This document shows positions 1-64,000 of a stretch of 64,000 nucleotides of DNA, in pieces; position 1 is the stretch's first letter; each line of letters starts with the position of its first letter. The DNA is taken from contig JAURQH010000010.1 in assembly GCA_030836185.1 (NCBI GenBank), positions 1-64,000 on the forward strand. Reading direction: 5' to 3'. This DNA is from Planctomycetota bacterium. GTDB lineage: Bacteria; Planctomycetota; Planctomycetia; Planctomycetales; Planctomycetaceae. Made by a program: the position numbers and the translations under genes. The notes below the pieces were generated by a model that had not been told where the DNA came from, did no database searches, and saw only the letters and a program-made list of their open reading frames with translations.

Positions 1-411
1 AACTCATCGGAGAAGACGCGTCTGGTGCGTTTTGGCTTCTCGGATGAGTGGGAATGGTTGGCAGAATTGTTTGACATGGGCTTCCTCCAAATGGATGATA
101 AAGGTTCCATTTGTTCTCCGCCATTGTTGGTCTACCGCAGTACTGCTTTTATGGCCGCCAGTGAATCATACTCATCCACATTGTTTTCGGTTGGTTTAGT
201 AGGACTCTCAATTTCATTTTTGTTGCTTTTGCCCTTTGGTGTTATTTGTCTAATTTTGAGTTGGAGGCTCTCAATAGACAAAGAACATGTCACGACGGAT
301 GCGCATAATCTGATTGAATTTCTTTTGGGGGCATCTGGCCTCATGATGATTTCACTGGGATCACTTCTGTCGCTTGGCGGTTTTTATACGATTTTCAGTT
401 TCATTGAATAG
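1..411 (+). CDS. Membrane protein, 5' end outside the window (partial)
   Basis: The frame is open from the first base of the window and ends at a TAG at 409-411. An internal GTG at 25 could act as a start, but the codons before it are also open, so the gene probably begins upstream. The visible part has about 45 soluble residues, then two hydrophobic stretches that look like membrane segments (roughly residues 55-80 and 95-125 counted from the GTG). I do not recognise a family. The charged stretch between the helices (IDKEHVTTD) would form a short loop. It is followed by a long non-coding region, so it is probably the last gene of its transcript. Confidence 0.5.
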   Translation, partial: NSSEKTRLVRFGFSDEWEWLAELFDMGFLQMDDKGSICSPPLLVYRSTAFMAASESYSSTLFSVGLVGLSISFLLLLPFGVICLILSWRLSIDKEHVTTDAHNLIEFLLGASGLMMISLGSLLSLGGFYTIFSFIE

Positions 412-805
412 TCAACTAAGATCGGTGATGCGGACACTACTTGTCTTTATAAATCAGACGGGGCTATCCATTTTAATTCCTCTTCACCGCTGCGCAAGAC
501 ATTTTCGTATAGATCGACAGTAAATCCTCTGGAGTGCTCCGGCTCGGCGGAGCTTTCTCTCTCCTTTGACGTGGCTTGTGAATTGGCGACCGGAATGATA
601 CAGAAAACGGTGACAAGTCCCCGCACTCCAAGTGTAGAGTCGCTCCGCTGGGGCTGATGAAAAAACGCCACGCAAACTCATTGCCAGGCTGTTGGCCCTG
701 TTTCTACAATTCGTTCTCGATGTTCTCTGCGGTGAAATTCGTCATGGGTAATTTGCGGGGGCTTCCGTTTCACGGATCGCCCGCCACACCCTGTTTTTAA
801 TTTTA

Positions 806-868
806 TTCGTCTGATTCGAGTCATTCGTGGTGATTTTTTTCTCTGCGCCGCCGCGCCGCTGCGTGAGT
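806..868. repeat. Degenerate ATTCGT / CTCTGCG-type dispersed repeat
   Basis: Three near-copies of ATTCGTNTG/ATTCGTGG occur in a row (about 808-832), followed by a T-run and then CTCTGCGCCGCCGCGCCGCTGCGTGAG-like heptamer repeats (840-866). From memory, the same composite recurs in intergenic DNA of unrelated bacteria and gives spurious open frames. A related piece is at 33026-33072. I cannot count copies in the rest of the genome. Confidence 0.45.
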
Positions 869-1234
869 CAAATTCTCACACGAGAAACCTGGGGGCTCAC
901 TGCGTTCGTCCCCAGCCACCCTTTTTTTAATTTCTCCGCTTCCTCAGCGTCAAAAATCATCACTCAAACTCATCTTGCCAACTTATCGCTACCAGAGTTA
1001 GCGTTCGTGGTTCGTTGGCAGGCGAATCGATCTTTGGCAATTTGACTTACACATAGCCATTGTGCGCAAGCACATTGGATAGGTTCGAGTGTCATTTATT
1101 GTTCATCAATGACGACCACTGCAACGTGAGAAAGAGAGCGATTTCGCGTGACGTGGAGAATGCGCACCAACATTGGGGTTATTTTTCGCTCCAATCGCGT
1201 TTTGACGCAAATCGAACCAGACCAACAACTTGCT

Positions 1235-1290
1235 CAAGATTCGGGAAGATTCGGAATCAAGATTTGGGAAGATTTGATTTCAAGATTCGG
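1235..1290. repeat. 23-base tandem repeat, about 2.4 copies
   Basis: Unit 1 (1235-1257) and unit 2 (1258-1280) both begin CAAGATTYGGGAAGATTYG and are followed by a partial third copy (CAAGATTCGG, 1281-1290). A degenerate copy in inverted orientation lies at 1315-1334 (GAATCTTCAAATCTTGAATC). The array sits just past the end of the response regulator gene. Confidence 0.7.
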
Positions 1291-1369
1291 AAAAGGCACC
1301 CTCCCAAATCATCGAATCTTCAAATCTTGAATCGGCGGTTGAGTGTTCGGGAATCAGGACCGAATGAAA

Positions 1370-2716
1370 TCAAAGATCGAGGCCGAGCTCTTCGATTTTT
1401 CGATACAAACTGGAGAGACCCATTTTGAGTCGCTTGGCGGCTTCCCGTTTATCGGGCCATTGCCTTAAGACTCGCTGAATGTGTAATCGCTCGTAATGTC
1501 GCAAGGCGGATCGCAGGTCGTCGGTGTCGGGGAGTGGTTGAGAGACGCCGAGCAGGTCGGGAGGAAGGTCGTTGGGGTGAATTTCGTCGCCTTCGCACAT
1601 CATGACAGCACGCTCAATGGCGTTGTCGAGTTGCCTGACATTCCCTTTCCACTGGGCCGACATCAGAATGCGAACCGTTTCGGAGGAAGCCGCACTGACG
1701 CGTTTTCCCATCGCTTGCGAATGTTTGGAGACGAAGAACTCCACCAGCTCGGGGATGTCGTCCAGGCGTTCGCGTAACGGCGGGATGCGAATTTTGACGC
1801 CGTCCAGTCGATAGAAGAGGTCTTCCTGGAATCGTCCCTCGGCCACTTCTCGCATTAAATCTTTGGTGGTCGAGGCGATGATCCGCGCTTTGACTTGAAC
1901 GGCATCGCTACCTCCGACGGGAATGATTTCTTGATACTCGATAGCGCGAAGGAGTTCGGCCTGAATTCCCGTCGGCAGTTCAGAAATCTCATCGAGAAAG
2001 ACGGTCCCTTCGCCCACATTGCGGAAGATACCCGGTTGAACCTGGGTCTCTCCATTCGCGCCGACCGAGACCGAACCAAAGAGTTGTGTTTCGAGAAACT
2101 CAATGGGTCGCGAGCCACAATTGGCGGCGAGAAACCGTTCGTTTTTCTTGGGGCCAGCCAGATGAACAGCACGCGCGGCGAGTTCTTTTCCGGTTCCCGT
2201 TTCGCCGACAAGCAGAATATTGGAGTTCGTCGCGGCGACCTTATGAATCATCGTTTGCAGGTCTTTGATGGTTTTTGAGGAGCCCACGATTTTATCGAAG
2301 TCTTCTCGGACGGTCAGTTCGCGACGCAGTTGAATATTTTCGCGTGCCAGATATTTGTATTCGAACATCCGTTCGAGTTTATTATGCAGGTCTTCAAAGA
2401 TGACCGGTTTGACGAGATAATCGAACGCGCCTGCTTTGAAGGCTTCGACCGCGTTTTCGACCGTTGCGTAGGCCGTGATGATCAATCCGAACATCCCGGA
2501 GTTGATCTGTCGCATGCGTGTGAGAAGTTGAACGCCATCTCCATCGGGAAGTTGGACATCGCAAACAGCCACATCGAAGTCTTGTTTGCGGGCAAGTTCG
2601 AGAGCTTCTTCAACGGTTCCGGCAGCCGTCAGAAAGTAACCCTCTCCACTGAGATATTCAGAGAGCGACTTGCGAATGATTTCTTCGTCTTCAACGAGGA
2701 GGATAGAACGTGTCAT
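1370..2716 (-). CDS. NtrC-type response regulator lacking the GAFTGA motif
   Basis: This 448-residue protein has a receiver domain (residues 1-120, phosphoacceptor D53 in VCDVQLPDGDG, K103), an AAA+ domain (143-385, Walker A GETGTGKE at 171-178, Walker B GTVFLDEI at 237-244, FYRLDGV and PPLRER motifs) and a C-terminal Fis-type helix-turn-helix (REAAKRLKMGLSSLYRKIEE). In sigma-54 activators the loop after ELFG carries GAFTGA, which contacts sigma-54. Here the same place reads LFGSVSVGANGETQV (residues 212-226) and GAFTGA is absent. It may therefore regulate without sigma-54, or use another contact. Its start overlaps the stop of the upstream histidine kinase gene by four bases (ATGA), so the two are very likely co-translated partners. 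Confidence 0.9.
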   Translation of the reverse strand: MTRSILLVEDEEIIRKSLSEYLSGEGYFLTAAGTVEEALELARKQDFDVAVCDVQLPDGDGVQLLTRMRQINSGMFGLIITAYATVENAVEAFKAGAFDYLVKPVIFEDLHNKLERMFEYKYLARENIQLRRELTVREDFDKIVGSSKTIKDLQTMIHKVAATNSNILLVGETGTGKELAARAVHLAGPKKNERFLAANCGSRPIEFLETQLFGSVSVGANGETQVQPGIFRNVGEGTVFLDEISELPTGIQAELLRAIEYQEIIPVGGSDAVQVKARIIASTTKDLMREVAEGRFQEDLFYRLDGVKIRIPPLRERLDDIPELVEFFVSKHSQAMGKRVSAASSETVRILMSAQWKGNVRQLDNAIERAVMMCEGDEIHPNDLPPDLLGVSQPLPDTDDLRSALRHYERLHIQRVLRQWPDKREAAKRLKMGLSSLYRKIEELGLDL

Positions 2717-4125
2717 AGTGATCGTGAGGAAACAGATTGGGATTGAGAGCCGATATTGTCGTCCGTAGCTGCGGATTCCTCAAGGGAGTTGGCCTGTTCC
2801 GCATTCGTAGATTTCATATTCAGCGGTAAATAAACCGTGAAACATGTCCCTGCTTGATTGGACTCAGTCAGTTCGAGTCGTCCATGACAGGTTTCAGAAA
2901 TGATATTTTGACAAACAAATAATCCCAAACCGGTTCCGGTCTCTTTCGTCGTAAAGTACGGTTTGAATAATTTCTCAAGATTCTCAGGATCGATTCCATG
3001 CCCCTCATCCTGAAAGATAATACGAATTTCCTGCTGTTCGGTGAGATCGGTCGTGATGGAAAATGTCGTCCCTTCCTCGGTGGCTTCTAACGCATTCAGA
3101 ATCAGATTCAAGAAGACCTGGATCAGTTGATCGCGGATTGTCATCAAATGAGGAAGATTTTTGGCGTAATGGGTTTCAATGAGTTTCCCTTTTCGCCGTT
3201 TGTAGTATTTCGCGATGTTCAATGCGGCGTTGATCATCTCATGCACGTCACATTTTTGTCGTTCGAGATTCGCAGGACGGCTGAAATCGACCAGTTCCCG
3301 TAGAGTCCTTTGAATGCGTCTGAGCTGATCGTCCATCAACAAAAGTTTCTCGCGTGTTTCTTCATCTAACTCTTGGCGATTCAGCAACTGTACCAGAGAA
3401 CTGATTGCCGCCAGAGGATTTCCGACTTCATGTGCGATGCCGGCGGCCAAGAGTCCGAACGCGGCCTGTTTTTCTTGTTGGACAAGCAGAGCTTGAGACT
3501 CTTGAAGTTCTTGCGTTCGCTCACCAATCCGTTCTTCGAGTGTTGCCTGATTCTTTTGGAGCTCAAGGTTTAATTCGGAAAGTCGTTTGGTGGCTGTTTT
3601 CACTAGATTGGCAAGTTCCGTACTCGCCCATGTTACCCAGATCAGAAAAACTTGTGTGAGCACAAACGAACTGAGATGATCGCGCGTGAGCGAGGCATAA
3701 TTTAAAACCAAAACGGTGTAACCGATGGCATGCAATGACAGCGTGGAGTAAGTGATCCACGCAGAATGCCTCATCGCACAAACGAGCACCGATAGAAAAT
3801 AATAAAACCGAAACGGACTATAGAGGCCATCGTCGAAATAACATAACAACGAAATGAAGACTGCTTCCATCCCGGAAATGAGTAACGGCCACTCTTTCAG
3901 AAACACTCGACCTCGAACACTCCACCAGGAATCGAGCAAAGCGTAGACTGCTCCCAGCGTCAAAATACTGTTGAGATAAGGCTGATTCGTTGCTCGCCCG
4001 ACAAAGTTGACCAAGATATATCCAACACATAAGCCAAACCAACGAATGCGGACCGTGATTGATTCCGCCGCCAATTCCCATTGGAGTGGATCAGTACTTC
4101 GGTTTGTTTTGATCAAATTGGACAT
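2713..4125 (-). CDS. Membrane sensor histidine kinase
   Basis: The protein has 470 residues. Residues 25-170 contain about five or six hydrophobic segments with no recognisable sensor domain. A charged coiled-coil region follows (175-220), then the HisKA dimerisation domain with the phospho-accepting H232 in AAGIAHEVGNPL, and a HATPase_c domain with N box (NLILNALEA), G1 (DEGHGID) and G2 (GTGLGLF). This NtrB-like kinase core has a membrane input module, so the signal is probably sensed in or near the membrane. The C-terminal 30 residues are Ser/Asn rich and look disordered. The stop codon overlaps the start of the NtrC-type regulator gene, which is the likely phosphotransfer partner. Confidence 0.92.
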   Translation of the reverse strand: MSNLIKTNRSTDPLQWELAAESITVRIRWFGLCVGYILVNFVGRATNQPYLNSILTLGAVYALLDSWWSVRGRVFLKEWPLLISGMEAVFISLLCYFDDGLYSPFRFYYFLSVLVCAMRHSAWITYSTLSLHAIGYTVLVLNYASLTRDHLSSFVLTQVFLIWVTWASTELANLVKTATKRLSELNLELQKNQATLEERIGERTQELQESQALLVQQEKQAAFGLLAAGIAHEVGNPLAAISSLVQLLNRQELDEETREKLLLMDDQLRRIQRTLRELVDFSRPANLERQKCDVHEMINAALNIAKYYKRRKGKLIETHYAKNLPHLMTIRDQLIQVFLNLILNALEATEEGTTFSITTDLTEQQEIRIIFQDEGHGIDPENLEKLFKPYFTTKETGTGLGLFVCQNIISETCHGRLELTESNQAGTCFTVYLPLNMKSTNAEQANSLEESAATDDNIGSQSQSVSSRSL

Positions 4126-4283
4126 CTAAATTGATGCCGTTTATGGAATGGAAAGACTGTCTCTCTCAACTTGAAACATTGCTGAGATGAGAATTTTATT
4201 ATAGAAGCAGCCGTCCTGAGAAACAGCCATTGAGTGAAAAAGTCGTCGAACTTGGCGGCAAAGAGTGTTTGCTGTGAGCCTGG

Positions 4284-5144
4284 TCATTCCAAGCCAGAAA
4301 AGACGTCTTCCAATGCGGCTCGCATCACAGAGGGATCAGGATCAACGCCGGTCCAGTATTTGATTCCAATGACACCCTGATTCACGAGCATGCCGAGGCC
4401 ATCAATCGTGGGACAACCCAGTTTGCGAGCCGTTTTCACCAAATGCGTTTCGGGGGGATTGGGAATCACATCGGCAACGACCATTGTCGAGGTCAGCGTG
4501 TCGAAATTGATTTCAAGCTGTGCATCAACATCGGGGAACAAGCCAATGGACGTGGCATTAATCACAACATCTGTCTCTGCCGGAATGGAAAAGGGACTGT
4601 CCCAAGCAACAAAGGACGCTTCAATTTCGGTTCGTTCATTCAGCAATTTGACAAGACCTTCTCCTCGTTCCGTAGATCGATTGACGATCGTGACTGTTGA
4701 GGCTCCTGCTAACGCAACTTCTACACCGATGGCGCGTGCTGCACCGCCAGCACCAAACATGACAATGTTTTTCCCGTTGGGGTCGGTCAATTCAGAAAGC
4801 GATTCGACGAACCCTTTTCCGTCTGTATTTTCACCGATCAATTGCCCGTTGCGACGAACGACACAGTTTACCGCTTCCATGACTGATGCCGACTCTCCCA
4901 ATCCATCGAGATATTGAATCACGGAAACTTTATGCGGAATGGTGCAATTGAATCCTTTAAACCCCATGGCTTTGGCACCTTCAACGGCGGCTTGCAAATT
5001 TTCGGGTGCAACTTCGATGGTCAAATATCGCCAATCAAGATTGTGATGCCGATAAGCGGCTTCAATCATGACTTGTGTTGGATTTTCAGAAACCGGTTGT
5101 CCAAAACAGCCAGTCAGTTCCTGCTGAAAATTAAATTCTGCCAT
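4284..5144 (-). CDS. aroE: Shikimate dehydrogenase family protein
   Basis: This 286-residue protein has the usual AroE length. In the shikimate pathway AroE reduces 3-dehydroshikimate with NADPH. The catalytic pair is present: K72 in NCTIPHK and D108 in GENTDGKGF. The NADP-binding motif GAGGAARAIG lies near residue 130 and the NRSTERGE loop follows. The C-terminal DGLGMLVNQG motif is typical. One oddity is that the N-terminal substrate motif, normally HSxSP, reads ENPTQ (residues 20-24), so the paired serines that hold the shikimate carboxylate are Asn and Thr. I believe this variant occurs in other planctomycetes, but I cannot check it. Its upstream neighbour on the same strand is pyrF, 30 bases away. 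Confidence 0.88.
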   Translation of the reverse strand: MAEFNFQQELTGCFGQPVSENPTQVMIEAAYRHHNLDWRYLTIEVAPENLQAAVEGAKAMGFKGFNCTIPHKVSVIQYLDGLGESASVMEAVNCVVRRNGQLIGENTDGKGFVESLSELTDPNGKNIVMFGAGGAARAIGVEVALAGASTVTIVNRSTERGEGLVKLLNERTEIEASFVAWDSPFSIPAETDVVINATSIGLFPDVDAQLEINFDTLTSTMVVADVIPNPPETHLVKTARKLGCPTIDGLGMLVNQGVIGIKYWTGVDPDPSVMRAALEDVFSGLE

Positions 5145-5174
5145 GAGTCAGTCCTGAATCGAGTCGAACGAGTG

Positions 5175-6116
5175 TTATTGTAGTTTGCCTGCGGGTGTGT
5201 GTTGGGCAAGATCGGCAATCATGTCGTGAGTCGCCTGCTCAATCGCCTGCTCCCATTCATGAGGAGCAAATTGATCTTTGTATTTGTCGGAACGAAATGC
5301 AAAGTTGATACCGCGAGAACTGTTTACGACCGCTCCCAATCCATCGGAACTAAATGCTGCGGCAACATCTGCTGCGGTTCCACCTTGCGAACCGTATCCG
5401 GGAACTAGCAACGGCGTATGAGGCATGGCTGTTCGTAATTGTTCAAGTTCCTCGGGATACGTGGCGCCGACAACGGCACCGACTGCCCCCCAATCATTTT
5501 CGCTGGTTCGTTGTGCAAGATCTTCCACCACTTTCGCCACATGTTCGAACAGCTTTTTGCCGTCTGATTTCCGATCCTGAAATTCGCCCGAGCCAGGATT
5601 GCTTGTGCGAACCAGAACATAGATGCCGGCACCTCGTTCCTGACAAACTTTGACAAATGGTTCGAGGGTGTCGGCTCCCAGGTAAGGGTTCACCGTCAGG
5701 CAATCGGCCCCCCAAGGAGCCGCTGATGGATCTGCACCGGCCAAATAAGCTCGTGCATAGGCTTCAGCCGTCGAACCAATGTCTCCCCGTTTGCCATCAC
5801 AAATGACAATCAAGCCGGACTTCCGAGCGTGTTGCATCACTTCTGCTAATGCAGTCGTTCCGGCGTGGCCAAGCTCTTCAAAGAACGCGGCTTGAGGTTT
5901 CACAGCAGGGACGAGAGGAGCGATGACATCGATCAAGCGGCAACCAAACTCTGCAAACGCTTTGGCCTTGGCTGACCACGGGTCTTTGCCAGAGGATATT
6001 GCCTTGTCTTGCAATTCGTCTGGAAGAAATTCAAACCGGGGATCAATACCAACTAATGCAGGTGTTTTCTTCTGTTTAATGGCGGCGTGCAGCCGGGTCG
6101 TGAAATGTGTGCTCAT
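5175..6116 (-). CDS. pyrF: Orotidine 5'-phosphate decarboxylase, type 2
   Basis: PyrF converts orotidine monophosphate to UMP, the last step of pyrimidine synthesis. At 313 residues it belongs to the longer type 2 group (type 1 is about 230). The catalytic signature [13 protein letters not shown] (residues 105-117, with K109) is intact. The N-terminal [12 protein letters not shown] and the C-terminal [11 protein letters not shown] segments are also characteristic. The start ATG at 6116 is well separated from the divergent glycosyltransferase gene, leaving about 220 bases for both promoters. aroE follows closely and may share the transcript. Confidence 0.95.
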
Positions 6117-6339
6117 GTCATTATCTTGCCGATTCTTTGTAGTGAGCGAAAGGATACATCGCCAGTGCGAGGGTGTGTGTCGTAAGTTCTATCTATTTCA
6201 GTGTTTGTGGATTATGCGATTTCTGCAAAGGAGCCAGATTCCGCCTAGACGAAACGACCATAATCTGGGAAACTTCCGCACTTGATCAATCACCCGTACC
6301 GCAGACTTGCGGATTTTCCCGGAGGAAAGGATTCCTCAA

Positions 6340-7335
6340 ATGTCGTTAAGTGTTTCAGTCGTTGTCCCTATTTACAACGAAGAAGAAAATGTTCCCTTGA
6401 TGTATGAGGCGTTGGATCGTGTCTTACCAACGACCGAACGGGATTACGAAATCATCTTTGTAGATGATGGTTCCACCGATCACTCGTTGACCAGACTGAA
6501 TCAACTCACGGAAAAAGATCATGCCGTCAAAATTGTTCAGTTTCGTGGCAACTTCGGTCAATCGGCTGCGATGGGAGCCGGTATCCAGTATGCCTCCAAA
6601 GATGTCATCATTACGATGGATGGCGACTTGCAAAATGATCCCAATGATATCCCGATGATGTTGGCCAAAATTGAAGAAGGCTATGACTTGGTGCATGGTT
6701 GGCGAAAGAATCGTCAGGACACATTCATCAATCGCAAGCTTCCCTCAAAATGTGCGAACTGGCTGATTTCAAAAGTGACAGGTTTTCCGGTGCGCGATCT
6801 GGGCTGCACCTTGAAAGCCATCCGTAGCGAAGTGGCGAAAGAAATCGAGCTGTACGGCGAAATGCATCGCTTCATACCTATACTTGCTGCCTGGCGCGGT
6901 GCGAAGTGCGTCGAAGTTGTGACGAATCACCATCCTCGGCGATTTGGAGTCAGTAAATATGGGATCGGACGCGTCTTCCGTGTGTTGCTGGATCTGATCA
7001 CGGTGAAATTTTTGATTCAGTATATGATCAGTCCGATGCGATTGTTTGGAACCGCTGGACTGGGATGCCTGATTGTGAGTGGTCTGTCTGGACTTACCAC
7101 CATCGGAATGAAATTGATTCAAGATGCCGACATGACGGGGAATCCGTTGTTTACTTTGGCGGTTTTCTCTGGAATGGTTTCGGTTCAGTTTTTTGTTCTC
7201 GGAATGCTGGGGGAAATGGGGGCCAGAATCTATTTCTCCAATGATGTGAGGCCACCGTTTGCTATCCGTAATACGGTGAACTTCGACTCAGAATCCACCG
7301 AGACGTTCCCACAGACTTTTCACAAAGCGGCATAG
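6340..7335 (+). CDS. GT2 family glycosyltransferase, polyprenyl-phosphate type
   Basis: I chose the ATG at 6340 because GGAGGAAAGG stands just upstream at 6321-6330; an in-frame TTG at 6307 lacks such a site. The protein has an N-terminal GT-A domain ([31 protein letters not shown] with the metal-binding Asp residues) and two C-terminal membrane helices. This is the layout of DPM1/ArnC/GtrB enzymes, which transfer a sugar from a nucleotide donor to a polyprenyl phosphate at the cytoplasmic face. The next gene encodes a GT39/ArnT-like membrane transferase that uses such lipid-linked sugars, which supports the assignment. The sugar cannot be read from the sequence. Confidence 0.9.
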
Positions 7336-7392
7336 TCATTTCTTATTGGTCGTCAACGCAGATTCGACGCCCGCCTGATTCAAGTCAAACTC

Positions 7393-9099
7393 ATGGACGA
7401 CTCCGTTTCAAATCCGAACGCTGAAGTCACGCTATTAAAGGAACAGCCGTTTCTATCGCGGACAGTGATCATTGCCTTGGGGATGATGGCTTTGATCTGT
7501 CTGTTTTACGGCATCAGCGAATATCGGTCATTTGTGATGCATGAAGTGTTTGCTGGTTCAACCGCACGTCAGATGTATCTCACCGGGGACCATGTGGTCC
7601 CGTACCATGCTGGGCACCCCAGATTGAGGAAGCCACCCCTCATCTATTGGATGATCTCGGGCAGCGCTCATTTGATGGGAGAGTTTAACGAGTTCTCCGC
7701 CCGGCTTCCCTCAGCGGTCTGCGCAATTTTACTGGCTGCCTTGATGGGACTGTGGGCGGGGAAATGGTATGGCAGAAGTGTTGGATACTTGACCGCTTTT
7801 GTACAAGCCACATGCTACTACGTCATGTTGTGGTCGCGTAAAGCGGAAGTGGATATGTGTTTGACGTTGTTGAATGTTGCCGCGTTGTATCTCATTGCCA
7901 CACAACCTGCTCATCAAACGTGGAAGCAGGGTTTTCTGCGCTGGTTAATGATCTTTGGCTTGATGGGACTTTCGACGTTGGCGAAGTTTTATTATGGCCC
8001 TGCATTTGTCTTTGCGATTGCCGGCGTTTTCTGGCTGATTCAAGGTCGTTGGAAAGATATCGTCCACACGATCAATCCTGTCGGTTGGATTCTGTGGTTG
8101 GCCCCCTTCGGGATTTGGGCGTGGGTTGTCTCCACAAAACTCCCCAATGCCTGGGACGTTTGGCAACAAGAAACCGTAGGTCGGGCGCTGGGAGTTTTCG
8201 GCTCCACACCACTTTGGTTTTACGTTCTCGACATCCCATTCATCACACTTCCCTGGACTCCGCTTTGGCTACTGGAACTCAAAAATAGTTGGCACAGAGC
8301 TTGGGAAGAAAAAGATGCTCGTGAACGATTTCTTTGGGTTTGGTTTGTTGTCCCGTTCATTGTGGTCACATTGCAACCTGATAAACACACCAACTATGCC
8401 ATGACGTTCGTACCAGTGCTCTCCATTCTTGCGGGGCGAAAATTATCGGCGTATCTTGTTCCAGAACGCTGGTTGAAATTTCAATGGTCGGGACGACAAG
8501 CAGTCAGCCTCACATTATTGAATCTCGCGGGCGGTGTCGCCGCCGGTGTTTTGATTCTCAAGCAATGGCCGGACGCCAAAGGAACAGCCATTTTCTCTGT
8601 GATGGTCGTTGGGGTGGGTTGTGCGGCAACTGTCTGGCTTTTCCGGTTACAACAACAGAGAGCGGGGGTGTTGACTCTACTGGTCTGTTACACCGGATTT
8701 GTGATGATCTTCTTTGGCGAAATTCAGCCATTGCGAGATCCCAAGCGAAACGAAGTCGCTTTCAATCAACAGATTAGAGAGAAATTCCCCAAAGAGAATC
8801 TCATTGGATACAAAATGGACGTTGTTGCCAGCTACTATCTCGGACCGCATTACTGGGATTTCTCGCAAAGAATGTCTCCCGATGATTTTCGAGAACAAAT
8901 CGCCGGTCAAGATTCTGTCATTGTGGTGGTTAAAACTGATCAGGTCGAAGAGCTCAAGCAGTACGGAAAAATTACTCCGATCATCGTAGCCAATAAAGAC
9001 AACAAAGGCAGGAAGTCCAGACAACCAGCTTGTTGGAAATTGGTTCCTCATCAATCGCTGCAACTGGCAACGCAACCGAATAAAACAAAGCGTCAATAA
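7393..9099 (+). CDS. GT39/ArnT-like membrane glycosyltransferase
   Basis: This 568-residue protein has about 11 hydrophobic segments over residues 20-450 and a soluble C-terminal region. The first periplasmic loop carries the ArnT/PMT pattern: HPRLRKPPLIYWM followed by EFSARLPSA. Enzymes of this type take sugar from a polyprenyl-phosphate carrier on the outer side of the membrane and attach it to lipid A, protein or another acceptor. The GT2 enzyme 57 bases upstream is the probable donor maker. The acceptor is unknown, and aminoarabinose transfer is not shown by the sequence. The RKAEVDMCLTLLNVAALYL helix is also typical of the family. Confidence 0.87.
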   Translation: MDDSVSNPNAEVTLLKEQPFLSRTVIIALGMMALICLFYGISEYRSFVMHEVFAGSTARQMYLTGDHVVPYHAGHPRLRKPPLIYWMISGSAHLMGEFNEFSARLPSAVCAILLAALMGLWAGKWYGRSVGYLTAFVQATCYYVMLWSRKAEVDMCLTLLNVAALYLIATQPAHQTWKQGFLRWLMIFGLMGLSTLAKFYYGPAFVFAIAGVFWLIQGRWKDIVHTINPVGWILWLAPFGIWAWVVSTKLPNAWDVWQQETVGRALGVFGSTPLWFYVLDIPFITLPWTPLWLLELKNSWHRAWEEKDARERFLWVWFVVPFIVVTLQPDKHTNYAMTFVPVLSILAGRKLSAYLVPERWLKFQWSGRQAVSLTLLNLAGGVAAGVLILKQWPDAKGTAIFSVMVVGVGCAATVWLFRLQQQRAGVLTLLVCYTGFVMIFFGEIQPLRDPKRNEVAFNQQIREKFPKENLIGYKMDVVASYYLGPHYWDFSQRMSPDDFREQIAGQDSVIVVVKTDQVEELKQYGKITPIIVANKDNKGRKSRQPACWKLVPHQSLQLATQPNKTKRQ

Positions 9100-9123
9100 A
9101 ACACACACACGGAAGGATTCGTT

Positions 9124-10986
9124 ATGTGTGGCATCGTTGGATACATTGGCTTTCGGAACGCAGTTCCGATGATTTTGGATGGACTGACTCGGCTTGAGTA
9201 CCGTGGATACGATTCTGCCGGGCTCGCGGTGCAAACATCTCAGACCTTGTCGATGAGAAAAGCGACTGGACAAGTGAGCGAGTTGCGAAAGCTGATTACT
9301 AAAGACCCCGTCTCGGGGCAAGTCGGCTTGGGGCATACGCGCTGGGCGACTCACGGTCCTCCGACAGATATCAATTCACACCCTCATTTTGGTGGTGAAC
9401 GAGATGTTGTCATTGTTCATAACGGAGTCATCGAAAATTATGAACAACTCAAATCGCAGCTCGAAACTCTCGGGTATCGTTTTTATTCTCAAACCGACAC
9501 CGAAGTCGTCGCGCATTTGATTGCCTATCATCTTCAAGAACAACAGAAAAGCGGTGCTCCCTGGCCTCACAAGAGGACTGCTATCAACGCCGTCGAATTG
9601 ACTTTGGCAAAACTCAAAGGGACTTATGGTTTGGGGATTGTTTTTCGCGATCTTCCCGATTCCCTGCTGGCTGCTCGCGTAGGGAGTCCGTTGGTGATTG
9701 GGTTGGGTGAGGGGGAAAACTTCATTGCCAGCGATGCCACCCCACTCGCGGGACATATCAGTAAGGTGGTTTATCTCTCCGATCACGAGTTAGCATTTCT
9801 GACACCGGAAGGGGTCGAAATCTCTCATCGCGATAACGGAAGACAGGATCTAAGTATTCAATCCCTCGATCAGGTCTCTGCAGAAGTTGATAAAGGTCAT
9901 CACGAGCATTTTATGCTCAAAGAAATTTATGAACAGCCGATGACTGTCGAGAATGCGATGCGGGGGCGTCTCGATGAAGATGAGGCGACCGCTGTGTTTG
10001 GGGGGTTGAATCTTGATCCTCAACAACTCCGAAAGATTGATCGAATTGTGCTGACGGCATGTGGAACAAGTTGGCATGCAGGACTTGTGGGAGAATATTT
10101 GCTGGAGGAGTTTGCCCGCATTCCGACTGAGGTCGAATATGCGAGCGAGTTGCGTTATCGCAATCCACCGATGGGTCGCAACACCATGCTGTTTGCGATC
10201 ACACAATCGGGGGAAACTGCCGATACCCTTGCTGCGATGAGAGAAACTCAGCGAAAAGGCCACTCCTCGCTCGCAATCTGTAATGTCGTGGGCTCAACCA
10301 TTGCGCGTGAAGCGGATGGTGGCATCTATCTGCATGCGGGAACCGAAGTCGGCGTGGCTTCCACCAAAGCATTTACTTCTCAGGTGACAGTTCTGACTTT
10401 GCTGGCATTATATCTTGGTCGAATGCGGCACATGTCTCATCCTGCTGGTCAAAAAATGATTAACAGTCTTCAGCAAATGCCGGAACAAATTGCCGACACG
10501 CTGAAATGCTTTGATCAAGTGAAAGACATCGCTCAAAAATACTACGATTTTAATAATTTTCTTTATCTCGGTCGGCTTTACAACTTCCCTGTGGCACTCG
10601 AAGGAGCTCTGAAGCTGAAAGAGATTAGTTACATCCACGCCGAAGGATACCCTGCTGCCGAGATGAAGCATGGGCCGATTGCGCTGGTCGAAGAACGTAC
10701 GCCGAGTGTGTTTGTCGTCCCTCGTGGCGGCATCTATCCGAAAGTGATCAGTAATCTCGAAGAAATTAAAGCCAGAAAAGGCCCGGTCATTGCGATTGCC
10801 TGTAAAGGAGATGATCGTGTGAAACGACTGGCCGATCATGTGATTGAAGTCCCCGATGTTGAAGAGTATTTGCAGCCGTTGGTGACTTCCATCCCTCTGC
10901 AACTATTGGCCTATCAGATTGCCGTATTGCGCGGTTGCGAAGTCGACCGTCCTCGAAATCTGGCAAAAAGTGTGACTGTCGAATAA
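9124..10986 (+). CDS. glmS: Glutamine-fructose-6-phosphate aminotransferase
   Basis: GlmS makes glucosamine-6-phosphate from fructose-6-phosphate and glutamine, the entry step to UDP-GlcNAc for peptidoglycan and lipopolysaccharide. The N-terminal class II amidotransferase domain begins MCGIVGYIG with the nucleophile Cys2, followed by RLEYRGYDSAG and GHTRWATHG. Two SIS domains follow (about 295-430 and 470-610), with ACGTSWHAG and SQSGET-type sites (TQSGETADTLAA) and the C-terminal LAKSVTVE. A site GGAAGG at 9112 precedes the ATG. It is 620 residues long, the usual size. It follows the GT2/GT39 pair by 24 bases and may share their transcript. I saw no glmS ribozyme in the short leader. Confidence 0.97.
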   Translation: MCGIVGYIGFRNAVPMILDGLTRLEYRGYDSAGLAVQTSQTLSMRKATGQVSELRKLITKDPVSGQVGLGHTRWATHGPPTDINSHPHFGGERDVVIVHNGVIENYEQLKSQLETLGYRFYSQTDTEVVAHLIAYHLQEQQKSGAPWPHKRTAINAVELTLAKLKGTYGLGIVFRDLPDSLLAARVGSPLVIGLGEGENFIASDATPLAGHISKVVYLSDHELAFLTPEGVEISHRDNGRQDLSIQSLDQVSAEVDKGHHEHFMLKEIYEQPMTVENAMRGRLDEDEATAVFGGLNLDPQQLRKIDRIVLTACGTSWHAGLVGEYLLEEFARIPTEVEYASELRYRNPPMGRNTMLFAITQSGETADTLAAMRETQRKGHSSLAICNVVGSTIAREADGGIYLHAGTEVGVASTKAFTSQVTVLTLLALYLGRMRHMSHPAGQKMINSLQQMPEQIADTLKCFDQVKDIAQKYYDFNNFLYLGRLYNFPVALEGALKLKEISYIHAEGYPAAEMKHGPIALVEERTPSVFVVPRGGIYPKVISNLEEIKARKGPVIAIACKGDDRVKRLADHVIEVPDVEEYLQPLVTSIPLQLLAYQIAVLRGCEVDRPRNLAKSVTVE

Positions 10987-11081
10987 TTCCAATCCGAGAA
11001 TCGTGGGCTTTCGAGTTGTGGTCGAGTGGACTAGAATATGTCAGCAGGCTGAAACGGTCCCCGTCTCTACACGAGAATCTG

Positions 11082-12020
11082 ATGGAAATTATTCTGGCAA
11101 ACCCACGCGGCTTTTGTGCCGGTGTCAACATGGCAATCGATTGTCTCGATCAGGCTCTGAAGCTGTTTGGCGACGGTATTTACGTCTACCACGAAATTGT
11201 ACATAACAAATACGTGGTCGAGCGTTTTGTCGATCAAGGTGTTGTTTTTGTCGATACCGTGGAAGAAGTACCCGAAGGTTCGATTTTGCTGTTCAGTGCT
11301 CATGGTGTCTCTCCAGAAATTCGGAAGATTTCAAAAGAGAGAAATTTGCAAACCATTGATGCCACTTGCCCATTGGTGACCAAAGTTCATTTGGAAGCGA
11401 TCAAATATGCACGTGAGCATTACCATATTATTTTGATCGGGCATGAAGGACACGATGAAGTGATCGGCACGATGGGAGAAGCGCCCGAATCGATCACACT
11501 CGTGGAAACTCCCGAAGAAGCGAATAACTTGCCTTTCGGTCCCGATGACAAATTGGCTTATCTCACTCAAACCACATTGAGTGTCGAAGAAGCGAGTCAG
11601 GTGATTGAAGCTCTGCGAAATCGTTATCCTCAAATTGTCTCCCCCCCCAAAGAAGATATTTGTTACGCAACCACCAATCGACAACATGCCGTTGATCAAC
11701 TGGTCCCGAAATCTGACTTATTATTGGTCCTCGGCAGTCAAAACAGTTCCAACTCGCGCAGATTGATGGAAATTGGTAAGACGCTCGAAAAGCAGGCTTA
11801 TTTGATTGATGGTAAGAATGAGCTTCAAGCGGAATGGTTTGAGGGAATTGAGACCGTTTTGATCACTGCAGGGGCAAGTGCTCCTGAAATTGTGGTCCAA
11901 GAAGTGGTCGATCATCTCGTGAGCAAATACTCGGCCAAAATTCGCGAAGAAGTACTTCGAGAAGAGAATGTCAATTTTCCTCTTCCGAAAGAGCTGCGGA
12001 TCCTGCAAGCTAGTCAATAA
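11082..12020 (+). CDS. ispH: 4-hydroxy-3-methylbut-2-enyl diphosphate reductase
   Basis: IspH is the iron-sulfur enzyme of the last MEP-pathway step, giving IPP and DMAPP. I start at the ATG at 11082 (MEIILANPRGFCAGV) because IspH proteins begin with this strand; the frame extends further upstream but would overlap glmS. The three cluster cysteines are C12 (GFCAGV), C96 (DATCPLV) and C194 (DICYATTNRQ). The active-site HEGHDEV (H121, H124, E126) is intact. At 312 residues it has the normal length. It follows glmS by 95 bases on the same strand. Confidence 0.96.
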   Translation: MEIILANPRGFCAGVNMAIDCLDQALKLFGDGIYVYHEIVHNKYVVERFVDQGVVFVDTVEEVPEGSILLFSAHGVSPEIRKISKERNLQTIDATCPLVTKVHLEAIKYAREHYHIILIGHEGHDEVIGTMGEAPESITLVETPEEANNLPFGPDDKLAYLTQTTLSVEEASQVIEALRNRYPQIVSPPKEDICYATTNRQHAVDQLVPKSDLLLVLGSQNSSNSRRLMEIGKTLEKQAYLIDGKNELQAEWFEGIETVLITAGASAPEIVVQEVVDHLVSKYSAKIREEVLREENVNFPLPKELRILQASQ

Positions 12021-12021
12021 A

Positions 12022-12047
12022 GTCGCCAGCTCAACGTCATTGGCGAC
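12022..12047 (+). terminator. Hairpin after ispH, possible terminator or attenuator
   Basis: A perfect seven-base stem (GTCGCCA at 12022-12028, TGGCGAC at 12041-12047) with a 12-base loop starts directly after the ispH stop. No T-run follows, so intrinsic termination is uncertain. Confidence 0.3.
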
Positions 12048-12076
12048 AGAATGATCCTGCGATCACGGAGTCCGCC

Positions 12077-15000
12077 GTGCGAAATTTGTTAACTGCGTTA
12101 TTATTGTTGCTTCCTGCGATTTCAGTGGGAGATGCCCAGAATTCGCATCCCCGCGTTCCTGCAGGATTCGAAATTGAAATCGTCGCGGAGTCTCCTTTGG
12201 TCGAACATCCAATGATGGGGGGATTCGATCATCGAGGGCGACTCTACATCGCCGAGAGTGCCGGGCACAATCTTCGTGCAGATGATCTGCTAAAATCCCC
12301 CCCTAATATGATTCGCTGTCTGGAAGACACCAACGGTGATGGTAAGTTTGATCAAAGCACGATCTTCGCAGATAAAATGACTCTACCGATGGGCGCTCTG
12401 TGGTATCGCGATTCATTATACGTTGCCAGTCCCCCTTACATCTGGCGATTGCAGGATACCAATGACGATGGCGTCGCAGATGTTCGAGAGATCTTGGCGG
12501 GTACATTTGGATTCAGTGGCAACGCTGCCAGTGTGCATGGTTGTTTTCTGTCTCCAAACGGTCGGATTTTCTGGTGCGATGGTCGTCACGGTCACGAGTT
12601 TCAGGATGAGACGGGACAGATTCTCAGCAAAGGGAAAGCCGCTCGAATTTTTTCCTGCCGACCCGACGGGAGCGATTTGAAAACATTTTGTGGCGGCGGC
12701 ATGGATAATCCCGTCGAAGTCGATTTCTCTGAGACCGGCGAGGTCGTTGGGACAGTCAATATTTTATTCGGTCGTCCGCGCGTCGATGCACTCGTTCATT
12801 GGTTGCCTGACGGAGTATACCCGCGAGAAGATCAAGAAGATTGCGTCGCGGAATTCGATCACACCGGGTCACTTCTATCACCAATTACGTCACTCGGTCA
12901 TGTGGCGGTTTCGGGGACCACGCGATATCGGTCTACACAATTCGGAGACGAATATCAGGACAACTACTTTATTTCGGTTTTTAATACGCAGCGAATTGTT
13001 CGATCAGTTCTGACACCCGCAGGAAGTACCTGGACATCAACACAGGAGGATTTTCTGGTCTCAGACAATCCTGATTTTCACCCCACTGATGTCATCGAAG
13101 ATGCTGATGGAAGTTTGTTAGTCATTGATACCGGTGGGTGGTTTCGAATTGGTTGCCCGGCATCGCAAATTGCCAAACCTGATTTGAAAGGTGCCATCTA
13201 TCGCATCCGAAAAACGGGCTCTCATCAAATCGCCGATCCTCGTGGGCAATCCATTAACTGGAACACATTGAGTACAAAAGAGTTGGCAAATTATCTCGAC
13301 GACTCTCGTCCCGCTGTTCGTGAATTGGCGATTGATCAGTTGGCACTTCATTTTTCCGGGAATCGTGCCGGCGCATTCAGTTTCGCAAAGTCGATTTCCT
13401 GGTCGAAGCAATCAGAAACATTTCGTCGCAATTTTCTATGGGCCATTTCACGCATCAGCGCCGATCTTTCTACAAAGATTGAATCCGAGGAATTGTTCGG
13501 CTTCCTGGAGGACGAATCAGAATCGGTTCGTCAAGTCGCGCTCAAAGTGCTTGCCGAGCTTTCTCCAAAGTTTGAAACATTCGATTCGATTGTTCCTCTG
13601 TTAACTTATCCCAATCATCATGTTCAACGAGTTGCCGCTCGAACCATCGAAGACATTCTGGTGAAAAGCAAAAGCACAACCACAGATTCAGCCAAGCGAG
13701 ATTTGACTGTCTCATTGCTCAAAGTTCTGGAAAACCCGGAGGTTGATCGTCATCTGGAACATACGATTGTTCATGCCTTGTTGAAAGTCGGACAGCAGGA
13801 GACTCTTCAACAAGCTTTAAGCCACGAGAGCCTCACAATTCGTCGGGCTTCTCTGATTGTTCTTTCCCAGCGATCAGGCATAACGCTCACGTCAGCCGAT
13901 GTTTTCACATTGCTCTCTTCCAATGATCAATTATTACAGGAAGAAGCCTTACGGGTGATCGAACAACATCCTGAGTGGATTGAAGCCACTCGAAACCAAC
14001 TCTCTGAATGGTTTTCGCGACCTGAATTGTCGGAGGAACAGCAAGGTTTATTGCGAGGTTTCTTACCGTCCACGTTTGATCGAGAAGAAGTTTCTTCAAC
14101 CGTGAAAGAGGCTTTGGAACACTCTTCCACTTCCGAGAAGGTCCGACGTTTTTTGTTGGAAACTCTCGATCTCGTCTCACTGAATCAACTCGACGAAACT
14201 TGGTCTGCTGCCTTGAAGCCAGGGCTTGATGAGTCGTCTGAAGAGATTCTATTGCAGACTCTACGATTGATCCGAAAAACCAATTCGTCAAATTATGATC
14301 AAAAAATTCTTAACATCTTTGAAGCCCATCAAGCCGAAGAGCAAATCGGTCTTGCCGCATTGACTGCCATTTCTCCGCGTTTGGATCCAGTCCCCGATGC
14401 TTGCCTGAAATTTCTATTGAGACTTTTAGTCGATGACGAACAAACTCTTTCTTCGCTGGCTGCTGCGGAAACTCTCGTGAGTTTCCCGAAACTGCCCGAT
14501 CATCAAATAGAATTACTCTCCTCGAGATTGCCAGCAGCGCCAGCTCATACTCTTCCTGTATTTAAGCCGTTGATGGCAACCGCCTCATCAGAATTTCAAC
14601 TCGCATATTTTCAGAGTATTCTTCAACAAAATGCGGCTGATCGGTTTTCCGAAGGAGAACTGACAAGCTGGAGCGACTTGGTTTTGAACACTCGTGTCAA
14701 GAAATTACTTGCTGATTTAATTGCGAGTCGGGAGAAGGTCATCGGAGAGCGTCAACAGACACTGACCTCTCTCCTTTCGCAGCTTGGTGAGGGTGATGCC
14801 GGGCATGGGAAACGAACTTTCTTCAGTCGCAAAGCAGCTTGTTCTGGTTGCCATCGAATCGAAAACGAAGGTGGACAAGTCGGCCCGGATCTATCACAGA
14901 TTGGTCGCATCCGCAGCGAGCGAGATCTTTTGGAGGCGATTGTGTACCCGAGCGCGAGTTTCGCACGAGGCTACGAGCCATATACCATCGTCACTGACTC

Positions 15001-15217
15001 AGGTCGTAGCTATAGCGGAGTGATTCAATCAGAGACGGCAACTGAAATCATCCTGATCAGCACAGATCGCCGAACGATTCGTATTTCGCGATCTGAAATT
15101 GAATTACTCAAACAATCTCCTGTCTCCGTGATGCCACAAGGGATTCACAAACAGCTTTCGGCGGACGAGTTGCGTCATTTGTTGTCGTATTTACGGTCTT
15201 TACAAGATAACAAATAA
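12077..15217 (+). CDS. Giant secreted dehydrogenase-like / HEAT / CxxCH protein
   Basis: This 1046-residue protein starts at GTG 12077 and has a signal peptide (MRNLLTALLLLLPAISVGDAQ). Residues 25-370 form a beta-propeller-like region of the planctomycete membrane-bound dehydrogenase type (VPAGFEIEIVAE, LYIAESAGHN, GDGKFDQSTIFAD, VIDTGGWFRIGCP). Residues 400-900 are HEAT-like helical repeats. The C-terminal part carries a haem-binding site CSGCH (about residues 920-924) followed by GPDLSQIGRIRS, the Pirellula/Verrucomicrobium-type cytochrome domain. Such proteins are numerous in planctomycetes and are presumed to act in periplasmic redox or polysaccharide breakdown. The substrate is unknown. 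A hairpin lies between ispH and this gene, so separate expression is possible. Confidence 0.88.
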   Translation: MRNLLTALLLLLPAISVGDAQNSHPRVPAGFEIEIVAESPLVEHPMMGGFDHRGRLYIAESAGHNLRADDLLKSPPNMIRCLEDTNGDGKFDQSTIFADKMTLPMGALWYRDSLYVASPPYIWRLQDTNDDGVADVREILAGTFGFSGNAASVHGCFLSPNGRIFWCDGRHGHEFQDETGQILSKGKAARIFSCRPDGSDLKTFCGGGMDNPVEVDFSETGEVVGTVNILFGRPRVDALVHWLPDGVYPREDQEDCVAEFDHTGSLLSPITSLGHVAVSGTTRYRSTQFGDEYQDNYFISVFNTQRIVRSVLTPAGSTWTSTQEDFLVSDNPDFHPTDVIEDADGSLLVIDTGGWFRIGCPASQIAKPDLKGAIYRIRKTGSHQIADPRGQSINWNTLSTKELANYLDDSRPAVRELAIDQLALHFSGNRAGAFSFAKSISWSKQSETFRRNFLWAISRISADLSTKIESEELFGFLEDESESVRQVALKVLAELSPKFETFDSIVPLLTYPNHHVQRVAARTIEDILVKSKSTTTDSAKRDLTVSLLKVLENPEVDRHLEHTIVHALLKVGQQETLQQALSHESLTIRRASLIVLSQRSGITLTSADVFTLLSSNDQLLQEEALRVIEQHPEWIEATRNQLSEWFSRPELSEEQQGLLRGFLPSTFDREEVSSTVKEALEHSSTSEKVRRFLLETLDLVSLNQLDETWSAALKPGLDESSEEILLQTLRLIRKTNSSNYDQKILNIFEAHQAEEQIGLAALTAISPRLDPVPDACLKFLLRLLVDDEQTLSSLAAAETLVSFPKLPDHQIELLSSRLPAAPAHTLPVFKPLMATASSEFQLAYFQSILQQNAADRFSEGELTSWSDLVLNTRVKKLLADLIASREKVIGERQQTLTSLLSQLGEGDAGHGKRTFFSRKAACSGCHRIENEGGQVGPDLSQIGRIRSERDLLEAIVYPSASFARGYEPYTIVTDSGRSYSGVIQSETATEIILISTDRRTIRISRSEIELLKQSPVSVMPQGIHKQLSADELRHLLSYLRSLQDNK

Positions 15218-15234
15218 TAATTCGGTTTGAATTG

Positions 15235-16122
15235 TTATGTCTCGCGAATGATTCGATCCACAGTTTGGTCAATCTTCATTCGAGAGGTTTCGATTTTGAT
15301 GTCGTAGTAACTTTCGTAAAAAGGTTCGCGCTGTTGGTAGAGTTGCTCCAAAGATTGTGAATCATCGAGGACCACGCCCCGTTGCTTCAGATCAGAAAGT
15401 CGTTTTTTTAGCTCAGATATTGGCGTATGTAAGTAGATGATTGTTCCCCGGTCTCGAAGTGACAGCATTGCTGATGGCCTGTAAACAACACTTCCCCCCG
15501 TTGCCAGAATGGAGTTTTGGTGTGAAAAGTCCATAGCGGCTTCCGCTTCCTTATCCAGAAACCGTTCGAAACCAGACTGATGAATCATCTCTTCCAGTGA
15601 ATTACACGCTGCCGACTGTATCAGGTCATCTAAGTCATAAAATGGGCGTGCTAAGCGTTCTGCCAGTCTCTTCCCGATGGTCGATTTTCCGGTTCCCGGC
15701 ATCCCGATGAGAATGAGATTCGTGCCTTCGAAATTCTGTTGGGACGAAGACCAGAACTTTCTCAATTGGTCCACTTGTTTCGAGTGAATTTGTCCTATTG
15801 GAACAGTGATCGATGCGTTGCGGCTATCTGGCGACCTGTTCACGGTCAATTCCAGTGTGACAATCTCTCCCTCGCAAAACTCCCAGATCACCTCGTCAGC
15901 CAATCGTTTTTCATTGACCCATATTGTGAATTGAACATGGTTCCAATTTCTCTCCGCAGAAATATCAGACAATACCCGTCTCGGTAAATCACTTAAAGTT
16001 CCCACTTTCAGACAACTTGCGATCCTGATCAGCGCTTGTCGAAGGGAGTTGTTCGGGTTATTTCCCGAACGATGGTGAGGTTTTGAAAATGATTGATTCA
16101 TCGGAGTTTTGCGGAAATTCAA
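15235..16122 (-). CDS. Shikimate-kinase-like protein with extra N-terminal region
   Basis: The C-terminal 160 residues (136-295) match the shikimate kinase fold: Walker A GMPGTGKS (140-147), substrate Asp motif FYDLDDLI (161-168), and REPFYESYYD near the end. Two key sites differ. The GExxFR arginine that binds shikimate is Leu (FERFLDKE, L189), and the glycine-rich LATGGG reads LATGGSVVYRP (207-217). The first 135 residues have no counterpart in the usual 170-residue enzymes; they contain a probable beta-rich stretch (about 62-110) that I do not recognise. It may be a true AroK variant or a kinase for another small molecule. It converges on the giant secreted protein gene with an 18-base gap and diverges from flhA. 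Confidence 0.75.
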   Translation of the reverse strand: MNFRKTPMNQSFSKPHHRSGNNPNNSLRQALIRIASCLKVGTLSDLPRRVLSDISAERNWNHVQFTIWVNEKRLADEVIWEFCEGEIVTLELTVNRSPDSRNASITVPIGQIHSKQVDQLRKFWSSSQQNFEGTNLILIGMPGTGKSTIGKRLAERLARPFYDLDDLIQSAACNSLEEMIHQSGFERFLDKEAEAAMDFSHQNSILATGGSVVYRPSAMLSLRDRGTIIYLHTPISELKKRLSDLKQRGVVLDDSQSLEQLYQQREPFYESYYDIKIETSRMKIDQTVDRIIRET

Positions 16123-16330
16123 GCGGGAGGAAAGAGCCGTTAAGTGAAAGAGAGGACACAGTTTGTAATATTTTTAATCCTTTGAACAGTAAGGCGGAAT
16201 GGGGCTGACAAATCTAGACAGGGTTTTCGCGATGCCATACAAGTTGTTCCTCACCTCAGAGAGATCGTCCTGATCTCGAAACACCTTACCACACCGACAA
16301 TTCCTTCCTTTTTTGAGTTCGGAGGCACGG

Positions 16331-18475
16331 ATGCCATCCGTTGCGTCGTCCCAAGTTCCGTCAAAACGACTGGAGCATCTGGGCGTCTTATTTCCTGTGA
16401 TGATCATCATGGCCATTGGCCTCTTGGTGATCCCGATCCCAACAGTCCTGATGGACTTGTTGCTGGTGGGAAATATGACCGCAGCCGTGATGATTCTGCT
16501 GACAGCCATTCATGTCCGCAAGCCACTCGACTTCAATGTTTTCCCGGTATTGCTATTGGGAACAACGCTCACTCGGTTGGTCCTCAACATCGCCTCGACA
16601 CGTTTGATTTTGACGAATGGTGCGACGGATCGTCTCGATGCTGCAGGGGGAATGATTCGCTCGTTCGGTGATTTTGTGGCCGGTGGGAACCTGGTGATCG
16701 GTATGGTCATTTTCATGATCCTTCTCATCATTCAGTTTTTGGTCATCACTCGGGGAGCATCACGAATCAGTGAAGTGGCCGCCCGATTTACTCTCGATGG
16801 ACTTCCCGGTAAACAACTCGCCATCGACGCCGATTTGAATGCTGGTTTGATTGATCAGCAGGAAGCACACCGTCGTCGTGAAGAACTTTCTGAGCAAGCC
16901 GATTTTTACGGAGCCATGGATGGTGCCGGAAAATTTGTCACCGGGGATGCCTTAGCAGGCATGGCGATTACTGTCGTCAACGTGCTTGGTGGCTTGTACA
17001 TTGGGCTTGTTCAGAATTCGATGGGGATTGCGGAAGCGGCAGAAATATTTACCACATTGACAATTGGCGATGGACTGGTTTCACAGATTCCGGCATTCCT
17101 GATTGCTTTGGCAACCGGGTTCCTCATCACTCGTAGTTCTGCTGATTCGAATCTCTCGCAAAACGTCTCTTCGCAACTGTTGCAATCTCCAGCAGCTCTC
17201 AATTATTCCGCCATTTTGCTAGGTGGTTTAGCATTCACGGGTCTTCCTATGATTCCTCTGTTGAGTCTGGCGGGGGGATGTCTGTTGATCGCAAGCATCA
17301 TCAAAACTCCGCAAACAGAGACGACCGAAGAGTCTGAAGCGAAGCCACCGACTCCACAAAGTTCGACGAACCCAGCAGAACCGAAATCGGATCTCTTTGA
17401 TCGCCTGCATGTGGAGCCGTTGGAACTTTCGTTAGGGCTCGGATTACTCAAGCTGACAAAACAAGAGCACGGCGATTTGTTGAAAAGCCTGTCAAATCTC
17501 AGGCAGCAGATCGCAGAAGAGTTGGGACTCATTGTTCCCAGCGTTCAGATTCGAGACGACCTGACTCTCGACCGACATGAATACCGGATTCGCATCAAAG
17601 GGGTGGAGTTCGCACGCGGGACCGCATACTCCGATGGTTTTCTGGCACTCGAAACGCCTCAAACCACTCGCCAGATTGCTGGAATCGAATTGCAGACCAG
17701 TAGTGATTTGTTACGGGCAAAATGGATCGAGTCTCGACAGGCAGAGACGGCACGATCATACGGATATCGTGTGGTTGAACCTTCAACAGCCCTCATCATT
17801 CACTTTGCGGAAGTGGTTCATGACCACGCCTCAGAACTACTCACTCGTCAACAAGTTCACGAACTGCTTGATCGCTTGAAGCAAAAAGCACCGCGAATGG
17901 TGGAAGAGCTGGTTCCCAATGTCATCAATACTGTCAAAATACATCAGGTGCTGACTTCGTTGTTGGAAGAACGAGTTCCAATTCGCGATTTGGAAACCAT
18001 CTTGCAAACGATGGGAGATTACAGCACGCGAGTCCATCAGTCAGGACCGCTCGCAGAGCTTGTTCGCAGAAGACTGGCTGGCAGTATTACCGAACACTAT
18101 CGCGATGAGAATCGTCAATTAACGGCGCTGGAATTAGACACTCAGTTTGAAGAATCGTTACTGCCTTTAGTTGCCTGGGACGACAATACTCCCTTCTTGC
18201 GAATCACAAGAGATCGCGAACGGTCATTGCTGATTGAGTTGAATCAACGAGTTGGGCAAATGATTACCGATGGGTTTTCTCCAGTCCTCATCTGCGAAGC
18301 GGAACTTCGCCCGGCTCTCAAGCGTTTGACTCGCAACCGCTTACCACGACTGGGAGTATTAGCCCGTCAGGAGATCGGTCGGGATACTGAAATTCATATT
18401 TACAAACAGATTTTCGACCAACGTCTGACATCACAAAATACCTTGCAAACGACGGTGGCCGAAACGGTCACGTAA
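16331..18475 (+). CDS. flhA: Flagellar export gate protein FlhA
   Basis: FlhA forms the nonameric export gate of the flagellar type III secretion system in the inner membrane. I start at the ATG at 16331, directly after GGAGGCACGG (16321-16330). The 714-residue protein has an N-terminal half with about eight membrane helices and the signature LLLGTTLTRLVLNIASTRLIL-type segment, then the conserved cytoplasmic FHIPEP loop (ASRISEVAARFTLDGLPGKQ, AIDADLNAG). After a Pro/Thr/Ser-rich linker (about residues 322-350) comes the cytoplasmic domain that docks chaperones. It heads the block flhA-flhF-flhG-fliA. The upstream 200 bases are shared with a divergent gene and should carry its promoter. Confidence 0.97.
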   Translation: MPSVASSQVPSKRLEHLGVLFPVMIIMAIGLLVIPIPTVLMDLLLVGNMTAAVMILLTAIHVRKPLDFNVFPVLLLGTTLTRLVLNIASTRLILTNGATDRLDAAGGMIRSFGDFVAGGNLVIGMVIFMILLIIQFLVITRGASRISEVAARFTLDGLPGKQLAIDADLNAGLIDQQEAHRRREELSEQADFYGAMDGAGKFVTGDALAGMAITVVNVLGGLYIGLVQNSMGIAEAAEIFTTLTIGDGLVSQIPAFLIALATGFLITRSSADSNLSQNVSSQLLQSPAALNYSAILLGGLAFTGLPMIPLLSLAGGCLLIASIIKTPQTETTEESEAKPPTPQSSTNPAEPKSDLFDRLHVEPLELSLGLGLLKLTKQEHGDLLKSLSNLRQQIAEELGLIVPSVQIRDDLTLDRHEYRIRIKGVEFARGTAYSDGFLALETPQTTRQIAGIELQTSSDLLRAKWIESRQAETARSYGYRVVEPSTALIIHFAEVVHDHASELLTRQQVHELLDRLKQKAPRMVEELVPNVINTVKIHQVLTSLLEERVPIRDLETILQTMGDYSTRVHQSGPLAELVRRRLAGSITEHYRDENRQLTALELDTQFEESLLPLVAWDDNTPFLRITRDRERSLLIELNQRVGQMITDGFSPVLICEAELRPALKRLTRNRLPRLGVLARQEIGRDTEIHIYKQIFDQRLTSQNTLQTTVAETVT

Positions 18476-18493
18476 GAGACTCAGGATCTATTT

Positions 18494-19702
18494 ATGTCTG
18501 AAATTAAAACATTTCGAGCTGCGTCTTTAGAAGCCGCAATGGAACTTGTACGACAAGACCTCGGTGAAGAGGCGGTGATTCTTCAAAGTCGCGAAGTCGC
18601 ACAAAATCGTTTGTTGACTTGGCTCAAAGCCAAAACAGAAATTGAAGTGACTGCTGGCATCGGCTCTCGCTGGGAACGTGCTGCTATCGACTTCTCGAAT
18701 TCTGCCGGTCTCGATCTGGAATCATTGAACGAGGAGCCTTTGAACTCATCAGAGGAACAAAATGAGCCTGCTCTTGAAAGTATAGAGAGCGAAGATAAGA
18801 CACAAGAGCCCACACGACTTTCGGCACTCGAAGAACGGTTAAACTCCATTCAGTCGATGCTCGAGCAAATGGGCCAACAGCAAATTGTCAGTTCTTCCGT
18901 CGATGTTCCTGTCGAACTTTTTGACTTGTATGCGGAATTGATTGATGTCGATCTGGATGAAAGCCTGGCTCGCGATTTGATCTATCGTTTGCGGCAGGAA
19001 GCGGGAGCATTAATTTCTGAACAACCCGACCGAGCTCGCCACCTATTGACTGGCATGGTTGAACGGGAACTCAATTGTAGTGGGCCGATCCAGGTTGTTG
19101 CTCAACAACAAAAAGTGGTGGCTCTGGTCGGTCCCACCGGTGTTGGAAAAACGACCACCATCGCCAAGCTTGCCGCGAATTTTCGCCTTCGTGATGGAAT
19201 AAAGATGGGTCTTGTGACCGTTGATACTTATCGTATCGCTGCTGTCGAGCAACTTAGGACTTACGCAGAAATTATCGATCTGCCGATGAAAATTGTGACA
19301 AGTCCACAAGAAATGCAACAAGCGATGGACGAACTCTCTGATATGGATCTGGTGCTGATTGATACAGCAGGACGTAGCCCGAAAGACGAACTCAAGATCA
19401 AAGAACTGAAACAACTCCTCGCAGCGGCCAATGTTGATGAAGTTCACCTGGTGATGAGTCTCACAGCAAGTATGAAAAGTCTTCTCTCAACTGCTCGAAA
19501 CTTTGCGAGAGCCGATGTGACTTCACTCATTCTGACCAAGCTCGATGAAGCAGATAGTTTGGGGGCTGTTCTCTCACTGAATCGAGAACTCAACCTTCCA
19601 GTTAGCTATCTGACGACGGGACAAAATGTACCCGATGATATTGAACCTGCCCTTTATGACCGTCTGGCCCGACTGATTCTTGGTCGAGATGTTTTGCACT
19701 AA
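18494..19702 (+). CDS. flhF: Flagellar SRP-type GTPase FlhF
   Basis: FlhF is the third SRP-type GTPase and sets the place and number of flagella. Its N-terminal B domain begins IKTFRAASLEAAMELVRQ followed by DLGEEAVIL, as usual. An acidic, low-complexity linker follows (about 75-120). The NG domain has G1 VALVGPTGVGKTTT, the DTYRIAAVEQLR motif, G3 LIDTAGRSP and G4 LTKLDEAD. At 402 residues its length is normal. It starts 18 bases after flhA, and flhG follows 46 bases later, so the three are very likely one transcript. Confidence 0.96.
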   Translation: MSEIKTFRAASLEAAMELVRQDLGEEAVILQSREVAQNRLLTWLKAKTEIEVTAGIGSRWERAAIDFSNSAGLDLESLNEEPLNSSEEQNEPALESIESEDKTQEPTRLSALEERLNSIQSMLEQMGQQQIVSSSVDVPVELFDLYAELIDVDLDESLARDLIYRLRQEAGALISEQPDRARHLLTGMVERELNCSGPIQVVAQQQKVVALVGPTGVGKTTTIAKLAANFRLRDGIKMGLVTVDTYRIAAVEQLRTYAEIIDLPMKIVTSPQEMQQAMDELSDMDLVLIDTAGRSPKDELKIKELKQLLAAANVDEVHLVMSLTASMKSLLSTARNFARADVTSLILTKLDEADSLGAVLSLNRELNLPVSYLTTGQNVPDDIEPALYDRLARLILGRDVLH

Positions 19703-19748
19703 ATCAATTTTTTATAACCATATTTCTTCTTGAAACCGGTAATTCAAA

Positions 19749-20624
19749 ATGGCCGATCAGGCACAAACCCTCCGAACACTGATGGAACAACGGCGTTCGA
19801 CTTCCGATTTACAAATCGATGGCGAACAATCTCCGTTGGCAAAAACCTTGGGAGTGACAAGTGCCAAGGGAGGCGTGGGGAAAACGACGTTGGCGATTCA
19901 ATCCGCAAGGGCTTTTGCCAATGCTGGCTACAAAGTCTGCGTATGGGACGTGAACGGAAACGCCTCTCACGATTTGCTCTCTGGCTTTCAGCATTCATGG
20001 ACTCTCTCACATCTGTTGACGGGTGCCCGCAGTGCCGAGGAAATTTTGACACCGGGTCCTGATGGAATCCATTTTTTGTTGGGGAATGGTGTCAGTAATC
20101 TGACAACGGCACTCTGGGGGCAGTCTCAAGTGCTTCAGTCTGCCATCAATACCTGGCAGAAAAATTTTGATGTTCTGGTTCTCGACCTTCCGGGAACAGT
20201 CGGCGGGGAAGTTCAGTCATTGATCTCAAGCTGTGATTCCTCCTGGCTTGTTTGTACATCAGAACCAACCGCAGTCGCGGCCACTTATGGATTTATTAAG
20301 CAATCACCCGATTTATTGTCCCGAACGTCAATCATGGTGAATCAAGTCGATTCTTCTGAAGAAGCATTCGATGTGATTGATCGCCTGCAACAAACCACAA
20401 AATTGTTTCTGCAGAGTTCGATTTCTGCGGCCGGGTTCGTGCCGCAAGATCGTTCCCTGAATCAGTCAGAGCATTGGAGATTTTCCGAGTCCGTGCAGTC
20501 AACCGTTGATGGATTGACGAGTCGCTGGCTGTTGAACTTCGATGCTTCAGATGAGGAGAGCAGTTTTGTGGATCGCTTTGGATGTCTGGCAACATCCCAC
20601 TGGAAAGAGGCACGAGCTGCATAG
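19749..20624 (+). CDS. flhG: FlhG/FleN-like MinD-family ATPase, divergent active site
   Basis: FlhG limits flagellar number and stimulates the FlhF GTPase through an N-terminal DQAxxLR motif. This protein begins MADQAQTLRTL, an exact match, so I start at this ATG. The deviant Walker A is present (SAKGGVGKTT, K40-T47). The usual DADLGxAN switch I site reads WDVNGNASHDLL (D67 kept, the rest changed), and switch II reads LDLPGTVGGEV. I see no clear C-terminal amphipathic membrane helix. It is 291 residues long and sits between flhF and fliA, which supports the name. Nucleotide hydrolysis may differ from standard FlhG. Confidence 0.82.
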   Translation: MADQAQTLRTLMEQRRSTSDLQIDGEQSPLAKTLGVTSAKGGVGKTTLAIQSARAFANAGYKVCVWDVNGNASHDLLSGFQHSWTLSHLLTGARSAEEILTPGPDGIHFLLGNGVSNLTTALWGQSQVLQSAINTWQKNFDVLVLDLPGTVGGEVQSLISSCDSSWLVCTSEPTAVAATYGFIKQSPDLLSRTSIMVNQVDSSEEAFDVIDRLQQTTKLFLQSSISAAGFVPQDRSLNQSEHWRFSESVQSTVDGLTSRWLLNFDASDEESSFVDRFGCLATSHWKEARAA

Positions 20625-20880
20625 ATTTGGTGGAGTGCGTAAATTGAGGTGAGTTTTATGATTGAAAAGAAATTTAGGATTATGCGGATTTTATTCAATT
20701 TGATGGTTGTAACGACCGATAGTAAAGACAGGCCGTCAATGCGTCTTCTCTGAAACGTATTTTTGGCAGTGAATCTCTTCAGGGGATTCGCGACAACACC
20801 TCGCACCGAAGCGTTCGATTTCGGTCGCAATACAAATCACAACGATCGACAGACAAACTATACAACCGACGGAGAGTTCC

Positions 20881-21657
20881 ATGGCAACGAAGGTCGATGA
20901 CGCCACATTACAGCTTTGGACAATATTCAAACAGGATCAAACTGATCAGGGTTTACGCAATCGCCTGATTGAAAAATATTTGCCATTGGTTCGTTATAAC
21001 GCCGAGCGTGTGTGGGCTAAATTACCCGATGGCGTTGATATGAACGACTTGATGTCGGCCGGTGTGTTTGGATTGATGGATGCCATTGAAGCATTCGATC
21101 TCGAACGCGGCGTGAAATTTGAAACCTATTGTGTGCCACGTATTCGTGGAGCAATGCTTGACGAGCTAAGAACGATGGACTGGGTTCCACGACTTGTTCG
21201 TAGTAAAGCCAGCAAATTGGAAGCGGCTCGAAAGCAAGCCGAAGCCGAAGCGGGGGGACCACCAAGCGACGCAGCAGTCGCTCAGAAACTCGAACTTCCT
21301 CTCGAAGAATACGAAAAGCTGAAGAACGATGCGAACGCAGTCGGTGTCGTCAGCCTGAATAAGAAATGGTATCAAACCGACAGTTACAAGGATGTCCGGG
21401 AGATTGATATTCTCCAGGATGCCAAAGGGGAAGACCCGACAACCAGCATCCAAAAACTTGACATCATGAAGCTAGTGACCAAAGGGCTCAACCGAAACGA
21501 ACGGCTCATCATCATTCTTTATTACTACGAAGAATTGACGATGAAGGAAATCGGTACCACGCTCGGTCTTTCTGAATCGCGTGTCAGCCAAATGCACTCC
21601 AGCATTGTCTGCCGATTGAAAGAACAACTCGGCATGCGTCGCCCGGAATTTGATTGA
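20881..21657 (+). CDS. fliA: RNA polymerase sigma factor FliA (sigma-28)
   Basis: FliA directs late flagellar and motility promoters. The protein has 258 residues. Region 2 (LVRYNAERVWAKLPDGVDMN and DLMSAGVFGLMDAIEAFD) and the YCVPRIRGAMLDELRTMDWV segment are typical of FliA/WhiG. Region 3 (PSDAAVAQKLEL) and region 4 (LTMKEIGTTLGLSESRVSQMH) follow. GGAGAG at 20871-20876 is the ribosome site. About 256 bases separate it from flhG, enough for its own promoter. A strong bidirectional terminator stands 16 bases past the stop. Confidence 0.96.
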   Translation: MATKVDDATLQLWTIFKQDQTDQGLRNRLIEKYLPLVRYNAERVWAKLPDGVDMNDLMSAGVFGLMDAIEAFDLERGVKFETYCVPRIRGAMLDELRTMDWVPRLVRSKASKLEAARKQAEAEAGGPPSDAAVAQKLELPLEEYEKLKNDANAVGVVSLNKKWYQTDSYKDVREIDILQDAKGEDPTTSIQKLDIMKLVTKGLNRNERLIIILYYYEELTMKEIGTTLGLSESRVSQMHSSIVCRLKEQLGMRRPEFD

Positions 21658-21673
21658 TGGTGTCGCGTTACAA

Positions 21674-21716
21674 CCAATAAAAAAACACTCCGTATTATGG
21701 AGTGTTTTTTTATTGG
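21674..21716. terminator. Bidirectional terminator, 18-base perfect stem
   Basis: CCAATAAAAAAACACTCC (21674-21691) and its exact reverse complement (21699-21716) flank a seven-base loop. The A-run and T-run make it work in both directions, ending fliA on the plus strand and the convergent membrane protein gene on the minus strand. The stop codon of the minus-strand gene (21710-21712) lies inside the stem. Confidence 0.93.
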
Positions 21717-23011
21717 TTCTGGCCGTTGTTCTCGAAAAAACGATGATTTGGCTGAGTTGGTAACAGAAATCGTTGGCGCAATTCTTCCAACTCAGCTTGT
21801 GCGGTAAATTGTTCTGCTTGGCGATCTGTGGGTGACATCAAGTTTCGTTGCTCGACAACGACACTCAGGTCACTCCAACAGTTGTATTTTTCGCACAACG
21901 CCCACGCGACGGCGACTTCCAGCCGAGGTTCTGGGTTCAAGGGGACATGAAGCTGACTGATCGACCAGCGATCAGAGACAAACACTAACGGTCCCGCATC
22001 TCCTTCAATCCAGCGATAGGGATCGCTTGTAAATGGTGGGAAATCCTCCGAAATCTGTGTGGGAGGTTTCGCCAAGAGAACTCGAACCACCACTGCTCGT
22101 GGACTGTAGAGAGACCATCCAAGCCATTGGTCAAGATGTCCCGTGAGTCGGAGCAGAGGAAAACTCCAGAGAAAGAGGCCAACACAAATAAGAGCGTAAT
22201 CAAACCGGCGTTGAGAAGACTTGGAAGTCTCATTCTTTTTTAGAACGACTTGTTTTGGTAAGCACCACAGCCAGAAGGCTTGCAGCAGAAAAAAGCTGTT
22301 CCACAACATGACACTCCACTCGTGATTCAATCCGCGCGAACTGAATGTGAGAATCAGGAGGCCGTGCATGAGCATGGCCAGGCATGCCGCCAGACGACGT
22401 GTTCGTGGGATAAGCAACCCGACCGCGATGAAACACTCCCCCATAGGAAATGTGGCGATCATGACACGCTGAATCGTTTCGGGAAAACGATTCAGCTCGA
22501 GACTGAGTGAACGGAACAGCCCCGAGAGAATCACCTGTCCATGTTGTTCGAGAAACATCAAATTGGCTTTGGAGATCGCAGAATAGACATAGAGGCTGGT
22601 GGTTAAAATGATGACCAACGTCAATGTTCTGCGGGGTGGACCGATCAAAATTAAAAGCGAGATCCATATATATTGGATCATCCAGGGTTGCCAGCGGTGC
22701 TGATCTTCCAGCAATAAACTACCCGCAGCGAGCAGAAAGAGCAGAGAAAACCTCTTCGAGGGATCACCTCGTAGCGAATCCATCAATTGGCCCAAAAGTC
22801 CCAGAACCATGAGGCCCATCAGTATCCAAGCCACAGTGTTGGGCCAGACAAACCCAGATATCAAAGGGACTTGCGGAAATACTGACTGAGGCAGCCAGAG
22901 TTTGAACGAGGTGCCAATTTGAGCCAGTGCGAACAGAGCCACAAGAAATTGTAAGCCGCATAACTGTCGTAATTGGTCAGGATCTGCTGGCTGGTCGGCT
23001 TTGTTTGTCAC
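21710..23011 (-). CDS. Multi-pass membrane protein, DoxX/HTTM-like
   Basis: The protein has about ten hydrophobic segments across residues 10-290, then a soluble region of roughly 140 residues. I start at GTG 23011 (VTNKADQPADP); a TTG at 23041 in the same frame would add ten residues. A helix with SLYVYSAISKANLMFL and the following PMGECFIAVGLLIP resemble DoxX/MauE or HTTM-type membrane proteins, but the match is weak and I give no function. The C-terminal part contains PRLEVAVAWALCEKYN. Its 3' end shares a terminator with fliA. Confidence 0.75.
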   Translation of the reverse strand: MTNKADQPADPDQLRQLCGLQFLVALFALAQIGTSFKLWLPQSVFPQVPLISGFVWPNTVAWILMGLMVLGLLGQLMDSLRGDPSKRFSLLFLLAAGSLLLEDQHRWQPWMIQYIWISLLILIGPPRRTLTLVIILTTSLYVYSAISKANLMFLEQHGQVILSGLFRSLSLELNRFPETIQRVMIATFPMGECFIAVGLLIPRTRRLAACLAMLMHGLLILTFSSRGLNHEWSVMLWNSFFLLQAFWLWCLPKQVVLKKNETSKSSQRRFDYALICVGLFLWSFPLLRLTGHLDQWLGWSLYSPRAVVVRVLLAKPPTQISEDFPPFTSDPYRWIEGDAGPLVFVSDRWSISQLHVPLNPEPRLEVAVAWALCEKYNCWSDLSVVVEQRNLMSPTDRQAEQFTAQAELEELRQRFLLPTQPNHRFFENNGQNQ

Positions 23012-23135
23012 TTCTGGACACCCTGTCAGAAAATTCGTCAAATTGCGAGACGGAGTCGTTTGTGATTTTTTCCCGCAAGATCTACACTAGAGGTTCGCAG
23101 AAACTTTCACAGATTCGATTTTCGGAAACAGAACC

Positions 23136-23255
23136 ATGGTCCTACGTCCTCGAACAAAACTGAAAAAAGCCCGCAAAAATGCCCGTTGTCCCAAATGTGG
23201 AAAACTGGTTGCGATGAAAAGACGCTGTAAAACTTGTCACAAAGCCTTACGCTAG
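23136..23255 (+). CDS. 39-residue basic zinc-ribbon protein
   Basis: The ATG at 23136 opens a 39-codon frame ending at TAG 23253-23255. The product starts MVLRPRTKLKKARKNARC and carries CPKCGK and CKTCHK, a four-cysteine zinc ribbon with a 13-residue spacing, in a very basic chain (about 16 Lys/Arg). It resembles the small zinc-ribbon ribosomal proteins bL32 and bL36 in style but is neither. The frame stands alone between a divergent gene upstream and a clear terminator downstream, so it is an isolated transcript. A nucleic-acid-binding role is an inference from charge and fold type. Confidence 0.75.
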   Translation: MVLRPRTKLKKARKNARCPKCGKLVAMKRRCKTCHKALR

Positions 23256-23283
23256 TTTTTGGCAGAGCAGCAGCAATAAAAAC

Positions 23284-23310
23284 AGCCCGACGAGTATTCG
23301 CCGGGCTTTT
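23284..23310 (+). terminator. Intrinsic terminator after the zinc-ribbon gene
   Basis: AGCCCGACGA and TCGCCGGGCT form a ten-base stem with one G-U pair and a GTAT loop, followed by TTTT-rich DNA. It lies 28 bases after the stop and may also serve the convergent gene ending at 23334. Confidence 0.85.
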
Positions 23311-23333
23311 GCTTGCGCGATCAAAAAGAACTA

Positions 23334-23888
23334 TCACTGCTCAAATGGTTTCTCGGACGATTTATCGGCTCCAAACGATTTACGGAAACTCTCGACTTCT
23401 GATTCAATCGTTTTCTTTCCACCGGTCAATTTCAGGAAATAGTTTCCTTCTTCACCCACATTGATGATGGCAGCCAACATCCGCGAGTTGGGTGTTTTTT
23501 CCGTTTGTTGTCGAATTGGTGGACCAACGGGTTTGTTATAAGTTCCCGAAACATCGACAAGGACATATTCGCCTGCTTTGGATTTCCCTTCAGTCACATT
23601 GACTTCTCGGCCTTCTGCTTCAAACTGCTTCACCCATCGGCTGATGTTCGCAGCCACTCCTCCTCCGCCTCCGCCAAACGAATAGACCACGATTTCTGCA
23701 TCGGTCTCTCCCTCAGCCGGCTTGATTTTGAATTCCGCCAGTCGTAGCCGATTGCTTGCCGGTTGTTGTTCCCAGCTTTTGGGGACATCCAAAGTGATTG
23801 CTTTAATTTTGACATCTTCGGCTGACAACACTCCAGCGACTGCGAGTGCCGTCAGGCAAGTCAGCATCGAGATTGTTTTACGGAACAT
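23334..23888 (-). CDS. Secreted hypothetical protein
   Basis: This 184-residue protein has a signal peptide (MFRKTISMLTCLTALAVAGVLSA). The mature part begins with IKAITLDVPKSWEQ, as in proteins whose first strand reads 'this value for the reference model' in DUF1795-like folds, but I cannot assign a family. A run of glycines (SFGGGGGGVAANI) is followed by RWVKQFEAEG and later by GPPIRQQ and YFLKLTGGKKTI. I believe similar proteins occur in other planctomycetes. It converges on the small zinc-ribbon gene. Confidence 0.78.
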   Translation of the reverse strand: MFRKTISMLTCLTALAVAGVLSAEDVKIKAITLDVPKSWEQQPASNRLRLAEFKIKPAEGETDAEIVVYSFGGGGGGVAANISRWVKQFEAEGREVNVTEGKSKAGEYVLVDVSGTYNKPVGPPIRQQTEKTPNSRMLAAIINVGEEGNYFLKLTGGKKTIESEVESFRKSFGADKSSEKPFEQ

Positions 23889-24003
23889 AATAAAGACTCC
23901 TTTCAGGGAGAAAATTGTTGAATTCTTATTACCATTGTTGAGAGGCCGGAACAGTTTTGCAAATCTGTCAGAAGTTTAAGAGCGGGTCTGCCATCTTAAT
24001 TGC

Positions 24004-25713
24004 TTATTTCAGCAGTTTTTTGAATTGTGTCCAACTTCGGGAATTGGCAATATCGTTGGCGGATAGCCCAGCGCGGCGGGCTTGAAAGACTCCATATCGC
24101 ATGACATCCATGCCACTGGTTGAATGCGCATCTGTGCTGATAACAATCGGGATACCAAGATCTTTCGCGGCAGCCGCATGCTGGGCATGCAAATCGAGCC
24201 GACTTGGATGGGCATTGATTTCCATCATGACCTCATGGTCGGCGGCGGCTTTGAGGATTTCGGACATCTCCATCTCGGCCCCCGGACGCTTCCCAATAAT
24301 TCGTCCCGTGGGGTGTCCAATGATATCGACATTGGGATTCTTGATGGCCGTCATCAATCGTTTGTGAATTTGCTGTTTGTCTTGCTTCAACCCATAGTGC
24401 AAAACAGCCAGTACCCAATCGGCTTCTTCCAGAACATCATCAGGGAGGTCCAAAGTTGCATCTTCAAGGATGTCGCATTCGATGCCGCATAAGACCTGAA
24501 TCCCTTTGGTTTTCTCGGCGACTTCGCGAATCTCGTTCCAATGGGTGCGAAGTCGGTCTGCGTCGAGTCCGTTGGCCATCGTGACTCGTTTTGAGTGATC
24601 GGTGATTGCAATATATTTTCGGCCACGTTTTTTTGCCGCATCAATCATTTCTTCGATGGTGGCCGTGCCGTCTGTCGCGGTTGTGTGCATATGCAAGTCA
24701 CCTCGAATATCGTCGAGCGTGACAAGTTCAGGAAGCCTATTATTTTCAGCAAGTTCAAATTCTCCCCGATCTTCGCGTAACTCGGGAGGAACCCATGCCA
24801 AGCCGAGGGCCTCGTAGACTTCTTCCTCGGTTTCCCCCGCAACGGATTCTTCTCCTGAAAACAGGCCGTACTCATTCAATTCGAGGTTTTGTTTTTGTGC
24901 CCGTTTCCGCATCACGATGTTGTGTTCTTTAGAACCAGTAAAATATTGCATTGCGGCTCCGTACGACTTCGCCGGAACGACGCGCAAATCCATTTCGAGA
25001 CCTTTAATGAGTCGAACGCGTTGTTTAGTCTCTCCACGTTGTAACACCTCTTCGACGAGGTCATGGTTGGCTAGTGCGTCCATCACTTCATCGACATCAT
25101 CGGAAGTGACGAGAATATCGAGATCGCCGACAGTTTCTTTGCGTCTGCGGAAACTTCCCGCAGGTGTCACCTGTTGGGTAGAAGCTAACGCGGCGAGAGT
25201 TTCCACAATTTGTTCGACCAGCGGTTCTGCCGTTGCAAAGAAGGTTCGTTCTTTAGATTTTGCGGCTTGATCAATATTGGCCAGAATCGAGTCTTCCGTT
25301 TTCTTTGCGAAGCCTTTCAAATTTTGAATTTCTCCCGCTTGAGCGGCGGCCTTCAACTCATCGAGATTGGTGATGTTTAATTCTTTGAACAGAGTGGCCG
25401 CTTTTTTGGGGCCGACACCGGGAAGACGCATGATATCGAGGACACCGGGGGGGACTTCGGCTTTGAGTTCTTCCAGTTGTTCGAGAGTTCCCGATTCAAC
25501 CAGTTCAGCGATTTTCGCAGCCAGGTCTTTTCCGATTCCTGACAACTCTGTCAGGTCGGTACCCTCTTCAAGCAGTGAAGAGACCGAGTCGGTTATGCCT
25601 TCCAAAGTTCGGGAAGCGTTGCGGTAAGCTCGGATACGAAACGGGTTGGCACCTTGGATCTCCAGGAGATCGGCAAGTTCATCAAATTGTGAGGCGATCC
25701 GTTCGTTATTCAT
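24004..25713 (-). CDS. polX: PolX-type DNA polymerase / 3'-5' exonuclease
   Basis: Bacterial PolX fills short gaps in base excision repair and trims 3' ends. The 569-residue protein has helix-hairpin-helix motifs ([24 protein letters not shown]), a family X nucleotidyltransferase domain with the metal pair in VGDLDILV (about residues 196-203), and a C-terminal PHP exonuclease domain from about residue 335 ([36 protein letters not shown]). All PHP metal ligands I can identify are present. It is transcribed alone; the upstream 290 bases lead to a divergent lipoprotein gene. Confidence 0.95.
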
Positions 25714-25870
25714 ATGTCATTCTCTTCCGCATGTTGGTTTCGTTTTTCACCTTTTGGGTCTTGGCCTCATCATAAAGAATCACGATTCGTTCTCCATGCT
25801 ATCCAAATTCGCTCCATACAATGATTTGGTAGTTTCGGTGTTTTGAGGATGAGAGGCTTCACTGTTAGTC

Positions 25871-25899
25871 TTGACAGATTATTGTCAAAAATCTATCAC
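25871..25899 (+). promoter_or_regulatory. Candidate promoter with overlapping palindrome
   Basis: TTGACA (25871-25876) is followed after 17 bases by TATCAC (25894-25899), a fair sigma-70-type pair upstream of the lipoprotein gene at 26004. The -35 box is the left arm of an inverted repeat TTGACA-N6-TGTCAA (25871-25888), which could be an operator. This is pattern matching only. Confidence 0.35.
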
Positions 25900-26003
25900 T
25901 CAGGTCCTCCCTAAAGATCAAGTTCGATCTTTTCCCCACCCGTAGAGACATTCCGTCTGAACCCCGATTTTCCAATACATTAATTATAATTTCAGGTGTT
26001 CTC

Positions 26004-26723
26004 ATGAGAGATCTTCTGTTATGTCTACTCGTCTGCACATTTGCATGCACGGGTTGCACCTCCACGAACACATCCAATACGGCACGAACTGCGACAGAGC
26101 AATTGCTCATTTCGAATGCCATTGACGATTCCCTCTCGAATGTCGATTTTGGTGCCTTCGCGGGACATAGCGTCTTCCTTGAAGAGAAATATATGGAATC
26201 GGTTGACAAAAATTACACCATAGGATCGATTCGCCATCGCTTGATGATGCAAGGGGTCACGATTGTCGACAAGAAAGAAGAGTCTGATATCTGTCTGGAA
26301 GTTCGCAGTGGTGGTGTCGGAACAGATTCTTCCAAAATGTTTTTGGGAATTCCAGAAGTGGCCATTCCGGGAATGGTGACGCTTCCCGAATTGCGAGTCG
26401 TGACAAAAGAGAGTCAGAACGCTGCCGCTAAACTGGGAATCGTTGCTTATCACACTAAGTCGGGTCAAATTTTGGGTGATGGTGGAGTATCGTTGTCCCA
26501 GTCTGATCGAAACAACTGGTATGTGTTGGGGGTCGGCCCATACGAAAATGGAACTCTCAAAAAAGAAATCGCGGACTCAGCACAACAGGCCTCATACACA
26601 CCAAATGTCAAAATCCCGAAACAGGTTGCATTTCAACCGTCCTATTCTTCGGGAGCAGGTGGAGTTTACAACGATAGCACAGGGCGAATTCGTCTCGCTG
26701 GAGAAGAAAAACCGCAACACTAG
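26004..26723 (+). CDS. Lipoprotein, DUF6655-like
   Basis: This 239-residue protein has a short export signal ending in a Cys-rich segment (LLVCTFACTGCTS), consistent with lipid attachment although the lipobox is not classical. The motif NTARTATEQLLISNAID and the following FGAFAGHSVFLEEKY resemble a planctomycete lipoprotein family that I recall as DUF6655. The middle part (RHRLMMQGVTIVDKKEESDI) suggests a secretin- or DUF4136-like alpha/beta fold. The C-terminal 50 residues look disordered. Its function is unknown. An LRR lipoprotein gene follows 127 bases later. Confidence 0.78.
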   Translation: MRDLLLCLLVCTFACTGCTSTNTSNTARTATEQLLISNAIDDSLSNVDFGAFAGHSVFLEEKYMESVDKNYTIGSIRHRLMMQGVTIVDKKEESDICLEVRSGGVGTDSSKMFLGIPEVAIPGMVTLPELRVVTKESQNAAAKLGIVAYHTKSGQILGDGGVSLSQSDRNNWYVLGVGPYENGTLKKEIADSAQQASYTPNVKIPKQVAFQPSYSSGAGGVYNDSTGRIRLAGEEKPQH

Positions 26724-26850
26724 ACGCCGATTTGAATATTCAATTCAGGCCGTCAATTGCCAATCTGCTTCAGGGCCATTATTCTGCATGAACAGGAAAT
26801 GAGCGACGTGCTCATTTCAACAATACTGTTTCAGCATGTAGATAAATTCC

Positions 26851-28164
26851 ATGAATCGACTGCTCTTTCTTGTCTGTGCAATTTGTTCTTTGCTCTTCAC
26901 GGGGTGCCCCCAGTCGTCGGCACCAGATTCTTCAAGTTCAACGAATTCGAAACAGCCAGCGGAGTCTACTGAAGAACCGCGACTCGAAGATTCTGCTGAG
27001 TCAATTGACGCTCTCAAAGAATTGAATGTCCGTCTTATCGCTGATGATGAGGGATACATCACAAAAATGTATGCTCTTGATTATCCCATCGGCGATGACG
27101 ATTTGGTTCATCTCGAAGGCCTAGCCAACCTTGTTGATTTAAGATTGTCTGGTCCAGAAATTTCTGATGCAGGAATGAAGCTGGTTGGTAAACTCACATC
27201 ACTGAATATCTTGGGATTAGACAACACAAACCTGACAGGAGAAGGACTCAAGGAGCTTTCCAATCTTAGCAATCTGAAAGCTATCTATCTTCGGCGAACG
27301 AACATTACCGGCGAAGATTTGCAGCATCTTCAACCGTTAACCTCACTTAAAGAAGCCGACATTCGTTTTACGGGAGTCGATGATACCGGGGCCCAATATC
27401 TGGCAACGATGCATCATCTGAGGAGTGTGAAAATTCAAGGCACCTCAGCCTCACCTGATTTCATCAAGCAGCTTGCCCCCATCAAAGATTTGGAGCGAAT
27501 CAATGTCTGGGGCCCTTCATTTAACGATGCTGTTTTGGAAGCCGCTCATCAGTTTCCCAAGTTAAAAGCGATTGAACTGGATGATACTCAAGTGACTGAC
27601 GAGGGATTAAAAATTTTAGCCGATCTGAAAAATCTTGAATTCATCAGTCTCATGCGAGTGAACGGTATTAGTGATGAAGGGATGAAGTCGTTGGCCGGGT
27701 TGGAAAAACTAAAAACATTGAATCTTCGCGGTACTCCTGTTGGTGACTCAGGCTTGGTGACTCTTTCCAAGTTGCCTGTGATTGTAGAACTGAATCTCTT
27801 CGAGAACTTTCTCGGTGAGGAAGGACTTGCAGCAGTTGGTCAACTGACCACATTGGAGAATCTCAATCTCCGGCAAACTCCCACCGATGACACCAATATC
27901 GCAGGATTGGTTGGTTTAAGTCATCTCAAGTCGCTTGATTTGGAAGATTCATTCATTACTGATGAGGCGATCAATACCATCGTCAACCTCACCGATTTAG
28001 AGGTTCTCATCCTTAATGGGACTGGTGTGACGGACGCGGGTCTCTTGAAACTGACTGCGTTGAAATCATTGAAAGAACTTCGATTGCGTTATGTGGGCCC
28101 CTCTGAAGAAACATTGGAAGCTTTGAAAGCTGCGATTCCCAATCTTAAAGTTGTGACCGATTGA
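26851..28164 (+). CDS. Leucine-rich-repeat lipoprotein
   Basis: The signal peptide (MNRLLFLVCAICSLLFTGC) ends in a lipidation Cys. A Ser/Thr/Glu-rich spacer (about 20-48) is followed by roughly 14 repeats of 23-24 residues of the form L..L..L.L..T.ITD.GL..L, for example LDDTQVTDEGLKILADL and LNGTGVTDAGLLKLTAL. These repeats form a curved solenoid used for protein binding at the cell surface or in the periplasm. The partner is unknown. The protein has 437 residues and the repeats run nearly to the end. It converges on a PfkB kinase gene with a 12-base gap. Confidence 0.9.
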   Translation: MNRLLFLVCAICSLLFTGCPQSSAPDSSSSTNSKQPAESTEEPRLEDSAESIDALKELNVRLIADDEGYITKMYALDYPIGDDDLVHLEGLANLVDLRLSGPEISDAGMKLVGKLTSLNILGLDNTNLTGEGLKELSNLSNLKAIYLRRTNITGEDLQHLQPLTSLKEADIRFTGVDDTGAQYLATMHHLRSVKIQGTSASPDFIKQLAPIKDLERINVWGPSFNDAVLEAAHQFPKLKAIELDDTQVTDEGLKILADLKNLEFISLMRVNGISDEGMKSLAGLEKLKTLNLRGTPVGDSGLVTLSKLPVIVELNLFENFLGEEGLAAVGQLTTLENLNLRQTPTDDTNIAGLVGLSHLKSLDLEDSFITDEAINTIVNLTDLEVLILNGTGVTDAGLLKLTALKSLKELRLRYVGPSEETLEALKAAIPNLKVVTD

Positions 28165-28176
28165 TCATCTTTCAAG

Positions 28177-29079
28177 CTACCGACTTGAAGCAATCAATTG
28201 TTCGATTTGTACTAGCGTCGGTAGAGCCTCGCGATTGCCCTGTTGCTGGCACTTGAGAGCGGCCGCGGCCGAAGCGAATTCAAGGATTTGCTCGGGAGCC
28301 CATGCTTGCAAAACTGCGTGAATCAACGCTCCCGAGAAGATATCGCCCGCGCCTGTGGAATCTGTGTTGACTACTGAGAAGGCGGGTTGGTAATGCGTTT
28401 CCTCTTGAGTGAATAACCAAGCTCCCTGATTGCCGTCTGTGATGGTGACCGTTTTGGGGCCCGCTTCCAGTAATCGTTTTGCTCCTCGTTCGATATCATC
28501 GTTTTGGAAATACTGAGTCAGAAATCGACGCGGTGCGTTCACCACATCCACAAATTGTAAGAGATCCGTGGTACGACCTTTGGGAGACCCTGTGTCGAGG
28601 AACACCGTGAGACCTTTCGCTTTGGCTGATTGTGCAACTGTGACGGCTATTTCAGCAGGCCATCCATCGAGATGGAGAACACCCGCTTGCGAGAGATGTG
28701 TGGCGAGTTCTTGAAGTGGCTCGATATCTGCCGAGGTTCGTCTGCACACAATAGTGCGGCTTCCCGTCGACTGCTCCACCCAAACGTGGGCGGTTCCCGT
28801 TTCGGTTCCTGGTTGTTGCGATGCTGGAAAGAAATTTACTTGTTCTCGATCGAGATCTTCTTCAATGATGACTCCAAAGTGATCGTCTCCCCATAAGCCA
28901 GTAAACGTGCAGTCGTGCCCAAGTCGAGAAAGAAATACGAGAGCCGTAGGGACTGGCCCTCCGACCTGTAAGCGTGATTCATTAGCTTCAATTTTAGTGT
29001 CGACGACCGGGAATTGATCGACGAATAATTGGTGATCAACGACAATCGTTCCCAATCCGAAAATTTTCTGACTTGCCAT
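28177..29079 (-). CDS. PfkB-family carbohydrate kinase
   Basis: This 300-residue ribokinase-like protein has the N-terminal GGPVPTALVFLSRLG motif and the C-terminal ATP-site signature NTDSTGAGDIFSGAL with the catalytic Asp in GAGD. The phosphate-loop region VTITDGNQGAWLF is also typical. The family phosphorylates sugars or nucleosides such as ribose, fructose, ketodeoxygluconate or adenosine, and the substrate cannot be told from the sequence. The MMPL transporter gene lies directly upstream on the same strand (29 bases), so the two may be co-transcribed. Confidence 0.9.
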   Translation of the reverse strand: MASQKIFGLGTIVVDHQLFVDQFPVVDTKIEANESRLQVGGPVPTALVFLSRLGHDCTFTGLWGDDHFGVIIEEDLDREQVNFFPASQQPGTETGTAHVWVEQSTGSRTIVCRRTSADIEPLQELATHLSQAGVLHLDGWPAEIAVTVAQSAKAKGLTVFLDTGSPKGRTTDLLQFVDVVNAPRRFLTQYFQNDDIERGAKRLLEAGPKTVTITDGNQGAWLFTQEETHYQPAFSVVNTDSTGAGDIFSGALIHAVLQAWAPEQILEFASAAAALKCQQQGNREALPTLVQIEQLIASSR

Positions 29080-29108
29080 AGAGTACTCTCAGATCTCTTA
29101 GCAGAAGC

Positions 29109-31748
29109 CTAAGTGTTCGAAGAGGCTGGCACTGATTCATTTGGTTCAGAATGCGGAGCCCCGAGAAATCTTCCCAGCGGACCAAAATACCCTCGATACA
29201 ACATGACCAACCAGGCCGGTACGAGAATTGGTCTCACGATAAACGTATCGATGAGCACTCCAAATGCCAGAGCAAATCCCAATTGTTGCATGCCAAGAAG
29301 CGTGCCGAATAGAAGCGACGAGAATGTTCCCGCCATGATCACTCCACAACTGGAGATAATGCTGCCCGTTTTTTGCAAGGCTTGTAATGCGCCTTGGACG
29401 AGGCCATGTTCCTTCTGTTCCTCTTCAATTCGTGTCATCAACAGGATGTTGTAGTCTTCTCCAACTGCAATCAGAATTGTGAACAGAAACACGGGAACTT
29501 TCCAATCGAGCCCGGCGAACCCCGCAGGATCCAAGCTGTAAAACATCAACGCAGCAGCCCCTAATGAGACAAAGAAGGTGAAAAACACACTCATCAGTAA
29601 GTAGAAGGAGATCATGACACGTCGTAATAGTATGACCAGAATGAGAAAGACGGCTGTCAGTACCAAAACTTCGATTCTGATTTGATCGCGATCAGTGACG
29701 GCTTTCAGGTCGGCAATGCTGGCCGTTGGTCCGAGAAACGAAAGTTCGGTCGGTAGGATTGTATGACTTTGAACGTCTTTCAGAGCCTCTTGAAGTTCAG
29801 CGACTTCATCGTTCTCTAATCCTGGCTCTGCAAGCTCTTCCTGGAGAGCTTCAATTTCTTCTTCGTGAAGCTCTTTAATTGCGGTGTCAAACTCTGCCGC
29901 ATACTGTTCCATCCGCTTTCGGAAGAGATTGAAGTTGGCGATACTATCTCTCGAAAAAGGATCGCTGGTAAAGACCAAGTCGAGTCGAGTGATGCTGTGG
30001 TCAAGTTCGTCGACTTGCGTGACATAGTATTCGCGAATTTTCTGATTGATGACTCGTCGTTCGATCAAACCCAGATCTTTTTCAAGTTCTTGCTCGTACT
30101 TAATCGCTCGGCTGGTAATGCCTGTGGGATCGTTCACAGAGCGAATGTCTGACACGTCCAACTCTTCGAGGTTCTTTTTGATTTTTTCGGTCAACAATTC
30201 AAGCTGGCCGATGACATCCGATTCGGTGAAATCAAGCGAAGGATTACGCAAGAGGACTTGAGCAGGCCCCGTCTCGCCGGGGGGGAAATGTTGTTGAGCC
30301 GCACGTGCCCCTTGAACGCTCAAATAATGATCGGGCAATTCTGAGAGCAGACCGTAGCTAAGTTGATCGATAAATACCGTGCCGAAAAAAGCGAACGGCA
30401 GCATGAGGCTCACGGTGATGATCCAGATTTTGGCCGGTGCTCTTTCAATCCGTTGGCAAATGCTGACCCAGAATCGATTAATGACATCACCTTTCATGAG
30501 ACGTCCCAACAGCGTCGTTGGAGAAAACCAACTCGCGCGTTGTACGGAGTCATTGGGTAAGTAAGGCCAGAATGCCCATTTTCCACAGAGTCGGATCATC
30601 GCCGGGGCAAATGTCAGAGAAGTGACCAGACAGATCATGAGTGCAATGAAGATCGCGTTGCCGGCTTGCTGAAATTTTCCGAATTCCGCAAACGACATCA
30701 TGCCGATACCAATAGCCGAAGTTCCCGCACTGGCAGCCAGCGCGGCTCCCACTTTTCCAATAGAGGCAGATGTGGCTTCGGGGTGAGTCGCTCCCTGATC
30801 GAGTTCTTCTTTATAGCGGGCAATTAAAAAGAGGCAGTAGTCAACCCCCGCACCATAAACCAGCACTTTGATGAAGACTTCAATATCTTTAAACAGGCTT
30901 ACGATCCCGAAACTTGCCAAATTTGACAAGACCAACATCGATGTGGCCACAGCGACTCCAACGGTCATCAATGGGATGATGGCCAGTAGTGGGGCGCGAT
31001 AGATCAGAATTAGCAGAACAAGAACAAGAATAATCGTGGCTGATTCCGTCCGTTCACCACTTTCTCTACTGGCGTTTCGCATATCACGACCGACAGTCGC
31101 CGTGCCACTGAGCGATAATTCCATGCCAGCGGGAATTCTGAGTTCTTCGTCGGGATTAACCTTTAAGTTCTCGCGAAGTTGTTCAATTTTCCAAATCAGC
31201 GGAATGTTCACATCGGCGATGTACTCGGTCGTCAATGAGATGATTAGTAACGTCGCTTCTCCGTGTTTAGAATTGAGTAGATGACCAATTCGTGGGTGTG
31301 TCCAATCGCGAACGCGATAAACCAGATCTGATTCTTCTTCCGTCAGCTTCAGGTGTTGAAACTGCTTAGCGTATTTTTCCGCTTTTAGATCGGCCGCTTC
31401 ATCCGGTTCATCTTCGGAGGCCGTTGATCGGACTCCAATCGAGCGCAGCAAGGGGACAAGTGTATCATGAATGTAATTACGATCATCTTGATTGATGCCT
31501 GATTTTCGAGCAGGTCGACGCGCCACAATGACGACGGTACTCGTTAGCAAGTCGTCGGGAAACGCCTTCTCAAAAAGCGCTTCTGCCTCAACACTGTCGG
31601 AATCGTTGGGGAGAAAGGCGAATTCACCTTCCTTCAACATACTCTCAAACGGGGGGGTAATTGCGAATAAGACCGCAAGCAGCAGCACCCAGCCAAACAG
31701 GACCAGCCCCCAGAAACGAGAGACAAATTGTCCCAGTTTTTCAAACAT
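29109..31748 (-). CDS. MMPL/RND-family transporter
   Basis: This 879-residue inner-membrane protein has the RND pattern: one N-terminal helix, a periplasmic domain, six helices (about residues 230-420), a second periplasmic domain with a charged coiled-coil-like stretch rich in Glu (about 620-660), and five or six C-terminal helices. Diagnostic segments are GAGVDYCLFLIARYKEEL and AVGEDYNILLMTRIEEEQ, which carry the helix-4 and helix-10 acidic residues of MMPL pumps. Such proteins export lipids or hopanoids or work as efflux pumps. No adaptor or outer-membrane partner lies next to it. The cargo is not known. Confidence 0.9.
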   Translation of the reverse strand: MFEKLGQFVSRFWGLVLFGWVLLLAVLFAITPPFESMLKEGEFAFLPNDSDSVEAEALFEKAFPDDLLTSTVVIVARRPARKSGINQDDRNYIHDTLVPLLRSIGVRSTASEDEPDEAADLKAEKYAKQFQHLKLTEEESDLVYRVRDWTHPRIGHLLNSKHGEATLLIISLTTEYIADVNIPLIWKIEQLRENLKVNPDEELRIPAGMELSLSGTATVGRDMRNASRESGERTESATIILVLVLLILIYRAPLLAIIPLMTVGVAVATSMLVLSNLASFGIVSLFKDIEVFIKVLVYGAGVDYCLFLIARYKEELDQGATHPEATSASIGKVGAALAASAGTSAIGIGMMSFAEFGKFQQAGNAIFIALMICLVTSLTFAPAMIRLCGKWAFWPYLPNDSVQRASWFSPTTLLGRLMKGDVINRFWVSICQRIERAPAKIWIITVSLMLPFAFFGTVFIDQLSYGLLSELPDHYLSVQGARAAQQHFPPGETGPAQVLLRNPSLDFTESDVIGQLELLTEKIKKNLEELDVSDIRSVNDPTGITSRAIKYEQELEKDLGLIERRVINQKIREYYVTQVDELDHSITRLDLVFTSDPFSRDSIANFNLFRKRMEQYAAEFDTAIKELHEEEIEALQEELAEPGLENDEVAELQEALKDVQSHTILPTELSFLGPTASIADLKAVTDRDQIRIEVLVLTAVFLILVILLRRVMISFYLLMSVFFTFFVSLGAAALMFYSLDPAGFAGLDWKVPVFLFTILIAVGEDYNILLMTRIEEEQKEHGLVQGALQALQKTGSIISSCGVIMAGTFSSLLFGTLLGMQQLGFALAFGVLIDTFIVRPILVPAWLVMLYRGYFGPLGRFLGAPHSEPNESVPASSNT

Positions 31749-31949
31749 CTGGTATCAGCAATTTCTAGTGTGTGGAAATGAGAAGTCGGCAAGCCGACAA
31801 AGGAATAGAACAGGCTATCTTACGAAATCCTTTGTCAAATTGGCATCGGAGCGGCCCCGTGCTGAAGCATTTTCAACAGATTTTCTGAATACTCTCTTGA
31901 GAGAGGGGCGATGCTGTGCGATTGTCTTTCTCTGGTACCTTGATTATTT

Positions 31950-32250
31950 ATGACTGGCCCAACTATTGGTGAAATTATGCCAGAATCCCTGAAATTACTG
32001 ATTCAAGCCGGTCATCCGATTATTTCGATTCAGTCGACAGATGAATCCCGCGTTTTGGGTCTGGTTCATGAAACCTCCCGAGAATTGAGTCGGTCGATTA
32101 TGGAATGGTCGATGACGCAGGGACTTGTTCCGTTTGACGGGCAAGGAATTCGTCGCTCACCGGTCGTTCAACCTTCTTCCGCGACCGAAGCCTTGGCCCA
32201 TGTTCAGGATTGTATCGGTTCTTTTGTCTTCATTTTCCGCGATCTGGGTG
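31950..32250 (+). pseudogene. 5' fragment of a Ycf46-like AAA ATPase gene
   Basis: From the ATG at 31950 about 100 codons resemble the N-terminal domain of Ycf46-type AAA ATPases: LKLLIQAGHPIISIQSTDE, then MEWSMTQGLVPF and SFVFIFRDLG. In the complete proteins this is followed by several hundred residues with the AAA core. Here the likeness stops at FRDLG (about 32249) and the frame continues through 20 unrelated basic residues to a stop at 32315. The break coincides within a few bases with the broken end of a phage portal fragment on the other strand. The most likely explanation is a deletion that removed the rest of both genes. Confidence 0.68.
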
Positions 32251-32251
32251 T

Positions 32252-32704
32252 TCATGGAAACAGACGCAAAAAACATTCGCCATCACGCCATGTGCGTCGG
32301 GCAAACTCACCGTAAGAAAAATGACGCTGGTTGTGGCTTAAGAACTGATGCCACACTTCGTTGGCGGTCTTGGCCAGCAGTGCTGAACTGGTATCTTGTG
32401 TGTCGAGCGAATGATGGGCAAGCTTGAGTCCTGGGCCGACAACATAAATTTCCAGCAGCCGTAAAATGTTACGAGCATGGGGATGATTCTGAGACAATTG
32501 ACGAGCGGCTGCCCGGACATCTTTGCGAGTTTGTTCGGAGGGCCCGGAAGTTTGGTCACCCAGCAACAACCAGCGTCCCGGATCTTCCTGGACCGGCTGA
32601 GGCGATTGCTCTTCGACCATTTGCAGGACTTGTTCCTGCATGATGCGGCGGTAACGCGCTTCCAGTCGAGCCGTCCGCCACTTGTCTTTCAAAATCTCCA
32701 GCAT
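32252..32704 (-). pseudogene. 5' fragment of a phage portal protein gene
   Basis: The 150-residue product resembles the N-terminal part of lambda-type phage portal proteins: RKDVRAAARQLSQNHPHARN, then LLEIYVVGPGLKLAHHS and GEFARRTWRDGECFLRLFP. Complete portals have about 450-550 residues, so two thirds are missing. The ribosome site GGGAG is still placed 7-11 bases before the ATG at 32704. No terminase, capsid or other phage gene is seen on either side. The fragment ends at the same point where the AAA ATPase fragment ends, which suggests one deletion joined a prophage to the AAA gene. Confidence 0.72.
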
Positions 32705-32808
32705 GTTGACTCCCTGTGAGTGTGCTTTTACCCATAGGGAGGCTGTTGTTAAACAGAGCCGATCAGAATTCGTAAGTCCTGATCGTGTCGAGAGAAGAAA
32801 AAAATGAG

Positions 32809-32824
32809 GACGTTGCGCAACGTC
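32809..32824. repeat. 16-base perfect palindrome GACGTTGCGCAACGTC
   Basis: GACGTTGC is followed directly by its reverse complement. It lies about 105 bases upstream of the portal fragment's start, between the two TTGTTAAACAG copies. It could be a regulator site left from the prophage, but this is only an inference from position and symmetry. Confidence 0.55.
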
Positions 32825-33025
32825 AAAAACGCTGATATGAAGCTATGTTTTCAGCAGTTTGTTAAACAGCAGCGAGGTGATAGCGAGAAAATAATCATTA
32901 TGTTTTGAGAGATTTCTCAATTGGGACCGCAGAGTTCGCCGAGGAAGTCAAGCATTTTCGCGAAAGTAGCTTGTGCAAAACCTCTCCACCAAAGAAGGTC
33001 GGGAAGTGCGTGACCCCCAATCCCG

Positions 33026-33072
33026 TTATCACGCTCTTTGCGTTTCTTTCTCTCTTGGCGACTTTGCGTCAA
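33026..33072. repeat. CTCTTTGCG-type dispersed repeat
   Basis: A tract built from CTCTTTGCG, TTTCTTTCTCTCTTGGCGA and CTTTGCGTC near-heptamers. It is related in style to 838-868. Its translation gives the misleading hydrophobic frame starting ITLFAFLSLLATLRQ. Confidence 0.45.
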
Positions 33073-33099
33073 GTTCATGCCGGTGGAACTAACCTTCAC

Positions 33100-34617
33100 T
33101 CATTCCACAAACAGAAACGGCAGGACTTCGATTTTCATTACCATGAAGGCAAAGTATCCAAAGAACGCACATGACCAGATGATGGCCACAAAGCGCAGAG
33201 GACTCATCGACAACGAGCGCGAGAGAATCTTGTTATTCATCCAGAGCAACAAGATCGAATAGACAAACATCACGCCCCCCTGTAGCGCTGCCGAGATCTT
33301 CACGAGAAACAGAGGTTTCGAAAATCCGGGGACTAGCAAGATGATAATTCCCAACGCAATCTCGGCCCACAAAAAGAGAAAGTACAATTTGCTGACCGAC
33401 CATTTGGGGTTATCGCGCAGGTAGTTCACTTTCACGATGTCTGCGGAAATCCGGGAGATCACATCGAGGACTCCCAGTTCGGTGGTGAGCAAGATGGCGG
33501 TTCCCATCAATAGAAATGCAATCTTGAGGATCCCCCCATTCTCCATGCCGCCAAGAGTGGTTGCTTCTCCCCAGATGAAATCCATATCTTTCCCGAAGCT
33601 CTCCATGCCGGGCTTCAAGTTTCCATCCGCGTTATAAAAAATCGAATAGGAAATCAGTGAGAGTAGGGCGAGACAAACCAGACAGGTTACAAAGAAACTG
33701 AGGAAGTGTTCGATGTTGGCGGCTCGCCACCATTGTTTCCAGCGACCGAGATTGGCTTCGGTGTGCTTGAAGTGATAACCGACTTCGGGGCTCGCTTCTT
33801 CTTGGCCGGTGATGGGGCTCGTAATCCGTCCGATGTAGGCTCCCATGCCGTAGCCTTTGTCTTTGATGTAATTCGATTGCCCGAGGTTTAAGGTTCCTCC
33901 CGCTCCGGCAAATGCTAAAGCCCCCAATAATGCGACGAACGCCAACCCCGAATCGGGAGGCGGCATCTCTCCCAGGTTCATTGCTCCTGCAAACATCGCA
34001 GTGACTGCGTAGGGCTTTACCAGAATGAACGCCAACACCACCACGGCAATCATGATCGAGGCGACTAAAAATGTCTGAATCTTTTCGACGGTGTTATAGA
34101 CGACGGGACCGGATGTCAGAACGACACCGACAAGTACCAGCCCGGCGATGGCAAACCAGTTCGTGTAGGGAGCCGAGAAATCACCACCGGCGGCATCGAT
34201 CGGTCCGAAGATCAACCAGGAAAGTGTTGTCGCCGCACCACTCGCCCAGCCGGGCCAAGCCATCGGAACAATATTGCAGATCAGCATGATCCAGGCCCAA
34301 TGCTTGCTCATGCGGCAGAAGCCGGTGATCGCGCTTTCGCCCGTGACGAGTGTGTAGCGTTCAATTTCCATGTTGAGGAAATATTGCGTCATCACACCCA
34401 GCAGGCAGGCCCAGAAGAAAACGAATCCCGCTTTATAGGTAATGTGGGGCCAGAGCATGAATTCGCCCGAGCCGAGCGAGAGACCGGCAAGGATAATACT
34501 GGGGCCAATCATGGCCTTCCAGGGGATGGCCTTCGGCATGTCTCGATATTCGAGAGGAGGCAAGTTTTGGTGTGGGATGACATCATCGGGAACGAGTTCC
34601 GGGTCTTTGTCAGACAT
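33100..34617 (-). CDS. Nramp-related membrane transporter
   Basis: I start at the ATG at 34617 (MSDKDPELVPDD), as the longer frame adds an unlikely 23-residue extension. The 505-residue protein has about 11-12 membrane helices. The first helix, GPSIILAGLSLGSGEFMLWP, aligns with Nramp helix 1, but the metal-binding DPGN motif is replaced by GSGE. Helix 6 (LGALAFAGAGGTLNLGQSNY) lacks the usual MPH. It belongs to the Nramp-related branch without the standard metal ligands, so a divalent metal substrate should not be assumed. The neighbours are the phage remnant downstream and a hairpin region upstream. Confidence 0.8.
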   Translation of the reverse strand: MSDKDPELVPDDVIPHQNLPPLEYRDMPKAIPWKAMIGPSIILAGLSLGSGEFMLWPHITYKAGFVFFWACLLGVMTQYFLNMEIERYTLVTGESAITGFCRMSKHWAWIMLICNIVPMAWPGWASGAATTLSWLIFGPIDAAGGDFSAPYTNWFAIAGLVLVGVVLTSGPVVYNTVEKIQTFLVASIMIAVVVLAFILVKPYAVTAMFAGAMNLGEMPPPDSGLAFVALLGALAFAGAGGTLNLGQSNYIKDKGYGMGAYIGRITSPITGQEEASPEVGYHFKHTEANLGRWKQWWRAANIEHFLSFFVTCLVCLALLSLISYSIFYNADGNLKPGMESFGKDMDFIWGEATTLGGMENGGILKIAFLLMGTAILLTTELGVLDVISRISADIVKVNYLRDNPKWSVSKLYFLFLWAEIALGIIILLVPGFSKPLFLVKISAALQGGVMFVYSILLLWMNNKILSRSLSMSPLRFVAIIWSCAFFGYFAFMVMKIEVLPFLFVE

Positions 34618-34701
34618 CGGGAGACTTTCGTTCGAGAGGTGAGCGGCTGGGAAGACGAGACATAAAAAACGCGCGGCAGGTAGCACAACCGATCCTGTGG
34701 C

Positions 34702-34741
34702 GGATGATATTGTGGGTCAAACCTGACCCACAATATCATCC
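34702..34741. repeat. Perfect inverted repeat, 18-base arms
   Basis: GGATGATATTGTGGGTCA (34702-34719) and its exact reverse complement (34724-34741) flank the loop AACC. There is no T-run, so it is not a standard terminator. It may be a small mobile repeat or a transcript hairpin between the sulfotransferase and transporter genes. Confidence 0.85.
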
Positions 34742-34770
34742 AACTGCGAATGGGAAACAATCTTTCACCC

Positions 34771-34785
34771 GCGGGGTTGCCCCGC
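34771..34785. repeat. GC hairpin GCGGGG-TTG-CCCCGC
   Basis: A six-base GC stem with a three-base loop, 30 bases after the long inverted repeat. No T-run follows on either strand. It may be part of a REP-like element. Confidence 0.5.
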
Positions 34786-34928
34786 AGTGTCCTGGCGATG
34801 AAGCCGGACGATTCTTGTGCGATCCCCCGCCACGCGAAATCTCATCATATCCGAACCTGCTACGGAATCAATCAGATTTGGCAGAACCAGAAACTTGTTG
34901 TCGAGATAAACTTGGGGAAGATGGGGTG

Positions 34929-36095
34929 CTAAGTTTCCTTGGAATATCCCCATTCCTTCGACGCGAAGCCCCAGTGGTTTTGGACTAACTCGATCTCAGC
35001 CGGTTCGAGTTGATGGGCTGATTTTTGAAACCCGGACTTTTCTTGAATGTACTGCTGAAAGAGTGGTTTTGCCGTTTCAAACCCATCAAGTTGCAATGAG
35101 GAGTAGATCGATTGCAACGTCTCAACAGGAGCGTGTTCCAGATCTTCGAATTTTACTTCCACCAGGTTTTTCGCAGGAATCGAATCTCGGTCGGTCAGGT
35201 ATTTTTGCATCAACGCTTTGTAGAACGAGAGAAAATTCTGCTCGATATCTTCTTCGGTTGTTTTGGTCAGGCCGAGAAGCTGTGTCACATTCATCCAGAG
35301 ATTACGTGTTGATCGAAAAACGTGTTCGGGGTTCCTCACGATAAAAACAAATTTTGCATCAGGAAACAGATGCAATAGTTGTGGGATCCGAGCGGTGTTC
35401 GGGGGGTTTTTCAGGCATAACGTCTTCCCTTCCTGGTCGAGACTCAAGCGACACAACAGTTTGCGATATTCGACCGTCCATTTCACTGCATCTGTGGGCG
35501 TCTGGTCAAACATGACCGAGCGGCGAAACAATTCTTCGGCTCGGTCGGGGAAGAGGTAGCAGTGGTTGTAAGAAATGTCCGTCATTCTTTCCAACGCAAA
35601 TTCTTCTTCCTTGGGAAAATCCCAACCCATCTTCATTCCATCGACGGGTCGTTGATCGGGCATCATCTTGGCGAGCTTGTCATTGATGAAGTCCGGCATG
35701 GTCAGGAAGCTGTTCGGTGTAATGCAATGACGCATTGTGAGATATCCGAACTGCGGGTCCTTCGTCAATAAATTATGCAGATGTGTTGTTCCGCTTCTCC
35801 AATGACCAATGACAAACAGAGGTGGAGCAGGTTCTGTCTCCAAAGCTTTTGCACGACGAGAACTGAATCGTTCCTGCCAACGAAAAGGAACTCCGGTGAG
35901 AGAATTCAATAAGAGGCTCGCCCACGTTGGTAATTTCCTCCAACCAGCAGGCCGGAGACCATGTTTCAGGAACAGCTTCAAAACGAGATCAGAAGATCCA
36001 CCGGTCAAGGAGTGTGGAATTTTTATTGATTCGGTGCGTGAAGACTTTGGTTTCATACTCTGATTTTCAGGCATCGTTTGAGAAACCGATGACAT
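34929..36095 (-). CDS. Sulfotransferase family protein
   Basis: This 388-residue protein has the PAPS-binding 5' phosphosulfate loop in VIGHWRSGTTHLHNLLTKDP (about residues 95-114) and the 3' phosphate motif FVIVRNPEHVFRSTRN, here FIVRNPEHVFRSTRNLW. Sulfotransferases move a sulfo group from PAPS to sugars, lipids or proteins; planctomycetes carry many of them. The acceptor is unknown. GGAAG lies upstream of the ATG at 36095. It is 75 bases downstream of the TatD gene on the same strand. Confidence 0.88.
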   Translation of the reverse strand: MSSVSQTMPENQSMKPKSSRTESIKIPHSLTGGSSDLVLKLFLKHGLRPAGWRKLPTWASLLLNSLTGVPFRWQERFSSRRAKALETEPAPPLFVIGHWRSGTTHLHNLLTKDPQFGYLTMRHCITPNSFLTMPDFINDKLAKMMPDQRPVDGMKMGWDFPKEEEFALERMTDISYNHCYLFPDRAEELFRRSVMFDQTPTDAVKWTVEYRKLLCRLSLDQEGKTLCLKNPPNTARIPQLLHLFPDAKFVFIVRNPEHVFRSTRNLWMNVTQLLGLTKTTEEDIEQNFLSFYKALMQKYLTDRDSIPAKNLVEVKFEDLEHAPVETLQSIYSSLQLDGFETAKPLFQQYIQEKSGFQKSAHQLEPAEIELVQNHWGFASKEWGYSKET

Positions 36096-36170
36096 CGAGC
36101 TTCAACTTCCTTGTTCGATCAGTAAAGAGTTGAGGCATTATGACACTTTGCACCCATTCGACAACCAGAA

Positions 36171-36956
36171 TCAGCCGGGGAATCCAAATAATCTTCGAGC
36201 ATTCGCCGTCGTTTGCTTCGAGAATTCCTCGATGCTGATTTCTCGAACATCGGCGATCACTTGTGCCGTCAACGCGACACGTGCAGGCTCATTCCGTTTT
36301 CCTCGCATGGGATGTGGTGAAAGATAGGGGGAATCAGTCTCGACTAAGATTCGATCCGCAGGAATTTTCCCAGCAATATTACGGAGTTCATCGTTTCTTT
36401 TGAAAGTCGCCATGCCGGCAAACGACATGTACATATCGAGCTCAAGGCAAGTATCGGCTGTTTTCTGGTCGGCGCAAAAGGAATGCATGACGCCCCGCAG
36501 ACTTCCCTGTTTCCCATGTCGCCTCAATTGCTCAACGACTTCAGCATCTGCTTCACGATTATGGACAATGAACGGTTTGCCAATTGCTTGTGAGAGTTCA
36601 AGATGACGATCAAAATAATCTGCTTGAAGTTCTAGTGGAGCGTGGTCCCAATATTTATCGAGCCCCGTTTCTCCGACCGCCAACACTCGCGGATGTGCCG
36701 CCAACTCAACAATCCGTTCCCAGTCTCCTGCTTTTGCTTCCGCGACGTAATTTGGTTGAATACCGACGGCAGCAAAAACGGATTCATATTGTTCCGCCAA
36801 GGCCACAGCACGTTCGCTGCTTTCGCGAGTTGTGCCGATGGTTAACATCGAGACAACGCCAGCCGTCGTGGCAGATTCGATGACGGTGGCCACATCATGC
36901 TCAAAGGATGATTCGTCAAGGTGACAGTGTGTGTCGATCAGCAAGGGGGTAGACAT
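36171..36956 (-). CDS. TatD-family hydrolase (DNase)
   Basis: TatD proteins are metal-dependent TIM-barrel nucleases. The metal ligands are in IDTHCHLD (H10, H12), VGETGLDKYW and FIVHNREAD, with further His and Asp in VMHSFCAD and VETDSPYLSP. I start at the ATG at 36956 because GGAG precedes it by a few bases; an in-frame TTG at 36968 includes that site in the coding region. The product has 261 residues, the usual size. Upstream is the broken deaminase gene on the same strand. Confidence 0.93.
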   Translation of the reverse strand: MSTPLLIDTHCHLDESSFEHDVATVIESATTAGVVSMLTIGTTRESSERAVALAEQYESVFAAVGIQPNYVAEAKAGDWERIVELAAHPRVLAVGETGLDKYWDHAPLELQADYFDRHLELSQAIGKPFIVHNREADAEVVEQLRRHGKQGSLRGVMHSFCADQKTADTCLELDMYMSFAGMATFKRNDELRNIAGKIPADRILVETDSPYLSPHPMRGKRNEPARVALTAQVIADVREISIEEFSKQTTANARRLFGFPG

Positions 36957-37033
36957 TTCAAGCTCCAAGGAAGAGAAGAATCTCTATCCTAGAGTTGAGA
37001 GCCGATGCTTTCCACCAAGACGGAGTATTCTCT

Positions 37034-37506
37034 TTACGATGCCTTCAGTTTTTGAACGGCGTTCAAAAAAAGCTGGTCACATTCTTCCTCAAGGACTCCT
37101 CCCATCGTGGCCATCTCGGAATCCCATGATTTGGCAATGACCTCATTCGATGTCAGATCAATCTGTTTCCAGCCCATCGTTTGCAAAGTTTTGATGGAAC
37201 TCCCGTAGACAACGGTGCCGATGCCCGACCAGAGAATCGCCGACATACACATCGAACAAGGTTCGGCTGTTGTATAGAGAATATAATTCGACCAATTATC
37301 GTCGTTACTCTCTTGAAGCATTCATTGATGGCGTCAATTTCACCGTGCCAAATAGGATTTTCGGTTCCGCGATTTATCCCTTCGGCGATGACATCGCCCG
37401 AAGAGTTTACAATGACGGAACCGAATGGATGAGAGGAGTTTTGACGGGCGATGACGATTGCATGCCGCATCATGATTTCGTGGAGGGAAGGAGAGATGGG
37501 GTTCAT
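37034..37506 (-). pseudogene. Frameshifted nucleoside/cytidine-type deaminase
   Basis: Two overlapping frames on this strand together make one deaminase of about 155 residues. The first (from ATG 37506) has PFGSVIVNSSGDVIAEGINR and the zinc/catalytic WHGEIDAINECF. The second, readable to 37034, has YILYTTAEPCSMCMSAILW with the two zinc cysteines. The switch falls near 37300-37320, inside a GAGAG run, and needs a one-base change. It may be a real inactivating mutation, a sequencing error, or programmed slippage; the first is a fair default. Guanine deaminase and tRNA adenosine deaminase belong to the same superfamily. Confidence 0.75.
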
Positions 37507-37573
37507 AGTTGGTGGGACTCGCTGATCTCGGGAGGTCTGGGAGGTGGGACGTGCGCCTTAACAATATGAATGG

Positions 37574-37975
37574 TCAAGTTGTTGCTAGAGAGATGATCGC
37601 GAGCCAGATCATCAAAAGTGATAGACAAACTACAAACAGAATTATTAAGGCAATTTGTACGGGATGTTTATTACACCTACTCTTTGTAACAAGCCCCGAT
37701 GTCCATTCCGCAAAGTTCGTGTGAAGATCTGTAAAAGATTCTCCGTACACGACATCAAACTTTTGACTACGTTCATCGTCACGACAGTAACCACACAAAT
37801 TGTGCTTCTGATTATTTTCATCGAAGATCGTGCCGCAGAACTGAAAAACCTGCACCCAGCCGGGACGTTCAATGGCAATCAGTTTCAGCTCCTCGAATCG
37901 CCCCGATTTTCCGTCCCACCCTTGTTGTGTGAACCAATCGCGCAAGTCTTTTTCCGTAGCTCGATATTTCAGCAT
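37574..37975 (-). CDS. Hypothetical protein with C-terminal membrane anchor
   Basis: I start at the ATG at 37975 (MLKYRATEKDLRDWF), since the longer frame has an unconvincing basic N-terminus. The 133-residue product has a soluble part with FCGTIFDENN and LCGYCRDDER, and a single hydrophobic helix close to the C-terminus (IALIILFVVCLSLLMIWLAI), so it may be a tail-anchored protein. The CGYC pair could bind metal or form a disulfide, but nothing shows it. I do not recognise the family. Confidence 0.55.
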   Translation of the reverse strand: MLKYRATEKDLRDWFTQQGWDGKSGRFEELKLIAIERPGWVQVFQFCGTIFDENNQKHNLCGYCRDDERSQKFDVVYGESFTDLHTNFAEWTSGLVTKSRCNKHPVQIALIILFVVCLSLLMIWLAIISLATT

Positions 37976-38204
37976 TGATCGACCTGGTAGAATTTGACAA
38001 ATACGAGCGCTCTTCTGAATTATAGGCACGATCACAGATTCTCCCAGACCTTTGGATTGTAGCCGTAAAGTGCTTCGATATCTGACCTTGTGAAGATGTA
38101 AGAATTCTGGGAGGATTCGACCACGCAATATCATAGAGAGATGATGCGCGCTGATGCATCGGCATCGCATTATCAGATCAACTCAATCAGCAAGGATGCA
38201 TTAG

Positions 38205-38531
38205 ATGAAATCGCTGTGGCTCTTTTTAGGCGGGTTGTTCTGTGGGCTTTTGTTGACAGGACTTTCTTACGAGTATCACTGTGTGATGTCGGAAGAAGGG
38301 TTTCTGATCGTTCCCAAATCTCAGTCGAGCCTTTCGGATGTCTATGTCGACATTCGCGAGTGGTCAATCACCGATTGGGGCGATCATCCCGAAGTGGCTC
38401 GTGCATTGATTGCCGATGGTCGGAGCGAACTCGTCAAAGCCTCCGTCGCCGACGATACCCTTAAAAAGTTGTTGCCTTCTCTGGGCTCTGAGCCAGAAGT
38501 CGCGAATCCGTTTCAAATCAATCAATTGTAA
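38205..38531 (+). CDS. Small membrane-anchored hypothetical protein
   Basis: This 108-residue protein has one N-terminal hydrophobic helix (LWLFLGGLFCGLLLTGLSYE) that may be an uncleaved anchor, and a soluble part with VYVDIREWSITDWGDHPEVA. The stop codon overlaps the ATG of the next gene by one base (TAATG), so translation of the two is likely coupled. I recall similar small proteins in planctomycetes with no known function. The upstream AAGGA-like site fits the start. Confidence 0.7.
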   Translation: MKSLWLFLGGLFCGLLLTGLSYEYHCVMSEEGFLIVPKSQSSLSDVYVDIREWSITDWGDHPEVARALIADGRSELVKASVADDTLKKLLPSLGSEPEVANPFQINQL

Positions 38532-39865
38532 TGATCACTCCCACTCAACAACCTCAAACTCTGTACGGGAGAATCCGGGTTTCGGCTTCTTTACGGAGAG
38601 CTTGTCTGGTCACGTTGGGATTGATGTTTCTGGTGCCGGGTTGCCTCTTTCTGAATCACAATTCAGCAAAGGTCTCGCTGCCCGCCAAACATAAAGTCCG
38701 CAGCGATCAGTTACTGGTTTTGAGCGATTTTCGTATCTCACCCGATCATGAATTGATCGATAATCTGAAAGAGTTAAGGCAGCACGTCTATCAAAATTTG
38801 GACTTACCCGAACAAAAACGAACGGTCACTGTTTATCTCTTTGATCACGAACAGGCCTATCGACAATATTTGGCCGAGATGTACCCCGGCTTACCGCACC
38901 GTCGTGCGTACTTCTTCAAGACATCTAATGAGCTGGCCGTCTTTAGTTATTGGGGAGAACGAATTCAGGAAGATCTGCGGCACGAGTACACGCACGGCCT
39001 GTTGCATGCTAGTTTGAAGAATGTGCCGCTTTGGTTGGATGAAGGTTTGGCCGAATATTTTGAAGTGGCCGGTGATCAACCGGGTGAACTCAACAGCAAC
39101 TACCCCAGTGAATTGACGGCCAAGATTGGGGCGGGGTGGAAACCCGATCTGAAGCGGCTCGAAAAGATCGACGAATTCGCAGACCTGGAAAGACTCGACT
39201 ATCAGGAATCGTGGGCTTGGGTGCATTTCATGCTCCACCACAATCCTGAAACACGAGAAGCGTTACTTGGCTACGTTCAGGATTTACGCACTCAAAACAA
39301 TCCCTATCCCCTCAGCAATCGTTTGAAAGTTGCGCAGCTCGATTTTGGTAATCGATTTCTCTCTTATGTTGCCTCTCTCAATACTTTTTCGGATGCGCTA
39401 CAATCGACACCTCGCATGTTGACGGAGCGAGAGAATCCGTTCAATGAGGAACCGGAAAATGTGAGAAAAGTCGATGAAGCTGGTTGGGTTCGCCTGTCAG
39501 CAACGAATACCCAAATGGCAACGATGCCCGTCTACTCACTGGAACTTCCCGAACATGTGACCGGCCGCATGATGCTCACTGGGCAAGACGGTCATGTGAA
39601 ATTCGATGAGGGACCGAGTATTTATCAAACCGCCCATCGGCATGGTTGGGACGACTTTTTACGACTATTTTTGGAGCAGGAAATCAACCTGAACGATCCA
39701 CAAACCGTCAAACACTTTGCAGAAAATCCGTCCACCGAGTATTGGGACTTGGCCCGCGAAGCGCGAGCCAAGGGGATTTACGACTGCTATCAGGCCTTGA
39801 AAAAACAGAGTGCCAAAAAGGGAGCAAATGTCCTTCGTCAGCAGTTTCACTCAAGTGGTGGTTGA
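38531..39865 (+). CDS. DUF1570-type lipoprotein with zinc-peptidase motif
   Basis: The 444-residue protein has a signal segment ending in VPGC (about residues 25-37), likely a lipidation site. The central region carries RHEYTHGLLH (His near residue 151), an HExxH zinc site, followed by PLWLDEGLAEYFE, where the Glu of GLAEYFE fits the third ligand of gluzincin peptidases. This is the layout of DUF1570. A peptidase role is plausible but unproven for the family. The start overlaps the stop of the small membrane protein gene by one base. Confidence 0.85.
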   Translation: MITPTQQPQTLYGRIRVSASLRRACLVTLGLMFLVPGCLFLNHNSAKVSLPAKHKVRSDQLLVLSDFRISPDHELIDNLKELRQHVYQNLDLPEQKRTVTVYLFDHEQAYRQYLAEMYPGLPHRRAYFFKTSNELAVFSYWGERIQEDLRHEYTHGLLHASLKNVPLWLDEGLAEYFEVAGDQPGELNSNYPSELTAKIGAGWKPDLKRLEKIDEFADLERLDYQESWAWVHFMLHHNPETREALLGYVQDLRTQNNPYPLSNRLKVAQLDFGNRFLSYVASLNTFSDALQSTPRMLTERENPFNEEPENVRKVDEAGWVRLSATNTQMATMPVYSLELPEHVTGRMMLTGQDGHVKFDEGPSIYQTAHRHGWDDFLRLFLEQEINLNDPQTVKHFAENPSTEYWDLAREARAKGIYDCYQALKKQSAKKGANVLRQQFHSSGG

Positions 39866-39936
39866 CCCATTTCGTAGTCTGTTGCATCATAGAGAACTCG
39901 CCTTACATCCTACTCTCAAGATCGTCTCCCGTTCCC

Positions 39937-40671
39937 ATGTCGTCGCAACCTTCCGATTTGATTTCCGAAGACGTCAATCTATCTCGATGTGAGGAGATTC
40001 TTCAGTACAAGTTCCAGGATCGTGAATTGTTACGTCGTGCATTAACGCATTCCTCGATTGCGGCATCTCGCCTGACATCGAACGAACGCATGGAATTTTT
40101 GGGAGATTCCGTTTTAGGCATGGTGGTTTGCGAAACTCTCTTTGAGAGCTATCCCGATTATGCTGAAGGGGAACTGACACGAATTAAATCGTCAGTCGTC
40201 AGTCGTTCAACCTGTGCACGAATTTCATGCGAAATTGGTCTGGATGATTGCCTTTATCTCGGAAAAGGTCTCACTAACCACGAAGGCATTCCGGAGTCTG
40301 TCATCGCTGGCTCTTTTGAAGGAGTTGTTGCGGCGATCTATCTCGATGGAGGTTACGAACCGGCGCGGACCTGGCTGCGATCGGTATTGCAGCAAGAAAT
40401 CATCCGTCTGGTCGAACAAGAGGAAGAAGAAAATTTCAAAAGTGTGTTACAACAACTTTCTCAAAAAGACTTTCAACTTACTCCCGGATATCGCTTGTTA
40501 GATGAGAAAGGTCCTGACCACTCCAAATGCTTCAAAGTCTCAGCCTATATTGGTGACGAATATTATCCGGCTGCGTGGGGTAACACGAAAAAAGAAGCCG
40601 AGCAACGTGCGGCTGAAAACGCTTACGCTGTTCTCTCTGAACAACCCGCCCCTCATCCGTCGGATGAGTAG
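39937..40671 (+). CDS. rnc: Ribonuclease III
   Basis: RNase III cuts double-stranded RNA in rRNA processing and mRNA decay. I start at the ATG at 39937 because the longer frame overlaps the upstream gene. The 244-residue product has the signature NERMEFLGDSVLGMV, the second acidic site in GSFEGVVAAIYLDGG and a C-terminal double-stranded-RNA-binding domain (NFKSVLQQLSQKDFQL to the end, with KKEAEQRAAENAYAVL). The gene stands 71 bases after the DUF1570 gene on the same strand. Confidence 0.96.
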   Translation: MSSQPSDLISEDVNLSRCEEILQYKFQDRELLRRALTHSSIAASRLTSNERMEFLGDSVLGMVVCETLFESYPDYAEGELTRIKSSVVSRSTCARISCEIGLDDCLYLGKGLTNHEGIPESVIAGSFEGVVAAIYLDGGYEPARTWLRSVLQQEIIRLVEQEEEENFKSVLQQLSQKDFQLTPGYRLLDEKGPDHSKCFKVSAYIGDEYYPAAWGNTKKEAEQRAAENAYAVLSEQPAPHPSDE

Positions 40672-40751
40672 GCATACGCTAAACGACTACGAATAAATCC
40701 CTCTGACAGATCGCGTAGATGGATCAAATCTTTCAGTGACTAAACAAAAGC

Positions 40752-42371
40752 TCAATACCACTGATAAGTATAGTCGATGAACGCCTCTTTCGCAGTGTCC
40801 CGTTCCCCTTGGTCTCCCTCAAATTCAAGCTGTGCTGATTTGCTATTCATTAGCGCGAGTAATTTCCGATGGGCCAATGAATAGGCAGACCACCCACTCT
40901 CCTTGCGTTCTTCGGATTCTTCTTTTTCTCGATCAAAACGGGTGGAAAGAATCGTACGCACGCCTTCACGGATGATTTTGTCTTCGCTTTCGAGAAGTGG
41001 GAAGAGTTTTAATGCCGCCTCGTCACTGAGTGGATGGATGGCAAATTGAACTGCAGGAGCCGGATTGCCGGCTAAGATATGCCGGACGTTGTATTGGGCG
41101 ACAAATCGATCAGTGGGGACAATCGCGTAGAGATACACAAAGATTGCCAGCACCCATAATTGACGACGTATGAGCCAATGAAACCGTCGTTGCTTGATAA
41201 TCTTGATCACAACCAGAACGAATCCTCCCACGACGGCCGAAATGCCGAAAAATCCCACCACACGCATTTGTGTCATGCCGTTGAAACCAACATAGATACA
41301 AAGGCGATGATACACGGCCAACGCGAGAAACAGGTTTTCAGCCGACCAAAGCCAGGCAATTTTTTTCAAGCCTTGAATTCGATCGTCGGCGAATGTGGCT
41401 CGCCGAAAAATAGAGGACAGGGTCAGTGTCGAGAGCCCCAAGGCAACTGTCAACCAAAAGGCTCCTTCATGGGCATACCCCGAGTAATGAAAACCATCCG
41501 GATAGTCGCGGAACCAGAGAGTTTGAAACTCGAAGACCATGTACACGGCAAATAGTATGACCACGGCGATCAATGTGTTTCGATAGGCGGCATACATAAC
41601 AGAAGGTTGATTTCTTTGGACAAAGTCGTCGATGACCTCGTTTTCATCGGTGATGTCCAGCATGTCGAGAGAGCGATTGATGGGTCGGACTAATCCCGCA
41701 GTCACAAAAAGTACAAGAATCAAAAACGCGAGTTCTAAAGGTTGCGGACCATGCTCGACAAACCATTCTCTAATCGTCTGAAACCAAAGTTCAAAGGTTT
41801 CACCGAACAGTTCCATTAAGTGTGGATTGGCGAGAACGAATATAAAACCGAACACAAGAACAGAAAAGACAGGAATGACGACACTCAAAGTTCCGCTTAC
41901 ACCAATGGTATTCCAGACTCCTCGACGTTCACGATACGATCTTTTTTGTAACAGTGTAAAACCAGCCACTGCCGATTGAGTGGCGTACTGAATTGATTCC
42001 AGAACGTGAGGAGTGCGTCCCGTTAACAGCATGGCATAGACCACGAGTAGCCAGCCTCCCATGATCGGCTGTAACCAGAATCCACTGATCAGCATGCGTG
42101 CCGCCAGAATGACCAGCATTATATAGACGAGGAGTGTGCGAGTTTTCGACTGTGGCCGAAAAAACAGAAGCGCCCAAAGAGCGGGAGCCAGTACTAAGAA
42201 CAGACCGAATCCCGCGTAACCCTCGCTTCGGTATATAGAGACATCGGCTGCCAACAGGGAGAGCAGAAGAATCAACCACTTTCCCGCACTCTGAAAAATC
42301 GATCCCTCCGGCTGCGGTTGATCAGCTTCATCATCGAATATGGGTTCGACTGCCGACATGCGTTCTACCAA
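40752..42371 (-). CDS. Multi-pass membrane protein, DUF4153/DUF4173-like
   Basis: This 539-residue protein has about 11-12 membrane helices between residues 28 and 420, then a soluble C-terminal part of about 120 residues. The segment YSGYAHEGAFWLTVALGLST resembles the conserved helix of DUF4153/DUF4173 proteins, and a long loop NRSLDMLDITDENEVIDDF is also visible. The function is unknown. It converges on rnc with an 80-base gap and diverges from a secreted protein gene. Confidence 0.72.
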   Translation of the reverse strand: MVERMSAVEPIFDDEADQPQPEGSIFQSAGKWLILLLSLLAADVSIYRSEGYAGFGLFLVLAPALWALLFFRPQSKTRTLLVYIMLVILAARMLISGFWLQPIMGGWLLVVYAMLLTGRTPHVLESIQYATQSAVAGFTLLQKRSYRERRGVWNTIGVSGTLSVVIPVFSVLVFGFIFVLANPHLMELFGETFELWFQTIREWFVEHGPQPLELAFLILVLFVTAGLVRPINRSLDMLDITDENEVIDDFVQRNQPSVMYAAYRNTLIAVVILFAVYMVFEFQTLWFRDYPDGFHYSGYAHEGAFWLTVALGLSTLTLSSIFRRATFADDRIQGLKKIAWLWSAENLFLALAVYHRLCIYVGFNGMTQMRVVGFFGISAVVGGFVLVVIKIIKQRRFHWLIRRQLWVLAIFVYLYAIVPTDRFVAQYNVRHILAGNPAPAVQFAIHPLSDEAALKLFPLLESEDKIIREGVRTILSTRFDREKEESEERKESGWSAYSLAHRKLLALMNSKSAQLEFEGDQGERDTAKEAFIDYTYQWY

Positions 42372-42524
42372 TCATCAATGTAGAGAGGGGCGATATCACA
42401 ATCCACTCTCGCTACGCTGGCGAGTTGCCATTCGTTGGGAAAGATAAACATTTCATTGTCGATCTCTTCTGATCATAATGCGTATGTCGTCAAAAATCTT
42501 GCTTTTCACAGAGAGAAATGTTTC

Positions 42525-43520
42525 ATGAAAAACTCGCTCTTGGTCTTCGGATATCTCATCGTTTCGGCGTCTCTCCTGCCCGCAGGTGAACGAGAGGGCG
42601 TCTCTCGGGTCTCCGCATACGGCTATGACGATTGTTTGAAGATTTCCAACGACCGAACTTCCGTCATTATCTGCCCTCAAGTGGGAGGGCGGATTTTGTC
42701 TTATAGCCATCAAGGGAAAGAAGCCTTGCCGCTGCCCAAAGGCGGAGATGGCTGTACCTATGAAGAAGGTAAGCGTGGTGGTTCACCGATTCCCGGTCGA
42801 TTTGATATCGGTCCCGAAACGACGATCCCTAAGCATCCGGTGCTCTGGCAGGGAGTTTGGCAGGGAGAAATCGTTGGCGATCGACATGTGAGAGTGATTA
42901 GCCCACATGATCAAGCGACTGGCGTGCAACTGGTGCGAGATTACAAACTTGATCCAAATTCCAGCCAACTCGAATGTCGGCAAACCATGACCAACCGTTC
43001 TGACAAAACGGTTGAGTACTGTTATTGGAGTCGGACATTTGCTCTGGGGGGAGGAATTGTTGTGATTCCTCTCACCGAACCAAGTCGATTTCCCCATCGG
43101 TATGTGATGTACACGCCGGCTCCCGTGATTAACTATCTGCCCGAAGATGAGAATATTCGCCGTCGCGACGGCTTTCTGGAGATCTTGGGTCCACCCGCGT
43201 TTCCAAAACTTGGTATGGATACTCAAGCGGGTTGGTTCGCCTATTTAATGCCGAACGATTTGATGTTCGTCAAACAGTTTCCTGTTTACCCGGATCGGGT
43301 TTACAACGAAGTGGCCGGGTTGACGATGTCCATCTGGTATCCCGACCGTCCAATGGTCGAGCTGGAGCCGATTGGCCCACGGGAAAAGTTAAAACCGGAT
43401 GCGTCGGCTTCGTTCACCGAAACCTGGTATTTGGTCCCGCAGAATTTTCCCGCGGACGGCAAACAAGTCGATTTGAAAGCGATTGATTCAATCGCCAAGA
43501 AGGCGATGTCGAAAAAATAG
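42525..43520 (+). CDS. Secreted protein, DUF4380 / aldose-epimerase-like fold
   Basis: I start at the ATG at 42525 because it gives a clear signal peptide (MKNSLLVFGYLIVSASLLPAG); the longer frame adds 30 unlikely residues. The mature region begins with SVIICPQVGGRILSYSHQGK, typical of the galactose-mutarotase-like beta fold seen in DUF4380, and has further LECRQTMTNRSDKTVEY and SFTETWYLVP segments. Such proteins may bind sugars, but no catalytic residues can be named. The 331-residue product converges on a glycine-zipper lipoprotein gene with a one-base gap. Confidence 0.75.
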   Translation: MKNSLLVFGYLIVSASLLPAGEREGVSRVSAYGYDDCLKISNDRTSVIICPQVGGRILSYSHQGKEALPLPKGGDGCTYEEGKRGGSPIPGRFDIGPETTIPKHPVLWQGVWQGEIVGDRHVRVISPHDQATGVQLVRDYKLDPNSSQLECRQTMTNRSDKTVEYCYWSRTFALGGGIVVIPLTEPSRFPHRYVMYTPAPVINYLPEDENIRRRDGFLEILGPPAFPKLGMDTQAGWFAYLMPNDLMFVKQFPVYPDRVYNEVAGLTMSIWYPDRPMVELEPIGPREKLKPDASASFTETWYLVPQNFPADGKQVDLKAIDSIAKKAMSKK

Positions 43521-43521
43521 C

Positions 43522-44130
43522 TTATCGCGAGTAATGCAGGTGGACTCCTGCGCGAGGTCGTGGCCTGTGCCAATAGGGATGGTGATGTCGGCTCACACCA
43601 ACACCCACTCCGACGGACGGAACAATCACCACCTCGGGTCGACTGGAGACTCCGCGAACAACGTCTCCATGCGCCGCCGCTTGAGAAGCTTTCTGGATCT
43701 CCAATACGACATAGTCACTCACACCATTCGACTTCAAGTCGATGATGGCATTGGGACTCATATCAATTCGCCCACCGCGATTCTTGACCGTATTCACGAT
43801 CACGTCATCACTGACTCCACTTTGCGTCATACGGATTAAGTCGAGGTTGGTGACCGCGGTTGCTTCTTCCATTTCAGCCTGCGCAAGTTCTTCGTAGGCC
43901 ATGTCTTTTTTATCTTCGGAGTTTCCGACAACGGCACCGGTTAAGCCTCCTGCGAGTGCTCCCAGAACAACACCATCACCGGTGTTTCCACTTTGATGGC
44001 CAATGATCCCGCCTAATAACGCGCCGGCGGTCGAGCCGACCATTGCACCGTGTTCAGTATGGTTACGTGGGTGACAACCCAGAAAGACCATCATGGGAAG
44101 TATTGCCGAGAGGCACAGAATCAATCGCAT
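43522..44130 (-). CDS. Glycine-zipper lipoprotein
   Basis: I start at the ATG at 44130 (MRLILCLSAILPMMVFLGC), which gives a signal peptide with a lipidation Cys. Two glycine-zipper helices follow (VGSTAGALLGGIIGHQSG and VVLGALAGGLTGAVVGN), as in SlyB/OsmB-type proteins that insert into or span the outer membrane. After an acidic stretch comes a repeat pair with VTNLDLIRMTQSGVSDDVIV and IIDLKSNGVSDYVVLEIQK. The C-terminal end is rich in His, Arg and Pro (SRHHHPYWHRPRPRAG). The function is unknown; envelope stability is a reasonable guess. Confidence 0.8.
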   Translation of the reverse strand: MRLILCLSAILPMMVFLGCHPRNHTEHGAMVGSTAGALLGGIIGHQSGNTGDGVVLGALAGGLTGAVVGNSEDKKDMAYEELAQAEMEEATAVTNLDLIRMTQSGVSDDVIVNTVKNRGGRIDMSPNAIIDLKSNGVSDYVVLEIQKASQAAAHGDVVRGVSSRPEVVIVPSVGVGVGVSRHHHPYWHRPRPRAGVHLHYSR

Positions 44131-44389
44131 GGTGCACCTTAAACCGAATAATCTGTTCACAGAATGAGCTTCCAGCCTTCGCACGCTGGTGTGTTGGAGA
44201 GTTTTAATGAAATCTCAACGGGCTCGACCAGATCGTTTTGAGATGCTTGTTTTTTAGAATGCGATTATTTCCCTAAACCTAACAAAGAATGGACTTTGCG
44301 TGTGGGAGGTGGGTGCTTTTCCGTCGCTGAGAAAGCATCGCTCGTCTTGCAATAATTGCATTTGACAACAGTAAGTGATGAGACGCGAT

Positions 44390-44665
44390 CTAAAGAACAT
44401 CTTCGATGGCTGAGAGACTGATGATTTCGTCCCAGCGAACATGGGCGCGATTTCGATTGGGGCGAATACCGTGCATGCGTGATTCGACGATATATCGTTC
44501 GCGCGAGGTGGCCGTGTCTCGCAAATCGTGAACGTCGACAGTTTCCAGCGTCACGAATTTGTCATCCCAGTCAGTGAGAGTTCCCAGATAGACATACATG
44601 GCGGTCACATCGAGAACAATTTCTCGTCCTTTGAGTGTCTCACAAAGTGATGACCAATCGGACAT
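44390..44665 (-). CDS. Small conserved hypothetical protein, 91 residues
   Basis: I start at the ATG at 44665 (MSDWSSLCETLKGREIVLD); the longer frame runs back into the antiporter gene. The product is 91 residues with GREIVLDVTAMYVYLGTL, then LETVDVHDLRDTATSRERYI and a WDEIISLSAIEDVL ending. The pattern of short strands resembles an Sm-like barrel, but I have no firm family. It stands 47 bases after the antiporter gene and is probably in the same transcript. Confidence 0.68.
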   Translation of the reverse strand: MSDWSSLCETLKGREIVLDVTAMYVYLGTLTDWDDKFVTLETVDVHDLRDTATSRERYIVESRMHGIRPNRNRAHVRWDEIISLSAIEDVL

Positions 44666-44712
44666 GAAAATTCCATTTACTGAAACTCGGAAGTTGATTG
44701 AGACTTCATGAA

Positions 44713-46287
44713 TCAACCGCGTAAAAAGATCAGGCTGATCAGAATGCATGCAGGTAACACGACAGCACAACTATAAAGCATATACCCAAAGAAACTGGGC
44801 ATGCGAATATTATTTTTCTCAGCGATCGCTTTGACCATGAAGTTCGGGCCATTGCCGATGTAGGTCATCGCACCCATGAAAACAGCACCTAAAGAGATAC
44901 CAATTAAATGAAGGCTCGTCACGCCGGCAACAGTTTCTGCACCCGGTTGAGCCACAGTTCGTGCTGTTTCAAAGAAAACGACATACGTCGGGGCATTATC
45001 GAGGCAACTCGAAAGTAGCCCGGTGCCCCAAAAGAATTTCCAGCCTTCATCAAATCCCAGTTGTGACCCGTACACATCGAGAATCTGAATCGGCGGTTGC
45101 ATGCAAATGAAAATACCAATGAAGAGCGCGGCGACTTCGATAATGGCATCATAGTTGAACGAATTGAGTTGCCGAGTTTGATTGGTGGTTGTCCACAAAG
45201 ACAATGCGGTTAGTAGCCCCATCAGTACTTCGCGCATGAAGACAGGAGGAGCCCAATTGGTTCCCGGCAATGTGCGAGAAGGATCCAGAAATGCCACACA
45301 GAGAATCACCCCCACGAGCCAGAGAAAGTTAATACTTCCATCGATGGAGATTGGTTCTTTCTGTTCGGCATCGATTTCTTCGAGATTTAAGTCTTCACTT
45401 CGAAATTTCAGAAGATCAAACAAGTAATACGCGGCGACGAGAAGACAATTCATGGTTAGCCACATCGGCCACAAATTGAGTGTCCAGAGGAAGTCGACTC
45501 CTCGAAGATAACCGAGGAACAATGGCGGGTCGCCGATGGGGAGTAAACATCCACCGGTATTGCAGACCACGAAAATGAAAAATACGATTGTATGTGCGAC
45601 GTAGCGGCGTTCCTGATTTGCGCGAATCAGCGGACGAATCAATAACATGGCAGCACCGGTTGTCCCGATGAAACTTGCCAGCAAACCACCCAAGCCGATG
45701 ATGGTTGCATTCAGCTTCGGTTTACCAACCAGAGTTCCTCTCAAGTGGATTCCACCCGAAATGACGTACAAACTGAAGAGCAAAGCAATAAACGGAACGT
45801 ACTCCACCAGAATTGCATTTTTGAGCACAGTGATTGATGCTGAAAAACCAGCTTCGGTATGGCCATGAGCAAAATGATCTTCTACGGGATGATCATAAAT
45901 GACGGCGTAATAGAGAAGAGTCAATAAGCCCAAGCCAACAGCAATCTTGAAGCGATTAACATTGCGTTCCCACCAGTGTTCTGTCTTGTGGAACAGAGGC
46001 AACACTGCGATTGCCCCCAAAAGTAAGACGAACGGAATCACGCTGTAAATTGCCGGTGGTGGCGAGGCTTGGTGATGTTCATCTATGGGGGCGCGAGTGT
46101 TATCACTCGAATGGGCTTCTTCTTCTCCCTCATGACTCTCGGCGTGTGTGGGAGACTTATGGACCTCTTCGGCTGTCGAAGTGCTTGTGAAAAACCAGCC
46201 AAAGTAAAGGAGAGTTTGCAGAATCAGAATCGCCAAAACCCATTTTGACAACTGCTCTGAGTCTTCCGTAGAAATGTCACTATTCAT
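44713..46287 (-). CDS. CitMHS/NhaD-type sodium:proton antiporter
   Basis: I start at the ATG at 46287 ([12 protein letters not shown]). This 524-residue member of the ion-transporter superfamily has about 12 membrane helices. The segments [34 protein letters not shown] and [20 protein letters not shown] are the two re-entrant hairpin regions of the CitMHS_2/NhaD-like group, commonly annotated as sodium:proton antiporters. A His- and Glu-rich loop lies near the N-terminus (about residues 42-75), which could sense pH or bind metal, though that is only an inference. The small 91-residue gene follows it. Confidence 0.88.
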
Positions 46288-46909
46288 TATGTCAGGCAAT
46301 GCGGGAGGGATTGAAGCGGCGCGGGGGTGTAAGTCTCTTATTTTGAAAGACTTGTGAATGACAAAAGGCGACAATCAGGAAAAATCTCACAGTTCGTTGC
46401 CATTCCCGTCAGATGATCTCTCGATGATATCATGGGTTTGTACCGGGAAATCTTCAATGCTGGAAGGGGGCAAAATATTTTTGGGAAGGGCTAGTGAGAA
46501 TCGAGTGATTGAATTATACTCACGCTAATGATTTGAGAGTTTCCCCCTCCCCATCGGGTGTGAAACAGGTTAGACCCCTGTCCCGTGTGAGGGTGATGAT
46601 TTCAATGCGAGCAGTTCAGAGACATCATAGTTCTCCTTCTGGATGCTGCCATTCCTTAGTGGAATTCCCCTTATCGTCTTGGGGAAACGCTCCGATGTCT
46701 GAAAGCGTGATGCCACGTTTTTTCAGTTCACCTTTTCAAAAGTTGTCAACTCTTCAAGAGTTTGCCACAGGCTCTCATCGTAGTCTCTTCAAAGCTTCCA
46801 GTCCCCTCGGTCAAACGGTCCCGCGTTTTCCCTCCTACGGAACCGTCAATTCTTTTGCACTTCATTTTTTCATAAATAATTCAATGACCGTGACTAAGGG
46901 AAAGTAAAC
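46288..46909. other. Non-coding stretch between divergent genes
   Basis: This lies between the antiporter gene (minus) and the LuxR-type regulator gene (plus). The longest frame inside it (46509-46907) has no family likeness and odd Ser/Pro/Phe composition. It should contain both promoters. I see no clear operator, hairpin or RNA gene. Confidence 0.5.
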
Positions 46910-47578
46910 ATGGACTTGCCTCACCGCGCCCCCATTCATCTTGTAATTATGGACAGCGAGCGGATGCTGCTGGATTCTCTCGCTTCCAATCTGAGTTCTG
47001 AACCAGATTTGAGTATTGTGTATGCGGACGATGATCCTCAGCAGGGTATTCGCGCGTGCCTGGACACCTTTCCAGAAGTCGCCATTATTGATGTTGAATT
47101 GAAAGGACGCGATCCTTTTGATATTGCTGCCGAGATTCACGCGCGACAAAAGAAAACACGCTTCTTGTTTCTCGGTCGATGGGCATCTGACATTTCCATC
47201 GAACAAGCATTACGAGTCAATGCCTTTGGCTTCTTGTTGAAAACCGAGCCGTTCTCAAGTCTGGTCGATTCGATTCATCGGATTAATCGTGGTGATTTTT
47301 GTTTCTCCAGCGAGATCGAAAATCGGGTCGTTTACAATCGAGAGAATCATACTTATTCAATGCGTGGTGAGAGCGGGCTTTCTTCACTCACCAATCGACA
47401 ACTCGAAGTGTTGCGTCACTTGGCTGTGGGGCAAAGCGTCAAAGAGGTTGCTCGACAAATGCACTTGTCGGAAAAGTTCATCGATTCACACAAATATCGT
47501 ATCATGAACAAACTCGGCATCCATGATCGTGTGGAGTTGGCTCGGTTTGCTATTCGAGAGGGGTTGGTCGAAGCTTGA
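46910..47578 (+). CDS. LuxR/NarL-type response regulator, orphan
   Basis: The 222-residue protein has an N-terminal receiver domain with D15 in IMDSE and the probable phosphoacceptor D61 in AIIDVELKGRD, plus the conserved Lys in FLLKTEPF. The switch Thr/Ser position reads Gly (LFLGRWAS). The C-terminal LuxR helix-turn-helix has LTNRQLEVLRHLAVGQSVKE and MHLSEKFIDSHKYRIMNKLG. GGGAAAG stands upstream of the ATG at 46910. No histidine kinase is adjacent, so its input is unknown. It converges on the FHA protein gene. Confidence 0.9.
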   Translation: MDLPHRAPIHLVIMDSERMLLDSLASNLSSEPDLSIVYADDDPQQGIRACLDTFPEVAIIDVELKGRDPFDIAAEIHARQKKTRFLFLGRWASDISIEQALRVNAFGFLLKTEPFSSLVDSIHRINRGDFCFSSEIENRVVYNRENHTYSMRGESGLSSLTNRQLEVLRHLAVGQSVKEVARQMHLSEKFIDSHKYRIMNKLGIHDRVELARFAIREGLVEA

Positions 47579-47583
47579 AGCCG

Positions 47584-48264
47584 TTAAGAGTCGGGGTCTA
47601 AAATTTTTTGCAGAGCTTGTGCCAGTTCCATTTCAGTACGAATGAGACGTTGCCAAGCTTTCCAGCGGATGCGGACTTCGCGATCTTCCTCGTCATCGAA
47701 GTCTTCATAACTTTCAGCCATTAATTGCACAATGCGATTGTGCATGAAGGCGATCAGGTCAGAGATTTGAGCACGTTGAACGAGTTTCAAATCATCGGGT
47801 AATTGTGGACAACCTTGGGGAAATAGTTCCAATCCCGCTTCGTGGACATCGAAGCAGGAACCGGAATCGTTTATATCTGCCTCTTCGACGCGAAGAGGCT
47901 CGCGTGTGGTTAAGCCAATATTTCCAGAGTCAGAAACGCTTCCCGGATACCCCAGCGATTCATCGATCTCTTCAAAGTTGCCGAACAATAGTATGCATCG
48001 GCCGATATGAACTTGATCTCCTGGTTTGAGCACTTTGAGTTGTATCGGGTGACCATTGATTCGGGTGCCGTTGGTTGAACCCAAATCTGTCAGGATGATT
48101 TTTCCATTATCTTCCTGAATTTTGGCGTGATATCGACTCACGCTCTCATCATTCAAGGCAATCACGTTGGAAATTTCCCGACCGATCGTGAAGGGAGGTT
48201 CCAGATACGAAAAAACTTTCCCACGCTCCAACCCTTCGAGGATTTGCAGAGTTACTTCTGTCAT
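47584..48264 (-). CDS. FHA-domain protein
   Basis: I start at the ATG at 48264 (MTEVTLQILEGLERGKV), which gives a compact FHA domain: FTIGREISNVIALNDESVSRYHAK, then LTDLGSTNGTRINGH (about residues 20-95). This domain binds phosphothreonine in partner proteins. The rest (about 100-226) has no recognisable domain and ends with a charged helical stretch (MELAQALQKIL). Planctomycetes use such proteins with Ser/Thr kinases, but none lies nearby. Confidence 0.9.
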   Translation of the reverse strand: MTEVTLQILEGLERGKVFSYLEPPFTIGREISNVIALNDESVSRYHAKIQEDNGKIILTDLGSTNGTRINGHPIQLKVLKPGDQVHIGRCILLFGNFEEIDESLGYPGSVSDSGNIGLTTREPLRVEEADINDSGSCFDVHEAGLELFPQGCPQLPDDLKLVQRAQISDLIAFMHNRIVQLMAESYEDFDDEEDREVRIRWKAWQRLIRTEMELAQALQKILDPDS

Positions 48265-48427
48265 AACAATCCTCAAGTGGCGATGAGCTAAAAAAGCTAG
48301 GAGCGATATCAATGTTAGTGGCAAATGTTTGTGACTTTAGTGGTCAATATTATTTGTAACCTGTCAGGAAGGGTATGGGCAACAACCGACTTTCAGGATT
48401 TCTGCTTTAATGTCCATAAGCGACCGC

Positions 48428-49177
48428 TCATGATGCCGATATTGACGACAATTCGGACATCAACACTCCTGCCGCCACAGAAGCGTTCAACGATGAAACC
48501 TCTCCTTTTGGCGTAATCAGGCAGATTTCGTCGCATTGTTCGCCAGTGAGACGGCGAATTCCCTTTTGCTCATTACCGATGACGAGGAGCCAAGGTCGGC
48601 CACGGTCGATTTGAGAAATGTCCTTCTGGGCATGCTCTGAAGCCCCCAGAACCCACAAACCAGTTTCCTTAGCGGTTTTCAAGGCTTGGGTCAAATTAGT
48701 GACGACGCTGAACGGCATCGCTTCTACACCTCCGGCAGAGACATCGTAAACAGTTGAATTCATAGGAGCCGAGCGGTCCTTGGTGAGGATGATCCCTTGG
48801 ACTCCAAAAAACGACGCGCTGCGAAAAATTGCGCCGACATTTTGAGGATCCTGTAAACAATCGAGTGCCAGCCACAAACCGGTTTGGGGAGTGTTTCCTT
48901 CCGGCGGCAGAATCTCTTTGATCGCAAAATCTTGACGTTCTTTCACCATTGCCACCGTCCCGCTGGAACGTTCTGTCTGGTTGTGTCCGCGTTGACGTTT
49001 ACTGCTGCCTTGTCGCTGACTGACCGACAAAGAGATTCCCGCTTTTTGCGCGGCAATCAGAACTTCGTCCCAAGCTCCTCCCGGGTTTGATGAAGAGCAA
49101 CGAATCTCGCGGATATCGTGAGGACGATGTTTTAATGCGGCGAGAACACTGTGAGGATTACGAAGTTCGAGTGTCAT
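48428..49177 (-). CDS. SpoU/TrmH-family RNA ribose methyltransferase
   Basis: This 249-residue SPOUT enzyme methylates a 2'-O-ribose in rRNA or tRNA with S-adenosylmethionine. The knot motifs are present: motif 1 LDCLQDPQNVGAIFRSA, motif 2 LLVIGNEQKGI and motif 3 EVSSLNASVAAGVLMSEL. The N-terminal 85 residues would be the substrate-binding domain and include a basic insert (GSSKRQRGHNQ). It resembles RlmB. Its ATG overlaps the stop of a second SpoU gene upstream by four bases. Confidence 0.9.
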   Translation of the reverse strand: MTLELRNPHSVLAALKHRPHDIREIRCSSSNPGGAWDEVLIAAQKAGISLSVSQRQGSSKRQRGHNQTERSSGTVAMVKERQDFAIKEILPPEGNTPQTGLWLALDCLQDPQNVGAIFRSASFFGVQGIILTKDRSAPMNSTVYDVSAGGVEAMPFSVVTNLTQALKTAKETGLWVLGASEHAQKDISQIDRGRPWLLVIGNEQKGIRRLTGEQCDEICLITPKGEVSSLNASVAAGVLMSELSSISAS

Positions 49178-50001
49178 GCTTCAGGCCCTGACTGTTCGTG
49201 ATCGGATTGACGCTGTCTGACTGCTTCGTACAAGACAATTCCCGTCGCCACGGCAGCGTTCAGGGATTGTACATGCCCGACCTGCGGAATTTTCACTCGG
49301 TGTGATGCAAGTTCCAAATGAGCGGGCGCAATTCCCTGTCCCTCGTTTCCGATCATGACAGCCAGCGCGCCGTGCATTTGTGATGAGGGAAGTTCATCGT
49401 CTGCTTTTTCTGTGGCGGCAACAATTGAGACTCCAACCGATTTCATCCGGGAGAGTGTCTCGGACAAATTTTCGGTTTGGGAAATTGGCACGTGATGAAC
49501 AGCGCCTGCTGAACTTCTCACGACCTGGCTGTTCACTCCACTTTGTCCTTTGGTGCCAACCAGCACCGCGTCCACACCAAAGACCTCAGCACATCGCAAG
49601 CAGGCTCCAAAATTGAACGCATCCTGAATGCCATCGAGAATTAACAGGAACGAATCGTCAGAAAGATTTTCGATCAGCTCACCAGCAGAAAGAAAAGGAT
49701 AGGGGGGCATGCGAGCGATTAACCCTTGATGATCGGGTTGGTTGCACAATTCCTGGAGTCGGGACGCTGAATCGAATTCCAGAATCGGCTTCGAAGCTGG
49801 ATCACTCAATTCGCTTTGTCGAGAGTGCCAGCCATCCAATTCCTGAAGAATTGATTCCTCATGATCGTTCGTTGTGCGAACTTCAAGTGGGAACCAACGC
49901 TCTGATCGGATGGCTTCCAGAACAGCATGCCGGCCCCAGATCCACGATCTCTGGTGGTTACCCATCAAGTTCGATTTTCGGGAACGGCGAGACGCAGACA
50001 T
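49174..50001 (-). CDS. SpoU/TrmH-family RNA methyltransferase, RlmB-like
   Basis: The 275-residue protein has the RlmB layout: an N-terminal L30e-like domain beginning IWGRHAVLEAIRSERW and a SPOUT domain with motif 1 LDGIQDAFNFGACLRCA, motif 2 VMIGNEGQGIAPAHL and motif 3 HVQSLNAAVATGIVLYEAVR. RlmB methylates G2251 of 23S rRNA, but the exact target here is not shown. The substrate-domain signature is closer to RlmB than in the next gene. The two genes overlap by four bases and form a tandem pair of paralogues. Confidence 0.9.
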   Translation of the reverse strand: MSASRRSRKSNLMGNHQRSWIWGRHAVLEAIRSERWFPLEVRTTNDHEESILQELDGWHSRQSELSDPASKPILEFDSASRLQELCNQPDHQGLIARMPPYPFLSAGELIENLSDDSFLLILDGIQDAFNFGACLRCAEVFGVDAVLVGTKGQSGVNSQVVRSSAGAVHHVPISQTENLSETLSRMKSVGVSIVAATEKADDELPSSQMHGALAVMIGNEGQGIAPAHLELASHRVKIPQVGHVQSLNAAVATGIVLYEAVRQRQSDHEQSGPEA

Positions 50002-50206
50002 CCACTTCTCCTAAGGAATAAACTCAATCAGGCTCTCTTCATCGTGCGAAACCACAATCGATCAAACAAGTTTGACGGGAAAAAAATATCGGGAACTGGA
50101 AACCGATACTTTCAGATGGAGGTCAATTCTGGCAGAATGTGGGCTGACGAAAATGTGGCTCCCTGGTGTTTTTGTCGTTTTTTGAGAACGTTTGATCGAG
50201 ATTTGC

Positions 50207-51007
50207 ATGCCATTACGGAAGAAACCACCTCTCTATCTCATTGCTGAAGAACAAGCAGGCTTACGCGCAGCCGGAAGGTTCAACGCGAGTGTGATGGATT
50301 ATGTTCGTCCTCATGTCAAACCGGGGATTACGACTGAAGAAATCAATACTCTCGTCCACGAATACACTCTCGAACATGGTCATATCCCTGCCACACTTGG
50401 ATATCACGGCTTCACAAAAAGTTGCTGTACCAGCATCAATCAGGTGGTCTGTCACGGCATTCCCGACGAAACCGTTCTCAAAGAGGGGGATATCGTCAAT
50501 GTGGATCTGACGACGATCGTCGATGGTTGGTACGGCGATCAATCCGAGACGTTCTTCATTGGCGAACCATCTGATGCAGCACGACAACTTGTACAGGTGA
50601 CTTTTGATTCTCTCTGGAAAGGTATTCGCGCGCTTCAACCCGGAGGGACCGTTTACGACATTGGTGAAGCCATTTTTAATTACGCGACACAATTTGGTTA
50701 CTCTGTTGTCGAACAATATCAGGGACATGGCATTGGTCGAGAGTTTCATCAAGATCCGGGAGTTCCTCATTTTCCGCATCCCAAATCACGCTGGGATATT
50801 ATCAATCCCGGCACCTGTCTGACGATTGAACCGATGCTCAATCTCGGGCGACGTGATACGGTTCTCGACCGCAAAGATGGCTGGACCGTTCGGACCCGCG
50901 ATGGCAAACCGTCTGCTCAGTTTGAACATACAATTTTGATGCAGGAAGATGGTCCAGAGATTCTCACACTGACGCAAGACGGCCCGCAGGAAGGTCACAA
51001 GTTTTGA
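50207..51007 (+). CDS. map: Methionine aminopeptidase, type I
   Basis: This enzyme removes the initiator methionine from new proteins. The 266-residue product (from [11 protein letters not shown]; an in-frame TTG lies 15 bases earlier) has the metal ligands in [31 protein letters not shown] and QFEHT, all intact. The N-terminal extension is short, with none of the zinc-finger part of eukaryotic enzymes. [20 protein letters not shown] is also typical. It converges on miaA with a 39-base gap. Confidence 0.96.
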
Positions 51008-51046
51008 TCGTGTTGATCTTTCAGCGTCTGCGAAATCTGATTGGCT

Positions 51047-51985
51047 TCACATATTCGAGATCAAACTGTCCACCAATTTTTTGGTGGTCTCTGTGCCTGT
51101 CATTTTGATTGGTTGACACTCTTCCAGATTACGAAACCAGGTTTCTTGTCGGCGGGCAAATTGTCGACTGCGGGTTTTGATAAGTTCGATGGCTTCGTCG
51201 ATACCGGTGTTGGTTTCCAAGGCATCAAAGAGCTCTTTGTAGCCAATTGCCTGACGGGCGGTTTTGGAAATTCCTTGAGGGTCGATAAGGAGCCGTCGAA
51301 CCTCCGGGAGTAGACCAGCTTCGATCATCACATCAACCCGCCGATTGATGCGTTCATGCAGCCAGTCGCGTGGGGCTGAAAGCCAATAGACGTGTTGTGG
51401 GCGTTCGGATTCAGGAAGCGGCTCTTCGTGGTGAAAGGAAGAGAATGGCTGGCCGGTAATTTGATGAACTTCGAGCGCTCGCACCAAACGTCTTTGGTCA
51501 TTCGGGTGTATTCTCTTCGCCGCAATCGGATCGATGACTGATAATTCCGCCGCAAGAATTTCTGGCCCTTCAGAATAATAACGAATCTCCAGTTGCTCCC
51601 GAACCGACGAGTCTGCAGGTGGTCCTTTGAAAATTCCACGCAATAAGCTGCGGAGATAGAAACCGGTTCCCCCGACAAACAGAGGAGTACGGTTGCGAGC
51701 AAGGATCTCTGAACAGCAGTCATGGGCCGCTGCCAGATAATCGGCAACGGTGTATTCTTCCCAGGGGGCAATCAGGTCAATCAAATGATGGGGGATACGA
51801 TTCTGATCTTCTGTCGAAGGTTTTGCAGTGCCGATATCCATTCCTCGATAGATGGCCATCGAATCAAGGGACAAAATTTCGGCATCGAGACGTTCGGCGA
51901 GTTGCAATGAAAGATCTGATTTCCCGACGGCAGTTGGTCCGGCGAGAAACCAGCAGTTTTGAAGGAGTTTGGTCGGGAGTTTCAT
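51047..51985 (-). CDS. miaA: tRNA dimethylallyltransferase
   Basis: MiaA adds a dimethylallyl group to A37 of tRNAs that read codons beginning with U. The 312-residue protein has the P-loop LAGPTAVGKSDLSLQLAER (about 14-32), the substrate region DSMAIYRGMDIGTAKP, and the tRNA-contacting segments GGTGFYLRSLLRG and ARRQETWFRNL. All the diagnostic motifs are present and the length is normal. The supply of dimethylallyl diphosphate depends on the MEP pathway, whose ispH lies elsewhere in this window. Confidence 0.96.
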   Translation of the reverse strand: MKLPTKLLQNCWFLAGPTAVGKSDLSLQLAERLDAEILSLDSMAIYRGMDIGTAKPSTEDQNRIPHHLIDLIAPWEEYTVADYLAAAHDCCSEILARNRTPLFVGGTGFYLRSLLRGIFKGPPADSSVREQLEIRYYSEGPEILAAELSVIDPIAAKRIHPNDQRRLVRALEVHQITGQPFSSFHHEEPLPESERPQHVYWLSAPRDWLHERINRRVDVMIEAGLLPEVRRLLIDPQGISKTARQAIGYKELFDALETNTGIDEAIELIKTRSRQFARRQETWFRNLEECQPIKMTGTETTKKLVDSLISNM

Positions 51986-52072
51986 GGAGCCTGGTTTCGT
52001 CCGGGAGGCGAGAATGATAGTATGACGTACAGAGTGTCAGACGCAAAGTACGCCCGAGGGAGAGTTTCACGG

Positions 52073-52531
52073 ATGCCCAGTTATCAAACCGAAATGGTGC
52101 TACAAACGACTTGCGAAAGAGCGTTTAAGTACCTCTCGACCCCTGCAAACCTTGGCGATCTGACAATGCCGGAATTACAACTCACCGTTGAAGATGCACC
52201 TGAACAGTTCGTGATGGACAGCATGATTTCGTTTTCGATTCACGTGATGGGTGCCCGGATTAAATCAGTTCACAAGATTGTTTCGTTTGAGGCTCCCCAT
52301 TCGTTTGTAGAGGAACAGGTTGACGGCCCTTTTTCCGTTTGGAAACACGAGCATCTTTTTAAGCCTCTGGGCAAGAACGAAATAGCCATCTATGATGTTA
52401 TTGAATACGAGCCACCCGGTGGGTTGGTCGGATTGATTTTGAGTGAAGATCGAATTCGCAGCCAGCTTGACGAAGGTTTTGCGCATCGGCAAGACGAACT
52501 CAAGTACCTTCTGGAGAATGACAAACTATAA
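52073..52531 (+). CDS. SRPBCC-fold (START-like) protein
   Basis: I start at the ATG at 52073 (MPSYQTEMVLQTTCERAFKY), as the SRPBCC fold begins with this strand; the longer frame (from 52022 or earlier) adds residues that do not fit. The 152-residue product has FKYLSTPANLGDLTMPELQL, KIVSFEAPHSFVEEQVDGPF and WKHEHLFKPLG, as in the polyketide-cyclase/START family that binds hydrophobic ligands. The ligand is unknown. A small membrane protein gene follows 54 bases later. Confidence 0.8.
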   Translation: MPSYQTEMVLQTTCERAFKYLSTPANLGDLTMPELQLTVEDAPEQFVMDSMISFSIHVMGARIKSVHKIVSFEAPHSFVEEQVDGPFSVWKHEHLFKPLGKNEIAIYDVIEYEPPGGLVGLILSEDRIRSQLDEGFAHRQDELKYLLENDKL

Positions 52532-52585
52532 TTTCATGATTCGAACAGCCTCTCCATCTTAAACGCAACAACATCAGGTCTCACT

Positions 52586-52852
52586 ATGACCCAACATGAC
52601 CCGAAAAACAAAGACCGTGCGACTTTTGTAGCGGTCGCGATGTTACTGGCCGTCTTCATTGGCCTGCTTTCAACCATTGCGTTGGTCTTCCCCAACATGT
52701 TGGCAATTTTTGCGATCATCTTCGGCGGAGGTATCTTGATCGGATTTCAGTATCTCATCTGGGGACGCTGGCTCATGGGTTATTTGAAAGCTCGCGTTCC
52801 CGACGATACTGAAGAAGAGGAAGAGTTTCTTAAAAAGTATGGCCCTCAATAG
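52586..52852 (+). CDS. Small two-helix membrane protein
   Basis: This 88-residue protein has a basic N-terminus (MTQHDPKNKDRAT), two hydrophobic helices (about 14-33 and 38-58) and a charged, acidic end (VPDDTEEEEEFLKKYGP). The layout suggests a small inner-membrane protein whose tail is cytoplasmic. I do not recognise a family. It starts 54 bases after the SRPBCC gene, and the phosphoesterase gene follows 18 bases later, so the three may be one operon. Confidence 0.7.
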   Translation: MTQHDPKNKDRATFVAVAMLLAVFIGLLSTIALVFPNMLAIFAIIFGGGILIGFQYLIWGRWLMGYLKARVPDDTEEEEEFLKKYGPQ

Positions 52853-52870
52853 TCGAGACAAGAATCGCGA

Positions 52871-53866
52871 ATGTCTACTGCCGACTTTCAAAAATGGACG
52901 TTCTTGCATGTGAATGACAGTCACATGGGAACGCCACGCTCTTATCGATTTCGTCCAGCAGTCAATCAACGCTGGGCCGCGATCAAAAAACAGATGTCGG
53001 AAGTTGATGCCGATCTGTTATTGCACGGCGGAGACCTGACCCGCGACGGGGATACTCACGAATTTGAATATCGGCAAGCGCAAGCCGATTTGCAGACGTT
53101 GCCGTTTCCCGTTTTTGTGATTCCCGGAAATATGGATGTCGGAAACAAACACACAGCCATCAATGGGACGAAATTGAGATGGAAGGGGCTCGAATGGCAC
53201 GATCCTGATTGGAATATGACCGAACGTCGACTCGATTTGTTCTCTTCGTATTTTGGTCCGGTCCATTGGACATTTTTGCATCGAAATGTTCGCTTCACCG
53301 GATTTTTCGCGGCCGTTGCGGGAACGGGATTTCCACAGGAAGAGCGATTTTGGAACATGCTCGAACGTCTGCCTGATCTACCGAAAGCCGAGCACCACGT
53401 TGCCGTGATGCACTATTGGCCATTTATGGAATCTCTCGATGAAGCCGATTGGAATATCACAAACGGCGATGAATACGATAACTGGTATTTTTCAATCAAC
53501 CCTCCAAATCGGCAGCGGTTATGGGATTTGCTGAAAAAAGCAAATGTCGAAATTCTCTTCTGCGGACACGTACACACTGGCCGCAATGTTCAAGTGGTTG
53601 ACGGTATTCGCATTTACCGAACACCTGCCGCCGGAAATACTGATCAACTGGCAGACCGTTGGCCCGATGCCAACACACGATTTGGATTTCAGAGATGCGA
53701 TGTGACCGACTCAGGAGTCGAGGTCACATTTATTCCAGGGAACGATCAATGTGAGGAGTTCGGTACGTTTGGGCCACTCGGGCATCCCACAGTTGATGAG
53801 AGAGATTATTCCGTCTCGCGCGAAAAACCGCCGCTGACACCTGATGGCGGTCCCGGACTTTCATAA
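52871..53866 (+). CDS. Calcineurin-like metallophosphoesterase
   Basis: This 331-residue protein has the metal-binding pattern of the family: VNDSHMG (D16, H18), LHGGDLT, VAVMHYWPF and FCGHVHTGRN. The usual GNHD motif reads GNMDVG, so the catalytic His that normally precedes the Asp is Met. Such enzymes hydrolyse phosphomonoesters or diesters, including cyclic nucleotides. The altered GNHD site makes activity uncertain. It is the last gene of a probable three-gene unit. Confidence 0.85.
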   Translation: MSTADFQKWTFLHVNDSHMGTPRSYRFRPAVNQRWAAIKKQMSEVDADLLLHGGDLTRDGDTHEFEYRQAQADLQTLPFPVFVIPGNMDVGNKHTAINGTKLRWKGLEWHDPDWNMTERRLDLFSSYFGPVHWTFLHRNVRFTGFFAAVAGTGFPQEERFWNMLERLPDLPKAEHHVAVMHYWPFMESLDEADWNITNGDEYDNWYFSINPPNRQRLWDLLKKANVEILFCGHVHTGRNVQVVDGIRIYRTPAAGNTDQLADRWPDANTRFGFQRCDVTDSGVEVTFIPGNDQCEEFGTFGPLGHPTVDERDYSVSREKPPLTPDGGPGLS

Positions 53867-53886
53867 AGCAATGCACCTGAATGAAG

Positions 53887-54555
53887 CTATAGCACTCCAT
53901 ATTTGCGATAGGCGTCTGTCGCTTTCATGCCTTCTCGAATGGCGTCTCGGGTGATGTTTTCTGCATGAACTTTCTCCCAAGCTCGTTCCAGAGTTTCCCG
54001 TTCGATTTGTTTGGGGATCACGACAATTCCGTCTCTGTCGGCAAAAACCAGATCGCCGGGGGAGAAGGTGACGCCATCAATTTGTACGGGGATATCGATT
54101 GCTGTCACTCTTTGTCGATGCTGACTATCGTACAGACAAGTTCCACGCGCGAGGACGGGGAAATTCATGGCGTCAATTTTTTCCACGTCGCGAACTCCTC
54201 CATCGACAATCGCCCCCACACATTCCTGATTTTGAGCAGCCGTTGTGAGAAGTTCTCCCCAGATGCCTGAACGCATCGATCCGCCTGCCGCCGCGATCAA
54301 AATTTCGCCTTCCTTGATTTCATCGACTGCTTTGAGTTCGAGTTCATAGGGAGACGGGTCGTTGTCAAACAGATCTGACCAGAGTGTGGTTTTACAGCGT
54401 CCCGCTAAGCGTCGGTAAGAAGTCAAAAAAGGGAGTGGGATACGAGGGGACTGATCTCGAAACCCGAGGCTATCCAGCGCATCGCAAATGACGGCGGTGT
54501 AAAGCTGTTGTTCGATGAGAGAAAGTGTGAATTCAGCAGGAAGATCTGGTGGCAT
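53887..54555 (-). CDS. RraA-like protein (HMG aldolase / demethylmenaquinone MT-like)
   Basis: The 222-residue product has the RraA fold: LYTAVICDALDSLGF near the N-terminus, then GIWGELLTTAAQNQECVGAIV, DGGVRD and VFADRDGIVVIPK. The DGGVRD loop and the E/D residues in GDLVFADRDG are those of 4-hydroxy-4-methyl-2-oxoglutarate aldolases, while E. coli RraA regulates RNase E. Which role applies here cannot be told. It converges on the phosphoesterase gene with a 20-base gap. Confidence 0.85.
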   Translation of the reverse strand: MPPDLPAEFTLSLIEQQLYTAVICDALDSLGFRDQSPRIPLPFLTSYRRLAGRCKTTLWSDLFDNDPSPYELELKAVDEIKEGEILIAAAGGSMRSGIWGELLTTAAQNQECVGAIVDGGVRDVEKIDAMNFPVLARGTCLYDSQHRQRVTAIDIPVQIDGVTFSPGDLVFADRDGIVVIPKQIERETLERAWEKVHAENITRDAIREGMKATDAYRKYGVL

Positions 54556-54707
54556 GTCAGATTCAAATTAACAGGAGAAGAGAGTGAGGCATTTTGATTA
54601 TGGTAATCGAAGACTTCTCTGGTCACCAACATTGATTTTAATCTGTGTTGGGTTGAGAACTTAGAGAGAGATCACCAGGCAATCGAGGCAATAAAACTTG
54701 CTTTGTA

Positions 54708-56288
54708 TTACTGCTGGCTAAAGGTCTGCTGGCGATGTGAATCATCGCGATTGTAATTGGCGGGTTGATTCAGGCCACCAGAGAGCAGAAGTCCCTCGAT
54801 TTGAGCATCTGCGATGGCAAGTTCTGCTCGAGCTTGCACGTATGCCAGATTGGTTTCGAAGTATGTCTTTCGAGCATTCAGCATGCGTAGAAAATCAAAT
54901 TGTCCGGCAAGATAGGCTTGTTCGGAAAGGTCCATGCTTTGTTGAGCTTTGGGAAGGATGACCGTCGAATATTGTTCGACTGAAATACCCGCTTGGTTGT
55001 AGTTTCGCAGTGAATCGACCAGTCGCGAGCGAATGGAAAGCTTTAAGCGTGCCATATCCTGAGTTGCCCGGCAGAAATCGGCATAGGCCGCCTGGATATT
55101 CCCCTGATTACGATTGTGGACTGGCAAAGTGACAGACAATTGCACGTTGGCAAATCCGTTTCCATTTGAGTTGTCTTGTCCAACACCTAACTGACCACGC
55201 ACATTAGGGATTGCCTGAATGTCTTGGCGTTTGAGGGTCGCTCGGGCCACATTCACGCGAGCCATTGCCGATTGTAGTTCGGGACTAGCACTCATCAGTT
55301 GTTGGTACAACGATTCAAATTCGCGCTCCGACAGTTGTGTCGGTAACTTACCTTGAAGCGGTTCGGGAGACATTTCGGGTAAACCGACAATCGTAGCGAG
55401 TGTACTCCAGGCGGCTTGATACTCGACGACGGCTCTTTGCTGAATGATTTCGACTTCACTGAGCTGAATTTCCGCTTGCAGAACATCCGGTTTGGCACCT
55501 TCCTGTGCGTCGAAACGTTGCTGAGTGATATCGAGTCCTTTTTCTGCGACTTGCAGAAAGTTTTGAGCGAGTTGCATGCGCTGTTGAGCCGCCAATGCTT
55601 GGTAAAAACGTGTGCGAACATCGGTACGAACTCGATAACGCTGCGTTTCCACATCCCAGAGAATACGTTGATAGTCCTGATCGATGACTCGTTGACTTGC
55701 TTGAAGTTTGTTTCCTGTCACAAATGTTTGACTAATCGAAGCTCCTTGCAACCCGGCAGAACTATCGCTCCCCATTTCTTCGGCGAAGTAAGAGAGTTGA
55801 GGGTTCGGTTTGAGGCCGACTTGGGTCTTCAGCGCAGACGCCTTTGAGGCTGATGCGGAGGCCTGCTTGATCGAGGGATTGTTCTCAATCGCCAAGGCTT
55901 CCAATTGTTCTAGCGTGATTCCGATAGTTGAAGAGCCGATCGGTAATTCCGGTTCGGGGAGTGGAATTTGGAGGGGCTCATCAATTGTCGATACGTTTTC
56001 ATCGTAAGGCTTCGTTGACTCATACTCGACCGGAACGATGTTGGGAGAGAGTTCAATCGAGAGTGTTGAAGATTGTGATTCACCAGAAGTGAATGGAGGC
56101 TCTGCAGGCTCAATCGTTGGAGCCTCGACAGGCAACAGAGCAACCATTGTCGTTCTTTGAGTTTCAGAGTTCGGCTTGGGAATGTTTGCTGAGGATTTGG
56201 GATAATAAGTTCCCACAGAGCTGCAACCCAACATCATCGCAGATGAGAATGTCACCGCAGAGAACTTGATGTATCTGTTGAAGTGCAT
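54708..56288 (-). CDS. TolC-like outer-membrane efflux lipoprotein
   Basis: I start at the ATG at 56288 (MHFNRYIKFSAV), with AGGA upstream. The signal segment ends in MMLGCSS, a lipidation Cys. After a Pro/Glu/Ser-rich spacer (about 28-125) comes the TolC/CzcC-type domain with long coiled-coil helices: LEQLALENNPSIKQA-like (LEALAIENNPSIKQASA), GNKLQASQRVIDQDYQRI and LNARKTYFETNLAYVQARA. Such proteins form a trimeric outer-membrane channel with an RND pump and adaptor. No pump or adaptor gene is adjacent; the MMPL gene at 29109 is far off. The 526-residue product is of usual size. Confidence 0.88.
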   Translation of the reverse strand: MHFNRYIKFSAVTFSSAMMLGCSSVGTYYPKSSANIPKPNSETQRTTMVALLPVEAPTIEPAEPPFTSGESQSSTLSIELSPNIVPVEYESTKPYDENVSTIDEPLQIPLPEPELPIGSSTIGITLEQLEALAIENNPSIKQASASASKASALKTQVGLKPNPQLSYFAEEMGSDSSAGLQGASISQTFVTGNKLQASQRVIDQDYQRILWDVETQRYRVRTDVRTRFYQALAAQQRMQLAQNFLQVAEKGLDITQQRFDAQEGAKPDVLQAEIQLSEVEIIQQRAVVEYQAAWSTLATIVGLPEMSPEPLQGKLPTQLSEREFESLYQQLMSASPELQSAMARVNVARATLKRQDIQAIPNVRGQLGVGQDNSNGNGFANVQLSVTLPVHNRNQGNIQAAYADFCRATQDMARLKLSIRSRLVDSLRNYNQAGISVEQYSTVILPKAQQSMDLSEQAYLAGQFDFLRMLNARKTYFETNLAYVQARAELAIADAQIEGLLLSGGLNQPANYNRDDSHRQQTFSQQ

Positions 56289-56651
56289 GCCGGTTCCTGA
56301 GATCGAATCGATCATCTGTTTCAGTGTAAGGTAGGAACCGCGCATGAGAATTTTATCAGTGACCAGGTTCCTGTATTGATTGCATCGGCAATTCGGTTCG
56401 ATCCCACTGAACCTGATGTTCAGATTTTGAAGGGGTGTCCGTTTCTACCGGTGCTGTGGCCTTTCGAGCGGCATAGACCGAATAATCGGTACGATCAGTT
56501 GCCCAGAAACTCACCACGAACTTGGGTTATCCGGCGTGAAAAAGGCACACATCAAGGCAAGAACTCGAAAACCGAACTGTGAATGAAGTGTTTTTTTATG
56601 TTATATTTTGAGTATTCAGGCCCGCCTTTATGATTTTCTCACGGTTTTTGT
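56289..56651. other. Non-coding stretch between divergent genes
   Basis: This stretch lies between the TolC-like gene (minus) and the DUF1549/DUF1553 gene (plus) and should hold both promoters. I see a small inverted repeat ACCGA-ATAA-TCGGT (56477-56490) and an AT-rich stretch (56591-56608) with a possible -10 box. Nothing more can be supported. Confidence 0.5.
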
Positions 56652-59573
56652 ATGATGTTTCGCCCAATTTTTTCGATGATCGTTGGAACGCTGGGAACCA
56701 TCTCCGTATGTGCTGTCTCTTCTGCGGCCGAACCAACTGCAGAAGAGTTGGACTTCTTTGAAAATCGGATTCGACCGGTTTTGGTAAAACATTGCTATGA
56801 GTGCCATACTCCCGATGCGAAAACCGTGCAGGGAAACTTTCTGCTGCACACTCGGGAAGGCTTGTTAAAAGGGGGTGATTCGGGGCCGGCAATTGTTCCT
56901 TCGGATAATGAAGAGGGAACCTTGCTGGAGTCGCTCCGATATGAAACCTTCGAGATGCCTCCCAGTGGGAAGTTATCCAATCGTGTGATTAACGACTTCG
57001 AAAAGTGGATCGAGATGGGGGCTCCCGACCCACGCACCGGGCCAGCTCTTGAGAGTTCTCCAACAATCGATCTGGAAAGAGGCCGCCAATTTTGGGCGTT
57101 TGTTCCACCGCAAAAAGTGGAAACTCCTCAATCCAAAAATTCGCAGCATCTCCATAACCAGATCGATCATTTTATCCAGCAGCAGTTAGAAGAGAATGGG
57201 CTTTCGCCGAGTCCACTTGCATCGCGCGAAATTCTCATTCGCCGACTCTATTACGATCTGGTGGGACTCCCTCCCTCACCTGCACAAATCAAACAGTTTC
57301 TTGATGACGATTCCCGCGAATCTTATGAAAATCTTGTCGATCATTTGTTGTCATCACGGGCGTTTGGCGAGCGTTGGGGACGGCATTGGCTTGATGTTGC
57401 CCGCTATGCAGATTCGACCGGTGGTGGGCGCTCCCGACTGTATGGCAATTCCTGGAGATACCGGGACTATGTGATCGATTCTTTCCACCGAGATAAGCCG
57501 TTTGATCAGTTTGTGAAAGAGCAAATTGCGGGCGACTTGTTACCAGCCGGTAGTCTCGAAGCACAACGCGAACAGTTGGTCGCTTGCGGGTTTTTGATGC
57601 TAGGACCGCATAATTATGAATTGCAGGATAAAGAATTGTTGCGGATGGAAGTGGTCGACGAACAAATTACGACATTGGGAAAAGCCTTTCTGGGCATGAC
57701 CATCGGTTGTGCTCGCTGTCACGATCATAAATTTGATCCGATTCCCACGACTGATTACTACGCGCTTGCGGGAATCTTTCGCAGTACCAAATCTTTGGGG
57801 ACAGGCAACGTGACCAATTGGGTCACACGAGAAATGCCCGTTGATCCCGAACAGGAACAAGCTTTGGCCGCACATCGCGAGCAACTGGATTCATTGAATC
57901 AGAAGATTGCCAAGGTTGAAGCACAATTAAAAAAACTTGGAGGACGCAATTCCTTGCCTCAAGTTGCGTTAAGTCAGCTCGCCGGACTCGTTCTTGATTC
58001 TGATCATCGGGAGGATGGAATGGTCGATATGGTGGGAGAATGGCAACCCTCCGTGAGTGTTTCGGGTTTTGTCGCAAAGGGTTACGTTCACGATTTAAAT
58101 CAGCAGAAAGGTGAGAAAAAAGCGGTTTTCACATTTACGCTTCCCGAACCGGGGCAGTATGAAGTTCGTGTTTCTCACACGGCTAGTTCTAATCGAGCTA
58201 CAAATGTGCCTGTCGCGATTCGTAGTGGTCAAAAAGTTTTAGACACAGTGACTATCAATCAGCGAAAACCGCCCAAAATTGAAGGTGGATTCAATTCGCT
58301 TGGCATCCATGCTTTTACTGCAAACGCCAATCAATCCTCGGTTGCTTCTGTTGAAATATCCACTACGGGAACAAACGGTGTCGTGATTGTCGACGCCGTA
58401 CAGATGATTTCCGTGAAACTTCTGAACTCAAATCCACTGCTTGCCAATTCATCGCTCAAACAGTCCAGCGCGAAGACAGAACAATCTGCAGCACTGTTTG
58501 CCAATCTCAAGAAACAGCAGGCGAAGTTCAAAGATCAGGTTCGAACCTTAACGAGTCAAGCTCCTCCAGCTCCACCTCAAGTGATGGCGGTTCAAGAACA
58601 ATCGCCCGAAGAACTGGGAGATATGGAGTTATGCATTCGCGGTAACATTCGCAACTTGGGAGAGGTTGTTCCACGAGGAGTTCTTTCCGTGGCTTCCCCT
58701 CCCGGCAAGAGCAGAGTTCAGTCCGAGTTCAGTGGACGGCTGGAATTGGCAGAGTGGATTGCCAGCGAGGAGAACCCTTTGACGGCTCGTGTAATGACGA
58801 ATCGAATTTGGGCCCATCTGTTTGGGGCAGGAATTGTTCGCACGGTGGATAATTTCGGCAGCATGGGAGATCGCCCCTCTCATTCCGAGTTACTCGACTT
58901 TCTGGCAATTGAATTCGTTAATCACAACTGGTCTGTCAAACAACTGATCCGTCAAATTGTGATGTCACGCACTTACCAAACCTCTTCCCGAGCGACTGAA
59001 GAGCAATTGGCAATCGATCCCGAGAATCGTTGGCTCTCTCATTTCCCTAAACGTCGTGCTGATGCCGAATATCTCCGCGATGCGTTGTTGACAATCAGTG
59101 GAAAAATGGAGGTTGTCGAAGGTGGACCGACAGTCAAACCAGGGACAAACTCAGAGTTCGGGTATGTCTATACCAGTCAGCGAAGGAGTGTGTATCTCCC
59201 GGTGTTTCGTAATCAGATTGAAGAAATGTTGAGTGTTTTTAACTTTCCTGATCCGAATCTTGTCCAGGGGCAACGAGTCAGTACGACACTGGCGACCCAG
59301 GCACTCTATATGATGAATCATCCGAGGATGCTCGATTTTTCATCTGCAACGGCAGAGCGTGTCTTGAGCCTCCCCAACATCACTACGAAACAGCGTCTCC
59401 AATGGTTGTACCAATTCTCATTGGGTCGCCTGCCAACAGATTCGGAGATCGGGTTGTGTTTAGATTATCTGCGTTCAGTGGAAGCAGATAATCTCAAAGT
59501 TGATCGAGTCGAAACTTGGGCGGTTTTATGTCAGACGCTATTTAGTAGTATCGACTTTCGATACATCGAGTAG
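56652..59573 (+). CDS. PSCyt1-DUF1549-DUF1553 protein with inserted beta domain
   Basis: The 973-residue secreted protein starts with a signal peptide (MMFRPIFSMIVGTLGTISV) and then has the PSCyt1 haem site VKHCYECHTPDAK (about residues 45-60). DUF1549 follows (RRLYYDLVGLPPSPAQIKQF, WGRHWLDVARYADSTG, CARCHDHKFDPI), then an inserted golvesin-like beta region (about 460-590, with PEPGQYEVRVSHTASSNRAT and GTNGVVIVDAVQM), and the C-terminal DUF1553 (NPLTARVMTNRIWAHLFG, FPKRRADAEYLRDALL). The three-domain set is typical of planctomycetes and is thought to act in polysaccharide breakdown. The DUF1501 gene follows 33 bases later, as is usual. Confidence 0.93.
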   Translation: MMFRPIFSMIVGTLGTISVCAVSSAAEPTAEELDFFENRIRPVLVKHCYECHTPDAKTVQGNFLLHTREGLLKGGDSGPAIVPSDNEEGTLLESLRYETFEMPPSGKLSNRVINDFEKWIEMGAPDPRTGPALESSPTIDLERGRQFWAFVPPQKVETPQSKNSQHLHNQIDHFIQQQLEENGLSPSPLASREILIRRLYYDLVGLPPSPAQIKQFLDDDSRESYENLVDHLLSSRAFGERWGRHWLDVARYADSTGGGRSRLYGNSWRYRDYVIDSFHRDKPFDQFVKEQIAGDLLPAGSLEAQREQLVACGFLMLGPHNYELQDKELLRMEVVDEQITTLGKAFLGMTIGCARCHDHKFDPIPTTDYYALAGIFRSTKSLGTGNVTNWVTREMPVDPEQEQALAAHREQLDSLNQKIAKVEAQLKKLGGRNSLPQVALSQLAGLVLDSDHREDGMVDMVGEWQPSVSVSGFVAKGYVHDLNQQKGEKKAVFTFTLPEPGQYEVRVSHTASSNRATNVPVAIRSGQKVLDTVTINQRKPPKIEGGFNSLGIHAFTANANQSSVASVEISTTGTNGVVIVDAVQMISVKLLNSNPLLANSSLKQSSAKTEQSAALFANLKKQQAKFKDQVRTLTSQAPPAPPQVMAVQEQSPEELGDMELCIRGNIRNLGEVVPRGVLSVASPPGKSRVQSEFSGRLELAEWIASEENPLTARVMTNRIWAHLFGAGIVRTVDNFGSMGDRPSHSELLDFLAIEFVNHNWSVKQLIRQIVMSRTYQTSSRATEEQLAIDPENRWLSHFPKRRADAEYLRDALLTISGKMEVVEGGPTVKPGTNSEFGYVYTSQRRSVYLPVFRNQIEEMLSVFNFPDPNLVQGQRVSTTLATQALYMMNHPRMLDFSSATAERVLSLPNITTKQRLQWLYQFSLGRLPTDSEIGLCLDYLRSVEADNLKVDRVETWAVLCQTLFSSIDFRYIE

Positions 59574-59606
59574 AATTGTGGTCTGTTTTGTTTGGAAGCG
59601 AGTTGC

Positions 59607-61013
59607 ATGATGAATACCTCACATTTTCCACGCAGAGATCTCTTGAAATCCGCTGCCTGCGGATTCGGTTCGCTGGCATTTTCTGGACTCGCATCGGCTG
59701 AAACAACTTCCGATCATCCCTTGGTTGCCAAGCAGCCACAGTTTCCCGCAAAAGCCAAACGGGTCATTTTTATCTTCATGCAAGGTGGGCCAAGTCATGT
59801 TGACACCTTTGATTATAAACCCTCTCTCTACCGATATGATGGCCGAAAGCACGACTTCCGTAATGCACGTCGGATGAAGGTTCAAAGCGAAACGGTGATG
59901 AAGCCGTTATGGAAGTTTCGTCAGTACGGCGACTCTGGTCGTCACGTCTCACAGTTATTTCCTGAGATCACTCGCCATGTAGATGACCTTTGTTTCATTA
60001 AGAGCATGCATACTGAAGGGGTAGCGCACGGCCCCAGCACATTGTTTTTACACACCGGAGCGACGAATTTAATTCGACCATCTGTCGGTTCGTGGATTAC
60101 TTACGGACTTGGTTCCGAAAACAGTAGTTTGCCCGGCTTCGTGACGATTAGCCCGACATCTGCAAAAGGTGGGCCGCGGCTATATTCCAGTTCATTTCTT
60201 CCACCCGCATATCAAGGGACTCCGTTAGGGCGTGTTGGCTTACCTGCAAAACAAGCAGCTTTTGAAAATGTGATCCCATTGAGAGATCAGAAAACGCTCC
60301 AGCAGAAACAGTTTGACCTCTTACAAAATCTGAACCGAGAGCAAGCGGATCGAGATTCTACCAATCGTCAGCTTGATTCTGTCATCAATTCTTATGAGTT
60401 GGGATATCGAATGCAGATGGCGTCTCCTGCGGTCACCAATCTCCACGGCGAAACAAAAGAAACGATGGCGATGTACGGCATTGATCAAACAGTCACAGAG
60501 GACTTCGGGTATCAATGTTTGATGGCGCGACGAATGTCGGAAGCCGGAGTCCGTTTTGTGCAAATCAGCTACGCCGACAATCGTCCCACTCCTCGATGGG
60601 ATCAGCATGGCAACATGCCTGAACATGAAAAGCATGCTAAAGCGGTTGATAAGCCGGTCGCCGGGTTGCTGGAAGATTTGAAACAACGTGGTCTTTTAGA
60701 AGACACTTTGGTGTGGTGGGGAGGTGAGTTCGGACGGACCCCTTATACTCAAGGAAATAACGGTCGAGATCACAATCCTGACGGGTTCACAATCTGGTTG
60801 GCGGGTGGCGGCGTGAAGCCGGGATTCAGCTATGGTGAAACCGACGAATTTGGCCAAAATGCAATGACAAATAAAGTCCACATGCATGATCTACACGCGA
60901 CCATTTTGCATTTAATGGGGATGGATCACGAACAATTGACCTATCGTTATTCGGGACGCGATTTTCGTCTGACCGACGTACATGGTCGCGTTGTGCATGA
61001 CATCATTGCATAA
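59607..61013 (+). CDS. DUF1501 protein, Tat-exported
   Basis: I start at the ATG at 59607 (MMNTSHFPRRDLLKSAACGF), which gives a twin-arginine signal (RRDLLK). The 468-residue mature protein has the DUF1501 core, an alkaline-phosphatase/sulfatase-like fold: VIFIFMQGGPSHVDTFDYKP, GPSTLFLHTGATN, LMARRMSEAGVRFVQIS and WWGGEFGRTP. It is the regular partner of the DUF1549/DUF1553 protein just upstream. The family's reaction is not established. The Asp/His residues in GGPSHVDTFD and NGRDHNPDGF would be metal ligands if it is a hydrolase. Confidence 0.93.
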   Translation: MMNTSHFPRRDLLKSAACGFGSLAFSGLASAETTSDHPLVAKQPQFPAKAKRVIFIFMQGGPSHVDTFDYKPSLYRYDGRKHDFRNARRMKVQSETVMKPLWKFRQYGDSGRHVSQLFPEITRHVDDLCFIKSMHTEGVAHGPSTLFLHTGATNLIRPSVGSWITYGLGSENSSLPGFVTISPTSAKGGPRLYSSSFLPPAYQGTPLGRVGLPAKQAAFENVIPLRDQKTLQQKQFDLLQNLNREQADRDSTNRQLDSVINSYELGYRMQMASPAVTNLHGETKETMAMYGIDQTVTEDFGYQCLMARRMSEAGVRFVQISYADNRPTPRWDQHGNMPEHEKHAKAVDKPVAGLLEDLKQRGLLEDTLVWWGGEFGRTPYTQGNNGRDHNPDGFTIWLAGGGVKPGFSYGETDEFGQNAMTNKVHMHDLHATILHLMGMDHEQLTYRYSGRDFRLTDVHGRVVHDIIA

Positions 61014-61127
61014 GGGACTTTTGTTTTACTCTCTCTTTGATTGAGTCCTGCGGATGGAGTGTTGACTGCTTGCATCATCTGTACAATGAAGTGGTCCATT
61101 CCCTTTTGGTAAAGTTCACCGATAGTA

Positions 61128-62981
61128 ATGCTAGTACAGATCATCGTTATCAATGAGTGTTGTTTCTCTGAATGGATTGATGGGTCGGTTGAATTAGGAC
61201 GTCAGCATCAAGGCGAGCCCGATCCTTATGGATGTATTTCCTTTGAGGGCCGCACACGTATTATTGTGGCCCGTTATCAAAATACCGGCATCAGTCGTCG
61301 GAATCTGGTGATTGAACCGCTCACCGATGATCGTGTCCGTTTGAGAAATGTCAGTTCCGCGGTTCCCGTGAAAGTGGGACGGCAGATGGAGCTTCTACCA
61401 GGAAACGTGATTGAAAAAAACTTGCCAGTGACATTGGAGATGGGCACGATCAAGGTGGAGTTGAAAGCTCAGGAAGAACTTGAAGTCCCCAAACAGCCAG
61501 AGGAACCACTGCAAGAATCTCATGTCAAGCAGCTCCCTGAATCAATACAGACGGCATCCTATTCCGAGTCGCTTTCAGCACTTCTCAGTTCTCCGCAAAT
61601 TCTTAAGCCGGACGAAGAACTCAAATGGGAAAAGGTCGTTGCATGGCTGCGCAACGCCGTTAAAGTGTTGCAGATTGCCGCAACGTCTGATGAGTTTTTC
61701 CAGACGGCTTCCAAAGCCGCTGTGAGTTTAGTGGGGCTTGATTCTGCTCGTGTGCTGGTGTTCAAGAAAAACGACTGGCACGTCGAAGCGATGTCAACTC
61801 GGGAGGGTAAAGCCTCAGCCGATTGGAGGGCTAGTCGATCTGTTTTAAGTCGCGTACGGACCGAAAAAAAAACTTTCTGGCAAAGTTCTCCCGAGTTGGG
61901 GGCAGAAGTCCAATCACTGGTTGGATTCAGTTCTGTCGTTGCGGCACCAATCCTGGATGTCGATGGTCGCGTGATCGCGGTCCTGTATGGAGATCGGAAA
62001 ATTACGATCAAACCTGACCGAAAACCTGACATTCTGACCGAACTTGATGCCACATTGATGGAACTTTTGGCATTTGGAGTGGGTGCAGGTTTGTCCCGCT
62101 TAGAGCAGGAACGCAATGCGTTGGCGGCTCAAACACGCTTTGAAGAGTTCTTCACTCCGGGGCTTTCGAAGCGATTGATGAATGACTCCTCAATCTTGAG
62201 AGGTCATGAAAGACCAGTTTCCATTTTGTTTTGTGATGTTCGAAAATTTAGTCAGTTTACTGAGCAGTTTGGGCATCGAATGACTGTCAGTTGGCTCAAC
62301 GATCTACTCGGGGTCCTCTCAGAAGTTGTTTTGGATCGAGATGGAGTGCTTGTTGATTATTCCGGTGATCAGGTGATGGCAATGTGGGGAGCACCAGAAC
62401 AACAGCCAGATCATGCCGTTCGTGCGTGCGAAGTCGCTTTGTCAATTCTCGAACAAATTCCCAAGATCAATCAACGTTGGAGTTCCTATTTGAATGGAAA
62501 GCAAATTCAAGTCGGGTTGGGCATTAGTACCGGCCAGGCATTCGTGGGAAATATTGGTTCCCATCGAAAATTCAAATATGGAGCACTCGGTAATGTTGTG
62601 AATCAGGCGAGCCGTATTCAAAACGAAACAAAAAAGTATCATTGTCCGATATTGATTTCGTCGGAAACCCTTGCAGAGCTTCCTGCCGAAATGGTCGAGC
62701 ATCAGACGCGACGCATTGGAAAAGTAAAACTCCGCAATCTCAAGGATACCGCCACTCTCCATCAGCTTGTTCCAGTAAACACGGAGGGCTTTCTGCGAAG
62801 AAAAACATTGATGGAGGAGTTTGAGGCGAAGCTAAGTCGTGACCACTTCGGTGAAGCGGTGGAAGTTATTCAAACCATTCTCGAAGAGTTTCCCGACGAT
62901 GGGCCAGCACGCGCTTATCGAAAACAGCTCTCGGGACAAGATGCTTTCGATGGTGTAACCGATCCGGATAAGACGCCTTAA
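61128..62981 (+). CDS. FHA-GAF-class III adenylate/guanylate cyclase
   Basis: The 617-residue protein has a divergent FHA-like N-terminus (ELGRQHQGEPD, ISRRNLVIEPLTDD), a Pro/Glu/Gln-rich linker (about 120-150), a GAF domain (about 195-330, with SLVGLDSARVLVFKKND and VVAAPILDVDGRVIAVLYGD) and a class III cyclase domain (about 360-540). The metal-binding Asp residues are in FCDVRKFSQF and VDYSGDQVMAMWG, and the transition-state Asn/Arg in VVNQASRIQ. These support an active nucleotide cyclase; ATP or GTP preference is open. It would link a phosphopeptide signal to a small messenger. Confidence 0.9.
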   Translation: MLVQIIVINECCFSEWIDGSVELGRQHQGEPDPYGCISFEGRTRIIVARYQNTGISRRNLVIEPLTDDRVRLRNVSSAVPVKVGRQMELLPGNVIEKNLPVTLEMGTIKVELKAQEELEVPKQPEEPLQESHVKQLPESIQTASYSESLSALLSSPQILKPDEELKWEKVVAWLRNAVKVLQIAATSDEFFQTASKAAVSLVGLDSARVLVFKKNDWHVEAMSTREGKASADWRASRSVLSRVRTEKKTFWQSSPELGAEVQSLVGFSSVVAAPILDVDGRVIAVLYGDRKITIKPDRKPDILTELDATLMELLAFGVGAGLSRLEQERNALAAQTRFEEFFTPGLSKRLMNDSSILRGHERPVSILFCDVRKFSQFTEQFGHRMTVSWLNDLLGVLSEVVLDRDGVLVDYSGDQVMAMWGAPEQQPDHAVRACEVALSILEQIPKINQRWSSYLNGKQIQVGLGISTGQAFVGNIGSHRKFKYGALGNVVNQASRIQNETKKYHCPILISSETLAELPAEMVEHQTRRIGKVKLRNLKDTATLHQLVPVNTEGFLRRKTLMEEFEAKLSRDHFGEAVEVIQTILEEFPDDGPARAYRKQLSGQDAFDGVTDPDKTP

Positions 62982-63012
62982 GAGTGAGCATCAATGACTA
63001 GAATTATGACTG

Positions 63013-64000
63013 CTAGAATTTCGATTGAAGCTCGAAGCGAACGCCTTGGCCGATGTCGGTTGATTCTCCTTTGGAAACAAACGAATCAATCACAAAGAAC
63101 CAATGTTGATCGAGTGCTTTTTGATAGCGTAAGCCAGTTGCGATCGCGGCGTTGTCGGCACCATTTGTGTCTTGCCTCCCGCCAATCTCAAAGACAACTT
63201 GTTCTTTGAGGTCATTGTAGAACATCTGATAGCCGAGACTCCCCCCCACAACACTATTCGCCTGGTTGCTCAACGGGGCTCCGTATCGTCCCAACCCAGC
63301 GGCTGAAAATAAGAGTCCGGTTTGTCCCAACGGACCTCCCCCCAATGGGCCTCTCGATGCGGAGGTGAATTGATCGATCCCCCAGAACGTGTTTAAAAAG
63401 ATCAGGTCATTGGTGTGGTGTGGTGTCCACGAGAATTGATGAAACAACAGTTCTCCTTGTGAGGCATAAACCGTTTCATCATCCGTCGGAATCGAAGCCA
63501 AAAGATGAAGTGATGAGTTGTAGGTGTTGTGGAATCCCGAAAGACGTTGAATCGCACTCAATCCAATGACCACCATGTCTCCAAGCCCATTTTCTGACCA
63601 GACATAGGCGACATCCGCGTTTACGGTGCTTTGACGAAAATTACTCTCGGTAAAGAAACCGGCAAGTTGAGAATCGTTATCGTGACGATTAGGCCCCATC
63701 ACATTATGGCGATTGATCTCGTTCCAGGCGTACACGAAGGTGCCGCGAAAATTCAGATTGCCGTTTCCATTGAGCGTGTTTCGTGTCACAGTGACAGCAT
63801 CAATACGGTCTTCGTTGAGGAGTAATCCCTGTTGGAAGGAAAGTGGTTGCCGTCCGATGGAAAAACCATAATCGAGTGCAGCCGTGTCAAACGGATCAAG
63901 GTTGGGGAAAATTTCACCAAAGTCACCTTCAAAGAACAGTGTTTGTGGTTCTGCGTTCCACCCGTCCAAAGCATCGCCATTGCGAATGTCGTATCCTGTA
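63013..64000 (-). CDS. Outer-membrane beta-barrel protein, 5' end outside window (partial)
   Basis: The frame runs from 63013 to the window edge without a start that I trust; the codons before the TTG at 63969 stay open (TGYDIRNGDALDGW). The visible part of about 329 residues alternates short hydrophobic strands with turns, such as FRGTFVYAWNEINRHNV, FNDLKEQVVFEIGGRQ-like (FYNDLKEQVVFEIGGR) and ends with VRFELQSKF, a C-terminal strand with terminal Phe typical of outer-membrane barrels. No family is named. It may be a porin-like or capsule-related protein. Confidence 0.72.
   Translation of the reverse strand, partial: TGYDIRNGDALDGWNAEPQTLFFEGDFGEIFPNLDPFDTAALDYGFSIGRQPLSFQQGLLLNEDRIDAVTVTRNTLNGNGNLNFRGTFVYAWNEINRHNVMGPNRHDNDSQLAGFFTESNFRQSTVNADVAYVWSENGLGDMVVIGLSAIQRLSGFHNTYNSSLHLLASIPTDDETVYASQGELLFHQFSWTPHHTNDLIFLNTFWGIDQFTSASRGPLGGGPLGQTGLLFSAAGLGRYGAPLSNQANSVVGGSLGYQMFYNDLKEQVVFEIGGRQDTNGADNAAIATGLRYQKALDQHWFFVIDSFVSKGESTDIGQGVRFELQSKF

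Follow-up and report, generated by a model that had tools for sequence, protein, structure and literature searches.

The gene transfer agents (GTAs) of alphaproteobacteria are described as mostly inherited vertically and encoded at several loci; a number of lineages have lost or pseudogenised them, possibly with a part played by cheaters (PMC10883770). The phage-derived element considered here, from the planctomycete family Planctomycetaceae, resembles RcGTA as portrayed there: it has a head-tail cluster, genes at more than one locus, mostly vertical inheritance and repeated pseudogenisation or loss (PMC10883770). It differs from RcGTA in host group and in its lambda-family portal, and carries extra ABC, GNAT and ParB-like genes as well as glycosyltransferases. 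Both have a very short tape measure, of 236 amino acids (aa) in the planctomycete element. Against PDB sequences at E<=1, the capsid profile found no phage match and only a ribosomal protein, the large terminase (TerL) found nothing in a set that may or may not hold the RcGTA TerL, and the portal found one chain named 'Portal protein' (8gtd, E 3e-4) in a set that may lack the RcGTA portal.

Two further kinds of system invite comparison. Prophage remnants and cryptic prophages also retain truncated phage structural genes after deletion; unlike them, the source here was a conserved single-copy element, as opposed to an insertion confined to one lineage, and its packaging module is kept at another locus. 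Phages with lambda-family portals share the Phage_portal_2 family. In a scan of 50,697 phage records, which rests on short exact patterns and can miss relatives, 36 records distantly matched the portal (22.6-24.2% identity among the eight matches listed), whereas neither the capsid nor TerL had a match. Among the titles and abstract openings listed by searches of the open-access PMC literature, there was no description of such an element; the one planctomycete item in the available part of PMC7947584 is a prophage TerL from Zavarzinella formosa.

Two truncated genes and their junction

The window, our term for the whole stretch analysed, comprises 64,000 nucleotides of a Planctomycetaceae genome (G000; contig JAURQH010000010.1). 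A preliminary description reported a truncated AAA ATPase gene, which it labelled Ycf46-like, and a truncated phage portal gene in it, and both are real. The portal open reading frame (ORF; 32252-32704, minus strand, 150 aa) matches Phage_portal_2 in Pfam (E 1e-9) and portal families in PHROG (E 7.5e-9), and aligns at 79% identity with residues 1-149 of the portal (461 aa) of G001, whose genus is that of the window genome. The AAA ORF (31950-32315, plus strand, 121 aa) has no Pfam match of its own and is identified through a full-length G001 protein, to whose N-terminal part its residues 9-105 are 74% identical. That protein is listed as 517 aa from a GTG, or about 496 aa when counted from the start lying opposite the window's ATG (31977) in the alignment. 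It carries a Pfam AAA domain (PF00004) at residues 290-419 (E 5e-32); in NCBIfam its matches to PAN, Cdc48, FtsH and others all fall far below cut-off. The window keeps 149 of 461 portal codons, in agreement with the earlier statement that the 3' two thirds are missing, and about 95 of 517 AAA codons. For the AAA gene that statement fell short: about four fifths is missing, and the whole ATPase domain is gone with it.

The endings do meet within a few bases, as had been described. Homology to the portal of G002, a second species of the genus, starts at 32255, and from 32261 the two sequences are identical in register at 252 of 300 positions. On the other side, AAA homology with G001 ends at about 32260, or at 32267 in a gapped blastn alignment. 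Residues 101-121 of the AAA ORF read the portal gene in antisense and match the G002 portal region at 95%. The short overlap is consistent with microhomology (Table 1); we infer its exact extent from related genomes. Between 31700 and 33200 we found three inverted pairs and no direct repeats of at least 12 nt, and the window holds no tRNA or Rfam anchor.

Table 1. Features at the junction and in its conserved flanks (window coordinates)
Feature	Position	Strand	Basis or remark
MMPL-family gene, conserved host flank, AAA side	29109-31748	-	Pfam; present in G001 and G002
AAA ATPase gene, 5' fragment of about 95 codons, ATPase domain lost	31977-32260	+	Similarity to G001
Deletion junction	32255-32260		About 6 nt (TGGAAA) fitting both sides, a few more if gapped
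Lambda-family phage portal gene, 5' fragment of 149 of 461 codons	32255-32704	-	Pfam, PHROG, G001
Tail of the AAA open frame, reading portal antisense	32261-32315	+	Match to G002 portal region
Transporter-like gene, conserved host flank, portal side	33100-34656	-	Present in G001 and G002; no Pfam match

We take the transporter-like gene to be Nramp-like, and the names TatD, TadA, PfkB, RNase III and sulfotransferase for flanking genes, like the Atp names used below, are likewise our assumptions.

The intact locus and a second deletion

In G001 the genes that flank the junction in the window lie on both sides of an intact locus, in the order transporter, portal, cluster, AAA, MMPL. Its portal and AAA genes are both complete and converge across 14.7 kb (17050 to 31733) occupied by a head-tail cluster. 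Given an intact relative with the same flanks, the window junction was made by deletion; taking about 14.7 kb as the deleted length assumes an ancestor with the spacing of G001. We also considered the fragments as functional genes with their present ends. This was rejected, the intact relative having 461 and 517 codons and the G002 portal ending elsewhere.

The cluster genes of G001 were named by Pfam, PHROG or position. The cluster starts with the portal (Phage_portal_2), a 145-aa gene, a weakly matched maturation protease and a cement protein just under cut-off, and continues with the capsid (PF25209, E 5e-19), small genes to which no function is assigned, connectors (one weak, one at E 1.7e-7) and a tail terminator (E 1e-4). 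Tail tube and tape measure (E 2e-9) follow, then a 150-aa distal tail-like protein called by its position only, and the hub. By fold, the predicted hub structure (mean pLDDT 70) matches phage Mu gp44, T4 gp27, VgrG and the hubs of contractile injection systems (best E 1.3e-16). For the tail tube, the predicted structure (mean pLDDT 71.5) gave weak matches to tail-tube and related proteins (best E 1.9e-3, with none at E<=0.001); a GTA neck chain, 6toa, is among the weak matches (E 0.021). Beyond the hub come a 357-aa gene without a match, presumably DUF115-like, two glycosyltransferases and the convergent AAA gene. The hub protein (L028:6233-7813) has a long Thr/Ser-rich C-terminal tail, which may be glycosylated; the glycosyltransferase genes come next. 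No integrase or replication gene was found by Pfam among the 18 cluster ORFs of G001, nor an integrase by PHROGs among 16 of them besides the portal. Foreign base composition was set aside as evidence, since the GC difference in G001 (54.6% in the cluster, 52.3-52.6% in the flanks) is not informative. Membership of the AAA gene in the phage element was not supported either: in those genomes outside the window genus in which both turned up, its homologues sit on a different contig or a long way from the portal.

The second species has lost the same region in its own way. On a 4,258-base contig of G002 the same flanking genes enclose a portal match that extends up to codon 298, and the AAA gene is absent. 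Since the end points differ from those of the window on both sides, there were at least two deletion events; judged from the end points alone, it is possible that the two genomes first shared a smaller deletion. Neither capsid nor hub has a match in G000 or G002, both of them draft assemblies (G000 comprising 107 contigs and 98% complete), and relocation of the cluster within the window genome was rejected on this account. The interval between portal and transporter in G002 holds about 450 extra bases with two small ORFs (L029:2880-3560) that are absent from the window and from G001.

Both losses look recent from the constraint on the portal fragment. Across the 147 codons compared between G000 and G002 there are 44 synonymous and 12 non-synonymous changes (dN 0.035, dS 0.605, dN/dS 0.058). 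The portal dN/dS is thus higher than that of rpoB (0.020, with dS 0.589) or the transporter-like gene (0.025) and lower than that of TerL (0.070) or MMPL (0.072). Were all 12 replacements to postdate the losses, the unconstrained share of the path would still be at most about 6%, or about 10% with Poisson error.

Distribution, packaging genes and inheritance

A search of 170 genomes of the family with the G001 capsid (E<=1e-3) returned matches in 58. Forty-six genomes, from 29 of 58 genera, carry one copy each at 61% identity or more, some of them partial at contig ends; identity to G001, itself the query at 100%, ranges from 61 to 82%. Eleven genomes have matches of 28-34% only and G024 has a 23-residue remnant, so that 124 of the 170 are without a capsid copy at 60% or more. 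In G024 (C58:73675-76035) the hub gene is kept beside this remnant, another partial loss, and G044 has portal and TerL but neither capsid nor hub. Gene order within the cluster is maintained in many fetched genomes; in some (G091-G093, G016) only the head part is nearby, and G045, G104 and G177 gave no tail-tube or tape-measure match.

Beyond the family, the class holds the capsid in 111 of 397 genomes at E<=1e-15, once in 106 of them. Twenty regions chosen by capsid in other families matched protease models in every case and portal models in 16, in the same order, with no match to a tail gene model and one weak glycosyltransferase match. Because such an order is common to many phages, these regions may be prophages or the same element. 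The scan for relatives, pattern-based like that of the phage records, returned 32 loci assigned to Planctomycetaceae, Planctomycetota, Planctomyces, Planctomicrobium, Thalassoglobus neptunius, Alienimonas chondri and one 'bacterium'. Capsid loci in IMG/VR numbered two with a single-protein query and one with an alignment query. One IMG/VR contig, L065, carries the element from the ABC gene to the hub and may be a piece of bacterial chromosome.

The packaging module consists, in order, of HTH, ParB-like, ABC ATPase, GNAT, small terminase (TerS) and TerL genes. TerL lies above the PF03354 cut-off in G001 and just below it in G000. The PHROG TerL model matched 19 of 20 chosen genomes and also 11 of 14 controls; as it is unspecific, we identified orthologues by searching with the TerL of the window genome itself. 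TerL occurs at 45% identity or more in 50 of the 170 family genomes, made up of 43 of the 46 capsid genomes and seven without a capsid (G000, G002, G017, G044, G088, G113 and G174). The module sits directly upstream of the portal in 11 fetched genomes (G003, G008, G014, G019, G042, G078, G094, G116, G167, G168 and G177) and in L065, about 4 kb upstream in G023, and in rearranged form in G013. In the window genus it occupies a separate place, which in G000 and G002 is beside the atp operon; it is also separate in G005, G107, G109, G111 and G112, the last two giving no HTH or ParB match. Single-contig genomes show how far apart the parts can lie: portal and capsid map to 424 kb and 884 kb in G019, and to 58 kb and 181 kb in G043. 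Whether the modules are joined or split, of the 13 fetched loci with HTH, ParB and TerL, 11 have a ThiF-family gene adjoining HTH (L032, L034, L036, L040, L043, L147, L148, L149, L154, L171 and L176, the exceptions being L150 and L151), eight of the 11 lying outside the window genus; L074, which begins inside ParB, and L077, which is without TerL, were left out of this count. Neither the six packaging genes nor six flank frames of G003 include an integrase or replication gene.

Trees of 30 genomes (rpoB partial in G021, G091 and G107) indicate that inheritance of the element is mainly, if imperfectly, vertical. The capsid tree has 9 of 27 splits in common with rpoB (mean 0.17 and maximum 2 in 2000 shuffles) and the portal tree 11 of 27 (shuffle maximum 4). 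Mantel correlations with rpoB are 0.66 for capsid and 0.74 for portal, 0.56 and 0.61 with one genome per genus (24 genomes), and 0.41 and 0.46 without the divergent G008, and in each case no permutation out of 5000 reached the observed value. Some exchange is possible, since agreement with rpoB extends to only 9 (capsid) and 11 (portal) of 27 splits. The flanks of the structural module are common within genera g1, g15 and g23 and overlap little between the genera compared.

Origin of the junction and nature of the element

We consider the junction to be, probably, the deletion scar of a resident element of this kind, most likely one encoding a GTA-like particle. Speaking for this reading are the intact relative, the second deletion, recent constraint on the fragment and conserved gene order, together with the single copy, a tree congruence beyond chance and a packaging module that is still present. 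The deletion, about 14.7 kb long if G001 shows the ancestral spacing, would have come about through end joining or illegitimate recombination where the two sides had a few bases in common. Lost with it would be two thirds of the portal gene at its 3' end, all other genes of the head-tail cluster and about four fifths of the convergent AAA gene. The lost cluster would be the structural half of a phage-derived element that is single-copy and mainly vertically inherited in the family. Its packaging module (HTH, ParB-like, ABC ATPase, GNAT, TerS and TerL) and head-tail module (portal, protease, cement, capsid, connectors, tail tube, short tape measure, hub and glycosyltransferases) are predicted to act together in small tailed particles that package cell DNA and may transfer it.

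The preliminary description had explained the locus by a prophage that entered the AAA gene, or a site beside it, and was later largely deleted. Part of this stands, in that phage-type genes, now deleted from the window, do adjoin the AAA gene in G001, and the finding that most genera compared have different genes beside the structural module would also suit a temperate prophage entering the window lineage. The insertion itself is improbable: the AAA gene is uninterrupted in G001, no integrase was found in the cluster ORFs scanned, the direct repeats expected of attachment sites are lacking at the site, the capsid is single-copy at 61% or more in 29 genera, and the flanks are common within g1, g15 and g23. 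Slightly better placed, and still unlikely, is the idea that ordinary prophages of one lineage infect the family repeatedly, leaving the element undomesticated and the window a case of common prophage decay. Incomplete tree congruence, patchy presence in the family, weaker capsid homologues in other families that could be prophages, and the IMG/VR origin of L065 are all compatible with it. It sits poorly with a capsid present once per genome and 61-82% identical to that of G001, a near absence from viral collections, the ThiF neighbour in eight genomes outside the window genus, the splitting of the element over distant places in G019 and G043, and the low dN/dS of the portal fragment. Nor did the ORFs, site and collections examined yield the integrase, attachment sites or free relatives of an active temperate prophage. 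A false joining of two stretches at a short match during assembly is very improbable: although the genome is a draft of many contigs with only about 6 nt common at the join, both flanks are syntenic with G001, capsid and hub were found nowhere in the nearly complete assembly, and G002 lost the same cluster by a different deletion.

The deletion-scar reading extends to a broader proposal, which we regard as evenly balanced, that Planctomycetia has its own independently evolved and very old GTA made of two modules, one for packaging and anchored by ThiF, the other for head, tail and glycosylation, and that the window lineage has just lost particle-making in one of two sister losses, its packaging genes being only at the beginning of decay. 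The window would then fit the alphaproteobacterial picture of GTA loss and pseudogenisation (PMC10883770). Separate losses in two sister species would be in keeping with the rise and spread of non-producers. Should the element prove to be a GTA, bacteria known for large genomes and unusual cells would possess an old means of capsid-based gene exchange beyond the well-studied alphaproteobacterial agents, and comparing close species that have or lack the cluster could show directly why such systems persist or vanish.

Relatives of the window genome carry a head-tail set with a large terminase, in which the tail tube is recognised only by its fold and the distal tail protein only by where it lies; the window genome has lost the structural part. 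Long-term single-copy vertical inheritance is evident, with incomplete congruence. Purifying selection acts on the portal fragment and on TerL between G000 and G002; against it stands the TerS gene of G000. In the window genome the TerL, ABC, ParB and HTH frames of the retained packaging module are open, and TerS (C39, L147:8652-9737) is frameshifted, its start lying in one frame and its body in that of GNAT, whereas TerS and GNAT occupy separate frames in G001 and G002. This is either early decay or a sequencing error. Between G000 and G002, TerL dS is about twice that of rpoB (1.19 versus 0.59), which suggests exchange or faster change at the TerL locus.
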